Below, one piece after another: positions 1 to 64,000 of a DNA stretch of 64,000 bases. The notes beneath the pieces were generated by a model. That model was not told where the DNA came from, made no database searches, and saw only the letters and a program-made list of their open reading frames with translations. This DNA comes from Acidobacteriota bacterium (lineage in GTDB: Bacteria > Acidobacteriota > Holophagae > Holophagales > Holophagaceae). The stretch lies in assembly GCA_016213735.1 (NCBI GenBank), contig JACQZU010000016.1, forward strand, positions 1-64,000, in the 5' to 3' direction. The position numbers were made by a program, and so were the translations under genes. Each line of letters begins with the position of its first letter. Position 1 is the stretch's first letter.

Positions 1-12
1 AGTCGCGAGGCG

Positions 13-31
13 TTTCAAAGCGCCTTTGAAA
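13..31. other. Stem-loop upstream of rpsO
   Basis: An 8-bp perfect stem (tttcaaag paired with ctttgaaa, loop cgc) lies about 90 bases before the rpsO start. It could end the transcript of an unseen upstream gene or belong to an rpsO leader; rpsO leaders are autoregulatory in several bacteria. There is no T-tract, and the fold was found by eye only. Confidence 0.35.
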
Positions 32-120
32 ACAGGCGTCCAGCCTTTCCTGGACTTGGACCTCCGAGCGGTGCGGGACTGCGAGGAAGGTGACGGGTGG
101 AACCCCGAAAAGGAGCCCTC

Positions 121-390
121 ATGGCCCTGAACGTCGACCAGAAGAAGATCATCATCGAGGACTTCAAGCAGCACGAGTCCGACACCGGTTCGCCCGAGGT
201 CCAGGTGGCCCTGCTCACCCGGCGCATCAACGACCTCACCGAGCACTTCAAGGTCCACGCCAAGGACTTCCACAGCCGCCGGGGCCTCATGATCCTCGTG
301 GGCCAGCGCCGCCGCCTCCTGGACTACCTCAAGAGGAAGGACAAGGAGCGCTACGCCAAGCTCATCGAGCGCCTCGGCCTCCGTCGCTGA
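121..390 (+). CDS. rpsO: 30S ribosomal protein S15
   Basis: This gene encodes S15, a primary 16S rRNA binder of the small-subunit platform that also contacts 23S rRNA in bridge B4. The product is 89 residues, the standard family length. The family signature is visible: [16 protein letters not shown] around residues 21-36, then [21 protein letters not shown] start eight codons further upstream is open, but the ATG at 121 is preceded by aaaaggagccctc, a good ribosome binding site, and gives the canonical N-terminus MALNVDQKK. In many bacteria rpsO precedes pnp; here it is followed by structured repeats and a Nudix gene, so the usual rpsO-pnp pairing is broken. Confidence 0.98.
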
Positions 391-397
391 ATATTCT

Positions 398-480
398 GTG
401 GGGGCAAACGGCGGCTTCGCCGCCTGGGCCCCCACACCCCGCGCAAAGGGCAGGCTCAGCCTGCCCTTTGCTTTTGCTCC
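398..480 (+). repeat. Structured 3' element, family 1, copy 1
   Basis: The element begins 8 bases after the rpsO stop. It has an outer stem (GTGGGGGC at 398-405 with GCCCCCAC at 428-435), an AAAC linker and an inner stem (GGCGGC / GCCGCC, loop ttc, 410-424). A separate 11-bp terminator-like hairpin follows (445-455 with 459-469, then gcttttgct). Two further copies follow directly, and a related form sits after gltD. Confidence 0.8.
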
Positions 481-482
481 GT

Positions 483-620
483 AGGGGCAAACGGCGGCTT
501 CGCCGCCTGCCTCCATCTATCGGACGCGAGGCGTCCTCCCGCGCGCCGCGCTTGCGGACATGGAGCCTCCCCACACCCCGCGCAAAGGGCAGGCTCAGCC
601 TGCCCTTTGCTTTTGCTCCG
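483..620 (+). repeat. Structured 3' element, family 1, copy 2 with insertion
   Basis: This is the same unit as copy 1, but about 58 bases (roughly 509-567) replace the right arm of the outer stem. The extra segment can itself fold: ctccat / atggag at its ends and a perfect ggacgc-gag-gcgtcc hairpin at 522-536. The downstream hairpin (584-594 with 598-608) is intact. Confidence 0.75.
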
Positions 621-702
621 TGGGGGCAAACGGCGGCTTCGCCGCCTGGGCCCCCACACCCCGCGCAAAGGGCAGGCTCAGCCTGCCCTTTGCTTTTTCT
701 CC
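621..702 (+). repeat. Structured 3' element, family 1, copy 3
   Basis: This copy is almost identical to copy 1. It ends in the strongest terminator-like hairpin of the three. Together the three copies fill most of the 391-784 gap between rpsO and the Nudix gene. Confidence 0.8.
667..699 (+). terminator. Rho-independent terminator candidate after rpsO
   Basis: An 11-bp perfect GC-rich stem (667-677 with 681-691, loop tca) is followed by gcttttt. Two similar hairpins at 445-469 and 584-608 have shorter T runs, so rpsO transcription would meet three in series. Confidence 0.6.
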
Positions 703-752
703 GAGGGAACGCCTGGGGCTTCAAGGGGGCGCCGTTCCCTCCGCTATGCTGA

Positions 753-776
753 AAAGGCCCGCGCTTGCGGGCCTTT
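753..776. other. Hairpin just before the Nudix gene
   Basis: A 10-bp perfect stem (aaaggcccgc with gcgggccttt, loop gctt) ends 8 bases before the chosen Nudix start. It may be a last terminator of the rpsO region or a 5'UTR structure. If the ATG at 746 were used instead, this hairpin would lie inside the coding region. Confidence 0.5.
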
Positions 777-784
777 CGGTGTCC

Positions 785-1471
785 ATGGATCCCCTCCCTC
801 CGCTCCCGGTCCCCCCGGACCCCAACCCCGACCGCGTGCTGGGCAGCGAGCCGCGCCTGGACGGGCCCTGGCTGCGCCTTCGCGTGGACCGCTTCGCGCA
901 CCGGCGGGGGGCCCAGGGCACCTACGTGGTGGCGGGCTTCCCCCGCAGCGCCTGCGGGGTGCTGGCCCTGGACGAGGCCGACCGCGTGGTGCTGGTGGGC
1001 CAGTGGCGCTACCCCCTGGAGCGCTACAGCTGGGAGCTGCCCGAGGGTGGCGGCGACCCCTCCGAGAGCCCCTTCGAGGCCATCCGGCGCGAGCTCCGGG
1101 AGGAGGCGGGCCTGGAGGCCCGGGCCTGGGAGCCCCTGGCCTTCTTCCACCCCAGCAACAGCACCACCGACGAGGAGGCCTTCCTCTTCCTGGCCACGCA
1201 TCTCTCCGAGGTCCCCGGCGGTCACGCCCCCGAGGCGGACGAGGAGCTGCAGCTGCGCCGGGAGCCTTTCGGGGAATGCGTGGCCCGGGCCCTGTCCGGG
1301 GAGATCACCGACAGCCTCACCGTGGCGGCCCTCCTGGCCCTCCAGGCCCGCCGGTCGGGCCTTTCCGCCGCCCTGGATCCCGCGTTGGCCGAGCGCTTCT
1401 TCCAGCGCCCCGACCAGCACCCCAGCCCCGGCCGCGCCCGCTGGGCCCGCCTCCGGGGGGAGGCCCCGTGA
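785..1471 (+). CDS. Nudix hydrolase, ADP-ribose pyrophosphatase-like
   Basis: This is predicted to hydrolyse a nucleoside diphosphate linked to another group, most likely ADP-ribose or an ADP-sugar. A full Nudix box (G-x5-E-x7-REUxEExGU) occupies residues 88-110 of 228, ending RELREEAGL, so the metal-binding glutamates are present. The preceding WELPEGG and the following FHPSNSTTDEEAFLFLA resemble the NudF/ADPRase branch. The start is uncertain: ATG 785 has no clear Shine-Dalgarno site and an in-frame ATG lies at 746. The stop overlaps the GTG of yciO by GTGA, so the two are translationally coupled. Substrate assignment is by family resemblance only. Confidence 0.87.
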   Translation: MDPLPPLPVPPDPNPDRVLGSEPRLDGPWLRLRVDRFAHRRGAQGTYVVAGFPRSACGVLALDEADRVVLVGQWRYPLERYSWELPEGGGDPSESPFEAIRRELREEAGLEARAWEPLAFFHPSNSTTDEEAFLFLATHLSEVPGGHAPEADEELQLRREPFGECVARALSGEITDSLTVAALLALQARRSGLSAALDPALAERFFQRPDQHPSPGRARWARLRGEAP

Positions 1472-2067
1472 TCCTCTCCCTGCACCCCGAGACCCCCCAA
1501 ATGCGGCATCTGGAGCGCATCGGGGAGGTCCTGCGCCAGGACGGCGTCATCGCCTACCCCACGGACACCCTCTTCGGTCTGGGCTGTCTGGCCAGCCGAA
1601 AGAAGGCGGTGGACCGCATCCAGGCCCTCAAGGGCCGGGACCCGAAGAAGCCGCTGTCCATGCTCTGCGCCGACATGGGAATGCTCTGCCGCTACGCCCG
1701 CACCCTGGACGGGCCGGCCTTCCGCACCCTCAAGCAGCTGCTCCCCGGACCCTACACCGTGGTGCTGCCCGCCAGCCGGGAGGTGCCCCGCTACCTGCAG
1801 AACAAGCAGACCGTGGGCCTGCGCATCCCCGACCACCCCTTCTGCCAGGCCCTCACCCACCTCCTGGGCGAGCCCATCCTCACCCGCAGCTACGCCCCCG
1901 TGGACACCCCCCTCAACACCTCCTGGGAGATCGAGGATGAGCTGGGCCACGCCCTGGACCTCGTGGTGGACTGCGGGCAGCCCCTGGGCGTCCCCAGCAC
2001 CGTCCTGGACATGACCGGCGAGGAGCCGGTCCTCCTTCGAGAGGGCGCGGGGCCCTGGCCCGTGTAG
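1468..2067 (+). CDS. yciO: Sua5/YciO/YrdC-family protein, YciO type
   Basis: This belongs to the fold that includes TsaC/Sua5, the threonylcarbamoyl-AMP synthases of tRNA t6A formation. The opening ILSLHPETPQ matches the YciO subgroup, whose own role is unclear. The 199-residue protein shows the signature GVIAYPTDTLFGLGC (about residues 26-40), KKPLSMLC, VGLRIPDHPF and PSTVLDM. The GTG start at 1468 is chosen because gggggagg precedes it, it overlaps the Nudix stop, and YciO proteins begin with this segment; ATG 1501 would remove it. Eroded copies of the 3' part of this gene lie at 5970-6300, 9537-9694 and 10864-10980, which makes this the only intact copy in the window. Confidence 0.88.
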   Translation: MILSLHPETPQMRHLERIGEVLRQDGVIAYPTDTLFGLGCLASRKKAVDRIQALKGRDPKKPLSMLCADMGMLCRYARTLDGPAFRTLKQLLPGPYTVVLPASREVPRYLQNKQTVGLRIPDHPFCQALTHLLGEPILTRSYAPVDTPLNTSWEIEDELGHALDLVVDCGQPLGVPSTVLDMTGEEPVLLREGAGPWPV

Positions 2068-2175
2068 GGGAGAGGCCCGCCAAGGGCGAGGGCACCCACC
2101 CTGCCCCCCTGGGATCTCCCTGAATGGTGGGCCTCCCCCCGTTTGCCAGGCCGGAGGGCCCGGTGCGCCGGTCTC

Positions 2176-3798
2176 TCAGCCCGTGGCGGTCGGAGCAACC
2201 GCGAGCACTTCGCGCACGCGCGCGAGAAGCTCGCGGTTGGCGAATGGCTTTGCCAGCACGCGGGTGCCGGGGGCCACCTCGACCTGCTCGGGGGCGTAGC
2301 CCGAGATCAGGAGGACCGGCACCCGTCCGGCCAGCCGCTGGACAAGCACGTCCCCGCGCAAACGGGGCATGACGATGTCCGCCACCACCAGCGCAATGTC
2401 CGGATGCCCGGCCAGCTGTTCCAGCGCCTCCTCACCGTCCTGGGCGAGCGTGACCCGGTATCCGGCACCTGTCAGCACGCGCTCCAGCAGCACCCGCACC
2501 GCGACATCGTCATCGGCCACCAGCAAGTGCTCGCTGCCTTCCAGACCATGCACACTGTGCACCACTCCGGGCAGGGACGCCATGTGGGCGTCCGCTTCCG
2601 GCAGGTAGATGGTGAAGCAGGTTCCCCGGCCTGGCTGCGAGTCCACTTCCACGGTCCCGCCGTGGCTGCGAACGACTCCGTCCACCACCGCCAGCCCGAG
2701 CCCGGTGCCCTTCCCGTAGGCCTTGGTGGTGAAGAAGGGGTCGAAAGCGCGACTGGAGATTTCGGGCGTCATGCCGATGCCCGTGTCCTCCACCGACAAC
2801 ATCGCCCAGCGTCGTCCGTCCCGTTCCGCCGAGTCTGCCACCAGGGTGATGGCGCCGGTGCCGGAGATGGCATCGCGTGCGTTGAGGACCAGGTTCATCA
2901 CCACCTGCTCGAGTTGGGCGGCATTGGCGAGCACTGTTCTCGGTCGGCCGCGGCGCTCAACCTGGAACGAGACGCTGGCCGGCAGCATGGATCTCAGCAT
3001 GGGCTCCAGCGCCGTCAATGCCCGGTCCAGATTCACGATCGCCCGCTCCACGGGCTGGCCCCGCGAGAACGCAAGCAACTGGCGGGTCAACCGCGCGGCC
3101 CGATCCGCCGCCGAACGCACCTCGCCGAGCAGTCCCTGAACCTTCTGTGGCTCGCCCGCGTAGGCGAGGGCAAGTTCTGTGTTGCCAATGATGGGCACCA
3201 GAATGTTGTTCAGGTCGTGCGCGACCTCCCCCGCCATCCGGCCCAGCGCCTCCAGCCGCTGCTCTCGCACCACGGACGCCTCCAGAGCCCGGTGCTTTTC
3301 CTCCACCCGCAGACGTCCGGCGACCACCGAGATGAGCGCGGCCACCTCCTCGGCGAACGCCAGTTCGTCCGGGGTGGGAAGCATGACCCCCTCGGCCGCA
3401 AAGGTGGCGATGTTGAGGCACCCCATCCGCTCACCCAGCCGGAGCATGGGGACGACGATGACGGTCCGGTTCCCGAAAACCTCCACCTGCCTCTGGTCGG
3501 CTTCCTCACACAGTCGCAGGTCCGGGAACACGAGGGTCTTATCGGCCGTCATCGCCATGGAGAGGAGCCGGTCCTTGCGCCAGTCGTGTTCGGCCATGCG
3601 TTGGTTCACCAGCTCGCGGTCGGCGACGGCGTAGCCGACGACCTCGAGCCCGACACCGCCCTCGATCGGCATCAAAAGGTAGGCACGCCGGTAGCGGGTG
3701 GCCTCCCCGAGAGCGTCCATCACGCGCTCCATCACCTCGGACAATGTCGTGGTCGCGTGGAGCTGGCGGGCCAGCGTGAGCAAAGTGGAGGATGACAT
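2176..3798 (-). CDS. Hybrid sensor histidine kinase (GAF-HisKA-HATPase-REC)
   Basis: This is a predicted cytoplasmic two-component sensor of 540 residues with no membrane segment. A GAF-like sensory region (about 15-165) leads into a HisKA domain with the phospho-accepting His near 194 (GEVAHDLNN). The ATPase domain has the N box (NLVLNARDA), a DTGIGM G1 box, FDPFFTTK and GKGTGLGLA. A receiver domain follows (acidic pocket VADDD near 428, phospho-acceptor Asp near 474 in VVADIVMP, Lys in LAKPF). There is no DNA-binding output and no partner regulator beside it, so the signal must pass on or be used by phosphorelay. It is convergent with yciO and divergent from a decayed hydrolase. Confidence 0.9.
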   Translation of the reverse strand: MSSSTLLTLARQLHATTTLSEVMERVMDALGEATRYRRAYLLMPIEGGVGLEVVGYAVADRELVNQRMAEHDWRKDRLLSMAMTADKTLVFPDLRLCEEADQRQVEVFGNRTVIVVPMLRLGERMGCLNIATFAAEGVMLPTPDELAFAEEVAALISVVAGRLRVEEKHRALEASVVREQRLEALGRMAGEVAHDLNNILVPIIGNTELALAYAGEPQKVQGLLGEVRSAADRAARLTRQLLAFSRGQPVERAIVNLDRALTALEPMLRSMLPASVSFQVERRGRPRTVLANAAQLEQVVMNLVLNARDAISGTGAITLVADSAERDGRRWAMLSVEDTGIGMTPEISSRAFDPFFTTKAYGKGTGLGLAVVDGVVRSHGGTVEVDSQPGRGTCFTIYLPEADAHMASLPGVVHSVHGLEGSEHLLVADDDVAVRVLLERVLTGAGYRVTLAQDGEEALEQLAGHPDIALVVADIVMPRLRGDVLVQRLAGRVPVLLISGYAPEQVEVAPGTRVLAKPFANRELLARVREVLAVAPTATG

Positions 3799-3863
3799 CG
3801 CGGGACAGTGTCGGATGGGCGCCCACCTCTTGCAAGCGGGGCGGCGCGCCCTGAGCGGATCTG

Positions 3864-4300
3864 ATGGCCAAGGAGGTGTTCAGCCCGCTTGGGATGAATT
3901 CCGCCACCATCAGCCGAAGCGAGTACAAGGGTCCGGTACCCTTCGGCCACCTTCGCGGTCCCGAGGGATTGGAGACGACCCGCAAGGCGCCCGTGGTGGC
4001 CAAGCTGTTCGCGCCCGCCGGCGGCGTGGTGCTGCCGGTCCGGAACTTCGCGCGTTTCGCCCTGGCCCAGGTCGATGCTCAGCGGGGGGGTGGCGCATTC
4101 CTGGGCGACCAGGTGCTGGACGTCCTTCCGGCCCTTCCTCCAGCCGAGGCGGCTGCCGTGGAAGGGGAGGTGTTCCTTGAGGGGCGAAGAGACCATCACC
4201 GCACGCCTCGCCACCTGGCCCGCGGCAGGGTTCGGCGTGGTGGTCTGCTCCAACCCGGCGACAAGGACGGCACCTGCATCGCCCCCCCGATGCCCTGAGG
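3864..4300 (+). pseudogene. Remnant of a serine hydrolase (beta-lactamase/PBP4-like)
   Basis: A stretch reading FSPLGMNSATIS, then PAGGVVLPVRNFARFALAQVDA, resembles the middle of PF00144 serine hydrolases. After about 4085 the similarity moves to another frame, where AAGFGVVVCSNPAT resembles the family's C-terminal GVVVLSN strand. The N-terminal SxxK nucleophile region is missing. I read this as a truncated, frameshifted relic. The rest of the gap, 4301-4665, shows no coding signal or clear repeat. Confidence 0.5.
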
Positions 4301-4665
4301 GCGCCTGAGCCACCTCAGATCCCGGCTCCGAAGCGTGAAGGGGGGCGCGGCCCGGGGTTGGGAGGGCCATGGCGGGCCGAAGGGACCAAGCCGTTTCAGG
4401 TGAAGGCCGTGGCGCCGAGTCTTCCGGCCGCACGCCTTGTCCCCCGCCCGAGCGCTGCCACCGGCCAGGGCCCTCCTGGGCCGGGGTGGGCGGGTCGGAG
4501 CCAGGTGGAGACAGACCGTGGCAGACATGGGAGGAGGCCCCCCGGCCGGGTGTATGACCCCCGCCGCCCCCATGGAACGAAGGGCCCGGGGACCGGGTGG
4601 GGAGGGAGGCCTTGAGTCAAACCCCTGGGGGTCTCCTCGTCTCAGGCGAGCGATCTCTCGGTTCC

Positions 4666-5802
4666 TTACCGCTTGTACGGTCTCGCAAGAGCGGCATCCC
4701 AGAGAGCCAGGGCGGGTTTGGGGCTTTCCGCGCTGTCGAGCAGGCCATCGAATTCCCAGACCCGCGCCAGTTCCTGGTCCGCCGGGGGAAGCTGGTCCAC
4801 GAGCTTGTCGAAATCCACCATCACCCAGTTCACGACGAACCCCATCCCGTGGGCCTGGGCCTGTTCAAGCAGCTGCTTGAGGTAGTGGTTCTGCAGGGCA
4901 GGCGAGCCCGGGAAGTTGTAGCCGAAGGCGGTGAAGGGCGCGGAGGGGAAGCCCGTCTCGGCGATGACCACGGGGCGGCCGGTGGAGGCGGCCATCGCCC
5001 AGGCCCCATCCAGGTAGGAGGCTGGAACCTCGGGCGCCACCCAGGGACCGTAAGGGTAGGTGCTCAACGCCAAGGCCTCGCAGTCCTGGAGCAGGTCCCG
5101 GACGGCCTGCTGCTGGAGGGCCTGTTTGCCTTGGGACTCGCTGGAGTAGCCCTGGAGGTGCTCGTACTGGACCGTGGCAAAAATGGGCAGCGCGGGGTGT
5201 TCCCGCTTGAGTTCCGTCCGCACCGAGCGGTACAGGTCCAGGTATTTGGCCCACTTCCCGGGATCCAGGCTCGCCAGCATGTTCACCTCGATGCCCAGCG
5301 CGAGGAAATCGGGTCGGAATTCCAGGAGGGCGGTCCGGCAGAAGGCGAGGAAGGCGGCCTTCACTTTGGGATCGTTCAACGCCAGCCCCGCCCATTCCGG
5401 GGGTAGGGGCGCGTGGTCCGTCTCCTGGGTCGCAAGGTCCGCAAGTCCGTCCCGGGCGATGTTCAAAGGCGTGAGGGCCAGGTAGAAGCGCTGGGAGGAA
5501 CCCGCTTCCGAGCGGACCCGGCGCCAGTTCCCCAGGACCCGGTCCGGAATGGGCTGCCCCTGGGCCATTTGGGGCCAGGGGACACCCTCCACCTGGTGGT
5601 ACACCGCCAGGTCGCAGTGGGTGCGCTTGCTCGCATACATCCGGGTGATCTGGGCAGGATCGAAGCTGGGTGGCCACTGGGAGGATCCCAGGAGGAAAGG
5701 GCGGCCGGGGGCTTCCGGCGGGGGTCCGGGGGGCTCCGGGCCTGAGCCTCCTCCGCAGGCCAGGAAGGCACTGAGAACCAAGATGGATCCAAGGGATTTC
5801 AT
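4666..5802 (-). CDS. Secreted lipoprotein with a glycoside hydrolase-like TIM barrel
   Basis: The 378-residue product has a short hydrophobic leader ending in a lipobox (SAFLAC, Cys 16), then a Gly/Pro-rich linker, so it is probably a membrane-anchored lipoprotein. The rest looks like a (beta/alpha)8 hydrolase of clan GH-A. ALGIEVNM places a candidate acid/base Glu near 172, and VIAETGFPS places a candidate nucleophile Glu near 282, the spacing expected for strands 4 and 7. DUF-type barrels and GH53 (endo-galactanase) have this layout; the substrate cannot be told. The start is supported by the leader peptide. The 89-bp repeat at 5867-5955 lies in its upstream region and may carry its promoter. 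Confidence 0.75.
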   Translation of the reverse strand: MKSLGSILVLSAFLACGGGSGPEPPGPPPEAPGRPFLLGSSQWPPSFDPAQITRMYASKRTHCDLAVYHQVEGVPWPQMAQGQPIPDRVLGNWRRVRSEAGSSQRFYLALTPLNIARDGLADLATQETDHAPLPPEWAGLALNDPKVKAAFLAFCRTALLEFRPDFLALGIEVNMLASLDPGKWAKYLDLYRSVRTELKREHPALPIFATVQYEHLQGYSSESQGKQALQQQAVRDLLQDCEALALSTYPYGPWVAPEVPASYLDGAWAMAASTGRPVVIAETGFPSAPFTAFGYNFPGSPALQNHYLKQLLEQAQAHGMGFVVNWVMVDFDKLVDQLPPADQELARVWEFDGLLDSAESPKPALALWDAALARPYKR

Positions 5803-5866
5803 GGGGGAATGTTACACCTGCGCCGTTCCGCCCTGCCCCGCGCGAGTCCATGGAAAGGAAGCGTCT

Positions 5867-5955
5867 GGCCGCGATGGGAGCCTCGGAGGGATCCAGGCAC
5901 CACCAGGTATGGTCCTGCAGGAAACGGGTCGAGTCTGAACGATGCCGGCCCCGCC
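5867..5955. repeat. 89-bp perfect direct repeat, copy 1
   Basis: This is identical to 9450-9538 (offset 3583). Weaker similarity extends about 20 bases to the left. It directly precedes the yciO relic in both places, and this copy lies 65-153 bases upstream of the lipoprotein start. Confidence 0.9.
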
Positions 5956-5969
5956 GCCAGAATGCATCT

Positions 5970-6300
5970 GCAGGTGTTGACCAGGCCCTACAGCGTGGCT
6001 CTCCCCGCCCACGAGCAGGTGCCCCTGGGCTGCGCCACGTGCAGACCGCAGGTCGGGGCCTCCCCGACGGTCCCTGCTGCCCGACCTTATCCGGACCCCA
6101 GGGGGAGCACCTCCCCACCCCGCCTACCCCACCAGGTCTCGCTCCCCAACACCTCCCCGGAGAACGGGGAGGAGCTGCGCCACGCCCTGGACCTCGGGGT
6201 GGACTGCGGCCAGCCCCGGGCGTCCCCTGCTCCGTCCTGGGCATGGCCGCCAGAGGACAGGTCCTCCTGCGCGAAGGGCCGGGGCCCTGGCCGGTCCAGG
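5970..6300 (+). pseudogene. Eroded yciO relic A
   Basis: Two blocks match yciO: 5970-6050 (weak, around the LLPGPYTVVLPASREV segment) and 6141-6299 (clear, from PLNTSW to the C-terminus PGPWPV). Frameshifts, substitutions and a missing centre rule out function. Downstream, 6300-6557 contains a degraded version of the hexamer array of relic B. The gap 5803-6819 holds no intact gene. Confidence 0.75.
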
Positions 6301-6557
6301 TGGAGGCCCTTTCGGGCAGGGGGACAGGCATGGCCCCGAGCCCGATCATGGACAAGGGCACGGACACGAGCCCTGCCCCCGCCCAAACCCGACAAGGGCA
6401 CGCAGCGACAGGGGAGGGCGCGCGGGCCTTCCAGGCGCAGCAGGGCGGAGGGGGCCTGGGCGGAGGCGCGGAAGACAGCGGCCGCTCGCGGGGGGTCCCC
6501 TGCCCTGTCCGCCGAACACCCCGGGAGTTGTCCGCCCGGGGGTGGGGGGCTTCAGGC

Positions 6558-6672
6558 TGCCGGGAGCAGCGCGACTGGAGGTCGCCTTGGCTCGCCCGTC
6601 GGGCCGGCGCGGAACACAGGGCCGCCTGCCCTGCTCCCCATCGCCCGCGCGGACCGCTCCATGACGGGGTGA
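6558..6672. repeat. Conserved 3' block of the duplicated module, copy A
   Basis: About 115 bases align without gaps to 11126-11240, at roughly 70-75% identity by eye. It closes the duplicated module (89-bp repeat, yciO relic, hexamer region, this block). Both copies read open on the minus strand with similar peptides ending PAA, but there is no start context to support a gene. Confidence 0.6.
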
Positions 6673-6819
6673 GGTGCTGGGGGCGTCGTTTCTCGGGGGA
6701 TAGCATTGTGCAGCTCCGTTGCGTCTTCCCCTGAATTCCGCAACGCCCACTCCGGTCGCGTCCCCATCGCCCGCCGCAACTCGCTCAGCGCCGGGGGAAG
6801 GTCCCGGGACCGCACCTGT

Positions 6820-8778
6820 TCAGCGAGGTTCCCGGTCCAGGCAGCCCCGCACCCGCCAAGCCAGTTCCTCGAGGTTGTAGGGCTTCGGCAGGAATTCCAC
6901 CCCCGGCTCGAGCAGGCCGTGCCGGCTGATGAGGTCCGCCGTGTATCCGGAGGTGTAGAGCACCCGCATGTTCTTGAGGCGGGACCCCAGCCGGGCGGAC
7001 AGTTCCCTTCCGTTCATGTCGGGCATGATGAGGTCGGTGACGAGGAGGTCGATGGTCCCGGCGGCGAGGGCCGCATCCAGGGCCGAGGTCCCGTCGGGGC
7101 AGGCCAACACCCGGTACCCGAGCCGGGCCAGGTATTCCTCGGCCACCCCCCGGATTCCCCCATCGTCCTCGGCCAGCAGGACCGTTTCGGACCCACCTCG
7201 GGCGGGGTGGATGGAACGAGCCCGGTGGATACCCACTGCTTCACCGATCACCCGGGGAAGGTAGATCTTGAAGGTCGTCCCGATCCCGGGTTCCGAGTAA
7301 ACGTCGATGAGGCCCTTGTTCTGCTTCAGGGCCCCGAATATGCTCGCCAGCCCCAGTCCCGTGCCTCGACCCATCTCCTTGGTCGTGAAAAAGGGTTCGA
7401 AAAGGCGGCCCATCACCTCCGGCCCCATGCCCGTCCCCGTATCCGACACCGACAACATGGCGTATTCTCCCGGGACCGCACCGGGATGCCGCTCCGCGTA
7501 GTCCTCGCCGAGGGTCACGTTGGCGGTCTCGAGGACCAGCCTGCCTCCGTCCGGCATGGCGTCCCGGGCGTTGACGGTGAGGTTGAGGATGATCTGGTCC
7601 AGCTGTCCGGGGTCGATCAGGGTGGTCCATAAACCCGGGGATCCTTTGATCGAAAGGCAGATGTCCTCCCCCAACAGGCGTCCCAGCATTCCCTCCATTC
7701 CCGCCAGCACCTGGTTCATGTCCAGCACTTTGGGCGAGATGACCTCCTTGCGGGAGAAGGCCAGAAGCTGCTTGGTGAGCATGGCGGCGCTTTCCGCCGC
7801 GCGGGCCAGGTTGTCCAGGTAAGTGGCGACCCCCGGGGTGGGCCCCAGAGCCCCACGGACCAGTTCGAGGTTCCCCAGGATGGCGGTCAGGATGTTGTTG
7901 AAATCGTGGGCCACTCCGCCCGCCAGGCGCCCGATCGACTCCATCTTCTGGGCTTGGCGAAGCTGCTCCTCGAGCTTGCGCCGTTCCGTCAGGTCGATGC
8001 CGATTCCCGCCATCATCGGCCCCTCGATCGAATCGATCCTCACTCCGGTGAGGAGGAAGGGCACGTAGGTGCCGTTCTTGTGAAGCAGCGCGCTTTCGAT
8101 GGCGTCCAACTGGACGCCGCGCTCTAGGATCCCCCGGGTGGCGTTCACGGCCATGTCGGAGGTTTCCTTCGTGGGATGCCAGTCCCCAACATAGAAGTCC
8201 CGAAGCTCATCGGGGGTGTAGCCGAGGAGGGTCTCGTGGTTGCGGTTCCAGCGCTTCAGGCGCAGGTCGGCGCCGTACAGGTAGAACACGCCGGGTAGCC
8301 CGTTGATGACCTGTTCGAAGAAGGTCCGCTCCCGCTCCAGGGCCGCTTCGACCTCTTTGCGTGCGCTGATGTCGATCGCGGTGCCGAGGTAGCCCGCCGG
8401 GGCACCGTCGGGAGTCCGCAGCGCCGTCACCGTGAGGTTGACGGTCAAGCGCTGGCCGTTTTTCCGGACGTACACCCACTCGCACTCCTCAGACGGCACC
8501 TGCCCCAGGCGCGCGATGAAGGTCTGGAATCCCGACACCTTCCGCCCGAGCTCCTTCTGCAGCCGTTCCGCCCGGGCTGCCACCTCCCGGGCCTCGTGGA
8601 ACTGGAGGACCGATTGGCCGAGGACCTCCCCTGCCGGATAGCCCAGCATCAGTTCCGCGCCGTGGCTGAACCCGGTGATCAGGCCCTCCAGGTTCGTGGC
8701 GATGAGGGCCACCCCCGTGGCGGAATCCAGGATTCTCCGGAGCTCCATCGAAGTGCCGAATCCGGTCGGGTGTTCCAT
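6820..8778 (-). CDS. Hybrid sensor histidine kinase (PAS-PAS-HisKA-HATPase-REC)
   Basis: A 652-residue soluble sensor kinase. Two PAS domains (about 10-140 and 150-265), each ending in a PAC-like [10 protein letters not shown] or [10 protein letters not shown] motif, precede a HisKA H-box with His near 291 (GGVAHDFNN). The ATPase domain shows [25 protein letters not shown] and GRGTGLGLA. The C-terminal receiver has the acidic pocket LLAEDDGG, a phospho-acceptor Asp in LLVTDLIMP and Lys in LPKPY. ATG 8778 is preceded by a very strong ggaggagggg site. There is no transmembrane helix and no adjacent regulator. The architecture is like the two large kinases at 43.8-50.3 kb, but with fewer sensor domains. 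Confidence 0.92.
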
Positions 8779-9353
8779 ACCCCTCCTCCCCCTCCGCGCA
8801 TCTTTCCACCTGCCGGCGCCCTGGTCCTCCTCCGCTCTCCAGACTCAGTATCGGAACATTACTCCAGGGGCTTCAATCCAGCCATCCCTTGGCGTCGTGC
8901 CTCGAATGGAAGGAGGCTTGGGGAGCTTCCTTTTCCCCCGCGATTCCCCCGTGCCCCGGGGCCGCCCCTCCCCAGCATCCGTTCCCCACCCCACGGGCCT
9001 CACCCCCCCCACTCCCAGAATTCCCTTGCCCGGCGCCAGCGGTCTCGCGGAGGTCCTGCTCGCCGGATCCATCGGTCCCCTCCTGCGGGTCCCCGTCCTG
9101 GTCGCCACCCTGCAGGCGTTCCACCCCCCCGGCCGCAGCGGGCCATCGGGGAATGCAAAACCCTTTGGCCTCAGGCCTCTCCATTTCCGACAAACCCATC
9201 TAGGCGAGGGCCGGCGGGTTAGCCCTGAATCCGATTCCAGGTTTGGAAGGCCAGACACACAACTTCGGAATATTCGTCACCATCATCAGGCACGAATGCG
9301 GGCACGCATTGATGGGGATGGCCGCCTCCCTCCCCGGGGGGATGGGCGGATAA
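8779..9353. other. Intergenic stretch without recognised content
   Basis: This lies between the kinase start and the first island repeat. It is C-rich on the plus strand in places (around 8940-9020), with no coding signal, terminator or strong inverted repeat seen. The kinase promoter should lie in the first 150 bases. Confidence 0.5.
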
Positions 9354-9415
9354 ATGGCTCCAATCTGATTCAGCCCTCCAGAGGGGTGGTTGGATCTTGA
9401 GCGCAGTGATCCCGT
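9354..9415. repeat. 62-bp dispersed repeat, copy 1
   Basis: This matches 12304-12365 at roughly 80-85% by eye, with shared ctgattc, gccctcc and ggtggttggat segments. It lies just left of the duplicated yciO module and may be another part of the same mobile or decaying unit. Confidence 0.7.
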
Positions 9416-9449
9416 GGGGGCATAGCAAGTCCAGGGGAAGGAATCCTTG

Positions 9450-9538
9450 GGCCGCGATGGGAGCCTCGGAGGGATCCAGGCACCACCAGGTATGGTCCTG
9501 CAGGAAACGGGTCGAGTCTGAACGATGCCGGCCCCGCC
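9450..9538. repeat. 89-bp perfect direct repeat, copy 2
   Basis: Identical to 5867-5955. The match to the intact yciO gene begins exactly where this repeat stops. Confidence 0.9.
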
Positions 9539-9694
9539 TTCCGGAGGCTCAAGCAGCTGCTGCCCGGCCCCTACCCCGTGCGGCTCCCCGCCAGCCGGGA
9601 GGTGCCCCGCTACCTGCAGGACAAGCAGACCGTGGGACTGCGCATCCCCGACCACCCCTTCTGCCGCGCCCTCGCCCGCCTCCTGGGGGAGCAC
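9537..9694 (+). pseudogene. yciO relic B, 5' segment (interrupted)
   Basis: This aligns without gaps to yciO 1718-1875, encoding the LKQLLPGP to LLGE region with high identity. The match ends abruptly 20 bases before the M23 peptidase stop codon and resumes at 10864. The missing 75 bases of yciO are replaced by 1.17 kb containing the peptidase gene. Confidence 0.88.
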
Positions 9695-9714
9695 GGGCCC
9701 CGGGGCGCCGGATC

Positions 9715-10755
9715 CTACTTCGGGGTGAAGTACACGCCCCTCACTGGGTTGAAGCCCGGTAGGTTGGCGAAACGCAGGGGCAGCGAGGGGTCCTCGAACA
9801 GCCGCGGGCCCGCCTGAAGTTGGTAGTGCAGGTGGGGGCCGTAGGAGTCGCCCGAGCTGCCGAGCCGGCCCACGACTTGGCCCTGCTTCACCCGATCGCC
9901 AGGCTTCACCGCCACCGAGCCCTGGCGGAGGTGCATGAGCACCGAGCACTCGCCGTTGCCGTGGTCGATCACCAGATGGTTGCCGGCGACCGCGCCGACC
10001 GGGTCCGGCAGGGCCGCCCAGGCCTCCTGCAGGATCGTCCCCGGTTTCGGATTGTCGGGCACGTCGTTGCGGCAGGAAGCCACCACGCCCTCCGCCGGGG
10101 CCAGCACCGGGTGGTCCCAACCGGCGTAGGATTCATTGCGGTCGCGGTCATCCACCTGCGGTTCGTAGTTCGGCCCCAGGGCCAGGACATCAATGGCGAA
10201 CTGGTTGGAGTAGCCTCCGTGGCCGCCATCCTGGACCGGGCCCTGTGTGAGGATCGCGGGTCCGCGAAGGGGGAAGGCCAGGACGGTCCTCGGCTGGTAG
10301 GCGTCCAAGGGCAGCTCCAGAGAAAGGGGCGACGCGGATCCGTCGAATTCCAGCCGCAGATTCATCCGGTCCACCGCCCAGGCAGCCGGGCGCAGGAAGC
10401 GCAGGCGCAGGTCGAAGGCCTCGTCCAGGTGGAAACGCCGCTGAATCGCCGAGGCGGCCGCGTCCGGGGCCAGCCGGTAGCGGTGGCCGGCAACCGGCGG
10501 CGCCAGCGCGGGTGCCTCGTAGCGAACCGTTTCGACCTTGCGGCGGCCGGACCACAGGGTGGCCTCGAGGGCGCGGGGGCGGATCCCAACCAGGTTCCCC
10601 GGTCCGACCACCAGGTCGACGACCCAGCCCTCGTAGCCGGGGCGGGTGCCTTCCTGGGCCTTGTGCACCCGCTCCGGCACCGGGCGCAGCCAGGCGGGTT
10701 CCGCGGAACCGAGGATCGCCGAGGAGAGCATGACCATCCGAAACCTTGCCCACAT
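9715..10755 (-). CDS. Secreted M23 (LytM-like) metallopeptidase
   Basis: The 346-residue protein has an N-terminal leader (RMVMLSSAILGSAEPAW) and is probably exported to the periplasm, where M23 enzymes cut peptidoglycan cross-links or activate amidases. The catalytic domain occupies the C-terminal half: NQFAIDVL (candidate metal-binding Asp near 189), NHLVIDHGNG, VLMHLRQGS and the diagnostic HLH near 308-310 in GPHLHYQL. The first His ligand is less clear, so activity is likely but not certain. ATG 10755 is chosen for ttggagg seven bases upstream and the leader; longer upstream reading only translates repeats. The gene sits inside a broken yciO copy in opposite orientation. Confidence 0.85.
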   Translation of the reverse strand: MWARFRMVMLSSAILGSAEPAWLRPVPERVHKAQEGTRPGYEGWVVDLVVGPGNLVGIRPRALEATLWSGRRKVETVRYEAPALAPPVAGHRYRLAPDAAASAIQRRFHLDEAFDLRLRFLRPAAWAVDRMNLRLEFDGSASPLSLELPLDAYQPRTVLAFPLRGPAILTQGPVQDGGHGGYSNQFAIDVLALGPNYEPQVDDRDRNESYAGWDHPVLAPAEGVVASCRNDVPDNPKPGTILQEAWAALPDPVGAVAGNHLVIDHGNGECSVLMHLRQGSVAVKPGDRVKQGQVVGRLGSSGDSYGPHLHYQLQAGPRLFEDPSLPLRFANLPGFNPVRGVYFTPK

Positions 10756-10863
10756 CGAGAACCTCCAAGGCGCGTCACCTGCTACGCGCCGCGCCCCGGT
10801 CCCGCTTAGGGCGGCGCTCGGGACGGCGCACTCCACGGGAAAGGGCCGGCGACAAGGATCGGT

Positions 10864-10980
10864 GCCCTGGACCGGGTGGTGGACTCCGGCCAGCCCCTGG
10901 GCGTCCCCCGCACCGTTCTGGACACGACCGGCGAGGAGCCTGTGATGCTGCGGGAGGGCGCGGGGGCTTGGCCGGTGTAG
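10864..10980 (+). pseudogene. yciO relic B, 3' segment
   Basis: This aligns to yciO 1951-2067, from ALDLVVDCGQPLGVP to the stop codon, which is retained (gccggtgtag). With 9537-9694 it forms one duplicate interrupted by the M23 gene. Similarity to the intact locus ends a few bases after the stop. Confidence 0.88.
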
Positions 10981-10995
10981 GGGGAGGCTGCGGGC

Positions 10996-11124
10996 CCGAT
11001 CACGATCACGATCACGATCACGGTCACGGACACGAACACGGGCACGAGCACGAGCGCGGGCACAAGCACGGCCACGAGGACGAGCACGAGCATGAGGACG
11101 AGCGCGGAAACGAGCATAGTCATG
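10996..11124 (+). repeat. Degenerate hexanucleotide tandem array 1
   Basis: About 21 units of CACGAT, CACGGG, CACGAG and variants run in a 6-base register. Translated on the plus strand this gives a His/Glu/Gly/Asp-rich string (DHDHDHGHGHEH), which I regard as a by-product of the repeat. Arrays 2 and 3 carry the same unit in the opposite orientation. Confidence 0.85.
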
Positions 11125-11125
11125 C

Positions 11126-11240
11126 CGCCGGGAACAGCGCCTCTGGAGGCGCCGGGGCCTCGGGCGTTGGGCCGGTGCGGAACAAGGGGTCACCGGCCTT
11201 GCCCCCGTTCGCCCGCGCGGCCCGCTCAGTCACGGGTGGG
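11126..11240. repeat. Conserved 3' block of the duplicated module, copy B
   Basis: Counterpart of 6558-6672. It follows the hexamer array directly. Beyond about 11250 the two modules share nothing. The remaining gap to 11544 shows falling GC and no other gene. Confidence 0.6.
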
Positions 11241-11544
11241 GCGTTATTGGCATCGATCCTGGGGGGGAGAGCACCACAGGCCCCACTCAGCCCTCGGAGG
11301 CAAACCACCCGCCTCCAGGGTGAACAACCTCTTTAGCCTCGACACCTAGGGGAGAAGCAGCCATCCCCGTGAAAAAGGGGCCTGTGGGTTGAAGGCCAAG
11401 CGATGAATCAGGGTCATGGTGGCCAGCGGGGGCCCTGGGGAGAATTCAACTGCCCAGGGGTTTCCAAAAAACATCATATTTGTTATTCTTCCAACATGCT
11501 TTGTAACGGACGGTGTGTTCACCGGCCTCACCAAGGGAGCGAAA

Positions 11545-12171
11545 ATGTGGAAATTTAATTGGGCCGCCCTTGTTTGTTTTGCCTGCCTGCCCGGCCTCGC
11601 GGGCGATAAGGACATCACCCTGATTGCCACCAAGCAGTTCACTCGTACTTCGGCCTATTCCAACGGTGCTGTGGCATTAAGGTATGATGTTGAACAACCA
11701 ATGGGAATGAATATTAGGTTTGGATGGATGGTTCAACAAATCACTAATTTTTATTTTCAAGTGTATTTTTCTTATCATTTTACGACTTCAGCCGCTGTTC
11801 GAATTGACGGAATAAATAAACCACCAATTGATAAGCTTGACCCAAGTTTTTCATCGAGATTGACTGATGATTTCAAAAATCAAGGATTGAGTGTTGGAAT
11901 TTCGATTAATAGACATCAATGGATTGATTATGGTTTTGGACTGGAAGCGAGAATGGAACGTTTGTGGCAGTTTGATGCAAGGGAGACCTACACTCGCCCC
12001 TGGGCTCGGGCCAACGTTGGGACAGTAATAAAAAACGGGAAAATATCCAACTTGTTTGGTTTTGAAACTTCCGTTGCCCTGACCAGAGTACATTCTAACC
12101 CCACCGGGTTGGACTTGAAATCCTTTGCTCCGAACCGAGAAGTTGGAATATTTATGGGAATCAGGTACTGA
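11545..12171 (+). CDS. Predicted outer-membrane beta-barrel protein, low-GC
   Basis: No family is recognised. The 208-residue product starts with a signal peptide (MWKFNWAALVCFACLPGLAG), then alternating aromatic/polar segments such as FYFQVYFSYHF and GYGFGLEARMERL-like strands. It ends in the aromatic terminus GIRY, typical of outer-membrane barrels. ATG 11545 has a gggagcg site and gives the leader; an in-frame ATG at 11416 would put 43 extra residues before it. Base composition is clearly lower in GC than all neighbours, with codons such as tat, att, aat and aga common. It lies between repeats of the accessory island, so recent transfer is likely. Confidence 0.68.
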   Translation: MWKFNWAALVCFACLPGLAGDKDITLIATKQFTRTSAYSNGAVALRYDVEQPMGMNIRFGWMVQQITNFYFQVYFSYHFTTSAAVRIDGINKPPIDKLDPSFSSRLTDDFKNQGLSVGISINRHQWIDYGFGLEARMERLWQFDARETYTRPWARANVGTVIKNGKISNLFGFETSVALTRVHSNPTGLDLKSFAPNREVGIFMGIRY

Positions 12172-12303
12172 TTATGAGAGATTCAAACGAGGGAAGAATC
12201 CGCAAGCACGCACTGGGGTGATTGGCTCCCGTGACGAGCGCAATAGGAAGAAAAAGCCACAAATCCGAGCGAAGAACGGCCAATGTTGGGGATAGGAGGA
12301 TTC

Positions 12304-12365
12304 AGGGCTCCATTCTGATTCGGCCCTCCGGGGTGGTGGTTGGATTTTGAGGGTAGCGATCCCGT
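12304..12365. repeat. 62-bp dispersed repeat, copy 2
   Basis: Partner of 9354-9415. The gap 12172-12703 otherwise holds an AT-rich patch with a small ccagaa/ttctgg hairpin near 12422 and the hairpin at 12485-12513; no gene is supported. Confidence 0.7.
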
Positions 12366-12484
12366 TTGAACGGTGGCATCACACCCGACAGCAACAACGG
12401 AAACCACTGGACAAAAAAATCCAGAAATAATTTCTTCTGGTGGCTGATTCGAGGACGAAATTTCAGTTTTTTGACGGGCTGATG

Positions 12485-12513
12485 CCGGGGTCTGGGATTG
12501 CCCAGACCCCCGG
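12485..12513. terminator. Strong GC hairpin, possible terminator
   Basis: A stem of ccggggtctggg with cccagacccccgg (loop attg, one bulge) lies between the barrel gene and the four-helix gene. There is no T run on the plus-strand side; on the minus strand it would follow the four-helix gene at 12704. The role is uncertain. Confidence 0.4.
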
Positions 12514-12703
12514 GCTGCGCCGCTTCCGGATGGTCATACCCGCAGTGTAGCGAAAAAGCGGAAGCGCATCTTGGTGCCCCGGCTACGGGGCTGCCCCTTT
12601 CGCTTGGTGCAGTCCAGAATCCCCTGGACCACCGTCGGCCTGGTGATGACGGGGCTGTGCGGCATCAGCGGGTCGCACTTGACCCTGGCAAGGCCCCACG
12701 CCC

Positions 12704-13078
12704 TCACCCCCCCGCCCACTCCCGCAGCCTCGTCAGCATCGCCAGGACCCTCAGGGTCAGGCCCTTCGCCGCGTCCCTGGCCGCCGGGGCGCATCCACCA
12801 CGGTGGAGCAGCAGCGTCAGGGCAGCGTCGAGTTCCAGCGCCGAACCGCGTGAGATCTTCAGCGTCCGTGCGCGGTCGGCGCCTTCGCGGCCCATGGCTT
12901 CCGCGAGGTTGAGCACCACGCTTCCGCTCGCCCGCTGGGCCTGGTCGGCCAGCCACGCGTGGCCGCGGGGGGCCTTCCGCGCCATCGCCACGACGAGCGC
13001 GTCCAGCTCCACCGCCACCCGGTAGGCGTCCAGGCGCTCGTGGTCGAGCCTCGTGCCCGCTGTTTCTTCGATCGTCAT
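12704..13078 (-). CDS. Four-helix-bundle protein (S23/bAvd family)
   Basis: The 124-residue helical protein matches the family known as four-helix-bundle or S23/IVP, found in 23S rRNA intervening sequences and related to the Avd accessory protein of diversity-generating retroelements. Recognisable parts are the opening LDAYRVAVELDALVVAMA, then QAQRASGSVVLNLAEAMGR, the family core. No reverse transcriptase or rRNA lies nearby, so this is a free-standing member of unknown role. The start at 13078 is preferred over 13084 because the aaggagg site then has correct spacing. That site sits in one arm of the inverted repeat 13085-13156. A second member is transcribed divergently at 13439. Confidence 0.8.
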   Translation of the reverse strand: MTIEETAGTRLDHERLDAYRVAVELDALVVAMARKAPRGHAWLADQAQRASGSVVLNLAEAMGREGADRARTLKISRGSALELDAALTLLLHRGGCAPAARDAAKGLTLRVLAMLTRLREWAGG

Positions 13079-13084
13079 TTCCAT

Positions 13085-13156
13085 CCTCCTTCGCTCCGGC
13101 CGCGCCGCGCGGCTTCGCAAGAACCCGGCCGTGCGGCGCGGGCGGAGCGAAGGAGG
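13085..13156. repeat. 24-bp near-perfect inverted repeat over the four-helix ribosome-binding site
   Basis: Arms 13085-13108 and 13133-13156 pair with one mismatch around a 24-base loop. The left arm contains the ribosome-binding site of the minus-strand four-helix gene. A further perfect hairpin (ggcgc-tga-gcgcc) follows at 13155-13167. In RNA the structure would hide the binding site. Confidence 0.85.
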
Positions 13157-13170
13157 CGCTGAGCGCCTTT

Positions 13171-13299
13171 CGTCACCGTCTTCGTGCCCGCCTTCGTGCC
13201 CGCCTTCGTGCCCGTGCCCGTGCCCGCGCCCGTGCTCGTGCCCGTGCCCGTGGTCGTGCCCGTGCTCGTGCCCGTGCGCGTGCTCGTGCTCGTGCTCGG
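13171..13299 (-). repeat. Degenerate hexanucleotide tandem array 2
   Basis: About 21 units of CGTGCC, CGTGCT and CGTGCG (the complement of array 1's CACGGG/CACGAG units) lie between the divergent four-helix genes. The first part has a longer 12-base period (ttcgtgcccgcc). The gap 13079-13438 consists of the inverted repeat, this array and about 140 bases that must hold the promoter of the plus-strand gene. Confidence 0.85.
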
Positions 13300-13438
13300 A
13301 AAACCTCTACCGGATTGAGTTTCGTGCAAGTGTGCGGCTGGAGGAATTCTCAGCTTCCTCCATTTCCGCCGTCCCCCCTGCGGCCGTCGTGCTGGGGCGA
13401 GGACGGTCCTCGGTGGGCCGGCGGAAAAGGAGGATTAG

Positions 13439-13777
13439 ATGGATCGGAAGTTCGAGGCTCTGGAGGTCGCGATGGAGATGGCCGCTGCGCTGCGGCCATC
13501 GCTGGAGGCGCTGGCGCGGCGGGACCGCGGCCTGGAGGACCAGGTGCGCCGGGCGGCGGCGTCGGTGGTGCTGAACATCGCGGAAGGGGCGGAGCGGCGC
13601 GGGAAGGACCGGCTGCAGCACTACCGGATCGCGGCGGGGAGCGCGGCGGAGGTGGGGGCCGGGCTGCGGCTGGCGCGGGTGTGGGGGTATGTGGAGGGGA
13701 CAGCCTGCGCGGAGGCGGAGGGCCTGGTCGTCCGGGTGCAGCAGATGCTGTGGCGGCTCACGCACGGGCCGGGGTGA
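13439..13777 (+). CDS. Four-helix-bundle protein (S23/bAvd family), second copy
   Basis: A 112-residue relative of the product at 12704-13078. The N-terminal FEALEVAMEMAAALRPSLE is followed by the same core, DQVRRAAASVVLNIAEGAERR, then a helix rich in Ala and Gly and a final helix VRVQQMLWRLTHG. ATG 13439 follows aaggagg at ideal spacing. The two proteins are diverged, so they are not a recent tandem duplicate. The pair is divergent, with hexamer arrays between and after. Members bind nucleic acid in the retroelement setting; here no partner is visible and no function is proposed. Confidence 0.82.
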   Translation: MDRKFEALEVAMEMAAALRPSLEALARRDRGLEDQVRRAAASVVLNIAEGAERRGKDRLQHYRIAAGSAAEVGAGLRLARVWGYVEGTACAEAEGLVVRVQQMLWRLTHGPG

Positions 13778-13781
13778 GGCG

Positions 13782-13856
13782 GCCGTGCGCGTGATCGTGT
13801 CCGTGCTCGTGATCGTGATCGTGATCGTGATCGTGATCGTGCCCGTGCTCGTGCCG
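13782..13856 (-). repeat. Hexanucleotide tandem array 3
   Basis: Units of CGTGAT and CGTGCT/CGTGCC repeat about 12 times, starting 5 bases after the four-helix stop and ending 32 bases before the nadB stop. The centre (gatcgt repeated) is nearly uncorrupted, so it is the youngest-looking of the three arrays. Confidence 0.85.
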
Positions 13857-13888
13857 CGACGGGGAGGGGCCGAGGGGCTTCCCTCGCC

Positions 13889-15460
13889 TCAATCCACGCG
13901 GTAGTGGCAGCCGCGGCTCTCGTCGTTCAGCTGGGCGGCCTTGAGGATGAGGCGGGCGCAGATGATGCCGCTGCGCAGTTCCAGGAGGCTCCGGGTGAGC
14001 CGGGCGCCCCGGTAGAAGGCTTCGATGCGGTGGTAGAGGTAGCCCATGTCCTCCCGGGCGCGCTCCAGGCGGGCGCGGGTGCGCACGATGCCGGCGTAGT
14101 TCCAGAGGGTCTCCCGGATCTGGCTCCAGTCCTGGTCCAGCAGCAGGGGGTCGGGCTCTTCGGACTCAGGGGGGGTGACCCAGGGCGCCAGGACCTCCGG
14201 CCCGGGGGGCCGGGCCTCCCGGGCCTCCGACACGGCGGCCTCGGCGGCGCGGTGGCCCCAGAGCAGGCCCTCCAGCAGGGAGGTGGAGGCCAGGCGGTTG
14301 GCCCCGTGGAGCCCCGTGCAGGCCACCTCCCCGGCGGCGTAGAGGCCCTCCAGGCTGGTGCGGCCGTCCAGGTCCACCAGCACGCCGCCGCAGAAGTAGT
14401 GGGCGGCGGGCACCACGGGAATGGGCTGGCGCCAGGGGTCGATGCCCTCGGCCCGGCAGGCCGCCACCACGGTGGGGAAGCGTCGCTCGAGGTCGTGGTG
14501 TTCAGCCACCGGGGCCAGGTCCAGGTACACGCAGGGCTCGCCGCTGGCCGCCATCTCGTGGAAGATGGCCCGGCTCACCTGGTCCCGGGGGGCCAGTTCC
14601 AGAGCCTCAGGCTGGTAGCGCGCCATGAAGCGCTCGCCCCGGCGGTTCACCAGCCGGGCCCCCTCTCCCCGCAGGGCCTCGGTGAGGAGGGCCCGGGGGC
14701 GGTTGGGCACGTAGAGCGCCGTGGGGTGGAACTGCACGTACTCGCAGTTCACGATGCGGGCGGTGGCGCGGTAGGCGGCGGCCAGGCCGTCTCCCGTGGC
14801 CCCGGCGGGGTTGGTGGTGTGCAGGTAGAGGTAGCCCAGCCCCCCGGTGGCCAGGATCGTGCGCCGCGCCCGGGCGGACGCGACCCGGCCTGTGGCCGCG
14901 TCGAAGAGGTAGGCCCCCCAGACGCGCATGGGATCGTAGACCTGGCGGGGGTCCTGGCCGTGGTGCGGCGTGGTCAGGAGGTCCACCAGCATTCGCCCTT
15001 CCAGCACCTCGATGCGGGGATGGGCCCGCACCGCCTCGGTGAGGGCGGTCTGGATGGCCAGCCCTGTGGCGTCCTTCACGTGGAAGATGCGCCGGGCTCG
15101 GTGGGCCGCCTCGGCGCCGCTCTCCGGTTCTCCGTCCAGGCCCAGGTCGAAGGGAACCCCCAGGCGCTTCCAGAGGAAGTCCCGGCACAGGGGGGGGCCC
15201 GCCTCCGCCAGCAAGCGCACGGCTTCGGGTCGGCAGAGCCCCGCGCCGGCCTCTTCGATGTCCGAGGCCAGCAGCCCGGGGCTGTCCCCTTCCCGTTCCG
15301 GGGGCAGTCCGATGATCCCGCCCTGGGCCCAGGCGGTGTTGCTCTGACCCAGGGGATCCTTGGCCGCCAGGAGCACCTGCGCCCCCAGGTCGGCGGCGCG
15401 GAGGGCCGCGGAGCAGCCGGCGATGCCGGCCCCCAGGACCAGGACTTCCGCGTCCATCAT
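13889..15460 (-). CDS. nadB: L-aspartate oxidase
   Basis: This flavoenzyme oxidises L-aspartate to iminoaspartate, the first step of de novo NAD synthesis; NadA then condenses it with dihydroxyacetone phosphate. The 523-residue length is normal. It has the FAD-binding GAGIAGCSAA motif near the N-terminus, SNTAWAQGGI, TGGLGYLYLHTTNPAGATGDG (split as GGLGYLYLHTT and NPAGATGDG), QFHPTAL, EALRGEGA, and the capping region HYFCGGV with ANRLASTSLLEGL. The start at 15460 overlaps the upstream DUF309 stop by ATGA; a second ATG at 15457 is possible. nadA and nadC are not in the window. Confidence 0.95.
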   Translation of the reverse strand: MMDAEVLVLGAGIAGCSAALRAADLGAQVLLAAKDPLGQSNTAWAQGGIIGLPPEREGDSPGLLASDIEEAGAGLCRPEAVRLLAEAGPPLCRDFLWKRLGVPFDLGLDGEPESGAEAAHRARRIFHVKDATGLAIQTALTEAVRAHPRIEVLEGRMLVDLLTTPHHGQDPRQVYDPMRVWGAYLFDAATGRVASARARRTILATGGLGYLYLHTTNPAGATGDGLAAAYRATARIVNCEYVQFHPTALYVPNRPRALLTEALRGEGARLVNRRGERFMARYQPEALELAPRDQVSRAIFHEMAASGEPCVYLDLAPVAEHHDLERRFPTVVAACRAEGIDPWRQPIPVVPAAHYFCGGVLVDLDGRTSLEGLYAAGEVACTGLHGANRLASTSLLEGLLWGHRAAEAAVSEAREARPPGPEVLAPWVTPPESEEPDPLLLDQDWSQIRETLWNYAGIVRTRARLERAREDMGYLYHRIEAFYRGARLTRSLLELRSGIICARLILKAAQLNDESRGCHYRVD

Positions 15461-16224
15461 TTCAACTCCCACACGGGCCGCGGGAACTCCCAGAGGGGGG
15501 CCAGGTCGCGGGTCTCAGGATTCGCCTCCATCCATCGGAGCCTCTGCGCGGTGGCGTCGAGGGCCTGGCCGAAGGCTAGCACGCCCCAGGGGGTGGGGAG
15601 TTCCGTCCCGGTGGCCCTCTCCAGGGCGTCCCGCCAGAGGGCCTCGGCCCCCCCCCGCTGGTGGAACTGCTGGTGGTGGTAGCCCCCGGCCAGGAGGATG
15701 AGCCCCTGAAGCCCCGACCGCAGGTCGCCCTCCGCGGGGTCCCACAGCGGTTCCAGGGCCTCGTGGCACTCGTGGAAGAGGCAGGCGTTGTGCAGGCCCG
15801 CGGCCGCCGCGAGGGGGTACTGGTGGTCCGCGGGCAGGCCCGTGAGCACCAGCAGGGCCACCCCGCAGCGCAGGCTCAACAAGGGGCCGAAAGCTCCCCA
15901 CCGCTGATGGGGCATCCATCCTTCCGCTCCCCGCTGGGCCAGGTCCGGGCAGGCGTCCAGCGCCTCCTCCCAGGCTTCCCGGGGATCAGGTATTCCCACC
16001 GCCGCCAGGGGCCCGGCCGCCCGGGCCAGGAGTTGCTCCTCGGGAATCCCGCCCGGATGCTCCTGACGAAGCCGGGGCGCCCCCAGCACCATGGGCCAGG
16101 CCAGGCCCCCGCGGCCGCCCGGGTCGCGGAGGGCCGGCCCGGTCCGTCCCCGAAGGAAGTCCTGCACATCCCTGGGAAGCTGGGGCTGACGCTGCCAGAA
16201 GGCCGGGGGCGGGGCGCAACTCAT
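15457..16224 (-). CDS. DUF309 domain protein
   Basis: A 255-residue protein whose C-terminal half has the DUF309 signature HECHEALEPLW (about residues 150-162), followed by LQGLILLAGGYHHQ. The His/Glu-rich motif lies in a helical domain of unknown function. The N-terminal half (with DVQDFLRGRTGP and a Pro-rich stretch) is not recognised, and the protein is longer than most DUF309 proteins. Translation is coupled to nadB by the ATGA overlap, which suggests co-expression but does not establish a role in NAD synthesis. No clear Shine-Dalgarno site precedes ATG 16224. Confidence 0.78.
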   Translation of the reverse strand: MSCAPPPAFWQRQPQLPRDVQDFLRGRTGPALRDPGGRGGLAWPMVLGAPRLRQEHPGGIPEEQLLARAAGPLAAVGIPDPREAWEEALDACPDLAQRGAEGWMPHQRWGAFGPLLSLRCGVALLVLTGLPADHQYPLAAAAGLHNACLFHECHEALEPLWDPAEGDLRSGLQGLILLAGGYHHQQFHQRGGAEALWRDALERATGTELPTPWGVLAFGQALDATAQRLRWMEANPETRDLAPLWEFPRPVWELK

Positions 16225-16370
16225 GACCGATCCAGCCTAGTGCACCCCGCCAGGATTTCCGGCACGGAATCTGGCCGAAAGGGCCGAGGAAGGCCCATAC
16301 CTTTTGGCGTTAACACCCTCAGGCCACGGGGGTCCTCCTCGCCTCGCATCAGCCAAGCCCAACCCGAGGG

Positions 16371-16463
16371 GACGCCAAGAAATGAATGCCCCATGGCCGT
16401 GGGGTTCATGGCGTGCCTGGCGTCTTCGCGGTGAGGGTTGTCTTGTTTGAATGGGACAACCCT
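16371..16463. other. Two consecutive palindromic hairpins after the GGDEF-EAL gene
   Basis: The first (16371-16424) is nested: gacgcca/tggcgtc outside, atgaa/ttcat and cccca/tgggg inside. The second (16434-16442 with 16455-16463) is a perfect 9-bp stem starting 6 bases past the GGDEF-EAL stop codon. They probably end or stabilise that transcript before DUF309; no T-tract is present. Confidence 0.6.
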
Positions 16464-16468
16464 TGGGA

Positions 16469-18871
16469 TCAAACCACCCCCACGGCCTTGGTGGAGCGGC
16501 GCTTGCGCCAGAGTCCCCGGGCCTCGAAGAAGGCGGGCACCTCCTCCGGAGGCATGGGGCGGCTCACCAGGAAGCCCTGGGCCTCGTCGCAGTGCAGCGC
16601 CTTCAGGAAATCCAGCTGGCCCTGGTTCTCCACGCCCTCCGCGATGACCCGGAGGTTCAGGGTGTTCCCCATTCCGATGATGGCCGTGGCGATGGCCGCG
16701 TCGGTGGGGTTGATGTGCACGTCCTGGACGAAGGACTTGTCGATCTTGAGGGTGTTCACCGCCAGCCGCTTCAGCTGGGCCAGGGAGGAATAGCCCGTCC
16801 CGAAATCGTCCACGGACACTCTGAGGCCCAGGTCCTGCACGGACCGCAGGGTCTGGTCCAGGAGTTCGGGACCCGAGACGATGACCGTCTCGGTCACTTC
16901 CAGTTCCAGCAGGGAGGGGTCCAACCCGGTTTCCTGGAGCGTCCGCCGGAGGTGTTCGGTGAAGCCCGAATGGAGGAGCTGGCGCCCGGAGACGTTCACC
17001 GCCACGCGGGTGGGCGGGAGTCCCTGGGCCTGCCAGGTGAGGATCTGGTGGCAGGCCTGCTCCACCACCCACTCCCCGATGGGGAGGATGAGGCCTGTGG
17101 CCTCGGCCATGGGGATGAAGGAATCCGGTGCCAGGAGACCGAACTTGGGATGCTGCCACCGCAGCAGGGCCTCCAAGGCGGTGATATCTCCCGAGGTCAG
17201 GTCCACCTTGGGCTGGTAGTGGAGCCGCAGCTCCCCCTTGTCCACGGCCTTTCGGAGGTTCTGTTCCAGCATCAGCCGCTGGTGGGCGTCCTCGTCCAGG
17301 CTGGGGTCGTAGAAGGAGTAGCAGCCGCCGCCCCGGCTCTTCGCGTGGTACATGGCCACGTCGGCCTTCTTGACCAGCGTGTCCGCGTCCTCGCCGTCCG
17401 CGGGAAAGACGCTGATGCCGATGCTGGCCAGGAGGAAGAGTTCGTGGCCCTCCACCTGGAAGGGCCGGGAGAGTTCCGCCAGCACCTTCTCGGCCACCCG
17501 GCCCGCGTCCTCCGGGTGGGCCAGGCCGGGGAGCACCATGGTGAACTCGTCGCCCCCGAAGCGGGACAGGGGATCGGCCTCCCTCACCGTCCGGGTGAGG
17601 CGCTTGGCCACCCCCTGGAGCAGTTGGTCCCCCACGGGGTGGCCCAGGGTGTCGTTGATGTTCTTGAACCGGTCCAGGTCCAGGAAGAGCAGCGCCGCCT
17701 GCTTTCGGCTCCGGTGCGCCAGGGCCAGGGCCTGCTTGAGCCGGTCCGCGAAGAGGATGCGGTTGGGAAGCCCCGTCAGGCTGTCGTGGTGGGCCATGCG
17801 CACCAGGTTGGCCTGGGCCTGGCGCCGTTCCGTCACGTCCCGCCAGATGCCCCACACGACGCCCGTCCCAAGGCCGTGGGAACCGCCCGTGAGGCTGCCC
17901 TCCACGTACACCGTGGCCCCTTCCGAAGGCAGAAGGCGGGCCTCGATGGTCCCCCGGTATCCCGGGGTGAGGGCCCGCCCGAAGGTTTCGAGGAAATGCT
18001 CCCGGTCCTCCGGGTGGACCAGGTCCGCCAGCGCCGTGCCCAGGAGGTCCGGCAGGGGAAGGTCCATGAGCTCCCTCATGGCCCGGTTGCAGTAGAGGAA
18101 ACTGCCGTCGGCCCGGTTGCAGTGGATGAGGTCGGTGGCGTTCTCGATGAAATTCAGGAGCCGCTCCTCGCTCTCCCGCACCAGCCGCGCCTCATTCCGG
18201 ATCACGGACATCAGGAAGGTGGCGATGACCGCCGTGGCCCCGTTGAGGAGGGCCACCCAGACCGAGATGAGGATGAGGAACAGAGGGTCGTGGTGGATCC
18301 TCGAATCCACGAAGGGCATGGCGACGATGGGGAGGATGCCGTGGTGTTCCGCCCCCAGGAGCAGTCCGAAGAGGCTGCCCCCGGCCATCCCCAGGATCCA
18401 GACGTCCCGGGGCCGGTCCAGGAGGAAGGCCGCCTCGATGGTGATCACCAGGTAGACCGGCCAGAACCAGCTCGCCCCGCCCCCGCTGAGGTAGATCAGG
18501 GTGGTGGCCGCCCCGAAGTCCAGAAGCACCTGGACCTGGGGCAGGCAGGGGATCCGCGCTGCCCTGGAACAGGTGTGGAGGACAGAGTTGTAGCCCACCA
18601 CCGCCGCGATCGTGCCCAGCAGCGTCAGGACCTGCCAGGGCGCCAGGGCGAGGCCGTGGTGGCTGCCCCGGAAGGACGCCAGGGCATAGAGGGCGTAGAG
18701 GCCGAAGCAGGCCAGGAGGAACCACCGGGCCTTCACCGCCAGGCGGGTGCGCCGGGCGGCATCGGAGAGGTCGTCCCCCAGGGCCAGGGACGGGCCGGCG
18801 GGTCCAAGGGAGATCCGGCGCGAGAGCCGCTCGAACCCCTCGAACTGTTCCCCTGTCGGCACCATGTCCAC
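16469..18871 (-). CDS. Membrane-anchored GGDEF-EAL c-di-GMP enzyme with PAS domain
   Basis: An 800-residue protein with about five to six hydrophobic segments in residues 45-225 (MASE-like sensor), a PAS domain (about 230-355), a diguanylate cyclase domain and a phosphodiesterase domain. The cyclase motif RFGGDEF is intact at 439-443. The phosphodiesterase motif EALLRW is intact at 567-572, and the later motifs NVSGRQL, ELEVTE, DDFGTGYSSL, LKIDKSFV and AEGVE are all visible, so both activities look possible. In such dual proteins one activity usually dominates. It probably reports a membrane or ligand signal into c-di-GMP control. I saw no c-di-GMP riboswitch upstream. Confidence 0.94.
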   Translation of the reverse strand: MDMVPTGEQFEGFERLSRRISLGPAGPSLALGDDLSDAARRTRLAVKARWFLLACFGLYALYALASFRGSHHGLALAPWQVLTLLGTIAAVVGYNSVLHTCSRAARIPCLPQVQVLLDFGAATTLIYLSGGGASWFWPVYLVITIEAAFLLDRPRDVWILGMAGGSLFGLLLGAEHHGILPIVAMPFVDSRIHHDPLFLILISVWVALLNGATAVIATFLMSVIRNEARLVRESEERLLNFIENATDLIHCNRADGSFLYCNRAMRELMDLPLPDLLGTALADLVHPEDREHFLETFGRALTPGYRGTIEARLLPSEGATVYVEGSLTGGSHGLGTGVVWGIWRDVTERRQAQANLVRMAHHDSLTGLPNRILFADRLKQALALAHRSRKQAALLFLDLDRFKNINDTLGHPVGDQLLQGVAKRLTRTVREADPLSRFGGDEFTMVLPGLAHPEDAGRVAEKVLAELSRPFQVEGHELFLLASIGISVFPADGEDADTLVKKADVAMYHAKSRGGGCYSFYDPSLDEDAHQRLMLEQNLRKAVDKGELRLHYQPKVDLTSGDITALEALLRWQHPKFGLLAPDSFIPMAEATGLILPIGEWVVEQACHQILTWQAQGLPPTRVAVNVSGRQLLHSGFTEHLRRTLQETGLDPSLLELEVTETVIVSGPELLDQTLRSVQDLGLRVSVDDFGTGYSSLAQLKRLAVNTLKIDKSFVQDVHINPTDAAIATAIIGMGNTLNLRVIAEGVENQGQLDFLKALHCDEAQGFLVSRPMPPEEVPAFFEARGLWRKRRSTKAVGVV

Positions 18872-19037
18872 CCCGTTCCGGCGCGGCGGGTTTCCCGGAA
18901 GGGCGAGCCCCGTCGCCGCGGGGGTCGCCCCTCCGCCCGCCCGGGCCGGAGAGAGTCGGCCTTGGTCGGGTGAAACCCATCAGCACCCAGACTCAATTTT
19001 AGGTATTCTTGGAAAAATTACCAGAGCATCCTTATTC

Positions 19038-19901
19038 TTACAATTCGCTGACGCCGTGGCCCTCTCCGCCCCAGGACTCCAGGGGGACCAGGTTCAATCC
19101 TGAAAGGATCTCGGTCAGGCGGAGGCCGTAGCTTCGGAGCCCGGCGGCGTGGGCAAAGCGGTGCCCCAAGGGCGTGCCGGAGGGCAGAGGGGGCTGGCCG
19201 GGATCCAGTTCCCACGGGTGCAGCACCACGGGGGTTCCCGCGCCGGAGGCCGCCAACCCCTGGAGCCGGGCCCGCATCCAGGATTCCGGGAGCAGCCGCA
19301 GGGCCCAACCCCAGAGGGGGACCGCCAGCCAGGGCGGACCCGCGACCGGAGGGGGGAATTCCAGGAGGCCCGCCCCGAGCCGGTGCACCGTCCTGGGCCA
19401 GTGCGGATCCCCGAGCACCTTCAGGGGGGCCCGGCTGGAGTCCAGGTCGAAGCCCAGTTCCGGGAGGTGGCGCCACCAGCCCTCGGCCTCCCCGCGCAGG
19501 CTCCACTCCGGGGCCCGGTAGCTGCGCAGGGCGGACCCGGAGAGGTCCTCCAGGACCTTCCGGGCCTCGGCCAGGCTGGCCCGCCAGGTCGCGGCCTCCA
19601 TCTCGAAGGCCCGGCGGTGGGTGAGTCCGTGGAGCCCGATCGTGTGCCCGGCGCCCACGATGCGCCGGAGCAGGTGCGGGTGCCGGCGGGCCTGGTCCGC
19701 GAGGCAGAACCAGGTGGCCCGCGCGCCCCGTTCCTCGCAGAAGGCCAGGGTGGCCTCCGTGGCGCGCTCGAGCCTGTCCTCGAATCGGCCGAGGGCCCCC
19801 GGGTCGTCGAAGGGCGGACAGCAGAGCTGGAACCAGTCCTCCCAGTCGATGGTGAAGGGGAGGGTGGGCCCCTTCCTGGTCACAGAAGGCGCAGAAATCA
19901 C
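19038..19901 (-). CDS. Polysaccharide deacetylase (NodB-like, exopolysaccharide-locus type)
   Basis: The product belongs to the carbohydrate esterase 4 / NodB fold. TIDWEDWFQ carries the family Asp pair, IGLHGLTHRR the metal-binding His motif, and SYRAPEWSL the RAP motif. The C-terminal VVLHPWELDPGQPP and the overall pattern are like deacetylases of XrtA/PEP-CTERM exopolysaccharide loci, though no such locus is here. The start is uncertain: GTG 19901 overlaps the upstream stop by GTGA, but GTG 19883 gives VTRKGPTLPF and no site is strong. The first codons fall within the repeat arm flanking the GxxExxY gene, so the original 5' end may have been replaced. Confidence 0.82.
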   Translation of the reverse strand: MISAPSVTRKGPTLPFTIDWEDWFQLCCPPFDDPGALGRFEDRLERATEATLAFCEERGARATWFCLADQARRHPHLLRRIVGAGHTIGLHGLTHRRAFEMEAATWRASLAEARKVLEDLSGSALRSYRAPEWSLRGEAEGWWRHLPELGFDLDSSRAPLKVLGDPHWPRTVHRLGAGLLEFPPPVAGPPWLAVPLWGWALRLLPESWMRARLQGLAASGAGTPVVLHPWELDPGQPPLPSGTPLGHRFAHAAGLRSYGLRLTEILSGLNLVPLESWGGEGHGVSEL

Positions 19902-19919
19902 ACAGAATCCGCAGAACGG
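19878..19919 (-). repeat. GxxExxY cassette flank, 3' arm
   Basis: On the minus strand this reads as four units of about 10 bases of the ttctgcgcc/ttctgtgtg type. It is an inverted counterpart of 20341-20380 and covers the end of the GxxExxY gene and the beginning of the deacetylase gene. Confidence 0.75.
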
Positions 19920-20326
19920 CTTCCGGTGGGTAGCGTGTTCAGAAAGCGCCGGATGCCTTTGGTTCCCAGGGGGAAGGCTTTGAAGTTGAGGATCAGGCCC
20001 ACCGGGTGCCCCGAGAAGCGGAGGTAATTCAGGACCTGGGCATCGGGTTCGGGAAGGATGGCCTCGGCCACCTTGAGTTCGACCACGAGGGTCCCGTCCA
20101 CCACGAGGTCCATCCGAAAGGCCTGGGGCACCTCGAGTCCCCGGTAGAGGATCCCCAACTGGACTTGGCGCTCGACTCTGTGGCCCCGAAGCGTCAGCTC
20201 ATGGGCCAGGCAGGCTTCATAGGCCGATTCGAGAAGCCCAGGCCCCAGTTCCCGCTGCACCTCGATCGCAGCCCCGATCACCCTCCGCGTCAACTCCGCG
20301 TGGGGTCCCTCCTCCCCACCTGGCAT
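19898..20326 (-). CDS. GxxExxY protein (PD-(D/E)XK nuclease-like fold)
   Basis: A 142-residue protein with the name-giving motif (LGPGLLESAYEACL, about 26-40). The core strand pattern MDLVVDGTLVVELKVAE supplies the D...ExK of a PD-(D/E)XK fold. The family is often annotated as a nuclease-like or iron/sulphur-responsive small protein, but its cellular job is not known. These genes are commonly scattered and bracketed by short repeats. Here the flanks 19878-19919 and 20341-20380 form imperfect inverted arms. The gene separates tolQ from the deacetylase, in the same direction as both. ATG 20326 follows ggggag closely. Confidence 0.88.
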   Translation of the reverse strand: MPGGEEGPHAELTRRVIGAAIEVQRELGPGLLESAYEACLAHELTLRGHRVERQVQLGILYRGLEVPQAFRMDLVVDGTLVVELKVAEAILPEPDAQVLNYLRFSGHPVGLILNFKAFPLGTKGIRRFLNTLPTGSRSADSV

Positions 20327-20340
20327 GTCTCCCCCATGGA

Positions 20341-20380
20341 TTTCTGCGCATTCTGCGCCATTCTGCGCCTTCTGTGTCCA
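20341..20380 (+). repeat. GxxExxY cassette flank, 5' arm
   Basis: Three ttctgcgc(c)(a) units and one ttctgtgtcc unit, period 9-10, lie just upstream of the GxxExxY start and 17 bases after the tolQ stop. They are inverted relative to 19878-19919. Confidence 0.75.
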
Positions 20381-20396
20381 GCCTCTGGTGCTTTCC

Positions 20397-21092
20397 CTAG
20401 GTGAAGTTCCGCTCGGAGAGCCCGATGAACTCCAGGGCGAAGTCGTCCAGTTCGGTCTGCCACTGCTTGAGCTGGCCCTGGAAGAAGTTGTACGCCATGA
20501 GGGCCGGAATGGCGGCCACGAGGCCGAAGGCCGTGGCCACGAGGGCCTCGGCGATGGGAATGGCCACGGTGGCGAGGCTTGCGTTGCCGGTGTGGCCGAT
20601 GTTCTGGAAGGCGTCGATGATGCCCCACACCGTTCCGAAGAGGCCCACGAAGGGGCTCACGGCGGCGATGGTGGCGAGGATGCCGAGGTAGCTCTCCAGG
20701 CGGCCCATTTCCACCACGGAGGAGCGTGAGAGGCTGCGCTCCACGGCCTCCATGCTCCGGATCTGGGCCTTCTGGCCCGGGGTGCCCCCCCGGAGCTGGT
20801 AGGTGACCTCGGTGTAGCCCGCGGTGAAGAGGCCCACCATGGGGCTGAGGTTGAACTGGCCCACCTGCTGGCGCAGTTCCCTCCAGTCGGTGGACTTGCG
20901 GAAGGCGCTGCGGAAGCGGTCGCTGGCCTTGCGGCTCCGGCCGTAGAGGAAGGTCTTCTGGAGGATCACGAACCAGCTCAGCAGGGAGAAAAAGAGGAGG
21001 ATGAGCAGCACCACCTTGGAGACGGCACCGCCCCGGAGGACCACGTCCAGCAGGTTGAGCCCCTGAGCGGCGGCGAATTCGAAGCCCGGCAT
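20397..21092 (-). CDS. tolQ: TolQ/ExbB-type proton channel subunit
   Basis: This is an inner-membrane subunit that couples proton motive force to outer-membrane work (Tol-Pal constriction or TonB uptake). The 231-residue product has three hydrophobic segments: VVLLILLFFSLLSWFVIL near the N-terminus, then YLGILATIAAVSPFVGLFGTVWGII and ALVATAFGLVAAIPALMAYNFF (each spanning one helix). The conserved GLFGTVWGI is visible. TolQ is preferred over ExbB by length and the long cytoplasmic loop. ATG 21092 follows a ggggggc site. A TolR/ExbD partner, normally directly downstream, is absent; the GxxExxY cassette occupies that position. Confidence 0.87.
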   Translation of the reverse strand: MPGFEFAAAQGLNLLDVVLRGGAVSKVVLLILLFFSLLSWFVILQKTFLYGRSRKASDRFRSAFRKSTDWRELRQQVGQFNLSPMVGLFTAGYTEVTYQLRGGTPGQKAQIRSMEAVERSLSRSSVVEMGRLESYLGILATIAAVSPFVGLFGTVWGIIDAFQNIGHTGNASLATVAIPIAEALVATAFGLVAAIPALMAYNFFQGQLKQWQTELDDFALEFIGLSERNFT

Positions 21093-21171
21093 GAGCCCCC
21101 CTTTCGTGACGATCTTAACAAGGACCCGCCTCGGCCCCCGCGATACCCTGGGTGATTCCGGGGGAAGGCGC

Positions 21172-22545
21172 ATGCGGGTGATCGTGGTGGGGTCGGGGTA
21201 CGTGGGGCTCGTGGCGGCGGCGTGCTTCGCCGAGGCCGGGCACCGGGTGACCGGCGTGGACATCGAGGCCGCCAAGGTGGAGCGGCTCAGCGCCGGCCGC
21301 TCCCCCATCTTCGAGCCCGGCCTGGAGGACCTGCTCAGGAAGCACCTCGCCACGGGCTCCCTCTCTTTCACCACGGACCTGGGCCGGGACATGGCCGAGG
21401 CGGACGCAGCCTTCATCTGTGTGGGGACCCCCCAGAGCGAGGACGGCAGCGCCGACCTCAGCTTCGTGCTCCAGGTCGCCCGGGACCTGGCCGGTGCCAT
21501 GGCCCGCAGGCCGGAGGGGGCCAAGCCCCTGATCATCGTGGACAAGAGCACCGTGCCCGTGGGCACCGCCGCCCGGGTTCACGCGACCCTCCAGGCCCGG
21601 ACGGACCGGCCCTTCGAGGTCGTCTCCAACCCTGAATTCCTCCGGGAAGGCCGCGCCTTGGACGACTTCTTCTTCCCCGACCGGGTGGTGGTGGGCTGCC
21701 ACAGCGCGTTCGCCGAAGAGGTGATGAAGGCCCTCTATCAGCCGTTCCTGGACCGCGCCCAGGCCAAGGATCCGGCCAGCGGGCGCTGGTTCCGAATGGA
21801 TCCCCCCAGCGCCGAACTGACCAAGTACGCGGCCAACGCGATGCTGGCCCTGAGGATCAGCTTCATCAATGAGGTGGCGGGGCTGGCGGAATCCGTGGGC
21901 GCCGACATCGACCAGGTGCGGACGGCCATCGGGGCCGACCACCGGATCGGACCGGCCTTCCTCAACCCTGGGCCCGGGTTCGGCGGCTCCTGCTTCCCCA
22001 AGGACCTCCAGGCCCTCCTCAAGGTCGGCCGCGAACACGGGCATCCCCTGCTGACCCTGGCCGCCACCGTGGAGGCCAACCGGCTGCAGAAGATGGTCCT
22101 GGTCCGGAAGGTCAGGTCCTACTTCGGTTGCGGGCCCGAGGACCCCGCCCCCCTCCGGGGCCGGCGCCTGGCCCTCTGGGGGCTGGCCTTCAAGGCCCAC
22201 ACCGACGACATCCGGGAAGCCATGGCCCTCGCCCTCATCGAGTCCCTCGCGGCCCTGGGCGCCGAACTGGTGGTGCACGACTTCGAGGCCATGCCCAACG
22301 TGCGGGCGAAGATCGGCGACGCGGTCCGCTACGCCCCGGATCCCCTCGCGGCCTGCGAGGGGGCGGACGCCCTCCTCATCGCCACCGAGTGGCCCGGCTA
22401 CCGAGATGCGGACCTCCAGGCGGCCGGCGACCGGATGAAGGCCCGGGTGATCTTCGACGGCCGGAACCTCTTCCGGCCTGAAACACTTGAAAAAGCCGGC
22501 TGGACCTACCACAGCCTCGGCCGGCGAACCGGGAGGCCCTCATGA
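21172..22545 (+). CDS. ugd: UDP-glucose 6-dehydrogenase
   Basis: This enzyme oxidises UDP-glucose to UDP-glucuronate with NAD+, supplying acid sugars for capsule, exopolysaccharide or lipid A. The 457-residue length is typical. The Rossmann motif VGSGYVGL opens the protein, followed by DKSTVPVGT, NPEFLREG and the catalytic GFGGSCFPKD with Cys near 274. WGLAFKAHTDDIREA then marks the C-terminal UDP-binding part. ATG 21172 has gggggaagg upstream. It is divergent from tolQ with only 79 bases between the starts, so their promoters are back to back. A polysaccharide deacetylase lies 1.3 kb away. Confidence 0.96.
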   Translation: MRVIVVGSGYVGLVAAACFAEAGHRVTGVDIEAAKVERLSAGRSPIFEPGLEDLLRKHLATGSLSFTTDLGRDMAEADAAFICVGTPQSEDGSADLSFVLQVARDLAGAMARRPEGAKPLIIVDKSTVPVGTAARVHATLQARTDRPFEVVSNPEFLREGRALDDFFFPDRVVVGCHSAFAEEVMKALYQPFLDRAQAKDPASGRWFRMDPPSAELTKYAANAMLALRISFINEVAGLAESVGADIDQVRTAIGADHRIGPAFLNPGPGFGGSCFPKDLQALLKVGREHGHPLLTLAATVEANRLQKMVLVRKVRSYFGCGPEDPAPLRGRRLALWGLAFKAHTDDIREAMALALIESLAALGAELVVHDFEAMPNVRAKIGDAVRYAPDPLAACEGADALLIATEWPGYRDADLQAAGDRMKARVIFDGRNLFRPETLEKAGWTYHSLGRRTGRPS

Positions 22546-22901
22546 CGCGGATCCGCCTCGAACAGATCGCCCACGCCCGCTCGGGAGACAAGGGGGACGG
22601 GTCCAACGTCGGGCTCATCGCCTACAACGACGCGGGGTTCCGGGTCATCCGGGAACAGGTCACGGCGGAAAGGGTGAAGGCCCACTTCTCCCGCATCTGC
22701 TTCGGGGAGGTGGAGCGCTACGAAGTTCCGAACCTCCTGGCCCTCAATTTCCTCCTGCACGATTCCCTGGGGGGCGGTGGTTCCGAGAGCGTCAAGACCG
22801 ACGCCCAGGGCAAGACCCACGGGCAGGCCCTCCTCCGGCTGGAACTGGAGCTCCCGCCCGGCGTGGCCCTGGCGGATCTGGTACCCTCAACCAAAGCCTG
22901 A
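22542..22901 (+). CDS. AtuA C-terminal-like domain protein
   Basis: A 119-residue single-domain protein resembling the C-terminal portion of AtuA / DUF1446 proteins of terpene and acyl-CoA utilisation. It shows AHARSGDKGDGSNVG at the N-terminus and YEVPNLLALNFLLHDSLGGGG, then DAQGKTHGQALL. Stand-alone versions are known, usually next to the larger AtuA-like protein or acyl-CoA enzymes. Here the larger partner is absent; hbd two genes downstream is the only acyl-CoA gene. The start overlaps the ugd stop by ATGA, so it is co-translated with ugd. Function is unproven. Confidence 0.78.
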   Translation: MTRIRLEQIAHARSGDKGDGSNVGLIAYNDAGFRVIREQVTAERVKAHFSRICFGEVERYEVPNLLALNFLLHDSLGGGGSESVKTDAQGKTHGQALLRLELELPPGVALADLVPSTKA

Positions 22902-22935
22902 CTCCGGCGGTCCATCCCCCGGCAAGGAGCATCCC

Positions 22936-23115
22936 ATGGGAAACCTCGGCCTCACCGAAATGCTGTTGATCGGCATCGCCCTGCTGATCTTCTTCGGGCC
23001 CAGCCGCCTTCCCGAACTGGGCAAGTCCCTTGGGAAGGGCATCCAGGAGTTCAAGAAGGCCAGCAAGGAACTCACCGATTCCGTGAAGGAAGAGGTCACT
23101 TCCGAGAAGAAGTGA
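22936..23115 (+). CDS. tatA: Twin-arginine translocase subunit TatA/E
   Basis: This small membrane protein oligomerises to let folded Tat substrates cross the inner membrane. The 59-residue product shows the N-terminal membrane helix (LTEMLLIGIALLIFFGP), the FGPSRLPELGKSLGKGI amphipathic helix with the conserved Phe-Gly, and an acidic/lysine-rich tail. An aaggagc site precedes ATG 22936. It lies 64 bases before tatC. No separate tatB is seen, so this may be a minimal TatAC system. Confidence 0.95.
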   Translation: MGNLGLTEMLLIGIALLIFFGPSRLPELGKSLGKGIQEFKKASKELTDSVKEEVTSEKK

Positions 23116-23179
23116 ACGCCTCCCGCTCCCGCTCCAGGCCCCCGTGCGTCACGCCGAGGGCCTTTTCTTGACCTGAGCC

Positions 23180-23986
23180 ATGGCCGTCCCCGACACCCCG
23201 CCCAACCAGATGAGCTTCTGGGAGCACCTCCAGGAGCTCCGGGTCCGGATCGTGCGATCGCTGGGCATCATCGTGGCGGCCTTTGCCCTGACCTATGCCT
23301 TTCGCTTCAGGATCTGGACCTGGGTCCAGAAACCCTTCCTGGAGTCCATGGCGCGCCAGACCCACAAGCCCATCTCCGAACTCCAGCCCTGGGCCTTCAC
23401 CGACCTCTCCGAACCCTTCTTCAGCCTCATGCGCCTCAGCCTGTGGGCCGCGGCCTTCCTGGCGGCCCCCTTCCTCTTCTACCAGCTGTGGGCCTTCATC
23501 CGGCCAGGGCTCTACGAGCGGGAACGGCGCCTGGTGGTCCCCTTCGTGTTCATCACCAGCGCCATGTTCCTCGGGGGCGCCGCCTTCGCCTACTTCCAGG
23601 CCTTCAAGTTCCTCGGGGACATCCTCTTCCAGGAGGCCGCCCAGGCCGGGCTGCGGACCAACCTCCACATCGACAGCTATCTGGATCTCTTCCTCTACAC
23701 CCTCCTGATCACGGGGGTCATGTTCGAGCTTCCCGTGCTCTTCTACTTCCTGGCCAGGTTCAGGATCGTGACCGCCCGGTGGATGCTGAAGTACTGGCGC
23801 CACGCCACCGTGATCATCCTCATCGTCAGCGCCTTCTTCACCCCGGGTGACGTGGTCGTCACCACGATCTTCTTCACCGTGATCCTCGAGGCCCTCTACT
23901 TCGCCAGCGTGGCCGTGGCCTGGTTCGCGGAGCCCAGGGCGCCCCGTCCGGACGGGACGGGAAGCGGCGGCCCGGGCTATCCTTGA
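23180..23986 (+). CDS. tatC: Sec-independent protein translocase TatC
   Basis: TatC is the receptor that binds twin-arginine signal peptides and recruits TatA. The 268-residue protein has six hydrophobic segments. Diagnostic sequences include [16 protein letters not shown] near the N-terminus, the first periplasmic loop with [27 protein letters not shown]-type residues ([17 protein letters not shown]), and the late [13 protein letters not shown] and FFTPGDVV. It forms an operon with tatA. Its stop overlaps an alternative TTG start of the next gene, but the better start there is 24007. Confidence 0.95.
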
Positions 23987-24006
23987 TTGTTCATCCGGAG
24001 GTCTTC

Positions 24007-24867
24007 ATGGACATCAACACCGTCGGCGTCATCGGGGCCGGGCAAATGGGCAACGGCATTGCCCATGTCTTCGCCGCCTCAGGGTTCCAGGTGCTCATGC
24101 ACGACGTGAGCGAGGCCTTCGTCCAGAAGGGGCTCGCCACCATTGGCCGGAACCTCCAGCGGGGCGTGGACAAGGGGAAGCTCACGGAAGGGGAGAAGGA
24201 CCGGATCCTCAAGCGGGTCCGGACCACCACCAGCCTGGACGACTTCTCGGCCGTGGACATCGCCATCGAGGCCGCCACGGAGAAGTGGGACGTCAAGAAG
24301 CCCCTTTTCGAGAAGCTGGACGCCACCTGCCGGGAAGGCGTGATCCTGGCCTCCAACACCAGCAGCATCTCGATCACCAAGCTGGCGGGTCTCACCCGGC
24401 GCCCCGAGCGCTTCATCGGGATGCACTTCATGAACCCCGTGCCGGTGATGCAGCTCATTGAGATCATCCGGGGCCTGGCCACCAGCGACGAGACCTGCGA
24501 CACCGTGATCGGCCTGGCCACCCGCCTGGGGAAGACCCCCATCCAGTGCAACGACTCCCCGGGCTTCGTGAGCAACCGGGTGCTGATCCCCATGATCAAC
24601 GAGGCCATCTACGCGCTCTACGAGGGCGTGGGCGAGGTGGAGGCCATCGACGGCATCATGAAACTGGGCATGAACCACCCCATGGGACCCCTGACCCTGG
24701 CTGATTTCATCGGCCTGGACACCTGTCTTTCCATCCTCAATGTGCTGCACGAGGGGCTCGGCGACCCCAAGTACCGTCCCTGCCCCCTGCTCATCAAGTA
24801 CGTGGACGCGGGGTGGCTGGGTCGCAAGTCCGGCCGGGGATTCTACGAGTACGGCGACAAGGCTTGA
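24007..24867 (+). CDS. hbd: 3-hydroxybutyryl-CoA dehydrogenase
   Basis: This enzyme interconverts acetoacetyl-CoA and 3-hydroxybutyryl-CoA with NAD(P)H, in butyrate-type metabolism or beta-oxidation. The 286-residue protein has the Rossmann motif [13 protein letters not shown], then [22 protein letters not shown], the active-site [14 protein letters not shown] and PGFVSNRVL. The C-terminal dimer domain has [16 protein letters not shown], and the end is GRGFYEY. ATG 24007 has ggaggtcttc upstream, better than the earlier TTG at 23983. No thiolase or crotonase is adjacent. Confidence 0.95.
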
Positions 24868-24870
24868 ACA

Positions 24871-24900
24871 GGAAGGCGGGGTCCCCGGACCCCGCCTTCC
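24871..24900. terminator. Strong bidirectional terminator between hbd and S9 peptidase
   Basis: A 13-bp stem (ggaaggcggggtc with gaccccgccttcc, plus a short loop) lies between the convergent genes, 4 bases after the hbd stop. It is followed by cccctttc, so the T run is short. Confidence 0.75.
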
Positions 24901-24921
24901 CCTTTCGGGCTTCCGCGCTGC

Positions 24922-27636
<2,715 letters not shown>

Positions 27637-27818
27637 CGAAGGTCCTCCTCGGGAGCCACCGGCCCCCCGCGAAAGACTACGCCGGTTCCGCCCCCGGGGA
27701 CCTTTCCCGAGGGGAGCCGATGAAATCCCGGGCCGAACGGCCGGACGGGGGCTTGCCGAGGGAAGGAGGCCGTTGTCTCCTGGTTCGTCCGCCTCTCCGA
27801 ACCCCTCGTGGAGTTCCC

Positions 27819-28316
27819 ATGGTCCCCCCGGTTCTCATCCCCCTGGTGCTCCTCCTCGCTTCCGCCCCTTCCAACCCTCCTGGAGCCATCGAAATCCGCC
27901 CCGGCCTCTTCGTGGTCCTGGGCACGCCTGGGCCCGCCACCTTCGCGGGGCTCAAGGCTGCCGGGGTCACCCACGTGCTGAACCTCCGCAGGGAGGGGGA
28001 GGCCGATCCCTCGGGAGACCGGGCGGCGGCGGAGGCGGCCGGGGCGGACTATGGCCGATGTCCGATGGACCGGGAGCCCGGGGACGCCGCCCTGGACGCC
28101 TTCCGACGCCGGATGAAGGCGCTGCCGAAGGAGGCCCGCGTGCTGGTCCACTGCGCATCCGGCAACAGGGTGGCCGGTGCCCTCTTCGCCTTCTGGGTTC
28201 TTGATCAGGGCCTGGAGGAAGCCCGGGCGCTGGAACTGGCCCGGCGGGCCGGGCTGTCCAACCCCGCCACGGAACGGGCTGTGAAGGCCTACGTGGCCAG
28301 GCTCAAGGGCCGTTGA
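27819..28316 (+). CDS. Exported tyrosine-phosphatase-like protein (DUF442-like)
   Basis: A 165-residue protein with a hydrophobic leader (PPVLIPLVLLLASAPS) and a compact phosphatase fold. The P-loop is VLVHCASGNRVAG, with Cys near 112 and Arg near 117. The spacing is C-x4-R, shorter than the classical C-x5-R and as seen in DUF442 / beta-lactamase-hydrolase-like phosphatases. GVTHVLNLRREGE earlier is also typical. A periplasmic location is inferred. The substrate is unknown. ATG 27819 is chosen for the leader. Its 3' end overlaps the convergent gene at 28303 by 14 bases. Confidence 0.8.
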   Translation: MVPPVLIPLVLLLASAPSNPPGAIEIRPGLFVVLGTPGPATFAGLKAAGVTHVLNLRREGEADPSGDRAAAEAAGADYGRCPMDREPGDAALDAFRRRMKALPKEARVLVHCASGNRVAGALFAFWVLDQGLEEARALELARRAGLSNPATERAVKAYVARLKGR

Positions 28317-29613
28317 GAGCCTCATCCGCCATTCGGCCGAGGTCTCCGCTGCCCTGGCTGTTGGCCAGGTGCTTGGCCAGGGCGGTCAGGAAGGCACCCC
28401 TCGCGGGGCCGGAGACCATGGATTCCAATTCGGCAGCGGCCGCCACGGCGAGGATCTGGTGGCTCTGGTTGAAGTGCGGATCGTTCCGGGAGGCCGCTTC
28501 GGCCAGCACGCCCAGGACCGCGCCGGGACCGGCGTGGCCCTCCAGCTGCTCCGCCAGGCCCATGGCCTCCGACGCCTCCCCGTCCAGGATGGCCTCCAGA
28601 AGGGCTTCGCTGGGATCCCCGGAGGCGGCGCGGGGAACCCTCGCCCGCACCCGGTCCTCAGGCTCCTCTGGAGGGAAGAGATTCACCAGGGCCGCCGCCT
28701 GCGCGTAGGGTGCGGGGTCCCCGGCGGGGGCCAGGCCCCGGCCCAGGGTGGCCAGGTAGACGAAGTTCCAGGAGGTCTTGCCTTCCAGGTCCCGGCGGGC
28801 GTCCAGTTGCCGCTCCGAGGCCGCCCGGACCAGGGCGGAGAGCAGATCTCCACTCCCGGCGCCTGCGGCCAGGCGGGCGCACCACCGGTCCAGCAGGTCC
28901 ACCAGGCCCAGGTCGCAGACCTCCCTCATCGCCACGGCCTCGTCGCAGGGGGCCCCGGTCCCCTCAGGCACCCGGAGGCCTTCCGGCAGCCGAACCCGGG
29001 CCCGGCGGTTCCAGAATTCGTCCCGGGGCTCCGAGGCCCCCAGCCAGAGGGCAATTCCCAGCATCCGCCGGGCCGTGGCGGGGGGAGGAGCCAGGCGGAG
29101 GTGCAGTTGGCCCAGGGTCCAGGCGTGGACGGCCTTGTGCCCCACGCTGGCCATGTCAGGAGCGCAGAGGGTCAAGGCCTGGTCGAAATCGGCCCCGCCA
29201 GGCACCTCCACCCCCTGAGCCTCCCCCCAGGCGAGCGCAGGCTTCCTTGAGGCGAAGGCAGCTCCGATGTTCCCCCAGCTCCCGCTTCCCGCACCGATGG
29301 CGCCCAGTCCGGCCCCGGAAGCCCGGTCCTCCCGGGCGAGGGCGTGAATCTGAAGCCCCAGAAGGCGAAGAAAGCTGGGTTCCGCCAGAAGGGGCCGGAG
29401 GCGCCAGACGGCCCAGAGGCCGGGCAGGCCGGGGGGGACGTGGGGCAGGCGGCCCGCCCAGTCCACCGTCGGGACCAGGGAATCGAAGGCCTCGCAGGTG
29501 GCTGCTTCCGGACCACCGGCCTCCCCGACCGCCTGCGCGAAGGCGGCGAAGAAGGACTCCGAGGGACGGCGCAGTTCGCCACGCCAGGCCATCCGCCGGG
29601 ATCCGGCGCTCAT
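28303..29613 (-). CDS. Unassigned 436-residue protein
   Basis: I do not recognise a family with confidence. The protein is soluble and mostly helical, with no signal peptide. Visible features are HKAVHAWTLGQLHLRL near the middle, MREVCDLGLVDLLDRWCARLAAG, and DPHFNQSHQILAVAAAAELE near the end. The spaced His residues recall helical oxygenases of the questin-oxidase type, but this is weak and I do not assign it. Its ATG overlaps the stop of the 203-residue gene by ATGA, so the pair is made together. It is convergent with the phosphatase-like gene and lacks its own promoter. Confidence 0.7.
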   Translation of the reverse strand: MSAGSRRMAWRGELRRPSESFFAAFAQAVGEAGGPEAATCEAFDSLVPTVDWAGRLPHVPPGLPGLWAVWRLRPLLAEPSFLRLLGLQIHALAREDRASGAGLGAIGAGSGSWGNIGAAFASRKPALAWGEAQGVEVPGGADFDQALTLCAPDMASVGHKAVHAWTLGQLHLRLAPPPATARRMLGIALWLGASEPRDEFWNRRARVRLPEGLRVPEGTGAPCDEAVAMREVCDLGLVDLLDRWCARLAAGAGSGDLLSALVRAASERQLDARRDLEGKTSWNFVYLATLGRGLAPAGDPAPYAQAAALVNLFPPEEPEDRVRARVPRAASGDPSEALLEAILDGEASEAMGLAEQLEGHAGPGAVLGVLAEAASRNDPHFNQSHQILAVAAAAELESMVSGPARGAFLTALAKHLANSQGSGDLGRMADEALNGP

Positions 29614-30221
29614 GGCGCGATCCCCCAGGCCTCGCACACCAGGCGTCCCCAGTGGTGGGCCCAGGCCCTCCGCCAAGTGGAACTGCCCCGCTCGAGCTTG
29701 GCCTCCTGCAATCGGGCCTCCAGGCGATTCCTCAGATCCGCCGCCCCCGGGCCCAGCGCCGCCTCCGCACAGGCCACGAGGGCGGAGAAGGCCTCCCGCT
29801 CCCGGTCGAAGTGTTCCAGGAAGCCGGGGGCGTCCGCCGGAGGCGCCGACGCCTTGAGGGCGGACCAGGCCTTGTGCGCCGCCCGGGCCCGGGGATCCGA
29901 GGCCAGGGGCTCGCGAACGCCCTCCCAGCCCCCGCCCCCGAGGCCGGGTCCCCCGCGGTCCAGGGCCGCGCGGAGTTTCAGGGCCTTCTCCACATCCCTG
30001 GCCATGTGGGCCATGGCCAGGAAAGCTCCCCGCCGTCCCCGCTTCGACCGCCGCTGGAAGAAGGCCTCCATGGCGTTCACCAGCAGCTCGGGTGGGACCG
30101 CGGCCTCCTCCCACTCCCTCAACTGCCGGAAGTCCTCGCCGCTCAGGAAGGCCTGTCGACCGTGCAGGTGGTAGACCCACTCGGCCTCCACCCAGTCCAT
30201 CTCCTCCCGGGTGTAGGTCAT
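29610..30221 (-). CDS. Unassigned 203-residue protein
   Basis: No named family. The N-terminal half (EWVYHLHGRQAFLSGEDFRQLREWEEAAVPPELLVNAMEAFF, in two parts) has a pattern I associate with uncharacterised short proteins of Acidobacteria and Deltaproteobacteria. The C-terminal half is helical, Arg/Ala-rich and ends in WAHHWGRLVCEAWGIAP. There is no signal peptide or membrane helix. ATG 30221 gives MTYTREEMDW; further upstream reading is Pro/Arg-rich and unlikely. It is the first gene of a two-gene unit and divergent from map, whose start lies 122 bases away. Confidence 0.72.
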   Translation of the reverse strand: MTYTREEMDWVEAEWVYHLHGRQAFLSGEDFRQLREWEEAAVPPELLVNAMEAFFQRRSKRGRRGAFLAMAHMARDVEKALKLRAALDRGGPGLGGGGWEGVREPLASDPRARAAHKAWSALKASAPPADAPGFLEHFDREREAFSALVACAEAALGPGAADLRNRLEARLQEAKLERGSSTWRRAWAHHWGRLVCEAWGIAP

Positions 30222-30343
30222 CAGGGCGCGGGCCGGGGCGGGGCCCCGGGCCCCGGCAGCGCGGGGAAGACCACCGCGAGAGCAGGTTTGAGGGCCATGG
30301 AGGGATTCTAACCTGCCGGGATACACTCAGCAGCGGAGGCGCC

Positions 30344-31138
30344 GTGCTCATCCGCGAGCAGATCCGCTACAAGAGCCGCAGGGAGATCGAGAAACTCCGC
30401 GCGGCGGGACGGATTGCGGCCAACGCCCTCCGAGTGGCGGCCCGGGCCGCCCAGCCCGGAGTGTCCCTGCTCGAGCTGGACAAACTCGCGGAGGATTTCA
30501 TCCGGAGGCAGGGGGCCACGCCGTCCTTCAAGGGGTACCACGGCTTCCCCGCCACCCTCTGCACTTCGGTGAACGACCGGGTGGTGCACGGCATTCCCAC
30601 CAGCTACCGCCTCCAGGAGGGAGACATCATCGCCATCGACTGCGGCGCCAAGCTGGAGGGCTACCACGGCGACACCTGCCTCACCGTGGGGGTCGGAGAG
30701 GTCGGGGAGGCCGCCAGGGCCCTCATGCAGAGCTGCCAGCTGGCCATGTTCGTGGGCATCGAGCACTGCCGGGTGGGACTGCGCCTGGGGGACATGTCCA
30801 GCGCCGTGCAGCGTTTCGCGGAGGAGCGGGGTTTCTCCGTGGTCAGGGAGTACATCGGACATGGCATCGGACGGGACCTGCACGAGGATCCCCAGGTTGT
30901 GTTCGCGGACCAGCGGCCGGGAACCGGCTTCCGCATGGAGCCCGGCATGACCATCACCATCGAGCCCATCTTCAACACCGGGGGGGCCCGTTGCCGGGTG
31001 GAGAAGGACGGCTGGACGGTCCGCACCGCGGACGGCGGCCTCAGCGCCCAGTTCGAGCACATGGTGGCCATCACCAAGGATGGTCCCGAGATTCTCTCCC
31101 TCCCTGACCCGGAGTTCGAGATGCCGGACGGGACCTAG
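30344..31138 (+). CDS. map: Methionine aminopeptidase, type I
   Basis: This enzyme removes the initiator methionine from nascent proteins whose second residue is small. The 264-residue type I enzyme has all ligands of the two-metal site in the expected order: Asp 99 (IDCGAK), Asp 110 (HGDTC), His 173 (YIGHGIG), Glu 207 (TIEPIF) and Glu 238 (FEHMV). His 82 in VVHGIP is the catalytic partner. It begins with GTG 30344, after cggaggcgcc; this matches the normal N-terminus ([20 protein letters not shown], in family alignments). No zinc-finger extension is present. Confidence 0.96.
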
Positions 31139-31329
31139 CCCGGAGGATTGGCGGAGCTTATCGACCGATTACCAAGGCCAATCGGGCCTCCCCCGGGGCC
31201 CATGATAAGGTTGGCCATGGTGGGTCTGGCACCGAATGGTCGCGGAGCGCCGGCAGTTTCGAATGCCGGGAGCCGACTGCGGGCCTCGCGCCGCACCGGA
31301 CCCGGATCCTAGGGCCCGCGAGGGAACCC

Positions 31330-35943
<4,614 letters not shown>

Positions 35944-35944
35944 C

Positions 35945-37423
35945 ATGGGCAAGAGCACCGGTTTCATCGAGTACGCCCGCCAGCTCCCGGAAGACCGGGA
36001 CCCCCGCGACCGGGTGAAGGACTGGAACGAATTCCATCCCCGGGTCCCCGCCGAGGCTCTCAAGCGTCAGGGCGCGCGCTGCATGGACTGCGGCACCCCC
36101 TACTGCCACACCGGAAAACTCATGGCGGGCATGGCCTCGGGCTGCCCCCTGAACAACCTGATCCCGGACTTCAACGACCTCGTGTACCACGGCCAGTGGC
36201 AACGGGCCCTCCGCCGCCTCCTGAAGACCAACAATTTCCCGGAGTTCACCGGCCGGGTGTGCCCGGCGCCCTGCGAAGGTTCCTGCACGGTGGGCCTCGA
36301 CGGGGATCCGGTGACCATCAAGGCGATCGAGTGCTCCATCATCGACACCGCCTTCGAGGAAGGCTGGGTCGGGCCCGAGTTGCCGGCCCTCCGCACGGGG
36401 AAGAAGGTGGCCATCGTGGGTTCGGGCCCCGCGGGACTGGCCTGCGCCGCCCAGCTCAACCTGGCCGGTCACACCGTCACCGTCTTCGAACGGGCGGACC
36501 GGATCGGCGGCCTCCTGATGTACGGCATTCCCAACATGAAGCTGGACAAGGCGCTGGTGGAGCGCCGGGTGGGTCTCATGGCCCGCAACGGCATCCGTTT
36601 CGTGACCGGCGTGGAAATCGGCCGTGACATTCCCTCGGAGAAGCTGCTGGAGGAGTACCACGCCACCGTCTTCTGCTGCGGCGCCACCCAGGCCCGGGAG
36701 CTGGAGGTGGAAGGGCGGCGGCTCGCCGGGGTCCACCTCGCCATGGACTACCTCACCGCCAACACCAAGAGCCTCCTGGACTCCAGGCTTGAGGACGGGG
36801 CCTACATCTCCGGAAAGGACAAGGACGTGGTGGTCATCGGGGGTGGCGACACCGGCACGGACTGCGTGGGCACCGCCTTGCGTCACGGGGCCCGGAGCGT
36901 GACCCAGTTCGAGATCCTCCCCCGGCCCCCTGCCCTGCGTGGCCGGGACAATCCCTGGCCCCAATGGCCCAAGGTCGCCGGGATGGACTACGGCCAGGAG
37001 GAGGCCGCCGCCCTCCAGGGCGCGGACCCACGCCACTACGGCATCCTCACCAAGCGTTTCGCGGGGGACGGCGCGGTGGCGGAGGTTCACACCGTGGACC
37101 TCCGGTGGACCCGCAGCGGGGAGCGGATGCAGAGCGAGGAGGTCCCCGGGAGCGGTCGGGTCTTTCCCGCCCAGCTGGTGCTCCTGGCCCTGGGTTTCAC
37201 CGGACCGGAGCGGAAGGGCCCCATCACCGAGCTGGGCCTCAAGCTGGATGGCAGAGGAAACGTGGTCTGCGACGGCCAGCGGATGACCAGCGTGCCCGGG
37301 GTTTTCGCGGCGGGGGACATGGTCCGCGGGCAGTCCCTGGTGGTCTGGGCCATCCACGAGGGCCGGAACACCGCCCGCAGCGTGGACCGCTACCTCATGT
37401 ACGGGGAGACCTACCTGCCTTGA
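35945..37423 (+). CDS. gltD: Glutamate synthase, small subunit
   Basis: The FAD/iron-sulphur subunit passes electrons from NADPH to GltB. In its 492 residues, N-terminal cysteines ([22 protein letters not shown]) bind two 4Fe-4S clusters. [11 protein letters not shown] is the FAD site, [10 protein letters not shown] the NADPH site, and [19 protein letters not shown] the C-terminal FAD motif. Its stop codon is the first base triplet of an 89-base-period repeat (37421-37498 and 37510-37587) that probably forms its 3' UTR. Confidence 0.97.
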
Positions 37424-37498
37424 TTTTCAGTGGGGGGCAAACGCTCGGCCTTGCCTCGCTGGGCCCCCCACACCCCCGCGCTCTCTCCCGGCCCAGCC
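37421..37498 (+). repeat. Structured 3' element, family 2, copy 1
   Basis: This starts at the gltD stop codon. The outer stem TGGGGGGC (37431-37438) pairs with GCCCCCCA (37463-37470). The linker is AAACG and an inner ggc-ctt-gcc hairpin lies within. The layout matches family 1 behind rpsO but with a longer outer stem and a different inner helix. Confidence 0.8.
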
Positions 37499-37509
37499 GC
37501 TCGATCGCT

Positions 37510-37587
37510 TGATCTTCAATGGGGGGCAAACGCTCGGCCTTGCCTCGCTGGGCCCCCCACACCCCCGCGCTCTCTCGCGGCCCAGCC
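37510..37587 (+). repeat. Structured 3' element, family 2, copy 2
   Basis: This repeats 37421-37498 with a period of 89 bases and very few differences, including the tgat.ttca lead-in. Copies 1 and 2 plus the relic at 37600-37792 fill the gap 37424-37809. Confidence 0.8.
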
Positions 37588-37599
37588 CGTTTCGCGGTC

Positions 37600-37792
37600 A
37601 ATAACAAAGAGCCCACCGCCAAGACGCCAAGACGCCAAGAAACGAGATCCAACACGAATGGAGTTCTTGGTGGGAAGCGGGGCTTCACCTGCTCCCTCAT
37701 GCCCCGGACTTGGCAAGACCGCGAGAGCCCGCGCCGCGGCATCCCTCCCGCAGGTTTCGTCTCCGCGCCCTCCGTCCCTCCGTGGTGAATTC
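37600..37792 (-). repeat. Gene-less GxxExxY-type cassette relic
   Basis: The left end has three gccaagac(g) units of period 9 (37616-37641). The right end, read on the minus strand, has caccacggagggacggagg and gcgcggag. Such short-period arms commonly border GxxExxY genes, but only about 110 bases without a gene remain between them. Confidence 0.5.
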
Positions 37793-37809
37793 CTTTCCCC
37801 CGGGTCCTC

Positions 37810-39978
37810 TCAGAACTGCAGGGCGTAGGCGAACTTCGCGAAGATCCCCCGCTCAGCCAAACGCTCGGACTCCAGACCGAGCCCAGGATCGCGGCGCCGC
37901 CTCCCGCTCCATCCCAGGTAGGCGTGGGTGAAGGCGTTGGGCTGCCACCCCGCCAGGAGTTTGAGGTACTTGTCCACGGAAGCCGGGTCGCGACCGTCGT
38001 AGCGCACCACGAAGGCCTGGACCCGTGCGTAGATGGCGAGCGGGAATTGGTACCCCGCCGTGCCGGTGAGCTGGCGGGCCCGGACGAGGCGCCGCCCATT
38101 CGCCTCCCCTTCCAGCTCTCCCGTGCGTGCGCTGACCGCATACAGAAAAGCGGAAACATTGCCCTCCGAGCCGAGGGTGAGGCTCCGCAACCGCGCCGGG
38201 TCCCCCGTGGCCAGGTCGGGAACGCGGTTCCAGGCCGCATTGACGAAGACCTGGGCCTCGGCGTGGCGCAGCCAGGACAGGTTGAGCCGACGGTTCCGGA
38301 TGGCCATGTCCCTGCCCTGGGCCCAGGCCCGACCCGCCGGGTCCAAGCCGATCTGGAGGGCCCAGCGTCCTGCGGTCTCGAGGTAGGCCTCGAAACCTCC
38401 GGCCTGTTCCATGGGGCTGCGGTCCCACCAGGTGTACCGGTACGCGCGGAACTGGACCCTGGCCTGGGCGAGCCGCCCGGCGTTCCATCGCTCCCTCCAG
38501 ACGAGTCCCGCGTTTTCCTGGTGGTAGCCCGTGAGGGTGGCGAAGCCCGAGGCCAGAACGAGTTCCGGGCTGCTGTCCTGGGTCGCGAGCCAGCCCGTCC
38601 AGTTCCGCTGGTTGAAATTGACCTCCAGGGAGGTGGCAGACCCCTGGCGGACGCGGTCGGGATCCTGGCCCTGGGGCAGCCGGGCCCGGGTTTCCACTCG
38701 GCTGCCGATGAACTGGAACGCAGGCCCCAGCCATTGGTTCCAGTAGAGACCGGCGCTCCTCCCCCCTGCGCCCTGGGCACCTTCCAGGGTCTTGTCGGTG
38801 CCCAGGACGGAAATCCCCGATCCCCGGCCGTCCAGGCGGAACCGCACCACCGCGGCCGAATCCCGGGTGGCGCGGCCCTCGGTTCCGAGCGCGCCGTCCG
38901 CGGTGAGCGCCGTCCCCCCCTCCCGGTCCCGGGCATGGAGGGCGGACCAGCTGGCCCAGGAATCCTGGCCGCTGACCTTGACGCCGTACAGGGGGTCCCC
39001 GATGGTGCGGCTGTAGAACTGGCGCTGGGCCCCCTGGATTCCGAGCAGGTCCATGCCTTCCAGGAAGAAGGGGCGTTTCTCCGGGTAGAACACCTTGAAG
39101 CGGCTGTTGATCTGAAGGGGATCCACGTCCGCCTCCACGTTGCTGAAATCGGGCCGGTAGGTGCCGTCCACGGTCAGGGAGGTGCTGGAATAGCGGAGGT
39201 CCAGCCCGAGGCGTGTGGTGTCGTGGGCTCCCGGAGAGGCCCCGGGTTCTCGGGACTCCTCCCGCCTGGCCGTGGCGAAGGGGATCACCAGGAAGGGAGA
39301 GCCAGGCTTGTCCACCGGTGCTCCCGAGGCCCGGGCCATCTGGCAGACGTCACAGGGGACGTCCCGGCTCTGGGGTGGCCAGGCGATGCCGTAGCGCCGT
39401 TCACGGGGCAGGATGCGAAGCACCCGCAGACCCCAGTCCCCTGGGAGGCGCCGCAGGCTGGAGTAGGGCACCCGGAACTTCACCACGTAGCCCCACTCGG
39501 TCAGGACTCCGGCGCTGTTCCAGAGCAGGTCGTAGTTGTAGTTCTCCCCGTCCGCGTCGGTCACGAGGCCATCGAAATGACCCCCCAGGGGAGAGACGAT
39601 CAGGCGAATGCAACTCTGTCCCTTTCCGGAGGGGTCCAGGTCGATGCCCAGGAAATCCATGTCCCCGAAGCTGTCCCGCTTGTGGCGCCAGGCTCGCACC
39701 TGTTCGGGTTCGGGGTCCCGGCACTCCGCCGCGGCGTAGAAGGCATCGGGGCCGAAGGCGAACAGGACCTTCGTCGGCCATCGGTTCTGCCCCTTGTCGT
39801 CGGGCATGACCATCCCGAACTGCTCCACCACCAGGGCCCCCTGCCAGCTGGAAAGGTCGGCGTCGGCGGCCCTGGAGGGAGCCTGGGACAGGCGCGGGAC
39901 GAGGACCCGCGGCGGGTCCGGCTTCTGGGCCGCGGCCGCGAAGAGGCAGGGGGCGAGCAGGAGGGCTGGCAGGCGCAC
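37810..39978 (-). CDS. DUF5916 outer-membrane protein with N-terminal carbohydrate-binding-like domain
   Basis: A 722-residue exported protein. The signal peptide (LPALLLAPCLFAAAAQ) is followed by a CBM9-like domain (about 35-220; WPTKVLFAFGPDAFYAAAECRDPEP region). The DUF5916 hallmark is then YRPDFSNVEADVDPLQINS with RFKVFYPEKRPFFLEG. The rest alternates aromatic and polar residues as beta-strands and ends in the aromatic FAYALQF, indicating an outer-membrane barrel. Family members are common in Bacteroidota and Acidobacteriota; substrate and direction of transport are unknown. Cys residues in DVPCDVCQ near the middle could form a disulphide. Confidence 0.9.
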   Translation of the reverse strand: MRLPALLLAPCLFAAAAQKPDPPRVLVPRLSQAPSRAADADLSSWQGALVVEQFGMVMPDDKGQNRWPTKVLFAFGPDAFYAAAECRDPEPEQVRAWRHKRDSFGDMDFLGIDLDPSGKGQSCIRLIVSPLGGHFDGLVTDADGENYNYDLLWNSAGVLTEWGYVVKFRVPYSSLRRLPGDWGLRVLRILPRERRYGIAWPPQSRDVPCDVCQMARASGAPVDKPGSPFLVIPFATARREESREPGASPGAHDTTRLGLDLRYSSTSLTVDGTYRPDFSNVEADVDPLQINSRFKVFYPEKRPFFLEGMDLLGIQGAQRQFYSRTIGDPLYGVKVSGQDSWASWSALHARDREGGTALTADGALGTEGRATRDSAAVVRFRLDGRGSGISVLGTDKTLEGAQGAGGRSAGLYWNQWLGPAFQFIGSRVETRARLPQGQDPDRVRQGSATSLEVNFNQRNWTGWLATQDSSPELVLASGFATLTGYHQENAGLVWRERWNAGRLAQARVQFRAYRYTWWDRSPMEQAGGFEAYLETAGRWALQIGLDPAGRAWAQGRDMAIRNRRLNLSWLRHAEAQVFVNAAWNRVPDLATGDPARLRSLTLGSEGNVSAFLYAVSARTGELEGEANGRRLVRARQLTGTAGYQFPLAIYARVQAFVVRYDGRDPASVDKYLKLLAGWQPNAFTHAYLGWSGRRRRDPGLGLESERLAERGIFAKFAYALQF

Positions 39979-40129
39979 GCGGGGGATCTCCCGGGAAGGA
40001 CGGGTCGCATCCCGTTACGCGCACGGAGGATCGCGGTTCAGTGTCCCCGCCAGGCCCGGCCACACCCCAACGGGCGGAGTCCCGCGGAGGGTTCCCTCCG
40101 CGGGGAGCCCGGGACGGCGGCGCCTCTCT

Positions 40130-40678
40130 TCAGTTGTCGGCCACCAGGTAGCCCAGGGCCATCACGGTGGCGTTGCTCGTGCCCGAGGGCCACCAGGGTG
40201 CCGACACGAGGAATCCCGGGCGACGGGTGGTTCCCGCGGGAAAGCGGAAGCCCGAGGAGAAATGCCGGGTCATGCTGAAGGGCCGGGTTCCCCCCGTGGC
40301 CTCCAGGCGAAGGGCATCGCTCCAGAGGTGGCTGGTGAAGGTGTTTAGGGCCGGATCGAACCATCCGAAGTACACGCGACCCCCGGTGTCCCCCGAATAA
40401 CCGCCGGGAGCGTCCCCGGACACGGAGAAGTCCGTGATGACGAGGTTCATCCCCGGGGGAATGGAGAACCCCATCCCGTAGGAGCCGTCGGGGGCGATGG
40501 TGGTCAGGGCGGTGTAATACCCCGCGGGCTCCCAGGAGGCGTGCCGGAAGGACAGGTAGACCATCTGCTTGGCGGGAACGTTGAGGTGGGTGAGGGCCTG
40601 GGCCTGGCCGGGAAGGGAGGGGCTGCCCCCGACCAGCAGGGCGAGCAGGGCGGCGCGGAAGGGGTCGGTTCGGGTCAT
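40130..40678 (-). CDS. Secreted protein of unknown function
   Basis: A 182-residue protein with a signal peptide (FRAALLALLVGGSPSLPGQAQA). The mature part is rich in beta-strand, Gly, Ser and aromatic residues, for example YFGWFDPALNTFTSHLWSD and GFLVSAPWWPSG. No cysteine, catalytic motif or known domain was seen. It may be a small extracellular or periplasmic beta-sandwich. gaggttccc precedes ATG 40678. It lies between the DUF5916 gene (same direction) and the divergent ispE; the 151-base gap to DUF5916 holds no clear terminator. Confidence 0.7.
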   Translation of the reverse strand: MTRTDPFRAALLALLVGGSPSLPGQAQALTHLNVPAKQMVYLSFRHASWEPAGYYTALTTIAPDGSYGMGFSIPPGMNLVITDFSVSGDAPGGYSGDTGGRVYFGWFDPALNTFTSHLWSDALRLEATGGTRPFSMTRHFSSGFRFPAGTTRRPGFLVSAPWWPSGTSNATVMALGYLVADN

Positions 40679-40809
40679 GGGAACCTCCGGGGGGTGGGGT
40701 TGAGGGGCAGGGGCGCCCTTTGGCCACGTTAGGCACCGCGGGGCCCATGAACCCGACCGGTTCGCACATTCCCGGGCGGACCGGTGCTCCCTCTCCTACG
40801 CTGGTAGGC

Positions 40810-41643
40810 ATGCGGATCCTCGCCCCCGCCAAGCTCAACCGCTTCCTGGCCGTCCTGGGTCGGAGGCCCGACGGCTTCCACGAGGTGGAACTGGTGACCA
40901 CGGTGCTGGAGGGAGTGGCGGGGCTCACCGACATCCTGGAGGCGGAGCCGGCCGAGGGGCTGTCCCTCCAGGTCGAGGGGCCCGCCGCCTGGGGCCTGGA
41001 AGCCACAGAAGAGAACCTGATCCTCCGGGCCTGGCGCATGCTGGAAGGCGAGGCGGGAGGGCCCCTTCCCGCCCGGCTCCACCTGGAGAAGGCCATTCCC
41101 CACGGGGCGGGCCTGGGGGGCGGGAGCAGCGACGCCGCCGCGGCCCTGCGCCTGGGCTGCGCCCTGTTCGGCCTGGCGGTCCCCGAGGCGCGCCTGTCGG
41201 AACTGGCCGCCTGCCTGGGCTCCGACGTGCCCCTCGTCCTTCTGGGCGGCACCGTGCATGGCCGCGGCCGGGGGGAGCAGGTGGCCCCGCTGGACCCCGT
41301 GCCCCTGGAACCCATCCTGCTCCTCCATCCTGGGCTCCACGTGCCCACGCCCCGGGTCTATGCAGCCCTGGCCTCCGTGGGCTACCCGCCCGTTCAGCCC
41401 CTTCCGCCGCTCCGCCCCGAGGAGGTGCCACCCTGGCGCAACGACCTCACCGCTGCGGCGCTCCATGTGTGTCCCGCCCTGGCCGAGGTGCGGGACCTGC
41501 TCCGGGGCAGCGGCGGAGAGCCCATCCTCTGCGGCTCCGGGAGCTGCTGGGCCGCGCGCTACCCGAGCCCCGCGGCGCGGGACGCGGCGGCCGACTCCAT
41601 CCGGGGGGATCGGCCTGGGTGGGGAATCTGGACCCTGCCCTGA
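40810..41643 (+). CDS. ispE: 4-diphosphocytidyl-2-C-methyl-D-erythritol kinase
   Basis: This is the fourth enzyme of the MEP isoprenoid pathway, phosphorylating CDP-ME at the 2-hydroxyl. The 277-residue GHMP kinase begins APAKLNRFLAVLGRRPDGFHEV, with the catalytic Lys and Asn. The glycine-rich ATP loop is IPHGAGLGGGSSDAAAALR, followed by LGSDVPLVLLGGTVHGRGRGE. NDLTAAAL and a GSGSCW segment (normally GSGS) complete the family. ATG 40810 has only a weak site (gtaggc). It stands alone, followed by an ABC exporter. Confidence 0.94.
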   Translation: MRILAPAKLNRFLAVLGRRPDGFHEVELVTTVLEGVAGLTDILEAEPAEGLSLQVEGPAAWGLEATEENLILRAWRMLEGEAGGPLPARLHLEKAIPHGAGLGGGSSDAAAALRLGCALFGLAVPEARLSELAACLGSDVPLVLLGGTVHGRGRGEQVAPLDPVPLEPILLLHPGLHVPTPRVYAALASVGYPPVQPLPPLRPEEVPPWRNDLTAAALHVCPALAEVRDLLRGSGGEPILCGSGSCWAARYPSPAARDAAADSIRGDRPGWGIWTLP

Positions 41644-41732
41644 GCTTTTCTCACCGGCGCGTCGCCTGCATTGGCCGATGCGCGGGCCCTCGGGCCGGGG
41701 GAAGATGGAACCCTGCTGTTTGAGAGGTTCCG

Positions 41733-42653
41733 ATGTCCGATTCCGCCCTCCGCGTCCGCGGGCTCCGCAAGCAGTACCCCAAGGTCCTGGCCGTGGGAGG
41801 CGTGGACCTGGAGGTGCCCAGGGGCGAGGTCTTCGGTCTTCTGGGACCCAACGGGGCCGGCAAGACCACCACCCTTGAGATGATCGAGGGCATCACCGAG
41901 AAGGACGCGGGCGAGATCGAGATCCTGGGCCTCACCTGGGAACGAAGCGCCCGGGAGATCCGCGCCTCCATCGGCGTGCAGCTCCAGGCCACCAGCCTCT
42001 ACAACAAGATCACCCCCCGGGAGGCGCTGACCCTCTACGGGAGCTACTACCCCAGATCCCGGCCTGCCGAAGAATTGCTCGACCTGGTGCAGCTCACGGA
42101 AAAGGCGGATGCCTTCCACATCACCCTCAGCGGCGGGCAGCAGCAGCGATTGGCCCTGGCCATGGCCCTGGTGAACGATCCCGAGCTGGTCTTCCTGGAC
42201 GAACCCACCACGGGGCTGGATCCCCAGGCCCGGCGCAGCCTCTGGGAGGTGGTGCGGGGCATGAAACGCGAGGGGCGGACCATCATCCTCACCACCCACT
42301 ACATGGACGAGGCCGAGGCCCTCTGCGACCGCCTGGCCATCATGGACCACGGACGGGTGCTGACCACGGGCACGCCGGCGGCCCTCATCCAGGAGCTGGC
42401 GGTGCCCAGCGTGGTGGAACTCACCTTCGACGGTGCCGCGCCGGATCCTGGAGGCTTCGCGGGCCTGATCGGGACGGGGGTGGAGGCCCGGGGGGAGCTC
42501 TGGGAGATCCCCACGCGGGACCCCAAATCCGCCCTGGGGGGAATCCTGGAGGCGGCCGAGCGGGGGGCCGTGCCCTTCACCCAGGTCCACATCCGCCGGG
42601 CCACCCTGGAGGACGTGTTCCTGCACCGCACGGGGCGCAGCCTGCGGGACTGA
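41733..42653 (+). CDS. ABC transporter ATP-binding protein (ABC-2 exporter type)
   Basis: A 306-residue ATPase with every motif: Walker A GPNGAGKTT, signature LSGGQQQRLALA, Walker B LVFLDEPTTGLD, and the H-loop LTTHYMDEAEAL. The C-terminal extension of about 90 residues after DHGRVLTTGTP is the type seen in multidrug or antibiotic exporters such as DrrA/CcmA-like proteins. A gagaggttccg site precedes ATG 41733. The permease follows with about 50 bases between. Substrate unknown. Confidence 0.95.
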   Translation: MSDSALRVRGLRKQYPKVLAVGGVDLEVPRGEVFGLLGPNGAGKTTTLEMIEGITEKDAGEIEILGLTWERSAREIRASIGVQLQATSLYNKITPREALTLYGSYYPRSRPAEELLDLVQLTEKADAFHITLSGGQQQRLALAMALVNDPELVFLDEPTTGLDPQARRSLWEVVRGMKREGRTIILTTHYMDEAEALCDRLAIMDHGRVLTTGTPAALIQELAVPSVVELTFDGAAPDPGGFAGLIGTGVEARGELWEIPTRDPKSALGGILEAAERGAVPFTQVHIRRATLEDVFLHRTGRSLRD

Positions 42654-42707
42654 ATGGGGTTTTCGGAAGTTGATTCTTGGTGGTCGATTGCTGCGGTGGA
42701 GGGCTCG

Positions 42708-43763
42708 ATGTTGTTCCGGCAGTTCTGGATGGAATGGAAGCTGTACACCCGGGACCGGGGGGCCATGTTCTGGACCTTCGCCTTCCCGGTGCTCATGCTC
42801 CTGGGGTTCGGGGTGATCTTCCGGGACAGCCAGGGCCCTCAGATCCGCCTGGTGCGGATCCAGCCCACGCAGGCCGGGGCTTTCGAGGACGGTTTCCTCA
42901 AGGCCCTGGAGGAGCAGCACCTGAAGGTGGAGGCCCTGCCCCCGGACCGCGCCGAGCAGGAGTGGAAAGAGGGAAAGGTGGCGGTGCTCCTGGAGGGCAC
43001 GGAGCCCGATTGGAGGCTTCGAGTGAACGCCTACCTGGCTCCCCAGGGCATGCCGGGCATGGGGCTGGTGCAGCAGGCCTACCTGGTGGCCCAGGCCCGG
43101 GCCCTGGGCCAGGGAGAGCCCCGGCGGATCCCCTTCACGGTGGAAAGCCCCGGGCGCGTGAAGGCCCCGAGTTACGCCGCCTTTCTGCTGCCGGGCCTGG
43201 TGGGCCTCAACCTGTTGAGCATGGGTCTCTTCGCGGTGGGCATGGTCAACGTGGCCTACCGGGAGAAGGGGAAGTTCCGCCGGCTGGCCGTGACGCCCCT
43301 GCCCAAGTGGGTCTTCCTCCTGGCCCAGGTGCTCAACCGATTCCTCATCGCGGGCCTCGCCACCACGGTCCTGCTGGTGGCCGGGCGCTACATCTTCGGC
43401 ATCCAGAACCAGGGCAGCGTCCTGGCCTTTGCCCTGGTGGTCGGGCTCGGGGCCGCCGTGTTCATGGCCATGGGCTTCGCGCTTTCCGGTTTCGCGGAAA
43501 CCACCGAAGTTTACGGCGCCATCTCCAACATCGCCTTTTTCCCCCTCATGCTGCTCTCGGGGGTCTACTTCACCCTGGACGCCGCCCCGAAGTGGCTCCA
43601 GCAGGCGGTCCAGTTCTTTCCCCTGGCCCCCTTCCTCCGGGCCCTGCGGGGAATCTTCAATGACGGGGCCTCCCTCCTGGCCTACGGGCCCCAGATGGCC
43701 ATCCTGGCTGCCTGGGGGCTCCTGGCCTTCGCCCTGGCCCTTCGCCGCTTCCGGTGGACCTGA
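42708..43763 (+). CDS. ABC-2 type permease
   Basis: The 351-residue membrane partner of the preceding ATPase. One N-terminal helix (AMFWTFAFPVLMLLGFGVIF) precedes a periplasmic domain of about 130 residues. Five further hydrophobic segments follow, with the ABC-2 pattern (FFPLMLLSGVYFTLDAAPKWLQ, then PLAPFLRALRG). ATG 42708 follows ggtggagggctcg. The extracellular domain is as in bacterial efflux permeases of the YhfH/DrrB kind. The kinase gene downstream starts 42 bases after the stop, so some co-transcription with the kinases is possible. Confidence 0.93.
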   Translation: MLFRQFWMEWKLYTRDRGAMFWTFAFPVLMLLGFGVIFRDSQGPQIRLVRIQPTQAGAFEDGFLKALEEQHLKVEALPPDRAEQEWKEGKVAVLLEGTEPDWRLRVNAYLAPQGMPGMGLVQQAYLVAQARALGQGEPRRIPFTVESPGRVKAPSYAAFLLPGLVGLNLLSMGLFAVGMVNVAYREKGKFRRLAVTPLPKWVFLLAQVLNRFLIAGLATTVLLVAGRYIFGIQNQGSVLAFALVVGLGAAVFMAMGFALSGFAETTEVYGAISNIAFFPLMLLSGVYFTLDAAPKWLQQAVQFFPLAPFLRALRGIFNDGASLLAYGPQMAILAAWGLLAFALALRRFRWT

Positions 43764-43805
43764 CCATAATTCATCCCGGCCCTTTGCAGGACCGATGAGC
43801 GGCTG

Positions 43806-46800
43806 ATGCACGCCCCGGACCCGGGGCCCGCCCCCACGGGACCCATGGACCCCTTCCTGTCCCAGGCCCTGGACAAGGCCCGGGACGCCAAGTTCGGCAT
43901 TCTGCCGGACGCTCGCATCTTCTATGTGAACGAGGCTGCCTGCAGGAGCCTGGGGTACTCCCGGGAGGAACTCCTGGGCCTGTCCGTCCCCGACCTGGAT
44001 CCCAACTTCCCCATGGCCCGCTGGGCCTCCCACTGGGAGGAAGTCCGGTCCGCCGGCACCCTCCTCGTCGAAAGCCTCCACCGCCGGAAGGACGGCGGAC
44101 TGATCCCCGTGGAGATCTCCATCACCATGCTCAGGGTCGGGGCGGAAGAGCGCCTCTTCGCCTCCGCCCGGGACAATTCCTGGCGGGCATCCGCGGAGGC
44201 AGCCCTGCGGGCCAGCGAAGCGCGGTTCAGGACCATTTTCGAAAACGAGCCCGAGTGCGTGAAGGTGGTGGCTCCCGACGGAACCCTCCTGGACATGAAC
44301 CCCGCGGGCCTTGCCATGCTGGAGGTGGACGACCCCTCCCAGGCCATCGGTCATCCCATCACCGAGTGGGTCCCTCCCGAACAGCTTCCGGCCTTTCTCT
44401 CCATTGCCCGGCGCGTCATGCAGGGAGAGACGGTCGAGGGCTCCTTCCAGATGGTCGGGGGCCGGGGAACGAGGCGCTGGATGGAGACGCGCGCAGCCCC
44501 CTGGCGGGACGGAGAGGGCGCCGTGGGCGGCCTCCTGGCCGTGACCCGGGACATCTCCGCCCGGAAACGGGCGGAGGAGGAACTGGTGGCGGCCGAACAG
44601 CGCTACCGGGGCCTCTTCGAGACCATGGCCCAGGGGGTGGTGTACCAGGACGCCGAGGGGCGGATCACGGCCGCCAATCCAGCGGCCGAGCGGATCCTGG
44701 GCCTGAGTCTGGCCCAGATGATGGGGCTGACCTCGATGGACCCTCGCTGGGGAGTCATTCACCCGGACGGGAGCCCCTTCCCCGGCCAGGACCACCCCGC
44801 CATGGTGGCCCTTCGGACCGGTCAGCCGGTGCGGGATGTCCTGATGGGGATCTTCCATCCGGGCACGGAGCGGCACCGCTGGGCCCTGGTGAGCGCCGTG
44901 CCCGAAACGCGGCCCGGGGAAGAAGGCCCCTGGCAGGTGTTTGCCACCCTCACCGACGTCACGGAACTCACCGACGCCCGCCAAGCCCTTGAAACCGCCG
45001 AGCGGCGGCTCCGAACGGTGGTGTCGAACTCCGACGCGGTGATCTTCCAGCTGGATCCGGAGGGCCGATTCCTGCTTTCGGAAGGGCGGGGCCTGGCGGG
45101 TCTGGGGCTCCGGCAGGGCCAGGTGGTGGGGCTCTCCGCGCTTGAGATGTACAAGGACTTCCCTGAGATTCTCGCGGCCCTGCGCACCGGTCTGGACGGG
45201 AAGTCCGCCCGCGGCCTGACCGAAATCCAGGGGAAGGTGTTCGACAATTTCATCACGCCCGTCCTGGACGAGGGGGGCCGGGTCGAAAGCGTGATCGGCA
45301 TCGCCACCGACATCACCGAGAAGGTCAGGATGGAACGGGCCCTCCGCGACAGCGAGGCCCGCTTCCGCTTGATGGCCGAGAGCCTTCCCGTGGTGCTCTA
45401 CGAGCTTCGCCAGGAGGGGGAGAGTCAATCCTTCACCTACGTCAGCGAGAGGATCCAGAGCCTGGCGGGAATCACCGCCACCCGGATGACCGCCGACCCG
45501 GAGGCCTTCTTCGACCTCGTCCACCCCGAAGACTTGCCGGGGCTCCGGGCCGCCGGAGCCCAGGCCGCGGCCAAGCTCACCCCCCTGTCGGTGGAATTCC
45601 GCCTCACCCGGCCCGACGGGGAGCTTCGCTGGATTCACGCCGAACGCCTGCCCCGGGCATCGAATTCCCTGTCCAGCATTTGGAGCGGCTACCTCAGGGA
45701 CATCACGGAGCAGCGGCGGGCGGCCCAGGCCCTGCGGGACAGCGAGGCCAGCTACCGGGGGCTTTTCGATTCGGTGGGTGAGGCCATCTACATTCAGGAT
45801 TCCAGCGGCCATTTCCTGGATGTGAACCGGGGGGCGGAAGAAATGTATGGCTACACCCGGGAGGAACTGGTGGGGCAGAGCCCCGCGTTGGTCTCCGCCC
45901 CGGGTCGCAACAACATCCCTGACGTGATGCGCTGTGTGGAGCGTGCCTTCGCGGGGGAACCGCAGCAATTCGAATTCTGGGGGCTCCGGAAGAACGGGGA
46001 GGTCTTTCCCAAGGAGGTGCGACTCTACCGGGGCACCTACTTCGGTCAGAAGGTGGTCATCGCCATCGCCACCGACATCACCGAGCGGCGCCGCACCGAG
46101 GACGCCTTCCGTCAGGCCCAGAAGCTCGAAAGCCTCGGCATCCTGGCGGGCGGCATCGCCCACGATTTCAACAACCTGCTCACGGCCATCATGGGCAACC
46201 TCAACCTTGCCCAGGATCTCGTCGGGGAGCACGGAGGAGCCCGACCCCTGCTCGACAAGGTGGAGCAGACCGTCGTCCGGGCCTCGGACCTGAGCCGGCA
46301 GATGCTGGCCTACTCGGGGAAGGGGCATTTCGTCATCCGGCCCCAGGACCTCAATCAGATCGTGCGGGAAATGACGGGCCTTCTCCAGGTCTCCCTCCCC
46401 AAAAAGGTGCACCTGGACCTGCAGCTGGCCTCGTCCCTGCCTCTTTTCCGTGCGGACGCGGCCCAGATCCAGCAGGTGGTGATGAACCTCGTCACCAATG
46501 CGGGGGAGGCCATCGGGGATCAGGAGGGCCACATCACGGTCGCAACCTTTATGGCCGACCTGGACCGTGAGGTCCTCACCGCCGGCTTCCCCGGACAGTC
46601 CCTGGATGCCGGGACCTACCTCGTGCTGTCGGTCACGGACACGGGCTGCGGGATCTCGCCGGACATCCGCTCCCGGATCTTCGATCCCTTCTTCACCACC
46701 AAGAGTTCGGGACGGGGCCTGGGACTTTCCGCCATGCTGGGCATCCTGAGGGGACACGAGGCCGGGATCCGAATCCAAAGCGAGGTCGGACAGGGGAGCA

Positions 46801-47249
46801 CCTTCGAGGTGTTCTTCCCGGCGGGGGACGGCCTGGAACGGCTGGAAGAGATCGAACCGACCCCCAGCCGGCGGCGGCGGGCGGGCACCATCCTTCTCGT
46901 GGACGATGAGGAGATGATCCTGGAGGCCACGGGCGCGGCCCTGGAGGCGCAGGGTTTCCGGGTCGTCCGGGCGCGGGACGGGGTGCAGGCCATGGAACGC
47001 TTCATGGAACTGGGCAGCGACCTGGCCCTGGTGTTCATGGACCTGAGCATGCCGCGGATGGACGGGACGGCGGCGTTCCTGGCCATGCACCATTCCCTCG
47101 CCGACGTGCCGGTGATCCTCACCAGCGGCTACGACCAGAAGGAGGCCAGCGAGGACCTCCAGGCCCTGGGGCTCGCGGGCTTCGTCCAGAAACCCTACCG
47201 TTTCCACGACCTCGCCCGAGAAATAGACCGAGTCCTGGGTTCAACCTGA
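43806..47249 (+). CDS. Hybrid histidine kinase with six PAS-type domains
   Basis: A soluble 1147-residue sensor. About six PAS/PAC units occupy residues 20-765, most ending with a PAC motif ([36 protein letters not shown]). HisKA follows with His near 786 (GGIAHDFNN), then the ATPase domain ([35 protein letters not shown]). The receiver has the acidic pocket LVDDEE and phospho-acceptor Asp near 1079 (VFMDLSMP), and ends [10 protein letters not shown]. There is no transmembrane segment. Its last PAS and catalytic parts closely match the next gene, while the N-termini differ. No output regulator is encoded nearby. The start could also be ATG 43845. Confidence 0.93.
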
Positions 47250-47407
47250 GCCAGCGGAAAATGACCAAATCGGGTGGACGAGGGTTTCAGCCGCGGGAGG
47301 CTGGGCCGGTCTTGCCGACTGGCGTGGCCTTCCACTCGTCCGGACCCTGAAACCCAATGGGGCCCGGAGGTCGCAAACCCGACACCTCGGGAGTTCGAAG
47401 GTCTACA

Positions 47408-50308
47408 ATGGGTCAGGTCTCTCGACCCTCCTCTGGTTTTCACATGATGCAGCAGGGCCCCTCGCCTGCTAACCACGGATTTCCCTCCGACCTGGGGGAT
47501 CCTTCGCCGATGTTCCAGGAGAGGGAGATCGCAGCCCTCCACCGCCTGGTCCAGGTTGCTTCCCAGGCGAATTCCGCGGAATCACTCTGCGCCGGCGCCC
47601 TCGACGCCGTGGCGGGGGCCATGCAGGTGGACCGGGCCGCCATCCTCCTGGCGGATGCCTCGGGGCAACTCCGCTTCACAGCCTGGACGGGCCTCAGCGA
47701 AACCTACCGCCAGGCCGTGGACGGTCACAACCCCTGGGCGCCCGGTGTCCGGGATCCCTCGCCCGTGGTGGTGAACGAGGCGGACACGGATCCCGGAACC
47801 CGCTCCTTCAGCCAGGCCCTGGCCCTGGAAGAGATCCGCAGCCTGGCCTTCATCCCTCTCGTCCACCAGGAGCACCTCATCGGAAAGTTCGTGCTCTACG
47901 GGCGGGAGAACGGGTGCTTCGGCCCCCCCGAACTGCGCCTGGCCCGGGCCCTCGCAGGGGCGGTGGCCCCCTCCGTGGTCCGCCTCCGCCAGGAGGGGGC
48001 CCTGCGAGAGCGGGAAACATGGCTGGAGGCCCTGTTCAAAGCCCTTCCGGTGATGATCTACGAGGCCGAGACAGGATCTCCCTTCGGGGCGACCTGGGTG
48101 AGCCCCAACGTCCGCGACATGACCGGGTTCCCTGCCGAAGTGTTCCTCACCGAGCCGGACTTCTGGAGCCACCGGATCCATCCCGAGGACCGGGAGCAGG
48201 TTCTGAAGTCCTTCCGGGAAGCCCGGATGGGCGTTCCCATCGAGGTGAAGTACCGATGGCAGGTCTCCGACGGGAGCTACCACTGGTTCCTGGAAAGGGC
48301 CGAGCCGAGGGAGCCCTTGCCTGGAGGCCGCTTCCGCTTGGTGGGGATCTGGTACGACATCACCGACCGAATGCGGGAGGGCGAGGCCCTGGTCCACAGC
48401 GAAGAGAAGTTTGCCCGGGCCTTCCACGGCAGCCCCGACGCCCTTCTCATCACCCGCCTGAAGGACGGCGTCCTGCTGGACGTCAACGAAGGATTCCTGG
48501 AGGTCACGGGGTGGAAACGGGAGGAGGCGGTGGGTCGAAGCACGGCCGACCTGGGCCTCTGGGTCCACCCTGAGGATCGGCAGCGCCTTATTGAGGGCCT
48601 TCAGAGGAACGGATTCGTGAAGGACCTGGAATCCACCTTCCGGGGCAAGGGCGGGCGCACCGGGATCGGGTGGGTCTCGGCGGCGCTCATCCAGGTGGAC
48701 GGAGAGCCCTGCGTGCTCACGGTCTCCCGGGACATCACCGAACGCAAGCGCTTCGAGGAGGCCATGCGCGCCAGCGAGGCCAGCTACCGGGGCCTCTTCG
48801 ACTGCGTCCGCGACGCGATTTACGTCCTGGACCAGGAAGGCCGCTTCCTCGACGTCAACCAGGGGGCCGTGGCCATGTACGGCTACGCCCGTGAGGAACT
48901 CATCGGAATGACCCCCGCCTCGGTGTCCGCCTCGGGGCGGAACGACCTGGTGGCCGTGGGGGGAATGCTGGAGCAGGCCTTCCACGGCAGGCCCCAGCAC
49001 TTCGAATTCTGGGGCCGCCGGAAGAATGGTGAACCCTTCCCCAAGGAGGTGCGCCTTTATCCCGGGAACTACTTCGGGAAGAAAGTGGTCATCGCCCTCG
49101 CCCAGGACATCACGGAGCGCAAGCGGGCGGAGGAATCCCTGCGCCAGACCCAGAAACTGGAAAGCCTCGGCCTCCTGGCCGGAGGCATTGCCCACGACTT
49201 CAACAACCTCCTGACCGCCCTGCTGGGAAACCTGAACCTGGCCCAGGCCCGGGTCCACCCCTCCTCCCCGGCCCTGGCCAACCTGGCGGACATGGAACGG
49301 ATCCTCCTCAGGGCCTCCGACTTGACCAACCAGATGCTGGCCTACTCGGGCAGGGGTCACTTCGTGGTGAAGGCCCACGACCTCAACGCCCTGGTGCGGG
49401 AAATGGCCGACCTGCTCCGGGTCACGCTGCCGAAGAAGGTGCGACTCGAACTGGATCTGTCGCCGGACCTGCCCGCCGTCCTCCTGGACGGCTCCCAGGC
49501 CCAGCAGGTGGTGATGAATCTCGTCACCAACGCCGCGGACGCGATCGGAGAATCCGAGGGTCGGATCCTCATCGCGACGGAGGAATGCACGGTGGAGGCC
49601 GGAGCCGTGGCCTCCGCGGTCCCGGGCCAGACCCTTCCCCCGGGACCCCACATCAGGCTCAGGGTGGTGGATTCGGGCTGCGGGATGACCCCGGAGGTTC
49701 AGGCCCGCATCTTCGATCCTTTCTTCACCACCAAGTCCAAGGGGCGCGGGTTGGGTCTCTCAGCCATGCTGGGCATTCTGCGAGGTCACGGCGGGGGGCT
49801 CAGGATCCAAACCGATCCGGGTCGGGGATGCGAGTTCCAGGTGTTCTTCCCCGTGCGCCCTGGAGGCTCCGCATCCCCCCATCAGGCCAAGGGTGGCGCA
49901 AGGCCCCATTTCCAAGGGACCGTGCTCCTGGTGGACGACGAGGAAATCATCCTTGAATCCACCGGGGAAGCCCTCCGGTCCTTCGGGCTGGACGTTCTGT
50001 GCGCCCGGGACGGCGTGCAGGCCCTGGATCAATTCCGGCAGAGGCCGGACCTGGCGTTGGTGCTCATGGACGTGAGCATGCCGCGCATGGACGGGCCCAC
50101 CGCCTTCCTGGCCATGCGGGAATTGCGGCCAGGGACCCCCGTCCTCCTCTCCAGCGGGTTCGACCAGGGCGGACACCTGGAAGCCCTGAAGGCGGACGGG
50201 TTGGCCGGCTTCCTTCCCAAGCCCTACCGGGTCCAGGACCTGGCCGCGGCCCTCAGGAATGTGCTGGACCCGGCTACCGTGGGGCTGCCCCCGGAGGCTC
50301 TCGGGTAG
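47408..50308 (+). CDS. Hybrid histidine kinase (GAF-PAS-PAS-PAS-HisKA-HATPase-REC)
   Basis: A 966-residue (from 47408) soluble sensor. A GAF domain (about 40-215; ALDAVAGAMQVDRAAILLAD) is followed by three PAS/PAC units (about 220-335, 340-460, 465-580). The His is near 596 (GGIAHDFNN), then NLVTNAADAI, VDSGCGM and [18 protein letters not shown]. The receiver has phospho-acceptor Asp near 888 (VLMDVSMP). In-frame starts at 47357, 47444 and 47510 compete; 47408 has gaagg at good spacing. The last PAS and the kinase core are near duplicates of the preceding gene (shared [18 protein letters not shown]), which points to tandem duplication with exchange of sensor domains. Confidence 0.92.
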   Translation: MGQVSRPSSGFHMMQQGPSPANHGFPSDLGDPSPMFQEREIAALHRLVQVASQANSAESLCAGALDAVAGAMQVDRAAILLADASGQLRFTAWTGLSETYRQAVDGHNPWAPGVRDPSPVVVNEADTDPGTRSFSQALALEEIRSLAFIPLVHQEHLIGKFVLYGRENGCFGPPELRLARALAGAVAPSVVRLRQEGALRERETWLEALFKALPVMIYEAETGSPFGATWVSPNVRDMTGFPAEVFLTEPDFWSHRIHPEDREQVLKSFREARMGVPIEVKYRWQVSDGSYHWFLERAEPREPLPGGRFRLVGIWYDITDRMREGEALVHSEEKFARAFHGSPDALLITRLKDGVLLDVNEGFLEVTGWKREEAVGRSTADLGLWVHPEDRQRLIEGLQRNGFVKDLESTFRGKGGRTGIGWVSAALIQVDGEPCVLTVSRDITERKRFEEAMRASEASYRGLFDCVRDAIYVLDQEGRFLDVNQGAVAMYGYAREELIGMTPASVSASGRNDLVAVGGMLEQAFHGRPQHFEFWGRRKNGEPFPKEVRLYPGNYFGKKVVIALAQDITERKRAEESLRQTQKLESLGLLAGGIAHDFNNLLTALLGNLNLAQARVHPSSPALANLADMERILLRASDLTNQMLAYSGRGHFVVKAHDLNALVREMADLLRVTLPKKVRLELDLSPDLPAVLLDGSQAQQVVMNLVTNAADAIGESEGRILIATEECTVEAGAVASAVPGQTLPPGPHIRLRVVDSGCGMTPEVQARIFDPFFTTKSKGRGLGLSAMLGILRGHGGGLRIQTDPGRGCEFQVFFPVRPGGSASPHQAKGGARPHFQGTVLLVDDEEIILESTGEALRSFGLDVLCARDGVQALDQFRQRPDLALVLMDVSMPRMDGPTAFLAMRELRPGTPVLLSSGFDQGGHLEALKADGLAGFLPKPYRVQDLAAALRNVLDPATVGLPPEALG

Positions 50309-50317
50309 CCTGTTGGG

Positions 50318-51589
50318 ATGGACAGCAAGCGTGCCCGGTTCGCCATCTTCCTCACGGTATTCGTGGACCTCCTGGGCTTCGGCATCGTCATCCCGATCCT
50401 TCCGCTCTACGCCAAGGGGATCGCCGACCATCCTTCCCCCTGGATGGAGGCCGTCAACGGGGCCCTGCACCTGCAGCACCCCGGCGCCTTCTGGGCGGGA
50501 ATGGCCTTCGTGGCGTTCAGCGTCATGCAATTTTTCGCAGCCCCCTTCCTGGGCCGTATCTCCGACCGCACCGGCCGCCGCCCGGTGCTGTGGGTTTCTC
50601 TCCTGGGCGCCGCCGCCAGTTACCTCCTCATGGCGGTGACGGACCGCTATGAGTGGGTCCTGGCGGCCCGCATCCTCGGAGGTCTGCTGGGAGCCAACAT
50701 CCCCGTGGCCCAGGCGGCCATGGCCGACACGTCCACCCCCGAGGAGCGCAGCAAGGTGCTCGGAATGGTGGGGGCGGCCTTCGGCCTGGGCTTCGTGCTG
50801 GGGCCGGCTCTGGCTGGGCTGCTTTCCGGTTCGGCCCTCGGTGTGAGGATCTACGCCTCCCATGGTTGGCACCTGCCCTTCTTCGTGGCGGCGGCCCTGA
50901 GCCTCCTGGCCTCACTCCTGGTGCTCGTCTGGGTGCCCGAGACCCTGCCCCCCGACGTGCGGGAACGATCCAAGGGCGGGGAGAGCCGGGGGCATGCCCT
51001 CAAGGTCGCCCTCGGGCGTCCCGGCATGCCCCAGGTGCTGGGGATCTCTCTGCTCGCCATGACCGGATTCGCCATCATGGAAGGCACCTTCGCGCTCCTG
51101 GCCAATGCCCGCTTCGGGTTCAGGCAGCGGGAGGTGGGCTACCTCTTCGGGGCGGTGGGCATTCTCATGGTGATCTACCAGGGCGGGCTGGTGCGGATCG
51201 TCGCCCGCCGCGTTCCGGAGCGGGTCGCGTTGTGGACGGGCCTGGCCATGATGGGGCTCTCCCTTCCCCTGCTGCCGGTGGCGCCCTGGGCCGCGCCCTT
51301 CCTGCTCACCTTCATTCCGCTCTCCTGGGGTTCGGGCATGGGCACCACCGCCGCCCAGGCCCTGGCCAGCCAGCTCACCCCGCCGGAGGACCAGGGCAGC
51401 CTCTTCGGGGTGCTGAACGCGGTCGCCGGGGTCGGGCGCATCCTGGGCCCCCTGGCGGGAACCTTCACCTTCGCCCGCTGGGGCACCCATGCTCCCTACT
51501 GGCTGGCGGCAGGCTGCCTGGGCGTGGGCCTGGCCCTGGCCCTCAGCCTACCCCGCGTGGAGGCCCGGGGCAGCCATCCCGCGGCGTGA
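50318..51589 (+). CDS. MFS transporter, TetA/drug:H+ antiporter-like
   Basis: A 423-residue protein with twelve predicted membrane segments. The N-terminal half has the DHA1 pattern VFVDLLGFGIVIPILPLY, and the loop 2-3 motif GRISDRTGRRPVL is the MFS signature. Motif C appears as GAAFGLGFVLGPALAG. These features match the TetA-like H+ antiporter group, but the periplasmic loop between helices 1 and 2 (HPSPWMEAVNGALHLQHPG) is longer than usual. Substrate cannot be inferred. It starts 9 bases after the kinase stop and may share its transcript. Confidence 0.9.
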   Translation: MDSKRARFAIFLTVFVDLLGFGIVIPILPLYAKGIADHPSPWMEAVNGALHLQHPGAFWAGMAFVAFSVMQFFAAPFLGRISDRTGRRPVLWVSLLGAAASYLLMAVTDRYEWVLAARILGGLLGANIPVAQAAMADTSTPEERSKVLGMVGAAFGLGFVLGPALAGLLSGSALGVRIYASHGWHLPFFVAAALSLLASLLVLVWVPETLPPDVRERSKGGESRGHALKVALGRPGMPQVLGISLLAMTGFAIMEGTFALLANARFGFRQREVGYLFGAVGILMVIYQGGLVRIVARRVPERVALWTGLAMMGLSLPLLPVAPWAAPFLLTFIPLSWGSGMGTTAAQALASQLTPPEDQGSLFGVLNAVAGVGRILGPLAGTFTFARWGTHAPYWLAAGCLGVGLALALSLPRVEARGSHPAA

Positions 51590-51649
51590 GGGCGGTCACC
51601 GCCGAGCCCTGGGAGGATGGGTCATGATGGGAGCCTGCGCGAGGTCGGC

Positions 51650-53134
51650 ATGATTCATCTGGACGGGGAGCACCTGGACGCGGCCTCGCTGGCCCGCATT
51701 GCCCAGGGCGAGGCTGTCTCCTTGGATTCCGCCGCCCTTGAACGGGTCGCCGAAAACCGGCGGGTCATCGACCGCATCCTCGCGGAAGGGCGCACCGTCT
51801 ACGGCATCAACACCGGGTTCGGCCAGTTCGCCACGGTGGTGATCCCCCCCGAACAGCTGGCCCGCCTCCAGCTCAACCTGGTCCGCAGCCACGCCGCGGG
51901 AGTGGGAGAGCCCCTCGGGCAGGGCCAGACCCGGGCCCTGATGGCTGCCCGGATCAACTGCCTGTTGCGGGGCTTCTCTGGCATCCGGCCCGAGCCCGTC
52001 CAGCTCCTGGCCGCCTGCCTCAATCGCGGCGTCCTGCCGGTGGTGCCGAGCCAGGGCAGCGTGGGGGCCAGCGGGGACCTCGCCCCCCTGGCCCACGTGG
52101 CCCTGCTCCTGGTGGGGGAGGGGCGCGCCTGGTCCGGCACGGGCACCCAGCCGGGCGGGGAGGCCCTCGCCGGCGCCGGCCTCGCGCCGGTCGCCCTTCA
52201 GCCGAAGGAAGGTCTGGCCCTCATCAATGGGACCCAATTCATCACCGCCCTGGGCTGTCTCTCCGTGGCCCGCCTCCTCCGTCTGGTGCCCATGGCGGAG
52301 GAAATCGCGGCCCTCAGCCTGGAGGCCCTCCGGGGTTCCCGGGCGGCCTTCGACCCCCGCATCCACCAGGCCAGGCCCCACCCGGGCCAGGTGGAGAGCG
52401 CGGCCCGCATGCGGGACCTGCTGGGCCCCCTCAGCGAGATCTCCGAGAGCCACCGGGACTGCCACCGGGTGCAGGACGCCTACAGCCTTCGCTGCGTTCC
52501 GCAGGTCCACGGCGTGGCCCGGGAAGCCCTCGCCTTTTCGCAATCGATCCTGGAGCGGGAGCTGAATTCGGCCACCGACAACCCCATGATCTTCACGGAC
52601 ACCCAGGAATCCCGCAGCGGGGGCAACTTCCACGGACAGTACCCGGCCTTCGCCTGCGACGTGTTGGCCATGGCGGTCTGCGACCTGGCCAGCATGTCCG
52701 AGCGGCGCCAGGAGCGCCTGGTGAACCCCGCCTATTCAGACCTGCCCGCCTTCCTGACCCGCCAGGGCGGCCTGGAGTCGGGTTTCATGATGGCCCATGT
52801 CACCAGCGCGGCCCTCGTCAGCGAGATGAAGCTGCTGGCCCACCCCGCCAGCGTGGACAGCATCCCCACCAGCGCCGGGAAGGAGGATCACGTGAGCATG
52901 GGCCCCATCGCCGCACGCAAGCTGTCCCGGGCGGTGGACGCCCTGGAGCAGGTGCTCGCCATCGAGGCCCGAATGGCTCTGGAAGGGGTGCGCATCCTGG
53001 GACTGAAGGCGGCCCCCGGCCTGGATCCCCTCGTGGAAGGCCTGGCCCGCGCCTGTCCGCCCTGGGAGGACCGGCCCATGCACGAGGAAATCGAACGCTG
53101 CGTGGAGGCCCTGAGGGTCCACGCAGCGTCCTGA
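51650..53134 (+). CDS. hutH: Histidine ammonia-lyase
   Basis: This enzyme deaminates L-histidine to trans-urocanate, the first step of histidine catabolism. The 494-residue protein has the autocatalytic MIO triad Ala140-Ser141-Gly142 (GSVGASGDLAPL), YGINTGFGQF near residues 51-60, and SATDNPMIF with GGNFHGQYPA. The later QERLVNP and TSAGKEDHVSMG are also typical. ATG 51650 (MIHLDGEHL) follows gcgaggtcggc and fits family N-termini better than GTG/ATG codons further upstream. No hutU, hutI or hutG is present. Confidence 0.95.
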   Translation: MIHLDGEHLDAASLARIAQGEAVSLDSAALERVAENRRVIDRILAEGRTVYGINTGFGQFATVVIPPEQLARLQLNLVRSHAAGVGEPLGQGQTRALMAARINCLLRGFSGIRPEPVQLLAACLNRGVLPVVPSQGSVGASGDLAPLAHVALLLVGEGRAWSGTGTQPGGEALAGAGLAPVALQPKEGLALINGTQFITALGCLSVARLLRLVPMAEEIAALSLEALRGSRAAFDPRIHQARPHPGQVESAARMRDLLGPLSEISESHRDCHRVQDAYSLRCVPQVHGVAREALAFSQSILERELNSATDNPMIFTDTQESRSGGNFHGQYPAFACDVLAMAVCDLASMSERRQERLVNPAYSDLPAFLTRQGGLESGFMMAHVTSAALVSEMKLLAHPASVDSIPTSAGKEDHVSMGPIAARKLSRAVDALEQVLAIEARMALEGVRILGLKAAPGLDPLVEGLARACPPWEDRPMHEEIERCVEALRVHAAS

Positions 53135-53281
53135 AATTCCCGGCCTGGCAGGGGCCCTCCCCCGCCCGAACCACGCGCCACGCCTGGAGTTCCGGGCCTC
53201 CGGCCTCTTGACGGATCGTCCCGTCCACCGTGGAATGGATGGGATTCCATACCAATTGATCTGATGACCCCGGGGGCTCCC

Positions 53282-55060
53282 ATGGCACACCCGAAAGAAG
53301 ACCCCTCCACGTCCTCGTCGGCCCCAGCCCCTTCCCTTGAAACCCGCCTGGAGTCCATGACCCCCCGTCTTGCCGCCCTGGAGGCCAGGGTGGCGGCCCT
53401 GGAGGGCGGCTTGGCCCCGGGCCCGGAATTGCCGACGCCCGAAGCTTCCCGGGCCGAGCCTGAAGCGGTCCCGGCCGCAAGGCCCGCGGAGGGCACCTTC
53501 GCGATGTTGGGTTACGCGGGCCGCGCCTTCCTGGCCCTGGCCGGGGCCTTCCTGATACGAAGTGTCACAGAGTCGGGCATGATCCCCGGACCCGCTGGAG
53601 TGGCCCTGGGCTTTTTCTATGCCGGGCTCTGGGCGGTGCTGGCGGACCGGACCGGACGCCGGGGCCGCCCCGTGGGCGCGGCCTTCTTCACGGCCACCGC
53701 CGCCCTCATCGCCCTGCCCCTGCTGGGTGAGGCCACCCTCAAGATGGCGGTCCTGCCTCCCGGGCTGGCGGCCGGGATGCTGCTGCTCATCGGGGCGGGC
53801 CTGCTGGCGGTGTCCTGGCGCTGCGAACTCAAGGGCATGGCCTGGACCACGCTTCTGGGGAGCCTGGCTTCGGGCTTCGTGCTGATGACCGGCACCCGGG
53901 CGGTGGAGGCCTTCAGCGCCGTCTTCCTGGTCGGGGGGGTGGGGGTCCTCTGGCTCACCTATGGCCGCCGCTGGCACGGCCTCCGCTGGCCCGCGGCCTT
54001 CGCCGCGGACCTCGCGGTTCTGGTGCTCACCCTGCTGGCGGCCTGGCCCGGGGGTCCCCCCGAGGCCTACAAATCGCTCCAGCCCTGGCGGGTTCTCCCC
54101 CTCACCCTGGCCCTCCTCCTGCTCTACCTCGGCAGCTTCGTGGCGCGCATCCTCCGGCAGCGCCGGGATGTCAGTTCCTTCGAGGCCGTGCAATCCACCC
54201 TGGTGCTGCTGCTGGGCATCGGAGGGGCGGCCCGGGTGGCCCACGCCTGGGGAATCTCCACGGCGCTGATCGGCGTTCCCGCCGCCCTCGCCGGCCTCGC
54301 CTGTTACGGGGTGGCCTTCGCCTTCGTCGCCCGGGACGGCGAGGAGCGAAGCCCCAATTTCCTCTTCTTCACGACCCTGGCCCTGGCTTGCATGCTCGGA
54401 GGGCTCCCCCTCACCATCGGCCCGGATCCAGGGGCCTGGGTGTTCCTGATGCTGGGGATCCTGGCCGGCGGCCTGGGGCTCCGCTTCCGGCGCAGGACCC
54501 TGCAGGCCCACGGCCTGGTCTACCTGGCGGCCTGCGCCTGGGCCAGCGGGGTCCTGCGGGCCACCTGGCAGGATTTCACGGCCCCGAGGCTCCCGGAATC
54601 CCTTCCCGGGTTGGCCGTCTCGGTGGTCCTGGGGGTGGCCCTGGCAGCTCTCCACGGCGCGGACGTGGAGACCCGCCCCGAAGGCGAGGAGCCCTGGCAC
54701 GGCCGCCTCATCCCCGCCGCAGGAGCCTTCTTCGCGGCCCTGGTCCTCGGCGGGCTGGCCCTCAGGGTGCTGGGATCGCTCCTGCCGGGGGTGGCCGCCG
54801 ATCCCGGGGGCCTCGCCTGCCTTCGCAGCTTCGTTCTCTCCGGCTCCTCCCTCGCGCTGGCCGAGCTTTCCCGGAGGGAGCCCCGGACCGAGCTCCGCTG
54901 GCTGGTCTACCCCCTGCTGGGGGCCTCGGCCGTCAAGCTTATGCTCGAGGACTTGCCCAACGGCCGGCCTGCAACCCTGTTCCCGGCCTTCGCCATCTTC
55001 GGGCTCGCCCTGCTCTTCGCGCCCCGCCTCCTCAGGGGGAACCGGGCCGAGGACCCCTGA
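53282..55060 (+). CDS. Large polytopic membrane protein, DUF2339-like
   Basis: A 592-residue protein. An N-terminal heptad-like helix (LETRLESMTPRLAALEARVAALEGG) and a Pro/Ala linker precede about 15 hydrophobic segments with little loop between them. The layout (coiled coil, then many short helices, GYAGRAFLALAGAFLIRSV at the start of the membrane part) resembles DUF2339 proteins, whose function is unknown. The C-terminal LRWLVYPLLGASAVKLMLEDL also fits. The start could be ATG 53264. A region of about 150 bases before it contains no gene. Confidence 0.75.
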   Translation: MAHPKEDPSTSSSAPAPSLETRLESMTPRLAALEARVAALEGGLAPGPELPTPEASRAEPEAVPAARPAEGTFAMLGYAGRAFLALAGAFLIRSVTESGMIPGPAGVALGFFYAGLWAVLADRTGRRGRPVGAAFFTATAALIALPLLGEATLKMAVLPPGLAAGMLLLIGAGLLAVSWRCELKGMAWTTLLGSLASGFVLMTGTRAVEAFSAVFLVGGVGVLWLTYGRRWHGLRWPAAFAADLAVLVLTLLAAWPGGPPEAYKSLQPWRVLPLTLALLLLYLGSFVARILRQRRDVSSFEAVQSTLVLLLGIGGAARVAHAWGISTALIGVPAALAGLACYGVAFAFVARDGEERSPNFLFFTTLALACMLGGLPLTIGPDPGAWVFLMLGILAGGLGLRFRRRTLQAHGLVYLAACAWASGVLRATWQDFTAPRLPESLPGLAVSVVLGVALAALHGADVETRPEGEEPWHGRLIPAAGAFFAALVLGGLALRVLGSLLPGVAADPGGLACLRSFVLSGSSLALAELSRREPRTELRWLVYPLLGASAVKLMLEDLPNGRPATLFPAFAIFGLALLFAPRLLRGNRAEDP

Positions 55061-55151
55061 AGGACGCTTCCCGACCGATCCTGATCGGAAAAACCCGCCC
55101 TCATCCCTGTGCACCCGGGCCGCGATTGGGTAGCGTGGGGGAGAGGTTTGC

Positions 55152-55823
55152 ATGACACCTTGGCGTCAGGCCTGCGAGGAGGCCCTCCGCAGGCATTCGG
55201 AAGCGGATGCGATCCGGGCCTGGGGCTTCTCCCGGGAGGCCTCCGGGGGAAGCCGGGCGCCATTCAACTACCGCCTTGAGCACAGCCGGGCGGTGGTGAA
55301 GCTGGCCCGGTGGCTCTGCCCCCGGGTGGGGGCGGACCTCGAGGTGGTGGAATGCGCCGCGTGGCTCCACGACGCCACGAAAAGCCTCGGGCACGGCGCG
55401 GAGCGGGACTGCCACGCCCAGGAGGCCGCGGAGGCGGCGGAGGCCATCCTCGAAGGAACCGACTTCCCCCGCGGGAAGGTGGAGGCTGTTCGCAGCGCCA
55501 TCCGGCACCACGTGGGCCTCAGGCTGGCCCATCGCCTCGAACCCCTCGAGGCCGCCGTCCTCTGGGACTGCGACAAGCTCAGCAAAATAGGGGCGGCGAG
55601 CCTGGTCCATTTCACCTGCGTGGCGGGCGCCTTCCAGGCGATCGAGACCGGGGACATCCTTCGCCGCGGCCAGGCGTGGCTGGACCTGGCGGAGGGCATC
55701 GCGGAAAGCATGAACACCGAACCAGCCCGGATCGAAGCGGGCCGGCGCCTCGAATTCCTCAAGCGCCACTACGAACAGCTCGCCCGCGAATGGGCCGACC
55801 CCACGGAGCCGTGTCCGACATGA
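55152..55823 (+). CDS. HD-domain metal-dependent phosphohydrolase-like protein
   Basis: A 223-residue cytoplasmic protein with an HD-superfamily core: the His in YRLEHSRAVVKLARWL, the HD pair in CAAWLHDATKSLGHG, the His in AIRHHVGLR, and the late Asp in LWDCDKLSKIG. Family members cleave phosphate esters, often of nucleotides; the substrate here is unknown. gagaggtttgc precedes ATG 55152. The stop overlaps the ATG of the HEAT protein by ATGA, making it the first gene of a four-gene coupled operon ending with a histidine kinase. Confidence 0.82.
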   Translation: MTPWRQACEEALRRHSEADAIRAWGFSREASGGSRAPFNYRLEHSRAVVKLARWLCPRVGADLEVVECAAWLHDATKSLGHGAERDCHAQEAAEAAEAILEGTDFPRGKVEAVRSAIRHHVGLRLAHRLEPLEAAVLWDCDKLSKIGAASLVHFTCVAGAFQAIETGDILRRGQAWLDLAEGIAESMNTEPARIEAGRRLEFLKRHYEQLAREWADPTEPCPT

Positions 55824-58132
55824 GCACCGGGAATTTCCTCGAACTCGTCCAGACCCTGCAGATGGCCATCAAGAACCTGCAGATGTACACCGCGGCCCAT
55901 CCCCGGAGCCAGGGCGCGCTGACCGCCGCCCACGGGGCTTTCACCACATGGCTTGCCTCGGCCCCGAGGATCCACGTGGCCGCCTCGGCGAGCAAGATCT
56001 TCGTGGACGGTCAGCCCGCCGAGGGCGCCAGCGTCCACCTCGGGGCCCTGTTCCGCCAGATGAGCGAACGCCAGATCATGGGCTTTGTGGTGAAACGGGG
56101 GGCTTCCGAAGAGGAGATCCACGCCCTGCTCCAACTCTTCATCCTCAAGCCCGCGAAGATCCAGACCCTCGGAGGCCCGGAGCGGGTCCTGGCGGATCAA
56201 GGAGTCCGGAACGTGGAGATCACGCAGACGCGATACGAAGTCGTGCGGGAAGGCGAAGGGGGGGACGACGATGGCCGGGGTCCGGCGGAACGTCCGAGGT
56301 CCAGTCCGGGAGAGGGGGATGGGCTGCGCGATGCCCCGGTGGAACTCGACCTCGACGCCGATCTCTCCATCGACCTGGACCCTCAGAAGCTCTTCGGGAA
56401 GTGGCAGGAAGGCCTCGGCAAGCTTCTGGGGTCCGCCCGGGGGGAGGGCGCGGCGTGTTTCAAGGTCAACCTGGCTGGACTCGGGGGCCTGGCCCAGGAG
56501 CTGGGACTGGGGGATTCCTTCCCCTCTCCGGCCGTGGTGGAGTCGTTGCGGAAGAGCCTGCTCGCCCTGGACCCGAGGAGTCAGTTGTCGGTGCTGGCCA
56601 GCATGGGCACCCTCTCGGACGCCCCCCAGGGACTCCGGATGGCCCTCCAGGCCCTGTCGGGAGAGCTGTTCTCGCGGGCCGCGAGGGCCATGCTCGCCGA
56701 GGGCACACCCTGGGAGGCCATGAAGGATTCCCTCCTGGACATCCTCCTGGCCAGCCCCCAGCGCGAGGCCATGCTCACCGCCTTTGGCGCCATGCTGAAG
56801 GCCAGCGGCCTGGACCCGGGCCGCATCCAGGCCATGCTCCAGCAGCTGGACTGGGACCGCCTCAGCCTGGAATCCAAGATCCAGAAGGTTCAGCACGAGA
56901 AGGGCTTCTACCAGCTCTCTTCCGATCAAACCCTCCGATTCCTCCAGGAGCTCCTGGAGAAGGGACGGGACGAGGCCTTCCTCCGGATCCTGGACGACAT
57001 CGTGGCCGGCATGACCTCGGAGGACCCCGGCCCCCGGCAGAACGTCGCGGAGCTGCTCCTCGGCATCGCCCACTGGATCCTGGACCCGGGCCTCCCCGAG
57101 GGGGCGGAGGGCGCCTTGCTGGACGCCTTCAAAGGGAATTTCGGCTGGGAGCCCCTTCCACACATCCACCACCTCACCACCGAAGGCCTGGGGGCCCTCT
57201 TGGCTTCCCTGGTCTACCGAGGGGAGCTGGGCCAGGCCCAGGCCCTCTTCAGCGAATTGCAGGACCTCGTGGCCTTCCATGACAACGAGGAGCCTGCCGA
57301 GTGGCGCACCCGGGCGCTGGGACGGCTCTTCGAACGGCTCTGCCAGGACGACCTGGTCGACCGGACCGCCCGGGAGGTGGTGGAAGGAGGGGCGGACCGC
57401 ATGCTCACCGAGTTCGTCCCCTACCTCGGTTTCCTCGGTGCACCCGGTGCCGAAGGATTGGTGCGCCGTCTGGCCGAGGAACCCGACCGGCACCGCCGAG
57501 CCCGAATCATGGAAGGGATCCGGGCCACAGGGGCCAATTCTCTGGACTCCCTGCGAAGCTCCCTGGGGTCCTCCACCTGGTTCCTGGTGCGGAACGCCCT
57601 GAACCTTCTGGGGGAACTGGGGGATGCCAGCATGCTGCCCGAGGTCCAGGCCTGCCTGCGCCACAAGGACGGACGGGTGCGTCGGGCCGCGGTGCGGGCC
57701 GCCTGGAAGCTCGCGGGCCCCGCGGCGGAGAAAGCCCTGGTCCCGCTGCTCCCCCAGGCAGACCCCGACACGCAGCTGGAGGTGCTCTTCGTCCTAGGCC
57801 AGATCCGGTCCGCGGCGGCCATCCCCGCGGTGGCGGCCCTGGCCCTGGACGGACGGGCGACACCGAGGATCCGTCTCAAGGCGGTGGAGGTGCTGGGGCA
57901 GACGGCCCACGAGGGGGCCCTGGCCGGGCTGACCGAGATCCTGCGCATGAAAGGCTTCTCCTTCCTGGCCACCCCGGCTGAATCTCCGGAGCTTCGCCTG
58001 GCGGCCGCCAAGGCCATGGCCACCATTGGGACGCCCGCCGCCCGGGCCGCGCTGAAGCGGGCCGCCGAAGCCGCGCCCAAGGGACCCGACCGCTCGGCCT
58101 TGGAAACCGTCCTCTGGGAAATGAAATCTTGA
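55820..58132 (+). CDS. HEAT-repeat protein I, 770 residues
   Basis: A soluble helical protein. Residues about 1-110 (FLELVQTLQMAIKNLQMYTAAHP, later ASASKIFVDGQPAEG) form an N-terminal domain shared with the next gene and similar to those of HEAT and HD-GYP proteins in Deltaproteobacteria, as I recall them. A variable acidic linker (about 150-180, LDLDADLSIDLDP) follows. From about residue 560 there are HEAT/PBS-lyase-like repeats: LLGELGDASMLPEVQACLRHKDGRVRRAAVRA, VLGQIRSAAAIPAVAALALDG and AMATIGTPAARAALKRA in turn. Such proteins are scaffolds. It is coupled to the HD gene by ATGA and precedes a paralogue by 112 bases. Confidence 0.8.
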   Translation: MSTGNFLELVQTLQMAIKNLQMYTAAHPRSQGALTAAHGAFTTWLASAPRIHVAASASKIFVDGQPAEGASVHLGALFRQMSERQIMGFVVKRGASEEEIHALLQLFILKPAKIQTLGGPERVLADQGVRNVEITQTRYEVVREGEGGDDDGRGPAERPRSSPGEGDGLRDAPVELDLDADLSIDLDPQKLFGKWQEGLGKLLGSARGEGAACFKVNLAGLGGLAQELGLGDSFPSPAVVESLRKSLLALDPRSQLSVLASMGTLSDAPQGLRMALQALSGELFSRAARAMLAEGTPWEAMKDSLLDILLASPQREAMLTAFGAMLKASGLDPGRIQAMLQQLDWDRLSLESKIQKVQHEKGFYQLSSDQTLRFLQELLEKGRDEAFLRILDDIVAGMTSEDPGPRQNVAELLLGIAHWILDPGLPEGAEGALLDAFKGNFGWEPLPHIHHLTTEGLGALLASLVYRGELGQAQALFSELQDLVAFHDNEEPAEWRTRALGRLFERLCQDDLVDRTAREVVEGGADRMLTEFVPYLGFLGAPGAEGLVRRLAEEPDRHRRARIMEGIRATGANSLDSLRSSLGSSTWFLVRNALNLLGELGDASMLPEVQACLRHKDGRVRRAAVRAAWKLAGPAAEKALVPLLPQADPDTQLEVLFVLGQIRSAAAIPAVAALALDGRATPRIRLKAVEVLGQTAHEGALAGLTEILRMKGFSFLATPAESPELRLAAAKAMATIGTPAARAALKRAAEAAPKGPDRSALETVLWEMKS

Positions 58133-58244
58133 ACCCTTGGCCCGCGACCAGCTTTCGGAGGGGGGCCCCCCGGCCTTGTGAGAGAATCCAGGCCATGATC
58201 CCGGCGGTCCCACCGTGCCCTCGGCCGGCCCCGATGGTGCCGCG

Positions 58245-60542
58245 ATGACGCGGATGCAGTCCCTCATCGCGCTCACCGAGCTCCTCCACCGCGCCCTCAA
58301 GGCCCAGTCCCACTACGCCCAGGAACATCCCCAGGCCCGCCACAGCCTCGAGGAGGCCCACGCGACCCTGCGGGGGCTGCTACAGGAGGAGAGCCCCCTG
58401 GTGCTTCAGTGCGGGCAAGGACGAATCCTTTTCCAGGGCCAGGCCCTGGACGCGAGCCCGGTGGCGGTGCAGGCGCTGGCCCGGGACCTCGAGGCACGGG
58501 GTTTCGGGGGGCTGGTCTTCCACCAGGGAATCGACGCCGACGAACTCCAGCTGCTCTTCTTCGCTCTCCAGCTGAAGCCCCAGCGGCTGTCCGAAATGGG
58601 GGGCCCGAAGAGCCTCCTGCCCGACGATGGCCACCTGCGGGTGCTGGACACCGAATCCCCCGTCCTGGCCAGCCAGGGCCCCGATCCGAACGGATCGGAA
58701 ACCCCGGATGCCCTGCCGCACATGGAAGGACCCCTGCCCGCGGTGGTTCTGGCGGACGAACTGCGCCGGCGCTTTTCCGCCCTCATCCAGAAGACCGCGG
58801 CCCCCCCCAAGCGCACCTTCCACATGCCCTGGACCAGCGAGCACCGCGAGGTGATGAAGAAACACGGCCTGAAGGTCCCGGACTTCGGCGCCATGGCCGG
58901 GACGGGCGTGGACCTGAACCTGGGGAAACTCGATCCCGTGGGGCTTCGGGAGGTCCTCCGCACCGCCTTCTCCCTTCTCAGCCCCCTCGAGCAGGGCGCG
59001 GTGCTTCTCGGGATGGCCACCTTTCCGGCGGACGAACAGGCCCTCCGCCGCGCCCTGGACTACCTCGGCCCCGAACTCCTGGCCCAGGTGACCGCCCACG
59101 TTCACGTCAGTTCGCGTCCTTCGCGCTTCGAGTTGGCCCTCCTGGTGGCTTCCCTGCTGCAGTGCGTGAAGGATCGGGACCTGTCCCTGGAGGCCATCCG
59201 GGGGCGATTGCAATTCGAGGGATGGAGCCTCCACGAGGTGGACCAGCTGCGCGAGGCCATCCTCTGGGAGTGCCAGGGCACCGATACCAAGATGCAGCAG
59301 GGATTGGCGGACCGGGGCCTTTTCGAGTTGGACCCCCAGCAGGTGATGATCCTCATCCGCCAGATCGTTCGCGGGAAACGCTACCCCGCCCTCCAGGACC
59401 TCCTCGGGCAGCTCGAGGTGGGCATCGCCAGCCCCCAGCCGGAACGGCGACGGCAAGCCAGCGAGATCCTCGCGGACCTCGCGGAATGCATCGACGAGCC
59501 CGGCCTGCCCTCGGACCTGGAAACGAAAATGCACCGGATGATCCACGGGCACCTGGCCTCCGAGATCGAGGCCCAGGCCCTGGTCTGGAGCTGCCAGGGG
59601 ATGGAATCCCTCCTCGGCCACTGGATCCGCTCGGGCCGTTTCGACGGCGTGTACCGCGAGATCGTGGCCCTCAACGAACTGGCCCTGGCCCGGGACGCCC
59701 CGGCGCCCCGCCTGCAGGGGCTGCAGGACCTCCTCGCCCGCATGGCCAGCCCCCTCAACATGGCCACCCTCGCGCCCCTGCTCCACGAGGACGGGGCCCT
59801 GCTGAGCCTGCCCCAGCTGCACGCCCTTCTCACCCTTCTGGGGCGACCCGCGGCCGCCTACCTGGCGGTATGCCTCGAGATCGAGGAAGATCCCGGCCGG
59901 GCCGTCCAGGTGATGACGGCCCTCCGGGCCATCGGCCGGGCGGCCATTCCCTCCGTCCGGGACCTCCTGGGGTCGGAGAAACCTGGAATCGTGGCCCAGG
60001 CCCTGGTTCTCCTCGGCGAGATAGGCCCCGCGGGATCCCTGGAGGATGTGATCCTCAGCCTCGGGCACCCCGACGTGGGCGTGAAGCGCAGCGCGGTGAG
60101 AACCCTGGCGCACCTCGGAGGCCCCCAGGCGGCCGGGGCCCTCGCGACCTTCTTCCTGTCGGCCGAGCCCTCCCTCCAGATGGATTGCCTGGACGCCTTC
60201 GTGACCCTCCGGGACCCGGCCCCGGTGCACGTCCTGGGGGATTTCCTCCGCACCAGCCGCTCGGGCGACCTGGAAGTGGCCAAGGTGCGCCTGCGGGTCG
60301 TGGAGACCCTGGGGCTCCTGGGCTCCCCGGAAGGAATTCCTGCCCTGGCGGAGATGTTCAAGAAGAAGGGCTTCCTCGGCGGCCGCGAAAGCGAGGGAAT
60401 GCGACTGGCCTCAGCCAAGGCCCTGGCTGGGATCGCCACCCGTGAGGCCCGGGAGGCCATGGCCATGGCTCTGGACAGCGAGAAGGAGGAGGAGGTCCGC
60501 GCGGTCCTCCGCCAATTCCTGGTGGCCGGGGGGGGGACGTGA
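58245..60542 (+). CDS. HEAT-repeat protein II, 765 residues
   Basis: A diverged paralogue of the preceding gene with the same plan. The N-terminal domain is LIALTELLHRALKAQSHYAQEHPQARHSL, then RILFQGQALDASPVAVQALARDLEARG. The middle is helical and unrecognised. C-terminal HEAT/PBS units are LLGEIGPAGSLEDVILSLGHPDVGVKRSAVRTLAHLG, TLGLLGSPEGIPALAEMF and ALAGIATREAREAMAMAL. ATG 58245 is chosen; GTG 58215 is also in frame and neither has a clear Shine-Dalgarno site. The stop overlaps the GTG of the kinase gene by GTGA, so this protein and the kinase are likely made in step and may interact. Confidence 0.8.
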   Translation: MTRMQSLIALTELLHRALKAQSHYAQEHPQARHSLEEAHATLRGLLQEESPLVLQCGQGRILFQGQALDASPVAVQALARDLEARGFGGLVFHQGIDADELQLLFFALQLKPQRLSEMGGPKSLLPDDGHLRVLDTESPVLASQGPDPNGSETPDALPHMEGPLPAVVLADELRRRFSALIQKTAAPPKRTFHMPWTSEHREVMKKHGLKVPDFGAMAGTGVDLNLGKLDPVGLREVLRTAFSLLSPLEQGAVLLGMATFPADEQALRRALDYLGPELLAQVTAHVHVSSRPSRFELALLVASLLQCVKDRDLSLEAIRGRLQFEGWSLHEVDQLREAILWECQGTDTKMQQGLADRGLFELDPQQVMILIRQIVRGKRYPALQDLLGQLEVGIASPQPERRRQASEILADLAECIDEPGLPSDLETKMHRMIHGHLASEIEAQALVWSCQGMESLLGHWIRSGRFDGVYREIVALNELALARDAPAPRLQGLQDLLARMASPLNMATLAPLLHEDGALLSLPQLHALLTLLGRPAAAYLAVCLEIEEDPGRAVQVMTALRAIGRAAIPSVRDLLGSEKPGIVAQALVLLGEIGPAGSLEDVILSLGHPDVGVKRSAVRTLAHLGGPQAAGALATFFLSAEPSLQMDCLDAFVTLRDPAPVHVLGDFLRTSRSGDLEVAKVRLRVVETLGLLGSPEGIPALAEMFKKKGFLGGRESEGMRLASAKALAGIATREAREAMAMALDSEKEEEVRAVLRQFLVAGGGT

Positions 60543-61609
60543 GCTCCGAGGGAGAGGCCTCCAGGCAGCTCCTGGAGGCCTTTGCGGCCTTCACCACTGT
60601 CTCCGAGCGCCTTCAGACCGAATACCAAGCCCTCCAGGGGCAGCTGGGACAGATCCGCGACGAACTGCAGGCCGTGCTGGAGGCCGTGCCGCTGGCCATC
60701 TGGGTGGTGGACGAAGAGGGTCGCGTCCGCTTCACCAACCGCCCCGGGGGCATGGAGGGAAGTTTCCTCGATGGCCCGGCACCCTGGGAGAGCCGGAGCG
60801 GGAAGGGTCTGCGCCGCTTCCGGGACCCCAGGGGGCGGGACCTCGTGTTCGAGCAGGAACACCGCCCCGCCGGCCGCGGGGAGGTGATCATCCTGCGGGA
60901 CGTCACCGAGCTTCTTCTCCGGGCCCAGCAGGCCACCCGGGAAGAACGGCTCCAGGCCATGGGGATGATGGCCGCCGAACTCGCCCACGAGATCCGGAAC
61001 CCCCTGGGCAGCCTGGCCCTCTTCGCGGGGATGCTGGTGCAAGATCTGGGTGGGCTGCCCGAGCAGGCCGCCTTGGCCCAGCACCTCCTCGAAGGGGTGC
61101 ACCGCCTTAACACCCTGGTCTCGAACGCGCTCACCTTCTCCAGGGATCTCACGCCAAAACCGGCGCGGGTGGACCTGGCCCTCTTCTGGGACGAGGCCCG
61201 CCAGGCCTCGGGAATCCCCGAGGGGATCACCTTGGAGAACGAGCTGCCCCCGGAGGCGAGCTGGATGGCCGACCCAGGGCTCCTTCGCCAGGTGGCCATG
61301 AACCTTCTGCAGAACGCCGCCAAGGCCATGGACGGAACCCCGGCCCCCCGCCTCCGCCTCCAGGGAACCTCGGAGTTCCTGGAGGAGCAGCGGCTCTGGC
61401 ACCTGATCCTTGAGGACAATGGGCGGGGCATCCCCCCTGGGGACCTTTCGAGGGTCTTCGATCCTTTCTACTCGGGCTTCCAGGGGGGCACGGGCCTGGG
61501 CCTGGCCGTCTGCCACCGCATCGTGGTGGCCCATGGCGGACTGCTCTTCCTTGAGAGCGAGGAGGGCCGGGGCACCCGGGTGCACATCCGCCTGCCGGCC
61601 GCCGAATGA
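60539..61609 (+). CDS. PAS-domain sensor histidine kinase, NtrB/ZraS-like
   Basis: A 356-residue cytoplasmic kinase. A short coiled coil (about 10-48) leads into a PAS domain (about 45-125, VPLAIWVVDEEGRVRFTN), then HisKA with His near 150 (AELAHEIRNPLGSL). The ATPase domain has NLLQNAAKAM, DNGRGIP, VFDPFYSGFQGGTGLGLA. The AHEIRNPLGS form is typical of kinases that pair with sigma-54 regulators, but no regulator gene is adjacent. It starts with GTG overlapping the HEAT II stop. Unlike the other kinases here it has no receiver. The HEAT proteins upstream are possible scaffolds or inputs. Confidence 0.92.
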   Translation: MSSEGEASRQLLEAFAAFTTVSERLQTEYQALQGQLGQIRDELQAVLEAVPLAIWVVDEEGRVRFTNRPGGMEGSFLDGPAPWESRSGKGLRRFRDPRGRDLVFEQEHRPAGRGEVIILRDVTELLLRAQQATREERLQAMGMMAAELAHEIRNPLGSLALFAGMLVQDLGGLPEQAALAQHLLEGVHRLNTLVSNALTFSRDLTPKPARVDLALFWDEARQASGIPEGITLENELPPEASWMADPGLLRQVAMNLLQNAAKAMDGTPAPRLRLQGTSEFLEEQRLWHLILEDNGRGIPPGDLSRVFDPFYSGFQGGTGLGLAVCHRIVVAHGGLLFLESEEGRGTRVHIRLPAAE

Positions 61610-61655
61610 TCCGTCCGCGGGGGGATGGGCAGCTGGGGTCCATGAGGCCGACCCC

Positions 61656-62342
61656 ATGGGCCTGATCTGCTTCGACCTGGACGGGACCCTGGTGGACCCG
61701 CTCCTGGGAATCCAGCGTTGCGTGGACCGGCTCTGCCTGGAATTGGGGGTCCCCCCGCCCCCGAGGGAGACGGTGGCCGGATGGATCGGCTTTGGCATCC
61801 GGGAGGGGCTCGCAGGCCTGCCTGGGATGGCCGAACCGGCCGCGCTGGCCCGGGCCCTGGATCGATTCGACACCCTCTACCGCGCCCAGGGCCTCTACGA
61901 ACACGAAGTGTACGAGGGCGTCCACCTCCTCCTGGCCCGGCTGAAGCGGCAGGGACACCGGCTGTACATCGTCAGCGCCAAGCCCACCGCGTACGCCCGA
62001 CGGCTCACCTTCCAGTTCGACCTGAACCTGATCTTCGACGACATTTTCGGATCCGACCTGCGGGACCGTTGGCAGCCCAAGACCCAGGTGTTCCGCCGCC
62101 TAATCGAGCAGGGCACCCTGGAGCCGGGCGGCTTCATGATCGGCGACCGGGGGGACGACATGCGGGCGGCCCGTGATCACGGGCTGCGCGCGGTGGGTGT
62201 CACCTACGGGTACGGGACCCGGGAGGAGCTCCTGGGGGCGGGGGCCGAGGTGCTCCTGGATTCCATCCCGGCCCTGGACGCCTGGCTGGCCCGCGAACTG
62301 CCGGACCGGGAGTTCTACGATCCCTTCTCACGGGCCGAATGA
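61656..62342 (+). CDS. HAD-family hydrolase, phosphoglycolate phosphatase-like
   Basis: A 228-residue HAD hydrolase. Motif I is FDLDGTLVDP (nucleophile Asp 7, acid/base Asp 9), motif II is YIVSAKPTAYA, and the motif III Lys is in QPKTQVFRRLI. Motif IV is MIGDRGDDMRAARDHG. The helical cap between 15 and 85 places it near Gph/PgmB-like enzymes that dephosphorylate small phospho-metabolites. ATG 61656 lacks a strong site. It is 46 bases after the kinase and convergent with crcB, with only 4 bases between stop codons. Confidence 0.9.
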   Translation: MGLICFDLDGTLVDPLLGIQRCVDRLCLELGVPPPPRETVAGWIGFGIREGLAGLPGMAEPAALARALDRFDTLYRAQGLYEHEVYEGVHLLLARLKRQGHRLYIVSAKPTAYARRLTFQFDLNLIFDDIFGSDLRDRWQPKTQVFRRLIEQGTLEPGGFMIGDRGDDMRAARDHGLRAVGVTYGYGTREELLGAGAEVLLDSIPALDAWLARELPDREFYDPFSRAE

Positions 62343-62346
62343 GACC

Positions 62347-62718
62347 TCAAAGGCGGTGCCCCAGCCAGGCGCCCAGGGCGGCGGCGGCCAGGCCGGCGGC
62401 CACGCTGCCCACGGTGTAGAGCAGAGCGGCCCCAGGATGCCCCGCGGCCAGCAGCGAATACCCCTCCAGCTCGAAGGTGCTGAAGGTGGTGAAACCCCCG
62501 AGAAACCCCGATCCCAGGAAAAGGCTCAGCTCTCGCTCGTGGCGGAATTCCCGAGCGTAGGTGATGCCGAAGAGCAGGCCCAGCAGGAAGCTGCCCCCCA
62601 CGTTGATGGCGAAGGTCCCCAGGGGGAAGTGCTGGGACCAGCGGCCCAGGCCGATCCCCAAGGCGTAGCGCGCCAGGGAACCCAGACCCCCGCCGAGAAA
62701 GACCAGCCACGTCCGCAC
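62347..62718 (-). CDS. crcB: Fluoride channel CrcB/Fluc
   Basis: This small membrane protein exports fluoride. The 123-residue length is typical, with four helices. Signature residues are GGGLGSLARYALG at the N-terminus, TFAINVGGSFLLGLL (the conserved Asn), and GFLGGFTTFSTFELE (Phe and Thr/Ser residues of the pore). The start is GTG 62718 with aggagccccca upstream. I looked for a fluoride riboswitch in the 84 bases up to the divergent gene and did not find a convincing one. It is a single-gene unit, so the dimer would be a homodimer. Confidence 0.93.
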   Translation of the reverse strand: MRTWLVFLGGGLGSLARYALGIGLGRWSQHFPLGTFAINVGGSFLLGLLFGITYAREFRHERELSLFLGSGFLGGFTTFSTFELEGYSLLAAGHPGAALLYTVGSVAAGLAAAALGAWLGHRL

Positions 62719-62802
62719 CTGGGGGCTCCTGTGGAATGGCCTCCATCCTAGCTTGACCCTCGGCCCCCCTGGGTCAAGGATCAGGGGATCCCAGGAGTGG
62801 AC

Positions 62803-64000
62803 ATGCGCAGCATCCCGGTTCTTCTCTCAATCCTGGGGGCAACCTCCGGATGGGCTTCGGCCCCGGCTTCGGAGGCCCGGGAGTGGACGCCGGAGAAAAT
62901 GATGCAGGTGAAGCGGGTCGGGGATCCCCGTCCGGCGCCCGACGGGAAACGCCTCCTCTTCACGGTTACCGAGCCGGTGATGACCTCCGAGAAGAGCGAG
63001 TACCTCACCCAGATCCACCTCTCGGAAGGCGTAACCTCCAGGCCCCTCACCTTCGGGGAGAAACCCTCGACCCAACCCCGGTGGTCGCCGGACGGATCCC
63101 GGATCGCCTTCCTGTCGAGCCGATCCGGAAAGAACCAGATCTACCTCCTGAGGCTGGACGGGGGCGAGGCGGAGCCCCTCACGGCGGTCAAGGGTGGGAT
63201 CGAACAACTCGCCTGGTCCCCGGACGGAACTCGCATCGCCTTCGCCATGACCGATCCCAAGGGAGAGGACGACGAGAAGCGCGAAAAAGGGAAGGACGAC
63301 AGCACCTGGCTGGAGGAGAAGCCCAAGAACTCCCGGCTGTGGATCCTCCCCCTCGCGGCGGGCCCCCAGGGCAAGCGGGAACCTCTGCCGGTGGACCTCC
63401 CTGCAGGGCATGTCCAGGCCTTCGTCTGGTCGCCGGACGGCCTGCGGCTCGCGGTGACCCTCCAGAAGACCTCCAAGGCGGACGATTGGCCCTCGAGGCG
63501 CATCGTCCTCGTCGACGCCCTGGGCCGGAAGGCTGTGGGAGAACCGCTGGCCGGGGGCCAGGGGGGTTCGGCGGCCTTTTCCCCCGACGGGAGGTGGCTG
63601 GCCTTCTCGCGGGACGAACATGGGCCGCGCTGGGCCTCCCACAAGCGCTACTGGCTCCAGCCCACGGCAGGGGGCGAGGCCCGGCCCCTGCCCCTCACTC
63701 CAGACGGCCAGCCGGAGTTGGTGGGCTGGAGCGGCGACAGCCGGCGCCTCGTCTTCTCCGAGGCTTTCCGGACACGGTCCGCGCTCTTCACCCTGGACGC
63801 CCAGGAAGGAAGGATCACCCCCCTGGAATTCGGGGGCGGCCTGGCCAGCGCCGCTGCCATGGACCCTTCCGGGCGGCACCTGGGCTTCGTCCTCCAGTCC
63901 ACTGGACGGGCCCCGGAGGCCCATCGGGCCAGCCTTGAAGCCTTCATCCCGCAGGTCGCCAGCGCGGTGAACGCCGGACTTCCGTCCCTGCCCCTGGGAC
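62803..64000 (+). CDS. S9 family peptidase, N-terminal part (runs off the window)
   Basis: The reading frame from ATG 62803 stays open to the end of the window, giving at least 399 residues. A signal peptide (SIPVLLSILGATSGWASA) is followed by beta-propeller blades of the WD40-like/TolB type: PRWSPDGSRIAFLSSRS, LAWSPDGTRIAFAMTD, FVWSPDGLRLAVTL and AAFSPDGRWLAFSRDE. This is the propeller of S9 dipeptidyl/acylaminoacyl peptidases. The catalytic alpha/beta-hydrolase domain should lie beyond 64000 and is not seen, so a propeller protein without peptidase activity cannot be excluded. aggagtggac precedes the ATG. It is divergent from crcB. Confidence 0.85.
   Translation, partial: MRSIPVLLSILGATSGWASAPASEAREWTPEKMMQVKRVGDPRPAPDGKRLLFTVTEPVMTSEKSEYLTQIHLSEGVTSRPLTFGEKPSTQPRWSPDGSRIAFLSSRSGKNQIYLLRLDGGEAEPLTAVKGGIEQLAWSPDGTRIAFAMTDPKGEDDEKREKGKDDSTWLEEKPKNSRLWILPLAAGPQGKREPLPVDLPAGHVQAFVWSPDGLRLAVTLQKTSKADDWPSRRIVLVDALGRKAVGEPLAGGQGGSAAFSPDGRWLAFSRDEHGPRWASHKRYWLQPTAGGEARPLPLTPDGQPELVGWSGDSRRLVFSEAFRTRSALFTLDAQEGRITPLEFGGGLASAAAMDPSGRHLGFVLQSTGRAPEAHRASLEAFIPQVASAVNAGLPSLPLG

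Follow-up and report, generated by a model that had tools for sequence, protein, structure and literature searches.

The window, by which we mean the whole 64-kb stretch of DNA analysed here, is the first part of contig C8 in a 3.59-Mb Holophagaceae-like genome that is assembled in 28 contigs, is 97% complete and is the sole representative of its genus among the genomes compared. An intact yciO gene of the Sua5/YciO/YrdC family, the parent of the two fragments described below, lies near its start, at 1468–2067 on the forward strand (Pfam PF01300, 2e-48), in the gene order rpsO-NUDIX-yciO that is also found in relatives. In many relatives nadB comes next, tail to tail with yciO, at spacings of 16–17 bp, 41 bp, about 0.75–0.84 kb or about 2.2–2.4 kb; the remaining relatives have no nadB within the stretch examined. 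Two of the relatives with the longest gaps (L051 and L053) have a putative serine dehydratase gene and a putative small gene in it. In the present genome the gap between these two housekeeping genes, yciO and nadB (2068–13888), is expanded to 11.8 kb, compared with 16 bp to 2.4 kb in those relatives where it is measurable.

The expanded gap holds two composite units, described below, and a series of inserted genes. Pfam matches identify two hybrid histidine kinases, one with a GAF domain (2176–3798) and one with a PAS domain (6820–8778), an M23 peptidase on the reverse strand (9715–10755; PF01551, 1e-17) with homologues in four of 60 related genomes, the source genome included in the count, and two four-helix-bundle genes (12704–13078 and 13439–13777). 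A beta-lactamase-like fragment at 3864–4298 matches Pfam under the curated cut-off, and the protein genes at 4666–5802 and 11545–12171 have no assigned family. The stretches that separate the units from each other and from the neighbouring genes (2079–5841, 6700–9424 and 11267–13888) have mutual homology limited to generic histidine-kinase domains and a 78-bp direct repeat. This repeat (9338–9415 and 12288–12365, 82% identical) occurs genome-wide at these two sites only, and its first copy ends about 10 bp upstream of unit B.

The two units, A (5842–6694) and B (9425–11266), are both on the forward strand, in direct orientation and at most 9.5 kb from intact yciO. Each consists of a leader with an 89-bp repeat, a yciO 3' fragment, a hexamer-rich stretch or its remnant and a conserved block, with unit B split by the M23 peptidase gene. 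This four-part order had been pointed out in the initial annotation of the sequence and is common to the two loci far beyond chance. The same annotation described the intact yciO as free of the composite flanks, and similarity between the intact gene and the units does end 9–11 bp beyond its stop codon. The yciO part begins at codon ~81 in both units, and the novel join between the 89-bp repeat and this codon is present in A and B and absent at the intact gene.

The 89-bp repeat is perfect, as had been reported, and positions 5867–5955 and 9450–9538 are identical base for base, which makes it the longest exact repeat of the window. The perfect identity stops at the join with yciO, and the flanks of the two copies differ cleanly; about 31 bp upstream of the repeat are weakly similar between the copies (61% ungapped, compared with 28% for random pairs). 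At the surrounding identity of 67%, a run of 89 consecutive matches has a probability of about 2e-16, so the identity of the block is not a leftover of duplication. An unrelated pair of tandem 89-bp units, 96% identical to each other, lies at 37419–37587.

The yciO fragment of unit A (5970–6309, forward strand) is heavily decayed and aligns to intact yciO with 75% identity over 346 bp (E = 1e-53). The fragment of unit B is lightly decayed and is found in two forward-strand parts, 9529–9692, which has kept an open frame and is 89% identical to intact yciO over 164 bp, and 10864–10988, which includes the stop codon and is 87% identical over 126 bp. The interruption at 9693–10863 carries the intact M23 peptidase gene, and 77 bp of yciO are gone.

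The yciO fragment of unit B is followed by a hexamer array at 10997–11103, reported by Tandem Repeats Finder with period 6 and 17.8 copies. The initial description of a hexamer-rich stretch in both units thus applies fully to B, where the array is truly tandem, but only in part to A, which has a degenerate remnant that Tandem Repeats Finder does not report. Even so, when the two units are aligned, the match continues beyond yciO across the initial ~60 bp of the array (72.6% identity over 190 bp, E = 1e-20). The conserved block is present in a long form in unit A (6411–6694) and in a short form in unit B (11120–11266), and the two align over 6552–6699 and 11120–11266 with 75% identity (E = 1e-18). 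A third copy, with no adjoining yciO, is found on contig C10 (189046–189186) and is 72% identical to the block of A and 78% identical to that of B; the block is given as longer in A because the C10 copy aligns to it over 293 bp. We considered a larger repeat family, and in a sequence-model search only these three copies stand out. The C10 copy (locus L048, C10:183000–196000, around 189039–189450) adjoins an open reading frame whose match to the MazE antitoxin is weak (E = 0.005, under the curated cut-off).

Hexamer arrays elsewhere in this genome often bracket genes of the four-helix-bundle family PF05635. The source genome has 10 PF05635 matches; other genomes of its bacterial family that were searched have 0–2 each, and genomes from the rest of the phylum have at most 6. 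Period-6 arrays are found on both sides of the gene in the window (13164–13855), on contig C22 (L091), twice on C23 (L092 and L105) and on C12 (L104), and are probable on both sides of a PF05635 gene on C10 (L102), a locus at a contig end. In the window the arrays occupy 13164–13298 and 13783–13855, with PF05635 genes at 12704–13078 and 13439–13777. The array-bracketed units of C10, C22 and C23 are 85–91% identical over 418–634 bp, and the arrays that flank the C23 gene show the same succession of hexamer types. Two more C22 arrays are solitary and lie between other genes. The strict hexamer-array pattern was found in none of 59 other genomes searched.

Further repeats are present in the window away from the gap. 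The intergenic region after rpsO (395–707) contains near-identical repeats (up to 98%, with one exact run of 71 bp) that include G+C-rich inverted repeats. Two regions of about 1.5 kb each, 45727–47216 and 48759–50245, are 68% identical in direct orientation and are probably neighbouring histidine-kinase paralogues, since short parts of them match the kinase region 7857–8004.

Since one and the same novel join, followed by parts in the same order, is found in both A and B, a single composite appears to have been duplicated locally, and we regard as probable a local segmental duplication within the expanded yciO-nadB gap that was followed by insertions, decay and partial re-homogenisation. The proposal in the initial annotation that the composite was duplicated as a unit and then decayed therefore holds with respect to the shared join and order, but not with respect to simple decay, as the parts diverge unequally. 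Between A and B the divergence is 0% in the 89-bp repeat, about 30% in the adjacent yciO part and about 25% in the conserved block. Such uneven divergence argues against plain duplication and decay and for later exchange between the copies by gene conversion, so that local duplication needs gene conversion or constraint in addition. Selection on the 89 bp, or two copying events, appears less likely than gene conversion as the cause. In one respect constraint on the block may fit better: under gene conversion, the end of the 89-bp identity at the join would be a coincidence.

The order of events that we infer would begin with a single illegitimate join, in which a leader bearing the 89 bp became linked to a copy of yciO from codon ~81 onwards together with the array and block then downstream of it. 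The composite would next have been duplicated in direct orientation within the gap, where whole genes (the two hybrid histidine kinases, the M23 peptidase and others) would have gathered, one of them inserting into copy B. The duplicated copies would have decayed free of constraint, while gene conversion between repeats may have held the 89 bp identical and refreshed the yciO part of B from the intact gene; the conversion tracts are putative.

The history of the fragments was followed by aligning them with sequences from 31 relatives, which places both in the lineage of the source genome, and by counting private changes at the 254 sites that all three sequences (A, B and intact yciO) retain. 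Fragment A has 51 such changes (19, 19 and 13 at the three codon positions), fragment B 14 (4, 3 and 7) and intact yciO seven (0, 1 and 6), and the differences between intact yciO and A are spread evenly over the codon positions (30, 34 and 30), a flat, neutral pattern. The three sequences form a star, and with outgroups included hardly any change is common to A and B only. This scarcity, together with the unequal private changes (p = 4e-6 for B against A), means that A and B did not decay jointly, and that the yciO part of B was either copied later or re-converted from the intact gene. A foreign yciO allele was considered as the source of fragment B in view of the third-position excess in its differences from the intact gene (7, 7 and 20); it is unneeded, as synonymous changes in intact yciO itself account for part of the excess. 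The same unequal decay and star relation would be accounted for if two separate events had copied the yciO 3' end, an old one for A and a young one for B, each beside a pre-existing leader and block. We consider this unlikely, as two independent events, short of a site-specific process, would not place the join at yciO codon ~81 in both units and also give them an identical order of four parts.

Another reading has serial integrative elements inserted at the yciO 3' end, with A and B as displaced attR-like ends and the 89 bp as the end of the element. An intact target gene with displaced, truncated 3' copies nearby, cargo between them and an identical 89-bp end adjoining both is what such integration would leave behind. 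The initial annotation had likewise thought of a mobile-element relic while seeing no transposase, and in this last respect it was correct: a six-frame Pfam search of 2068–13888 gave no integrase or transposase. The relic itself finds no support, with no recombinase gene in any frame and no further copy of the composite in the source genome, in 60 family genomes or in genome, viral, plasmid and phage collections. The annotation had expected more four-part copies in Holophagaceae if an element were involved; the 60 family genomes contain none, and the element reading fails on this point. A transposon or insertion-sequence origin was also rejected, there being no transposase and no terminal inverted repeats; no inverted-repeat pair found sits at the unit ends. 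Serial integration moreover does not predict the same downstream sequence after A and B, and the older-looking fragment, A, is the one nearer to intact yciO. In the literature searched, two papers mention yciO along with genomic islands and integration, and to judge from their titles neither treats it as an integration target. Taken with the lack of an integrase or its relic and of copies in relatives, these points leave serial integration improbable.

The 89-bp block might instead be a functional sequence, a regulatory RNA or a recombination site, that is kept by selection with the yciO fragments as passengers. Its zero divergence beside about 30%, with the boundary at the join, is in keeping with this. 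On the other hand, the block folds no better than shuffled sequences, as DNA or as RNA, and it has no Rfam match; the weak matches to miRNA families at other places in the window lie far under the curated cut-offs and were discarded. An integron cassette (attC), which calls for a strongly folding site, was rejected on the same ground (z = +0.96 against shuffles). No promoter or terminator pattern was found near copy B, and the block has no other copy in the source genome or in the 60 family and 40 wider-phylum genomes searched (the source genome included), nor was it found in genome contigs (by a 22-base exact pattern), viral contigs, plasmids or phages. We therefore hold a function for the 89 bp to be improbable. 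An equally improbable reading is that the hexamer arrays act as substrates of recombination and so distribute array-bracketed, mostly PF05635, units through this genome, and that the same process caught a yciO 3' end with its array and left A and B as by-products. A false identity of the 89-bp copies, produced by assembly or polishing of a repeat, would suit a 28-contig assembly and an identical block of short-read scale, but is most improbable given the clean differences in the flanks.

Local duplication with later exchange thus remains our preferred reading, and the units appear to be nothing more unusual than remnants of local duplication within an intergenic gap that has expanded. The case suggests that a quiet intergenic site can expand by local duplication and single-gene insertions with no visible mobile element, and that parts of one repeated module can differ in apparent age, so that decay alone cannot date a duplication; by itself it alters little for the field. 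Among known systems, genomic islands at gene 3' ends, bounded by attL and attR, also combine an intact gene and truncated 3' copies with cargo between them, but here there is no integrase, the same sequence follows both fragments and the arrangement is absent in relatives. Bacterial duplication and amplification differ from A and B in that the intervening sequences are here non-homologous, so that no plain tandem array can be made out (homology between repeated units would be expected only if such an array were recent), and in that divergence is unequal between the parts. They resemble A and B in the direct orientation of the copies, in a repeated novel join that is absent at the parent and in being confined to the vicinity of that gene.

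Follow-up and report, generated by a model that had tools for sequence, protein, structure and literature searches.

Free-standing S23-family genes lie beside short-period tandem arrays and are probably cargo of a dispersed hairpin element

Three arrays of a CACGRN hexamer lie around a divergent pair of genes for four-helix proteins in the DNA studied here, and the locus raises the question of whether the arrays belong with the genes and, if so, in what capacity. The window (the whole stretch of 64,000 nucleotides that was analyzed) lies on contig C8 of the host genome, G000 (3.59 Mb in 28 contigs, 97% complete). A first-pass annotation of the letters had claimed three hexamer arrays, and Tandem Repeats Finder (TRF) recovered each of them with a 6-bp period: array 1 at 10997–11103, array 2 at 13207–13295 (with 12- and 30-bp registers across 13164–13298), and array 3 at 13790–13853. 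The periodic CACG score of the window was 22.5 on the plus strand and 27.5 on the minus strand, whereas the best of 40 simulated 64-kb Markov sequences scored 6, so the arrays exist and lie far outside what chance would give. The claimed orientations were correct, with CACG read on the plus strand in array 1 and CGTG in arrays 2 and 3, and the near-pure core ascribed to array 3 is a run of pure CACGAT units. In inverted orientation, array 1 matches array 2 (80% over 99 bp, against 13194–13298) and array 3 (87% over 62 bp, against 13783–13855). Arrays 2 and 3 had both been placed between the divergent genes. That is true of array 2, which is common to both S23 genes, but array 3 begins 5 bp past the stop codon of the second gene, of type A, and the two arrays surround this gene in direct orientation. 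Array 1 faces them at a distance of 2–3 kb. The window is a degenerate case in which the arms are old and split by kilobases.

Table 1. Features of the S23 locus in the window
Feature	Coordinates	Strand	Evidence
Array 1, CACGRN hexamers; stands alone, inverted with respect to the other two arrays, and may be an outer arm	10991..11116	+	TRF; inverted-copy comparison; periodic CACG score
207-aa ORF between arrays 1 and 2; membership of the element uncertain	11548..12171	+	Pfam and NCBIfam: no match
S23-family gene, type B	12704..13084	-	PF05635, 6.6e-13 (search used a longer frame, to 13120); TIGR02436 (NCBIfam); paralogs C12a, C23a
Type B leader, palindromic, with a long stem that includes AGGAGG	13085..13156	-	Fold z -5.2; 3 paralogs, 7 compensated pairs
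Array 2, in the interval of the divergent S23 pair; CACGGG/CACGAG hexamers, degenerate	13171..13299	-	TRF; inverted-copy comparison
Type A leader, a hairpin that includes AGGAGG	13356..13434	+	Fold z -2.6
S23-family gene, type A	13439..13777	+	PF05635, 6.5e-17; AlphaFold2 pLDDT 95.9; best PDB match 2GSC
Array 3, hexamers; core purely CACGAT	13782..13856	-	Letters; TRF; inverted-copy comparison

Both genes are members of the four-helix S23 family, as had been proposed: the window proteins combine a profile match over the cut-off with a four-helix fold, the two marks of the S23/23S rRNA IVP family. In Foldseek searches, the AlphaFold2 model of the type A protein best resembled 2GSC (XCC0516 of Xanthomonas campestris) and 2RLD; Avd structures (4DWL and 8UB7) were also matched, at weaker E-values. 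The ribosome-binding AGGAGG ahead of the start is taken into a leader stem in both gene types, and the type B stem, which folds better than shuffles, is kept in three type B paralogs (7 compensated pairs of 33). Two of five leader folds (L041 and L160) were no better than shuffles. The type B leader aligned poorly with planctomycete copies, and that alignment was not used.

The predicted four-helix fold of the type A protein is shared with Avd of diversity-generating retroelements, and a reverse-transcriptase-dependent element, with S23 acting like Avd, can be imagined on this basis. Profile searches found no RVT_1 reverse transcriptase in the host genome, unlike the situation in those retroelements, and the argument from S23/bAvd proteins in the first-pass annotation finds no support there. 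RVT_1 was missing from seven of the 18 S23 genomes examined (G000, G045, G050, G078, G087, G090, and G106), and four of the last six hold 13–16 S23 matches; dependence on a reverse transcriptase is very improbable.

The host genome contains 10 PF05635 matches, made up of six type A copies (one with an in-frame insert), three type B copies, and a divergent copy on contig C7 that has no arrays. CACGRN pattern hits no more than 100 bp apart were merged, and by a hand count of the listed hits 11 of the resulting 18 clusters lay within 500 bp of one of these matches; the S23 surroundings amount to approximately 0.4% of the genome, a share that predicts far fewer than one of the 18. Paralogous units have stretches of 300–660 bp in common at 69–91% identity. 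Values of dN/dS were 0.12–0.39 in seven of eight S23 paralog pairs and 0.82 in the pair A_C8a/A_C23b, and the S23 genes are under purifying selection. The arrays nearest to type A copies are in direct orientation, and only two of seven host loci passed the inverted-arm test described below. An exact pattern search for four CACGRN units with a further CACG found none in 40 other genomes of the host family.

It had been predicted that short-period arrays would be enriched beside S23 genes in other genomes, and a pooled test bore this out. Arrays were accepted from TRF at a period of 5–9, at least 4 copies, and a score of at least 40. The test covered 130 loci from several phyla, 120 after removal of near-duplicates, drawn from the host genome, its family, 12 genomes with array-bearing loci, the G050 phylum, the G113 class, relatives found in an alignment scan, and cyanobacterial and other plasmids. 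Flanks under 400 bp or short stretches led to the exclusion of loci such as L003, L064, L070, L080, L086, L092, L093, L150, and L157, and of 14 of 35 loci of the G113/G114/G115 group; L171, which consists of two S23 pieces, was excluded as well. For the plasmids, 17 of 21 records with S23 were used, four Riemerella records not being among these. An array lay within 500 bp in 73 of the 120 S23 loci, compared with 6 of 120 equal zones 1–1.5 kb away, and the share of array bases fell from 8.3% at 0–250 bp through 1.7% and 0.46% to 0.26% at 1000–1500 bp. By set, arrays were found at 5/7 of the host's own loci, 7/10 in the host family, 12/27 in the G050 phylum, 10/21 in the G113 class group, 10/17 among the alignment-scan relatives, 12/15 on plasmids, and 17/23 in the 12 genomes, a biased set because it was taken from loci already known to carry arrays. 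The other sets were not chosen locus by locus for arrays, with the G050 and G113 groups entering via an array-bearing locus. Neither an array nor inverted arms were present at 36 of the 120 loci.

Microsatellites and S23 genes might simply both accumulate in long intergenic stretches. Other intergenic repeats do occur, 7 of the 18 host clusters have no S23 gene nearby, and the S23-less copies in that genome include solo arrays and one solo hairpin (C19 and C22). Control ParE genes of the same clade (28 of 30 loci, those with full flanks) had arrays at 2/28 and inverted arms at 0/28, compared with 12/27 and 5/27 for S23. The arms themselves also argue against coincidence. At a score of at least 45, the two flanks were inverted copies of one another in 47 of 120 S23 loci but in only 2 of 720 mismatched pairs, so that flanks match within a locus and not between loci. 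The same test succeeded at 12 of 24 S23 positions and at 1 of 360 non-S23 positions within those loci. Together with array periods that are nearly all 6–8 bp or multiples of these, the comparisons largely refute a coincidental origin, which we regard as improbable.

In these 47 loci, the inverted flanks place the S23 gene inside the loop of a hairpin whose stem is made of repeats. Folding of whole units as RNA placed the arms in a single stem (z -3.9 for L154 and z -7.0 for L163). Within genomes, own arms scored at least 45 in 21 of 43 cases and cross pairs in 26 of 148 (11 of 106 when G000 was removed); elements of one genome therefore sometimes have units in common.

Between lineages the unit changes. 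A scan with the host type A/B alignment gave 34 related loci in Planctomycetota, Myxococcota/Deltaproteobacteria, Bacteroidota, and others, and in 22 of them a short-period array lies no more than 600 bp away, its unit differing by lineage. In planctomycete copies, whose proteins are 62–65% identical to that of type B, the unit is CACGAG, as in the window. The best array period per locus (n = 73) was 6 in 15 loci, 7 in 35, 8 in seven, a multiple of these in 14, and 15 or 20 in two; period 6 went with high G+C (median 0.70) and period 7 with 0.50. Conservation does not extend to the repeat unit itself, only to the period of 6–8 bp and, often, to the inverted arms. Because the unit varies while these stay, the arrays look more like components of an element than like sites that a protein specific to one hexamer would bind. 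The same variation bears on the coding potential of the arrays. One reading frame of each window array is His-rich (HDHDHGHEH), as if the arrays were remains of a coding sequence for a His-rich metal-binding tail; the 7- and 8-bp units of relatives, which are unrelated in sequence, cannot hold one frame per unit, and this origin was rejected as scarcely credible.

Copy numbers and plasmids showed that the units are dispersed and that their presence at a site can vary. S23 matches are dispersed in multiple copies per genome, reaching 25 in G041, 24 in G138 (many truncated), 16 in G090, and 15 and 14 in others. On cyanobacterial plasmids, S23 genes separate cas6 from cas4, cas10 from cmr3, nrdB from nrdA (in antisense), and a traM-like gene from its neighbor. 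Three such sites are polymorphic, with a related plasmid confirmed to have no S23 gene at the site in Picosynechococcus 7002 (92% identity), Nostoc C057 (94.7 and 93.2%), and Dolichospermum UHCC 0315A (98.8%, with another repeat at the site). In Nostoc ATCC 53789, an S23-less hairpin with similar arms occupies the Nostoc S23 site. Read by eye, the three polymorphic sites showed no clean target-site duplication, and their spacers were replaced rather than split.

These sites bear on the view that the units are host regulatory or RNA-stability modules, fixed in place, in which the arrays are slippage-prone stems and nothing moves by itself. Purifying selection on S23, the location of units within operons, and leader hairpins that include the ribosome-binding site, with compensated pairs in the type B paralogs, would all suit such a module. 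Presence and absence at one site between near relatives would not, nor would up to 25 copies in one genome, with some truncated in another, or an antisense insertion between neighboring genes of one strand, and we consider a fixed host module unlikely. Dispersed intergenic hairpins, gene-less copies included, are also typical of REPIN/RAYT systems and MITE-like palindromes, from which the S23 units differ in that no clean target duplication was seen and that a Y1 transposase (Y1_Tnp) was not found in three of the 12 genomes examined (G000, G041, and G138). With neither RVT_1 nor a Y1 transposase in the host genome, a REPIN-type or retroelement explanation is unsupported, and the S23 genomes that have no RVT_1 or no Y1_Tnp indicate that neither an RVT_1-type reverse transcriptase nor a RAYT is generally needed. 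A phage origin was rejected: the L154 protein had no match in 50,697 phage records and S23 alignment A2 had none in viral contigs.

We return to the arms and the gene as one unit. Free-standing S23 genes are probably the cargo of a dispersed hairpin element resembling the intervening sequences (IVSs) of rRNA. Such an element would be ordered as arm, leader hairpin (in some cases), S23 gene, and arm, each arm being a tandem array of a 6–8 bp unit and often an inverted copy of the other. Upon transcription, the arms would pair to form a long double-stranded stem, which by analogy with rRNA IVSs is probably cut by RNase III, and a unit cut out in this way might do little harm between the genes of an operon. 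The S23 protein may bind the nucleic acid of the element. Slippage could lengthen the arms, template switching at the hairpin could preserve their likeness, and spread might rely on host replication or recombination, or on an enzyme that was not recognized here.

The 23S rRNA IVS is the closest known counterpart. The terminal inverted repeats of the Coxiella burnetii IVS form a 28-bp stem, and three tandem heptamers precede its S23 ORF (PMC4990558). The likeness lies in an S23 ORF between complementary ends and, in Coxiella, in heptamers directly before the ORF (PMC4990558). Such ends occur at 47 of the 120 loci, whereas in the window the inverted array 1 is 2–3 kb from arrays 2 and 3. The units described here differ in that they occupy intergenic or operon spacers and have stems built from arrays of 6–8 bp units, and their cleavage is conjectural. 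Location inside a 23S rRNA gene was rejected for all of 20 related loci: no Rfam match reached the gathering score in these or in the window at 8500–16500.

The arms also resemble a second group of repeats, the short tandemly repeated repetitive (STRR) sequences, as the heptamer repeats of cyanobacteria are termed. In cyanobacteria and Xanthomonas, STRRs and G-rich heptamers form tandem arrays between genes, mostly with a 7-bp unit (PMC4692102, PMC4679880). GGGAATC arrays of Xanthomonas include close pairs in opposite orientation, 70 in Xcc and 75 in Xac (PMC4692102), and TAACTGA arrays occur in Beggiatoaceae, cyanobacteria, and Bacteroidetes (PMC4679880). The 6-bp unit of the window falls outside the classic 7 bp, while its relatives mostly have period 7, and the arrays described here differ from STRRs in being tied to S23 genes. 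A word search of both texts found no mention of S23, and a literature search outside subscription journals and preprints found no general link between S23 and tandem arrays. The link of the IVS/S23 kind to STRR-like arrays is unexpected.

A broader proposal is tentative and, in our judgment, somewhat less likely to hold than to fail: S23 elements would be a widespread class of selfish hairpin that spreads without a recognized transposase or reverse transcriptase, with the rRNA IVS as its best-known niche, and many unexplained hexa- and heptanucleotide arrays (STRRs) of cyanobacteria, Xanthomonas, Bacteroidota, and others would be its arms or remnants that lack S23, with S23 protein acting in trans to move or shape them. 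Joining arrays and gene in one element connects two old puzzles of bacterial genomes, the S23 protein and the short tandem repeats found between genes; neither S23 proteins nor bacterial heptamer arrays have an agreed function, and one architecture of fixed period offers each a concrete and testable role. The data suggest that the rRNA IVS is a single niche of a hairpin element that is far more common and, if the element moves, that the usual enzymes are not involved, which is a new question for mobile DNA. In Flavobacterium columnare, a four helix bundle gene is reported between those for guanylate kinase and a nicotinate-nucleotide adenylyltransferase (PMC5524665).

The 4.4-Mb genome G138 contained 24 S23 matches, many of which were truncated or located at contig ends; this is the pattern expected for a decaying multi-copy element.

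In the host genome, the type A S23 gene L064 carries an in-frame insert in the middle of the conserved motif, and its unit and a type B unit are arranged tail to tail with few bases between them. A third dispersed repeat in this genome adjoins S23 units, and a separate tandem repeat is present in the window.

Type I-D and III-B CRISPR-Cas operons on cyanobacterial plasmids contain S23 units (L167, L170, and L172). The cas6-cas4 site is occupied by an S23 unit in Anabaena sp. 90, whereas a different repeat, which includes GGTTGGGTTG and the inverse of GGTTGGGTTG, is located there in Dolichospermum.

Coordinates of the insert and repeats
Feature	Location	Description
Insert in L064	Host C12:291231-291290	~20 residues
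Tandem repeat	Window 37419-37587	89-bp unit, two copies, 96% alike
Third dispersed repeat	Host C22:17014-17384; C23:120300-120663	~370 bp, 84% alike
Dolichospermum cas6-cas4 repeat	L176 890-1260
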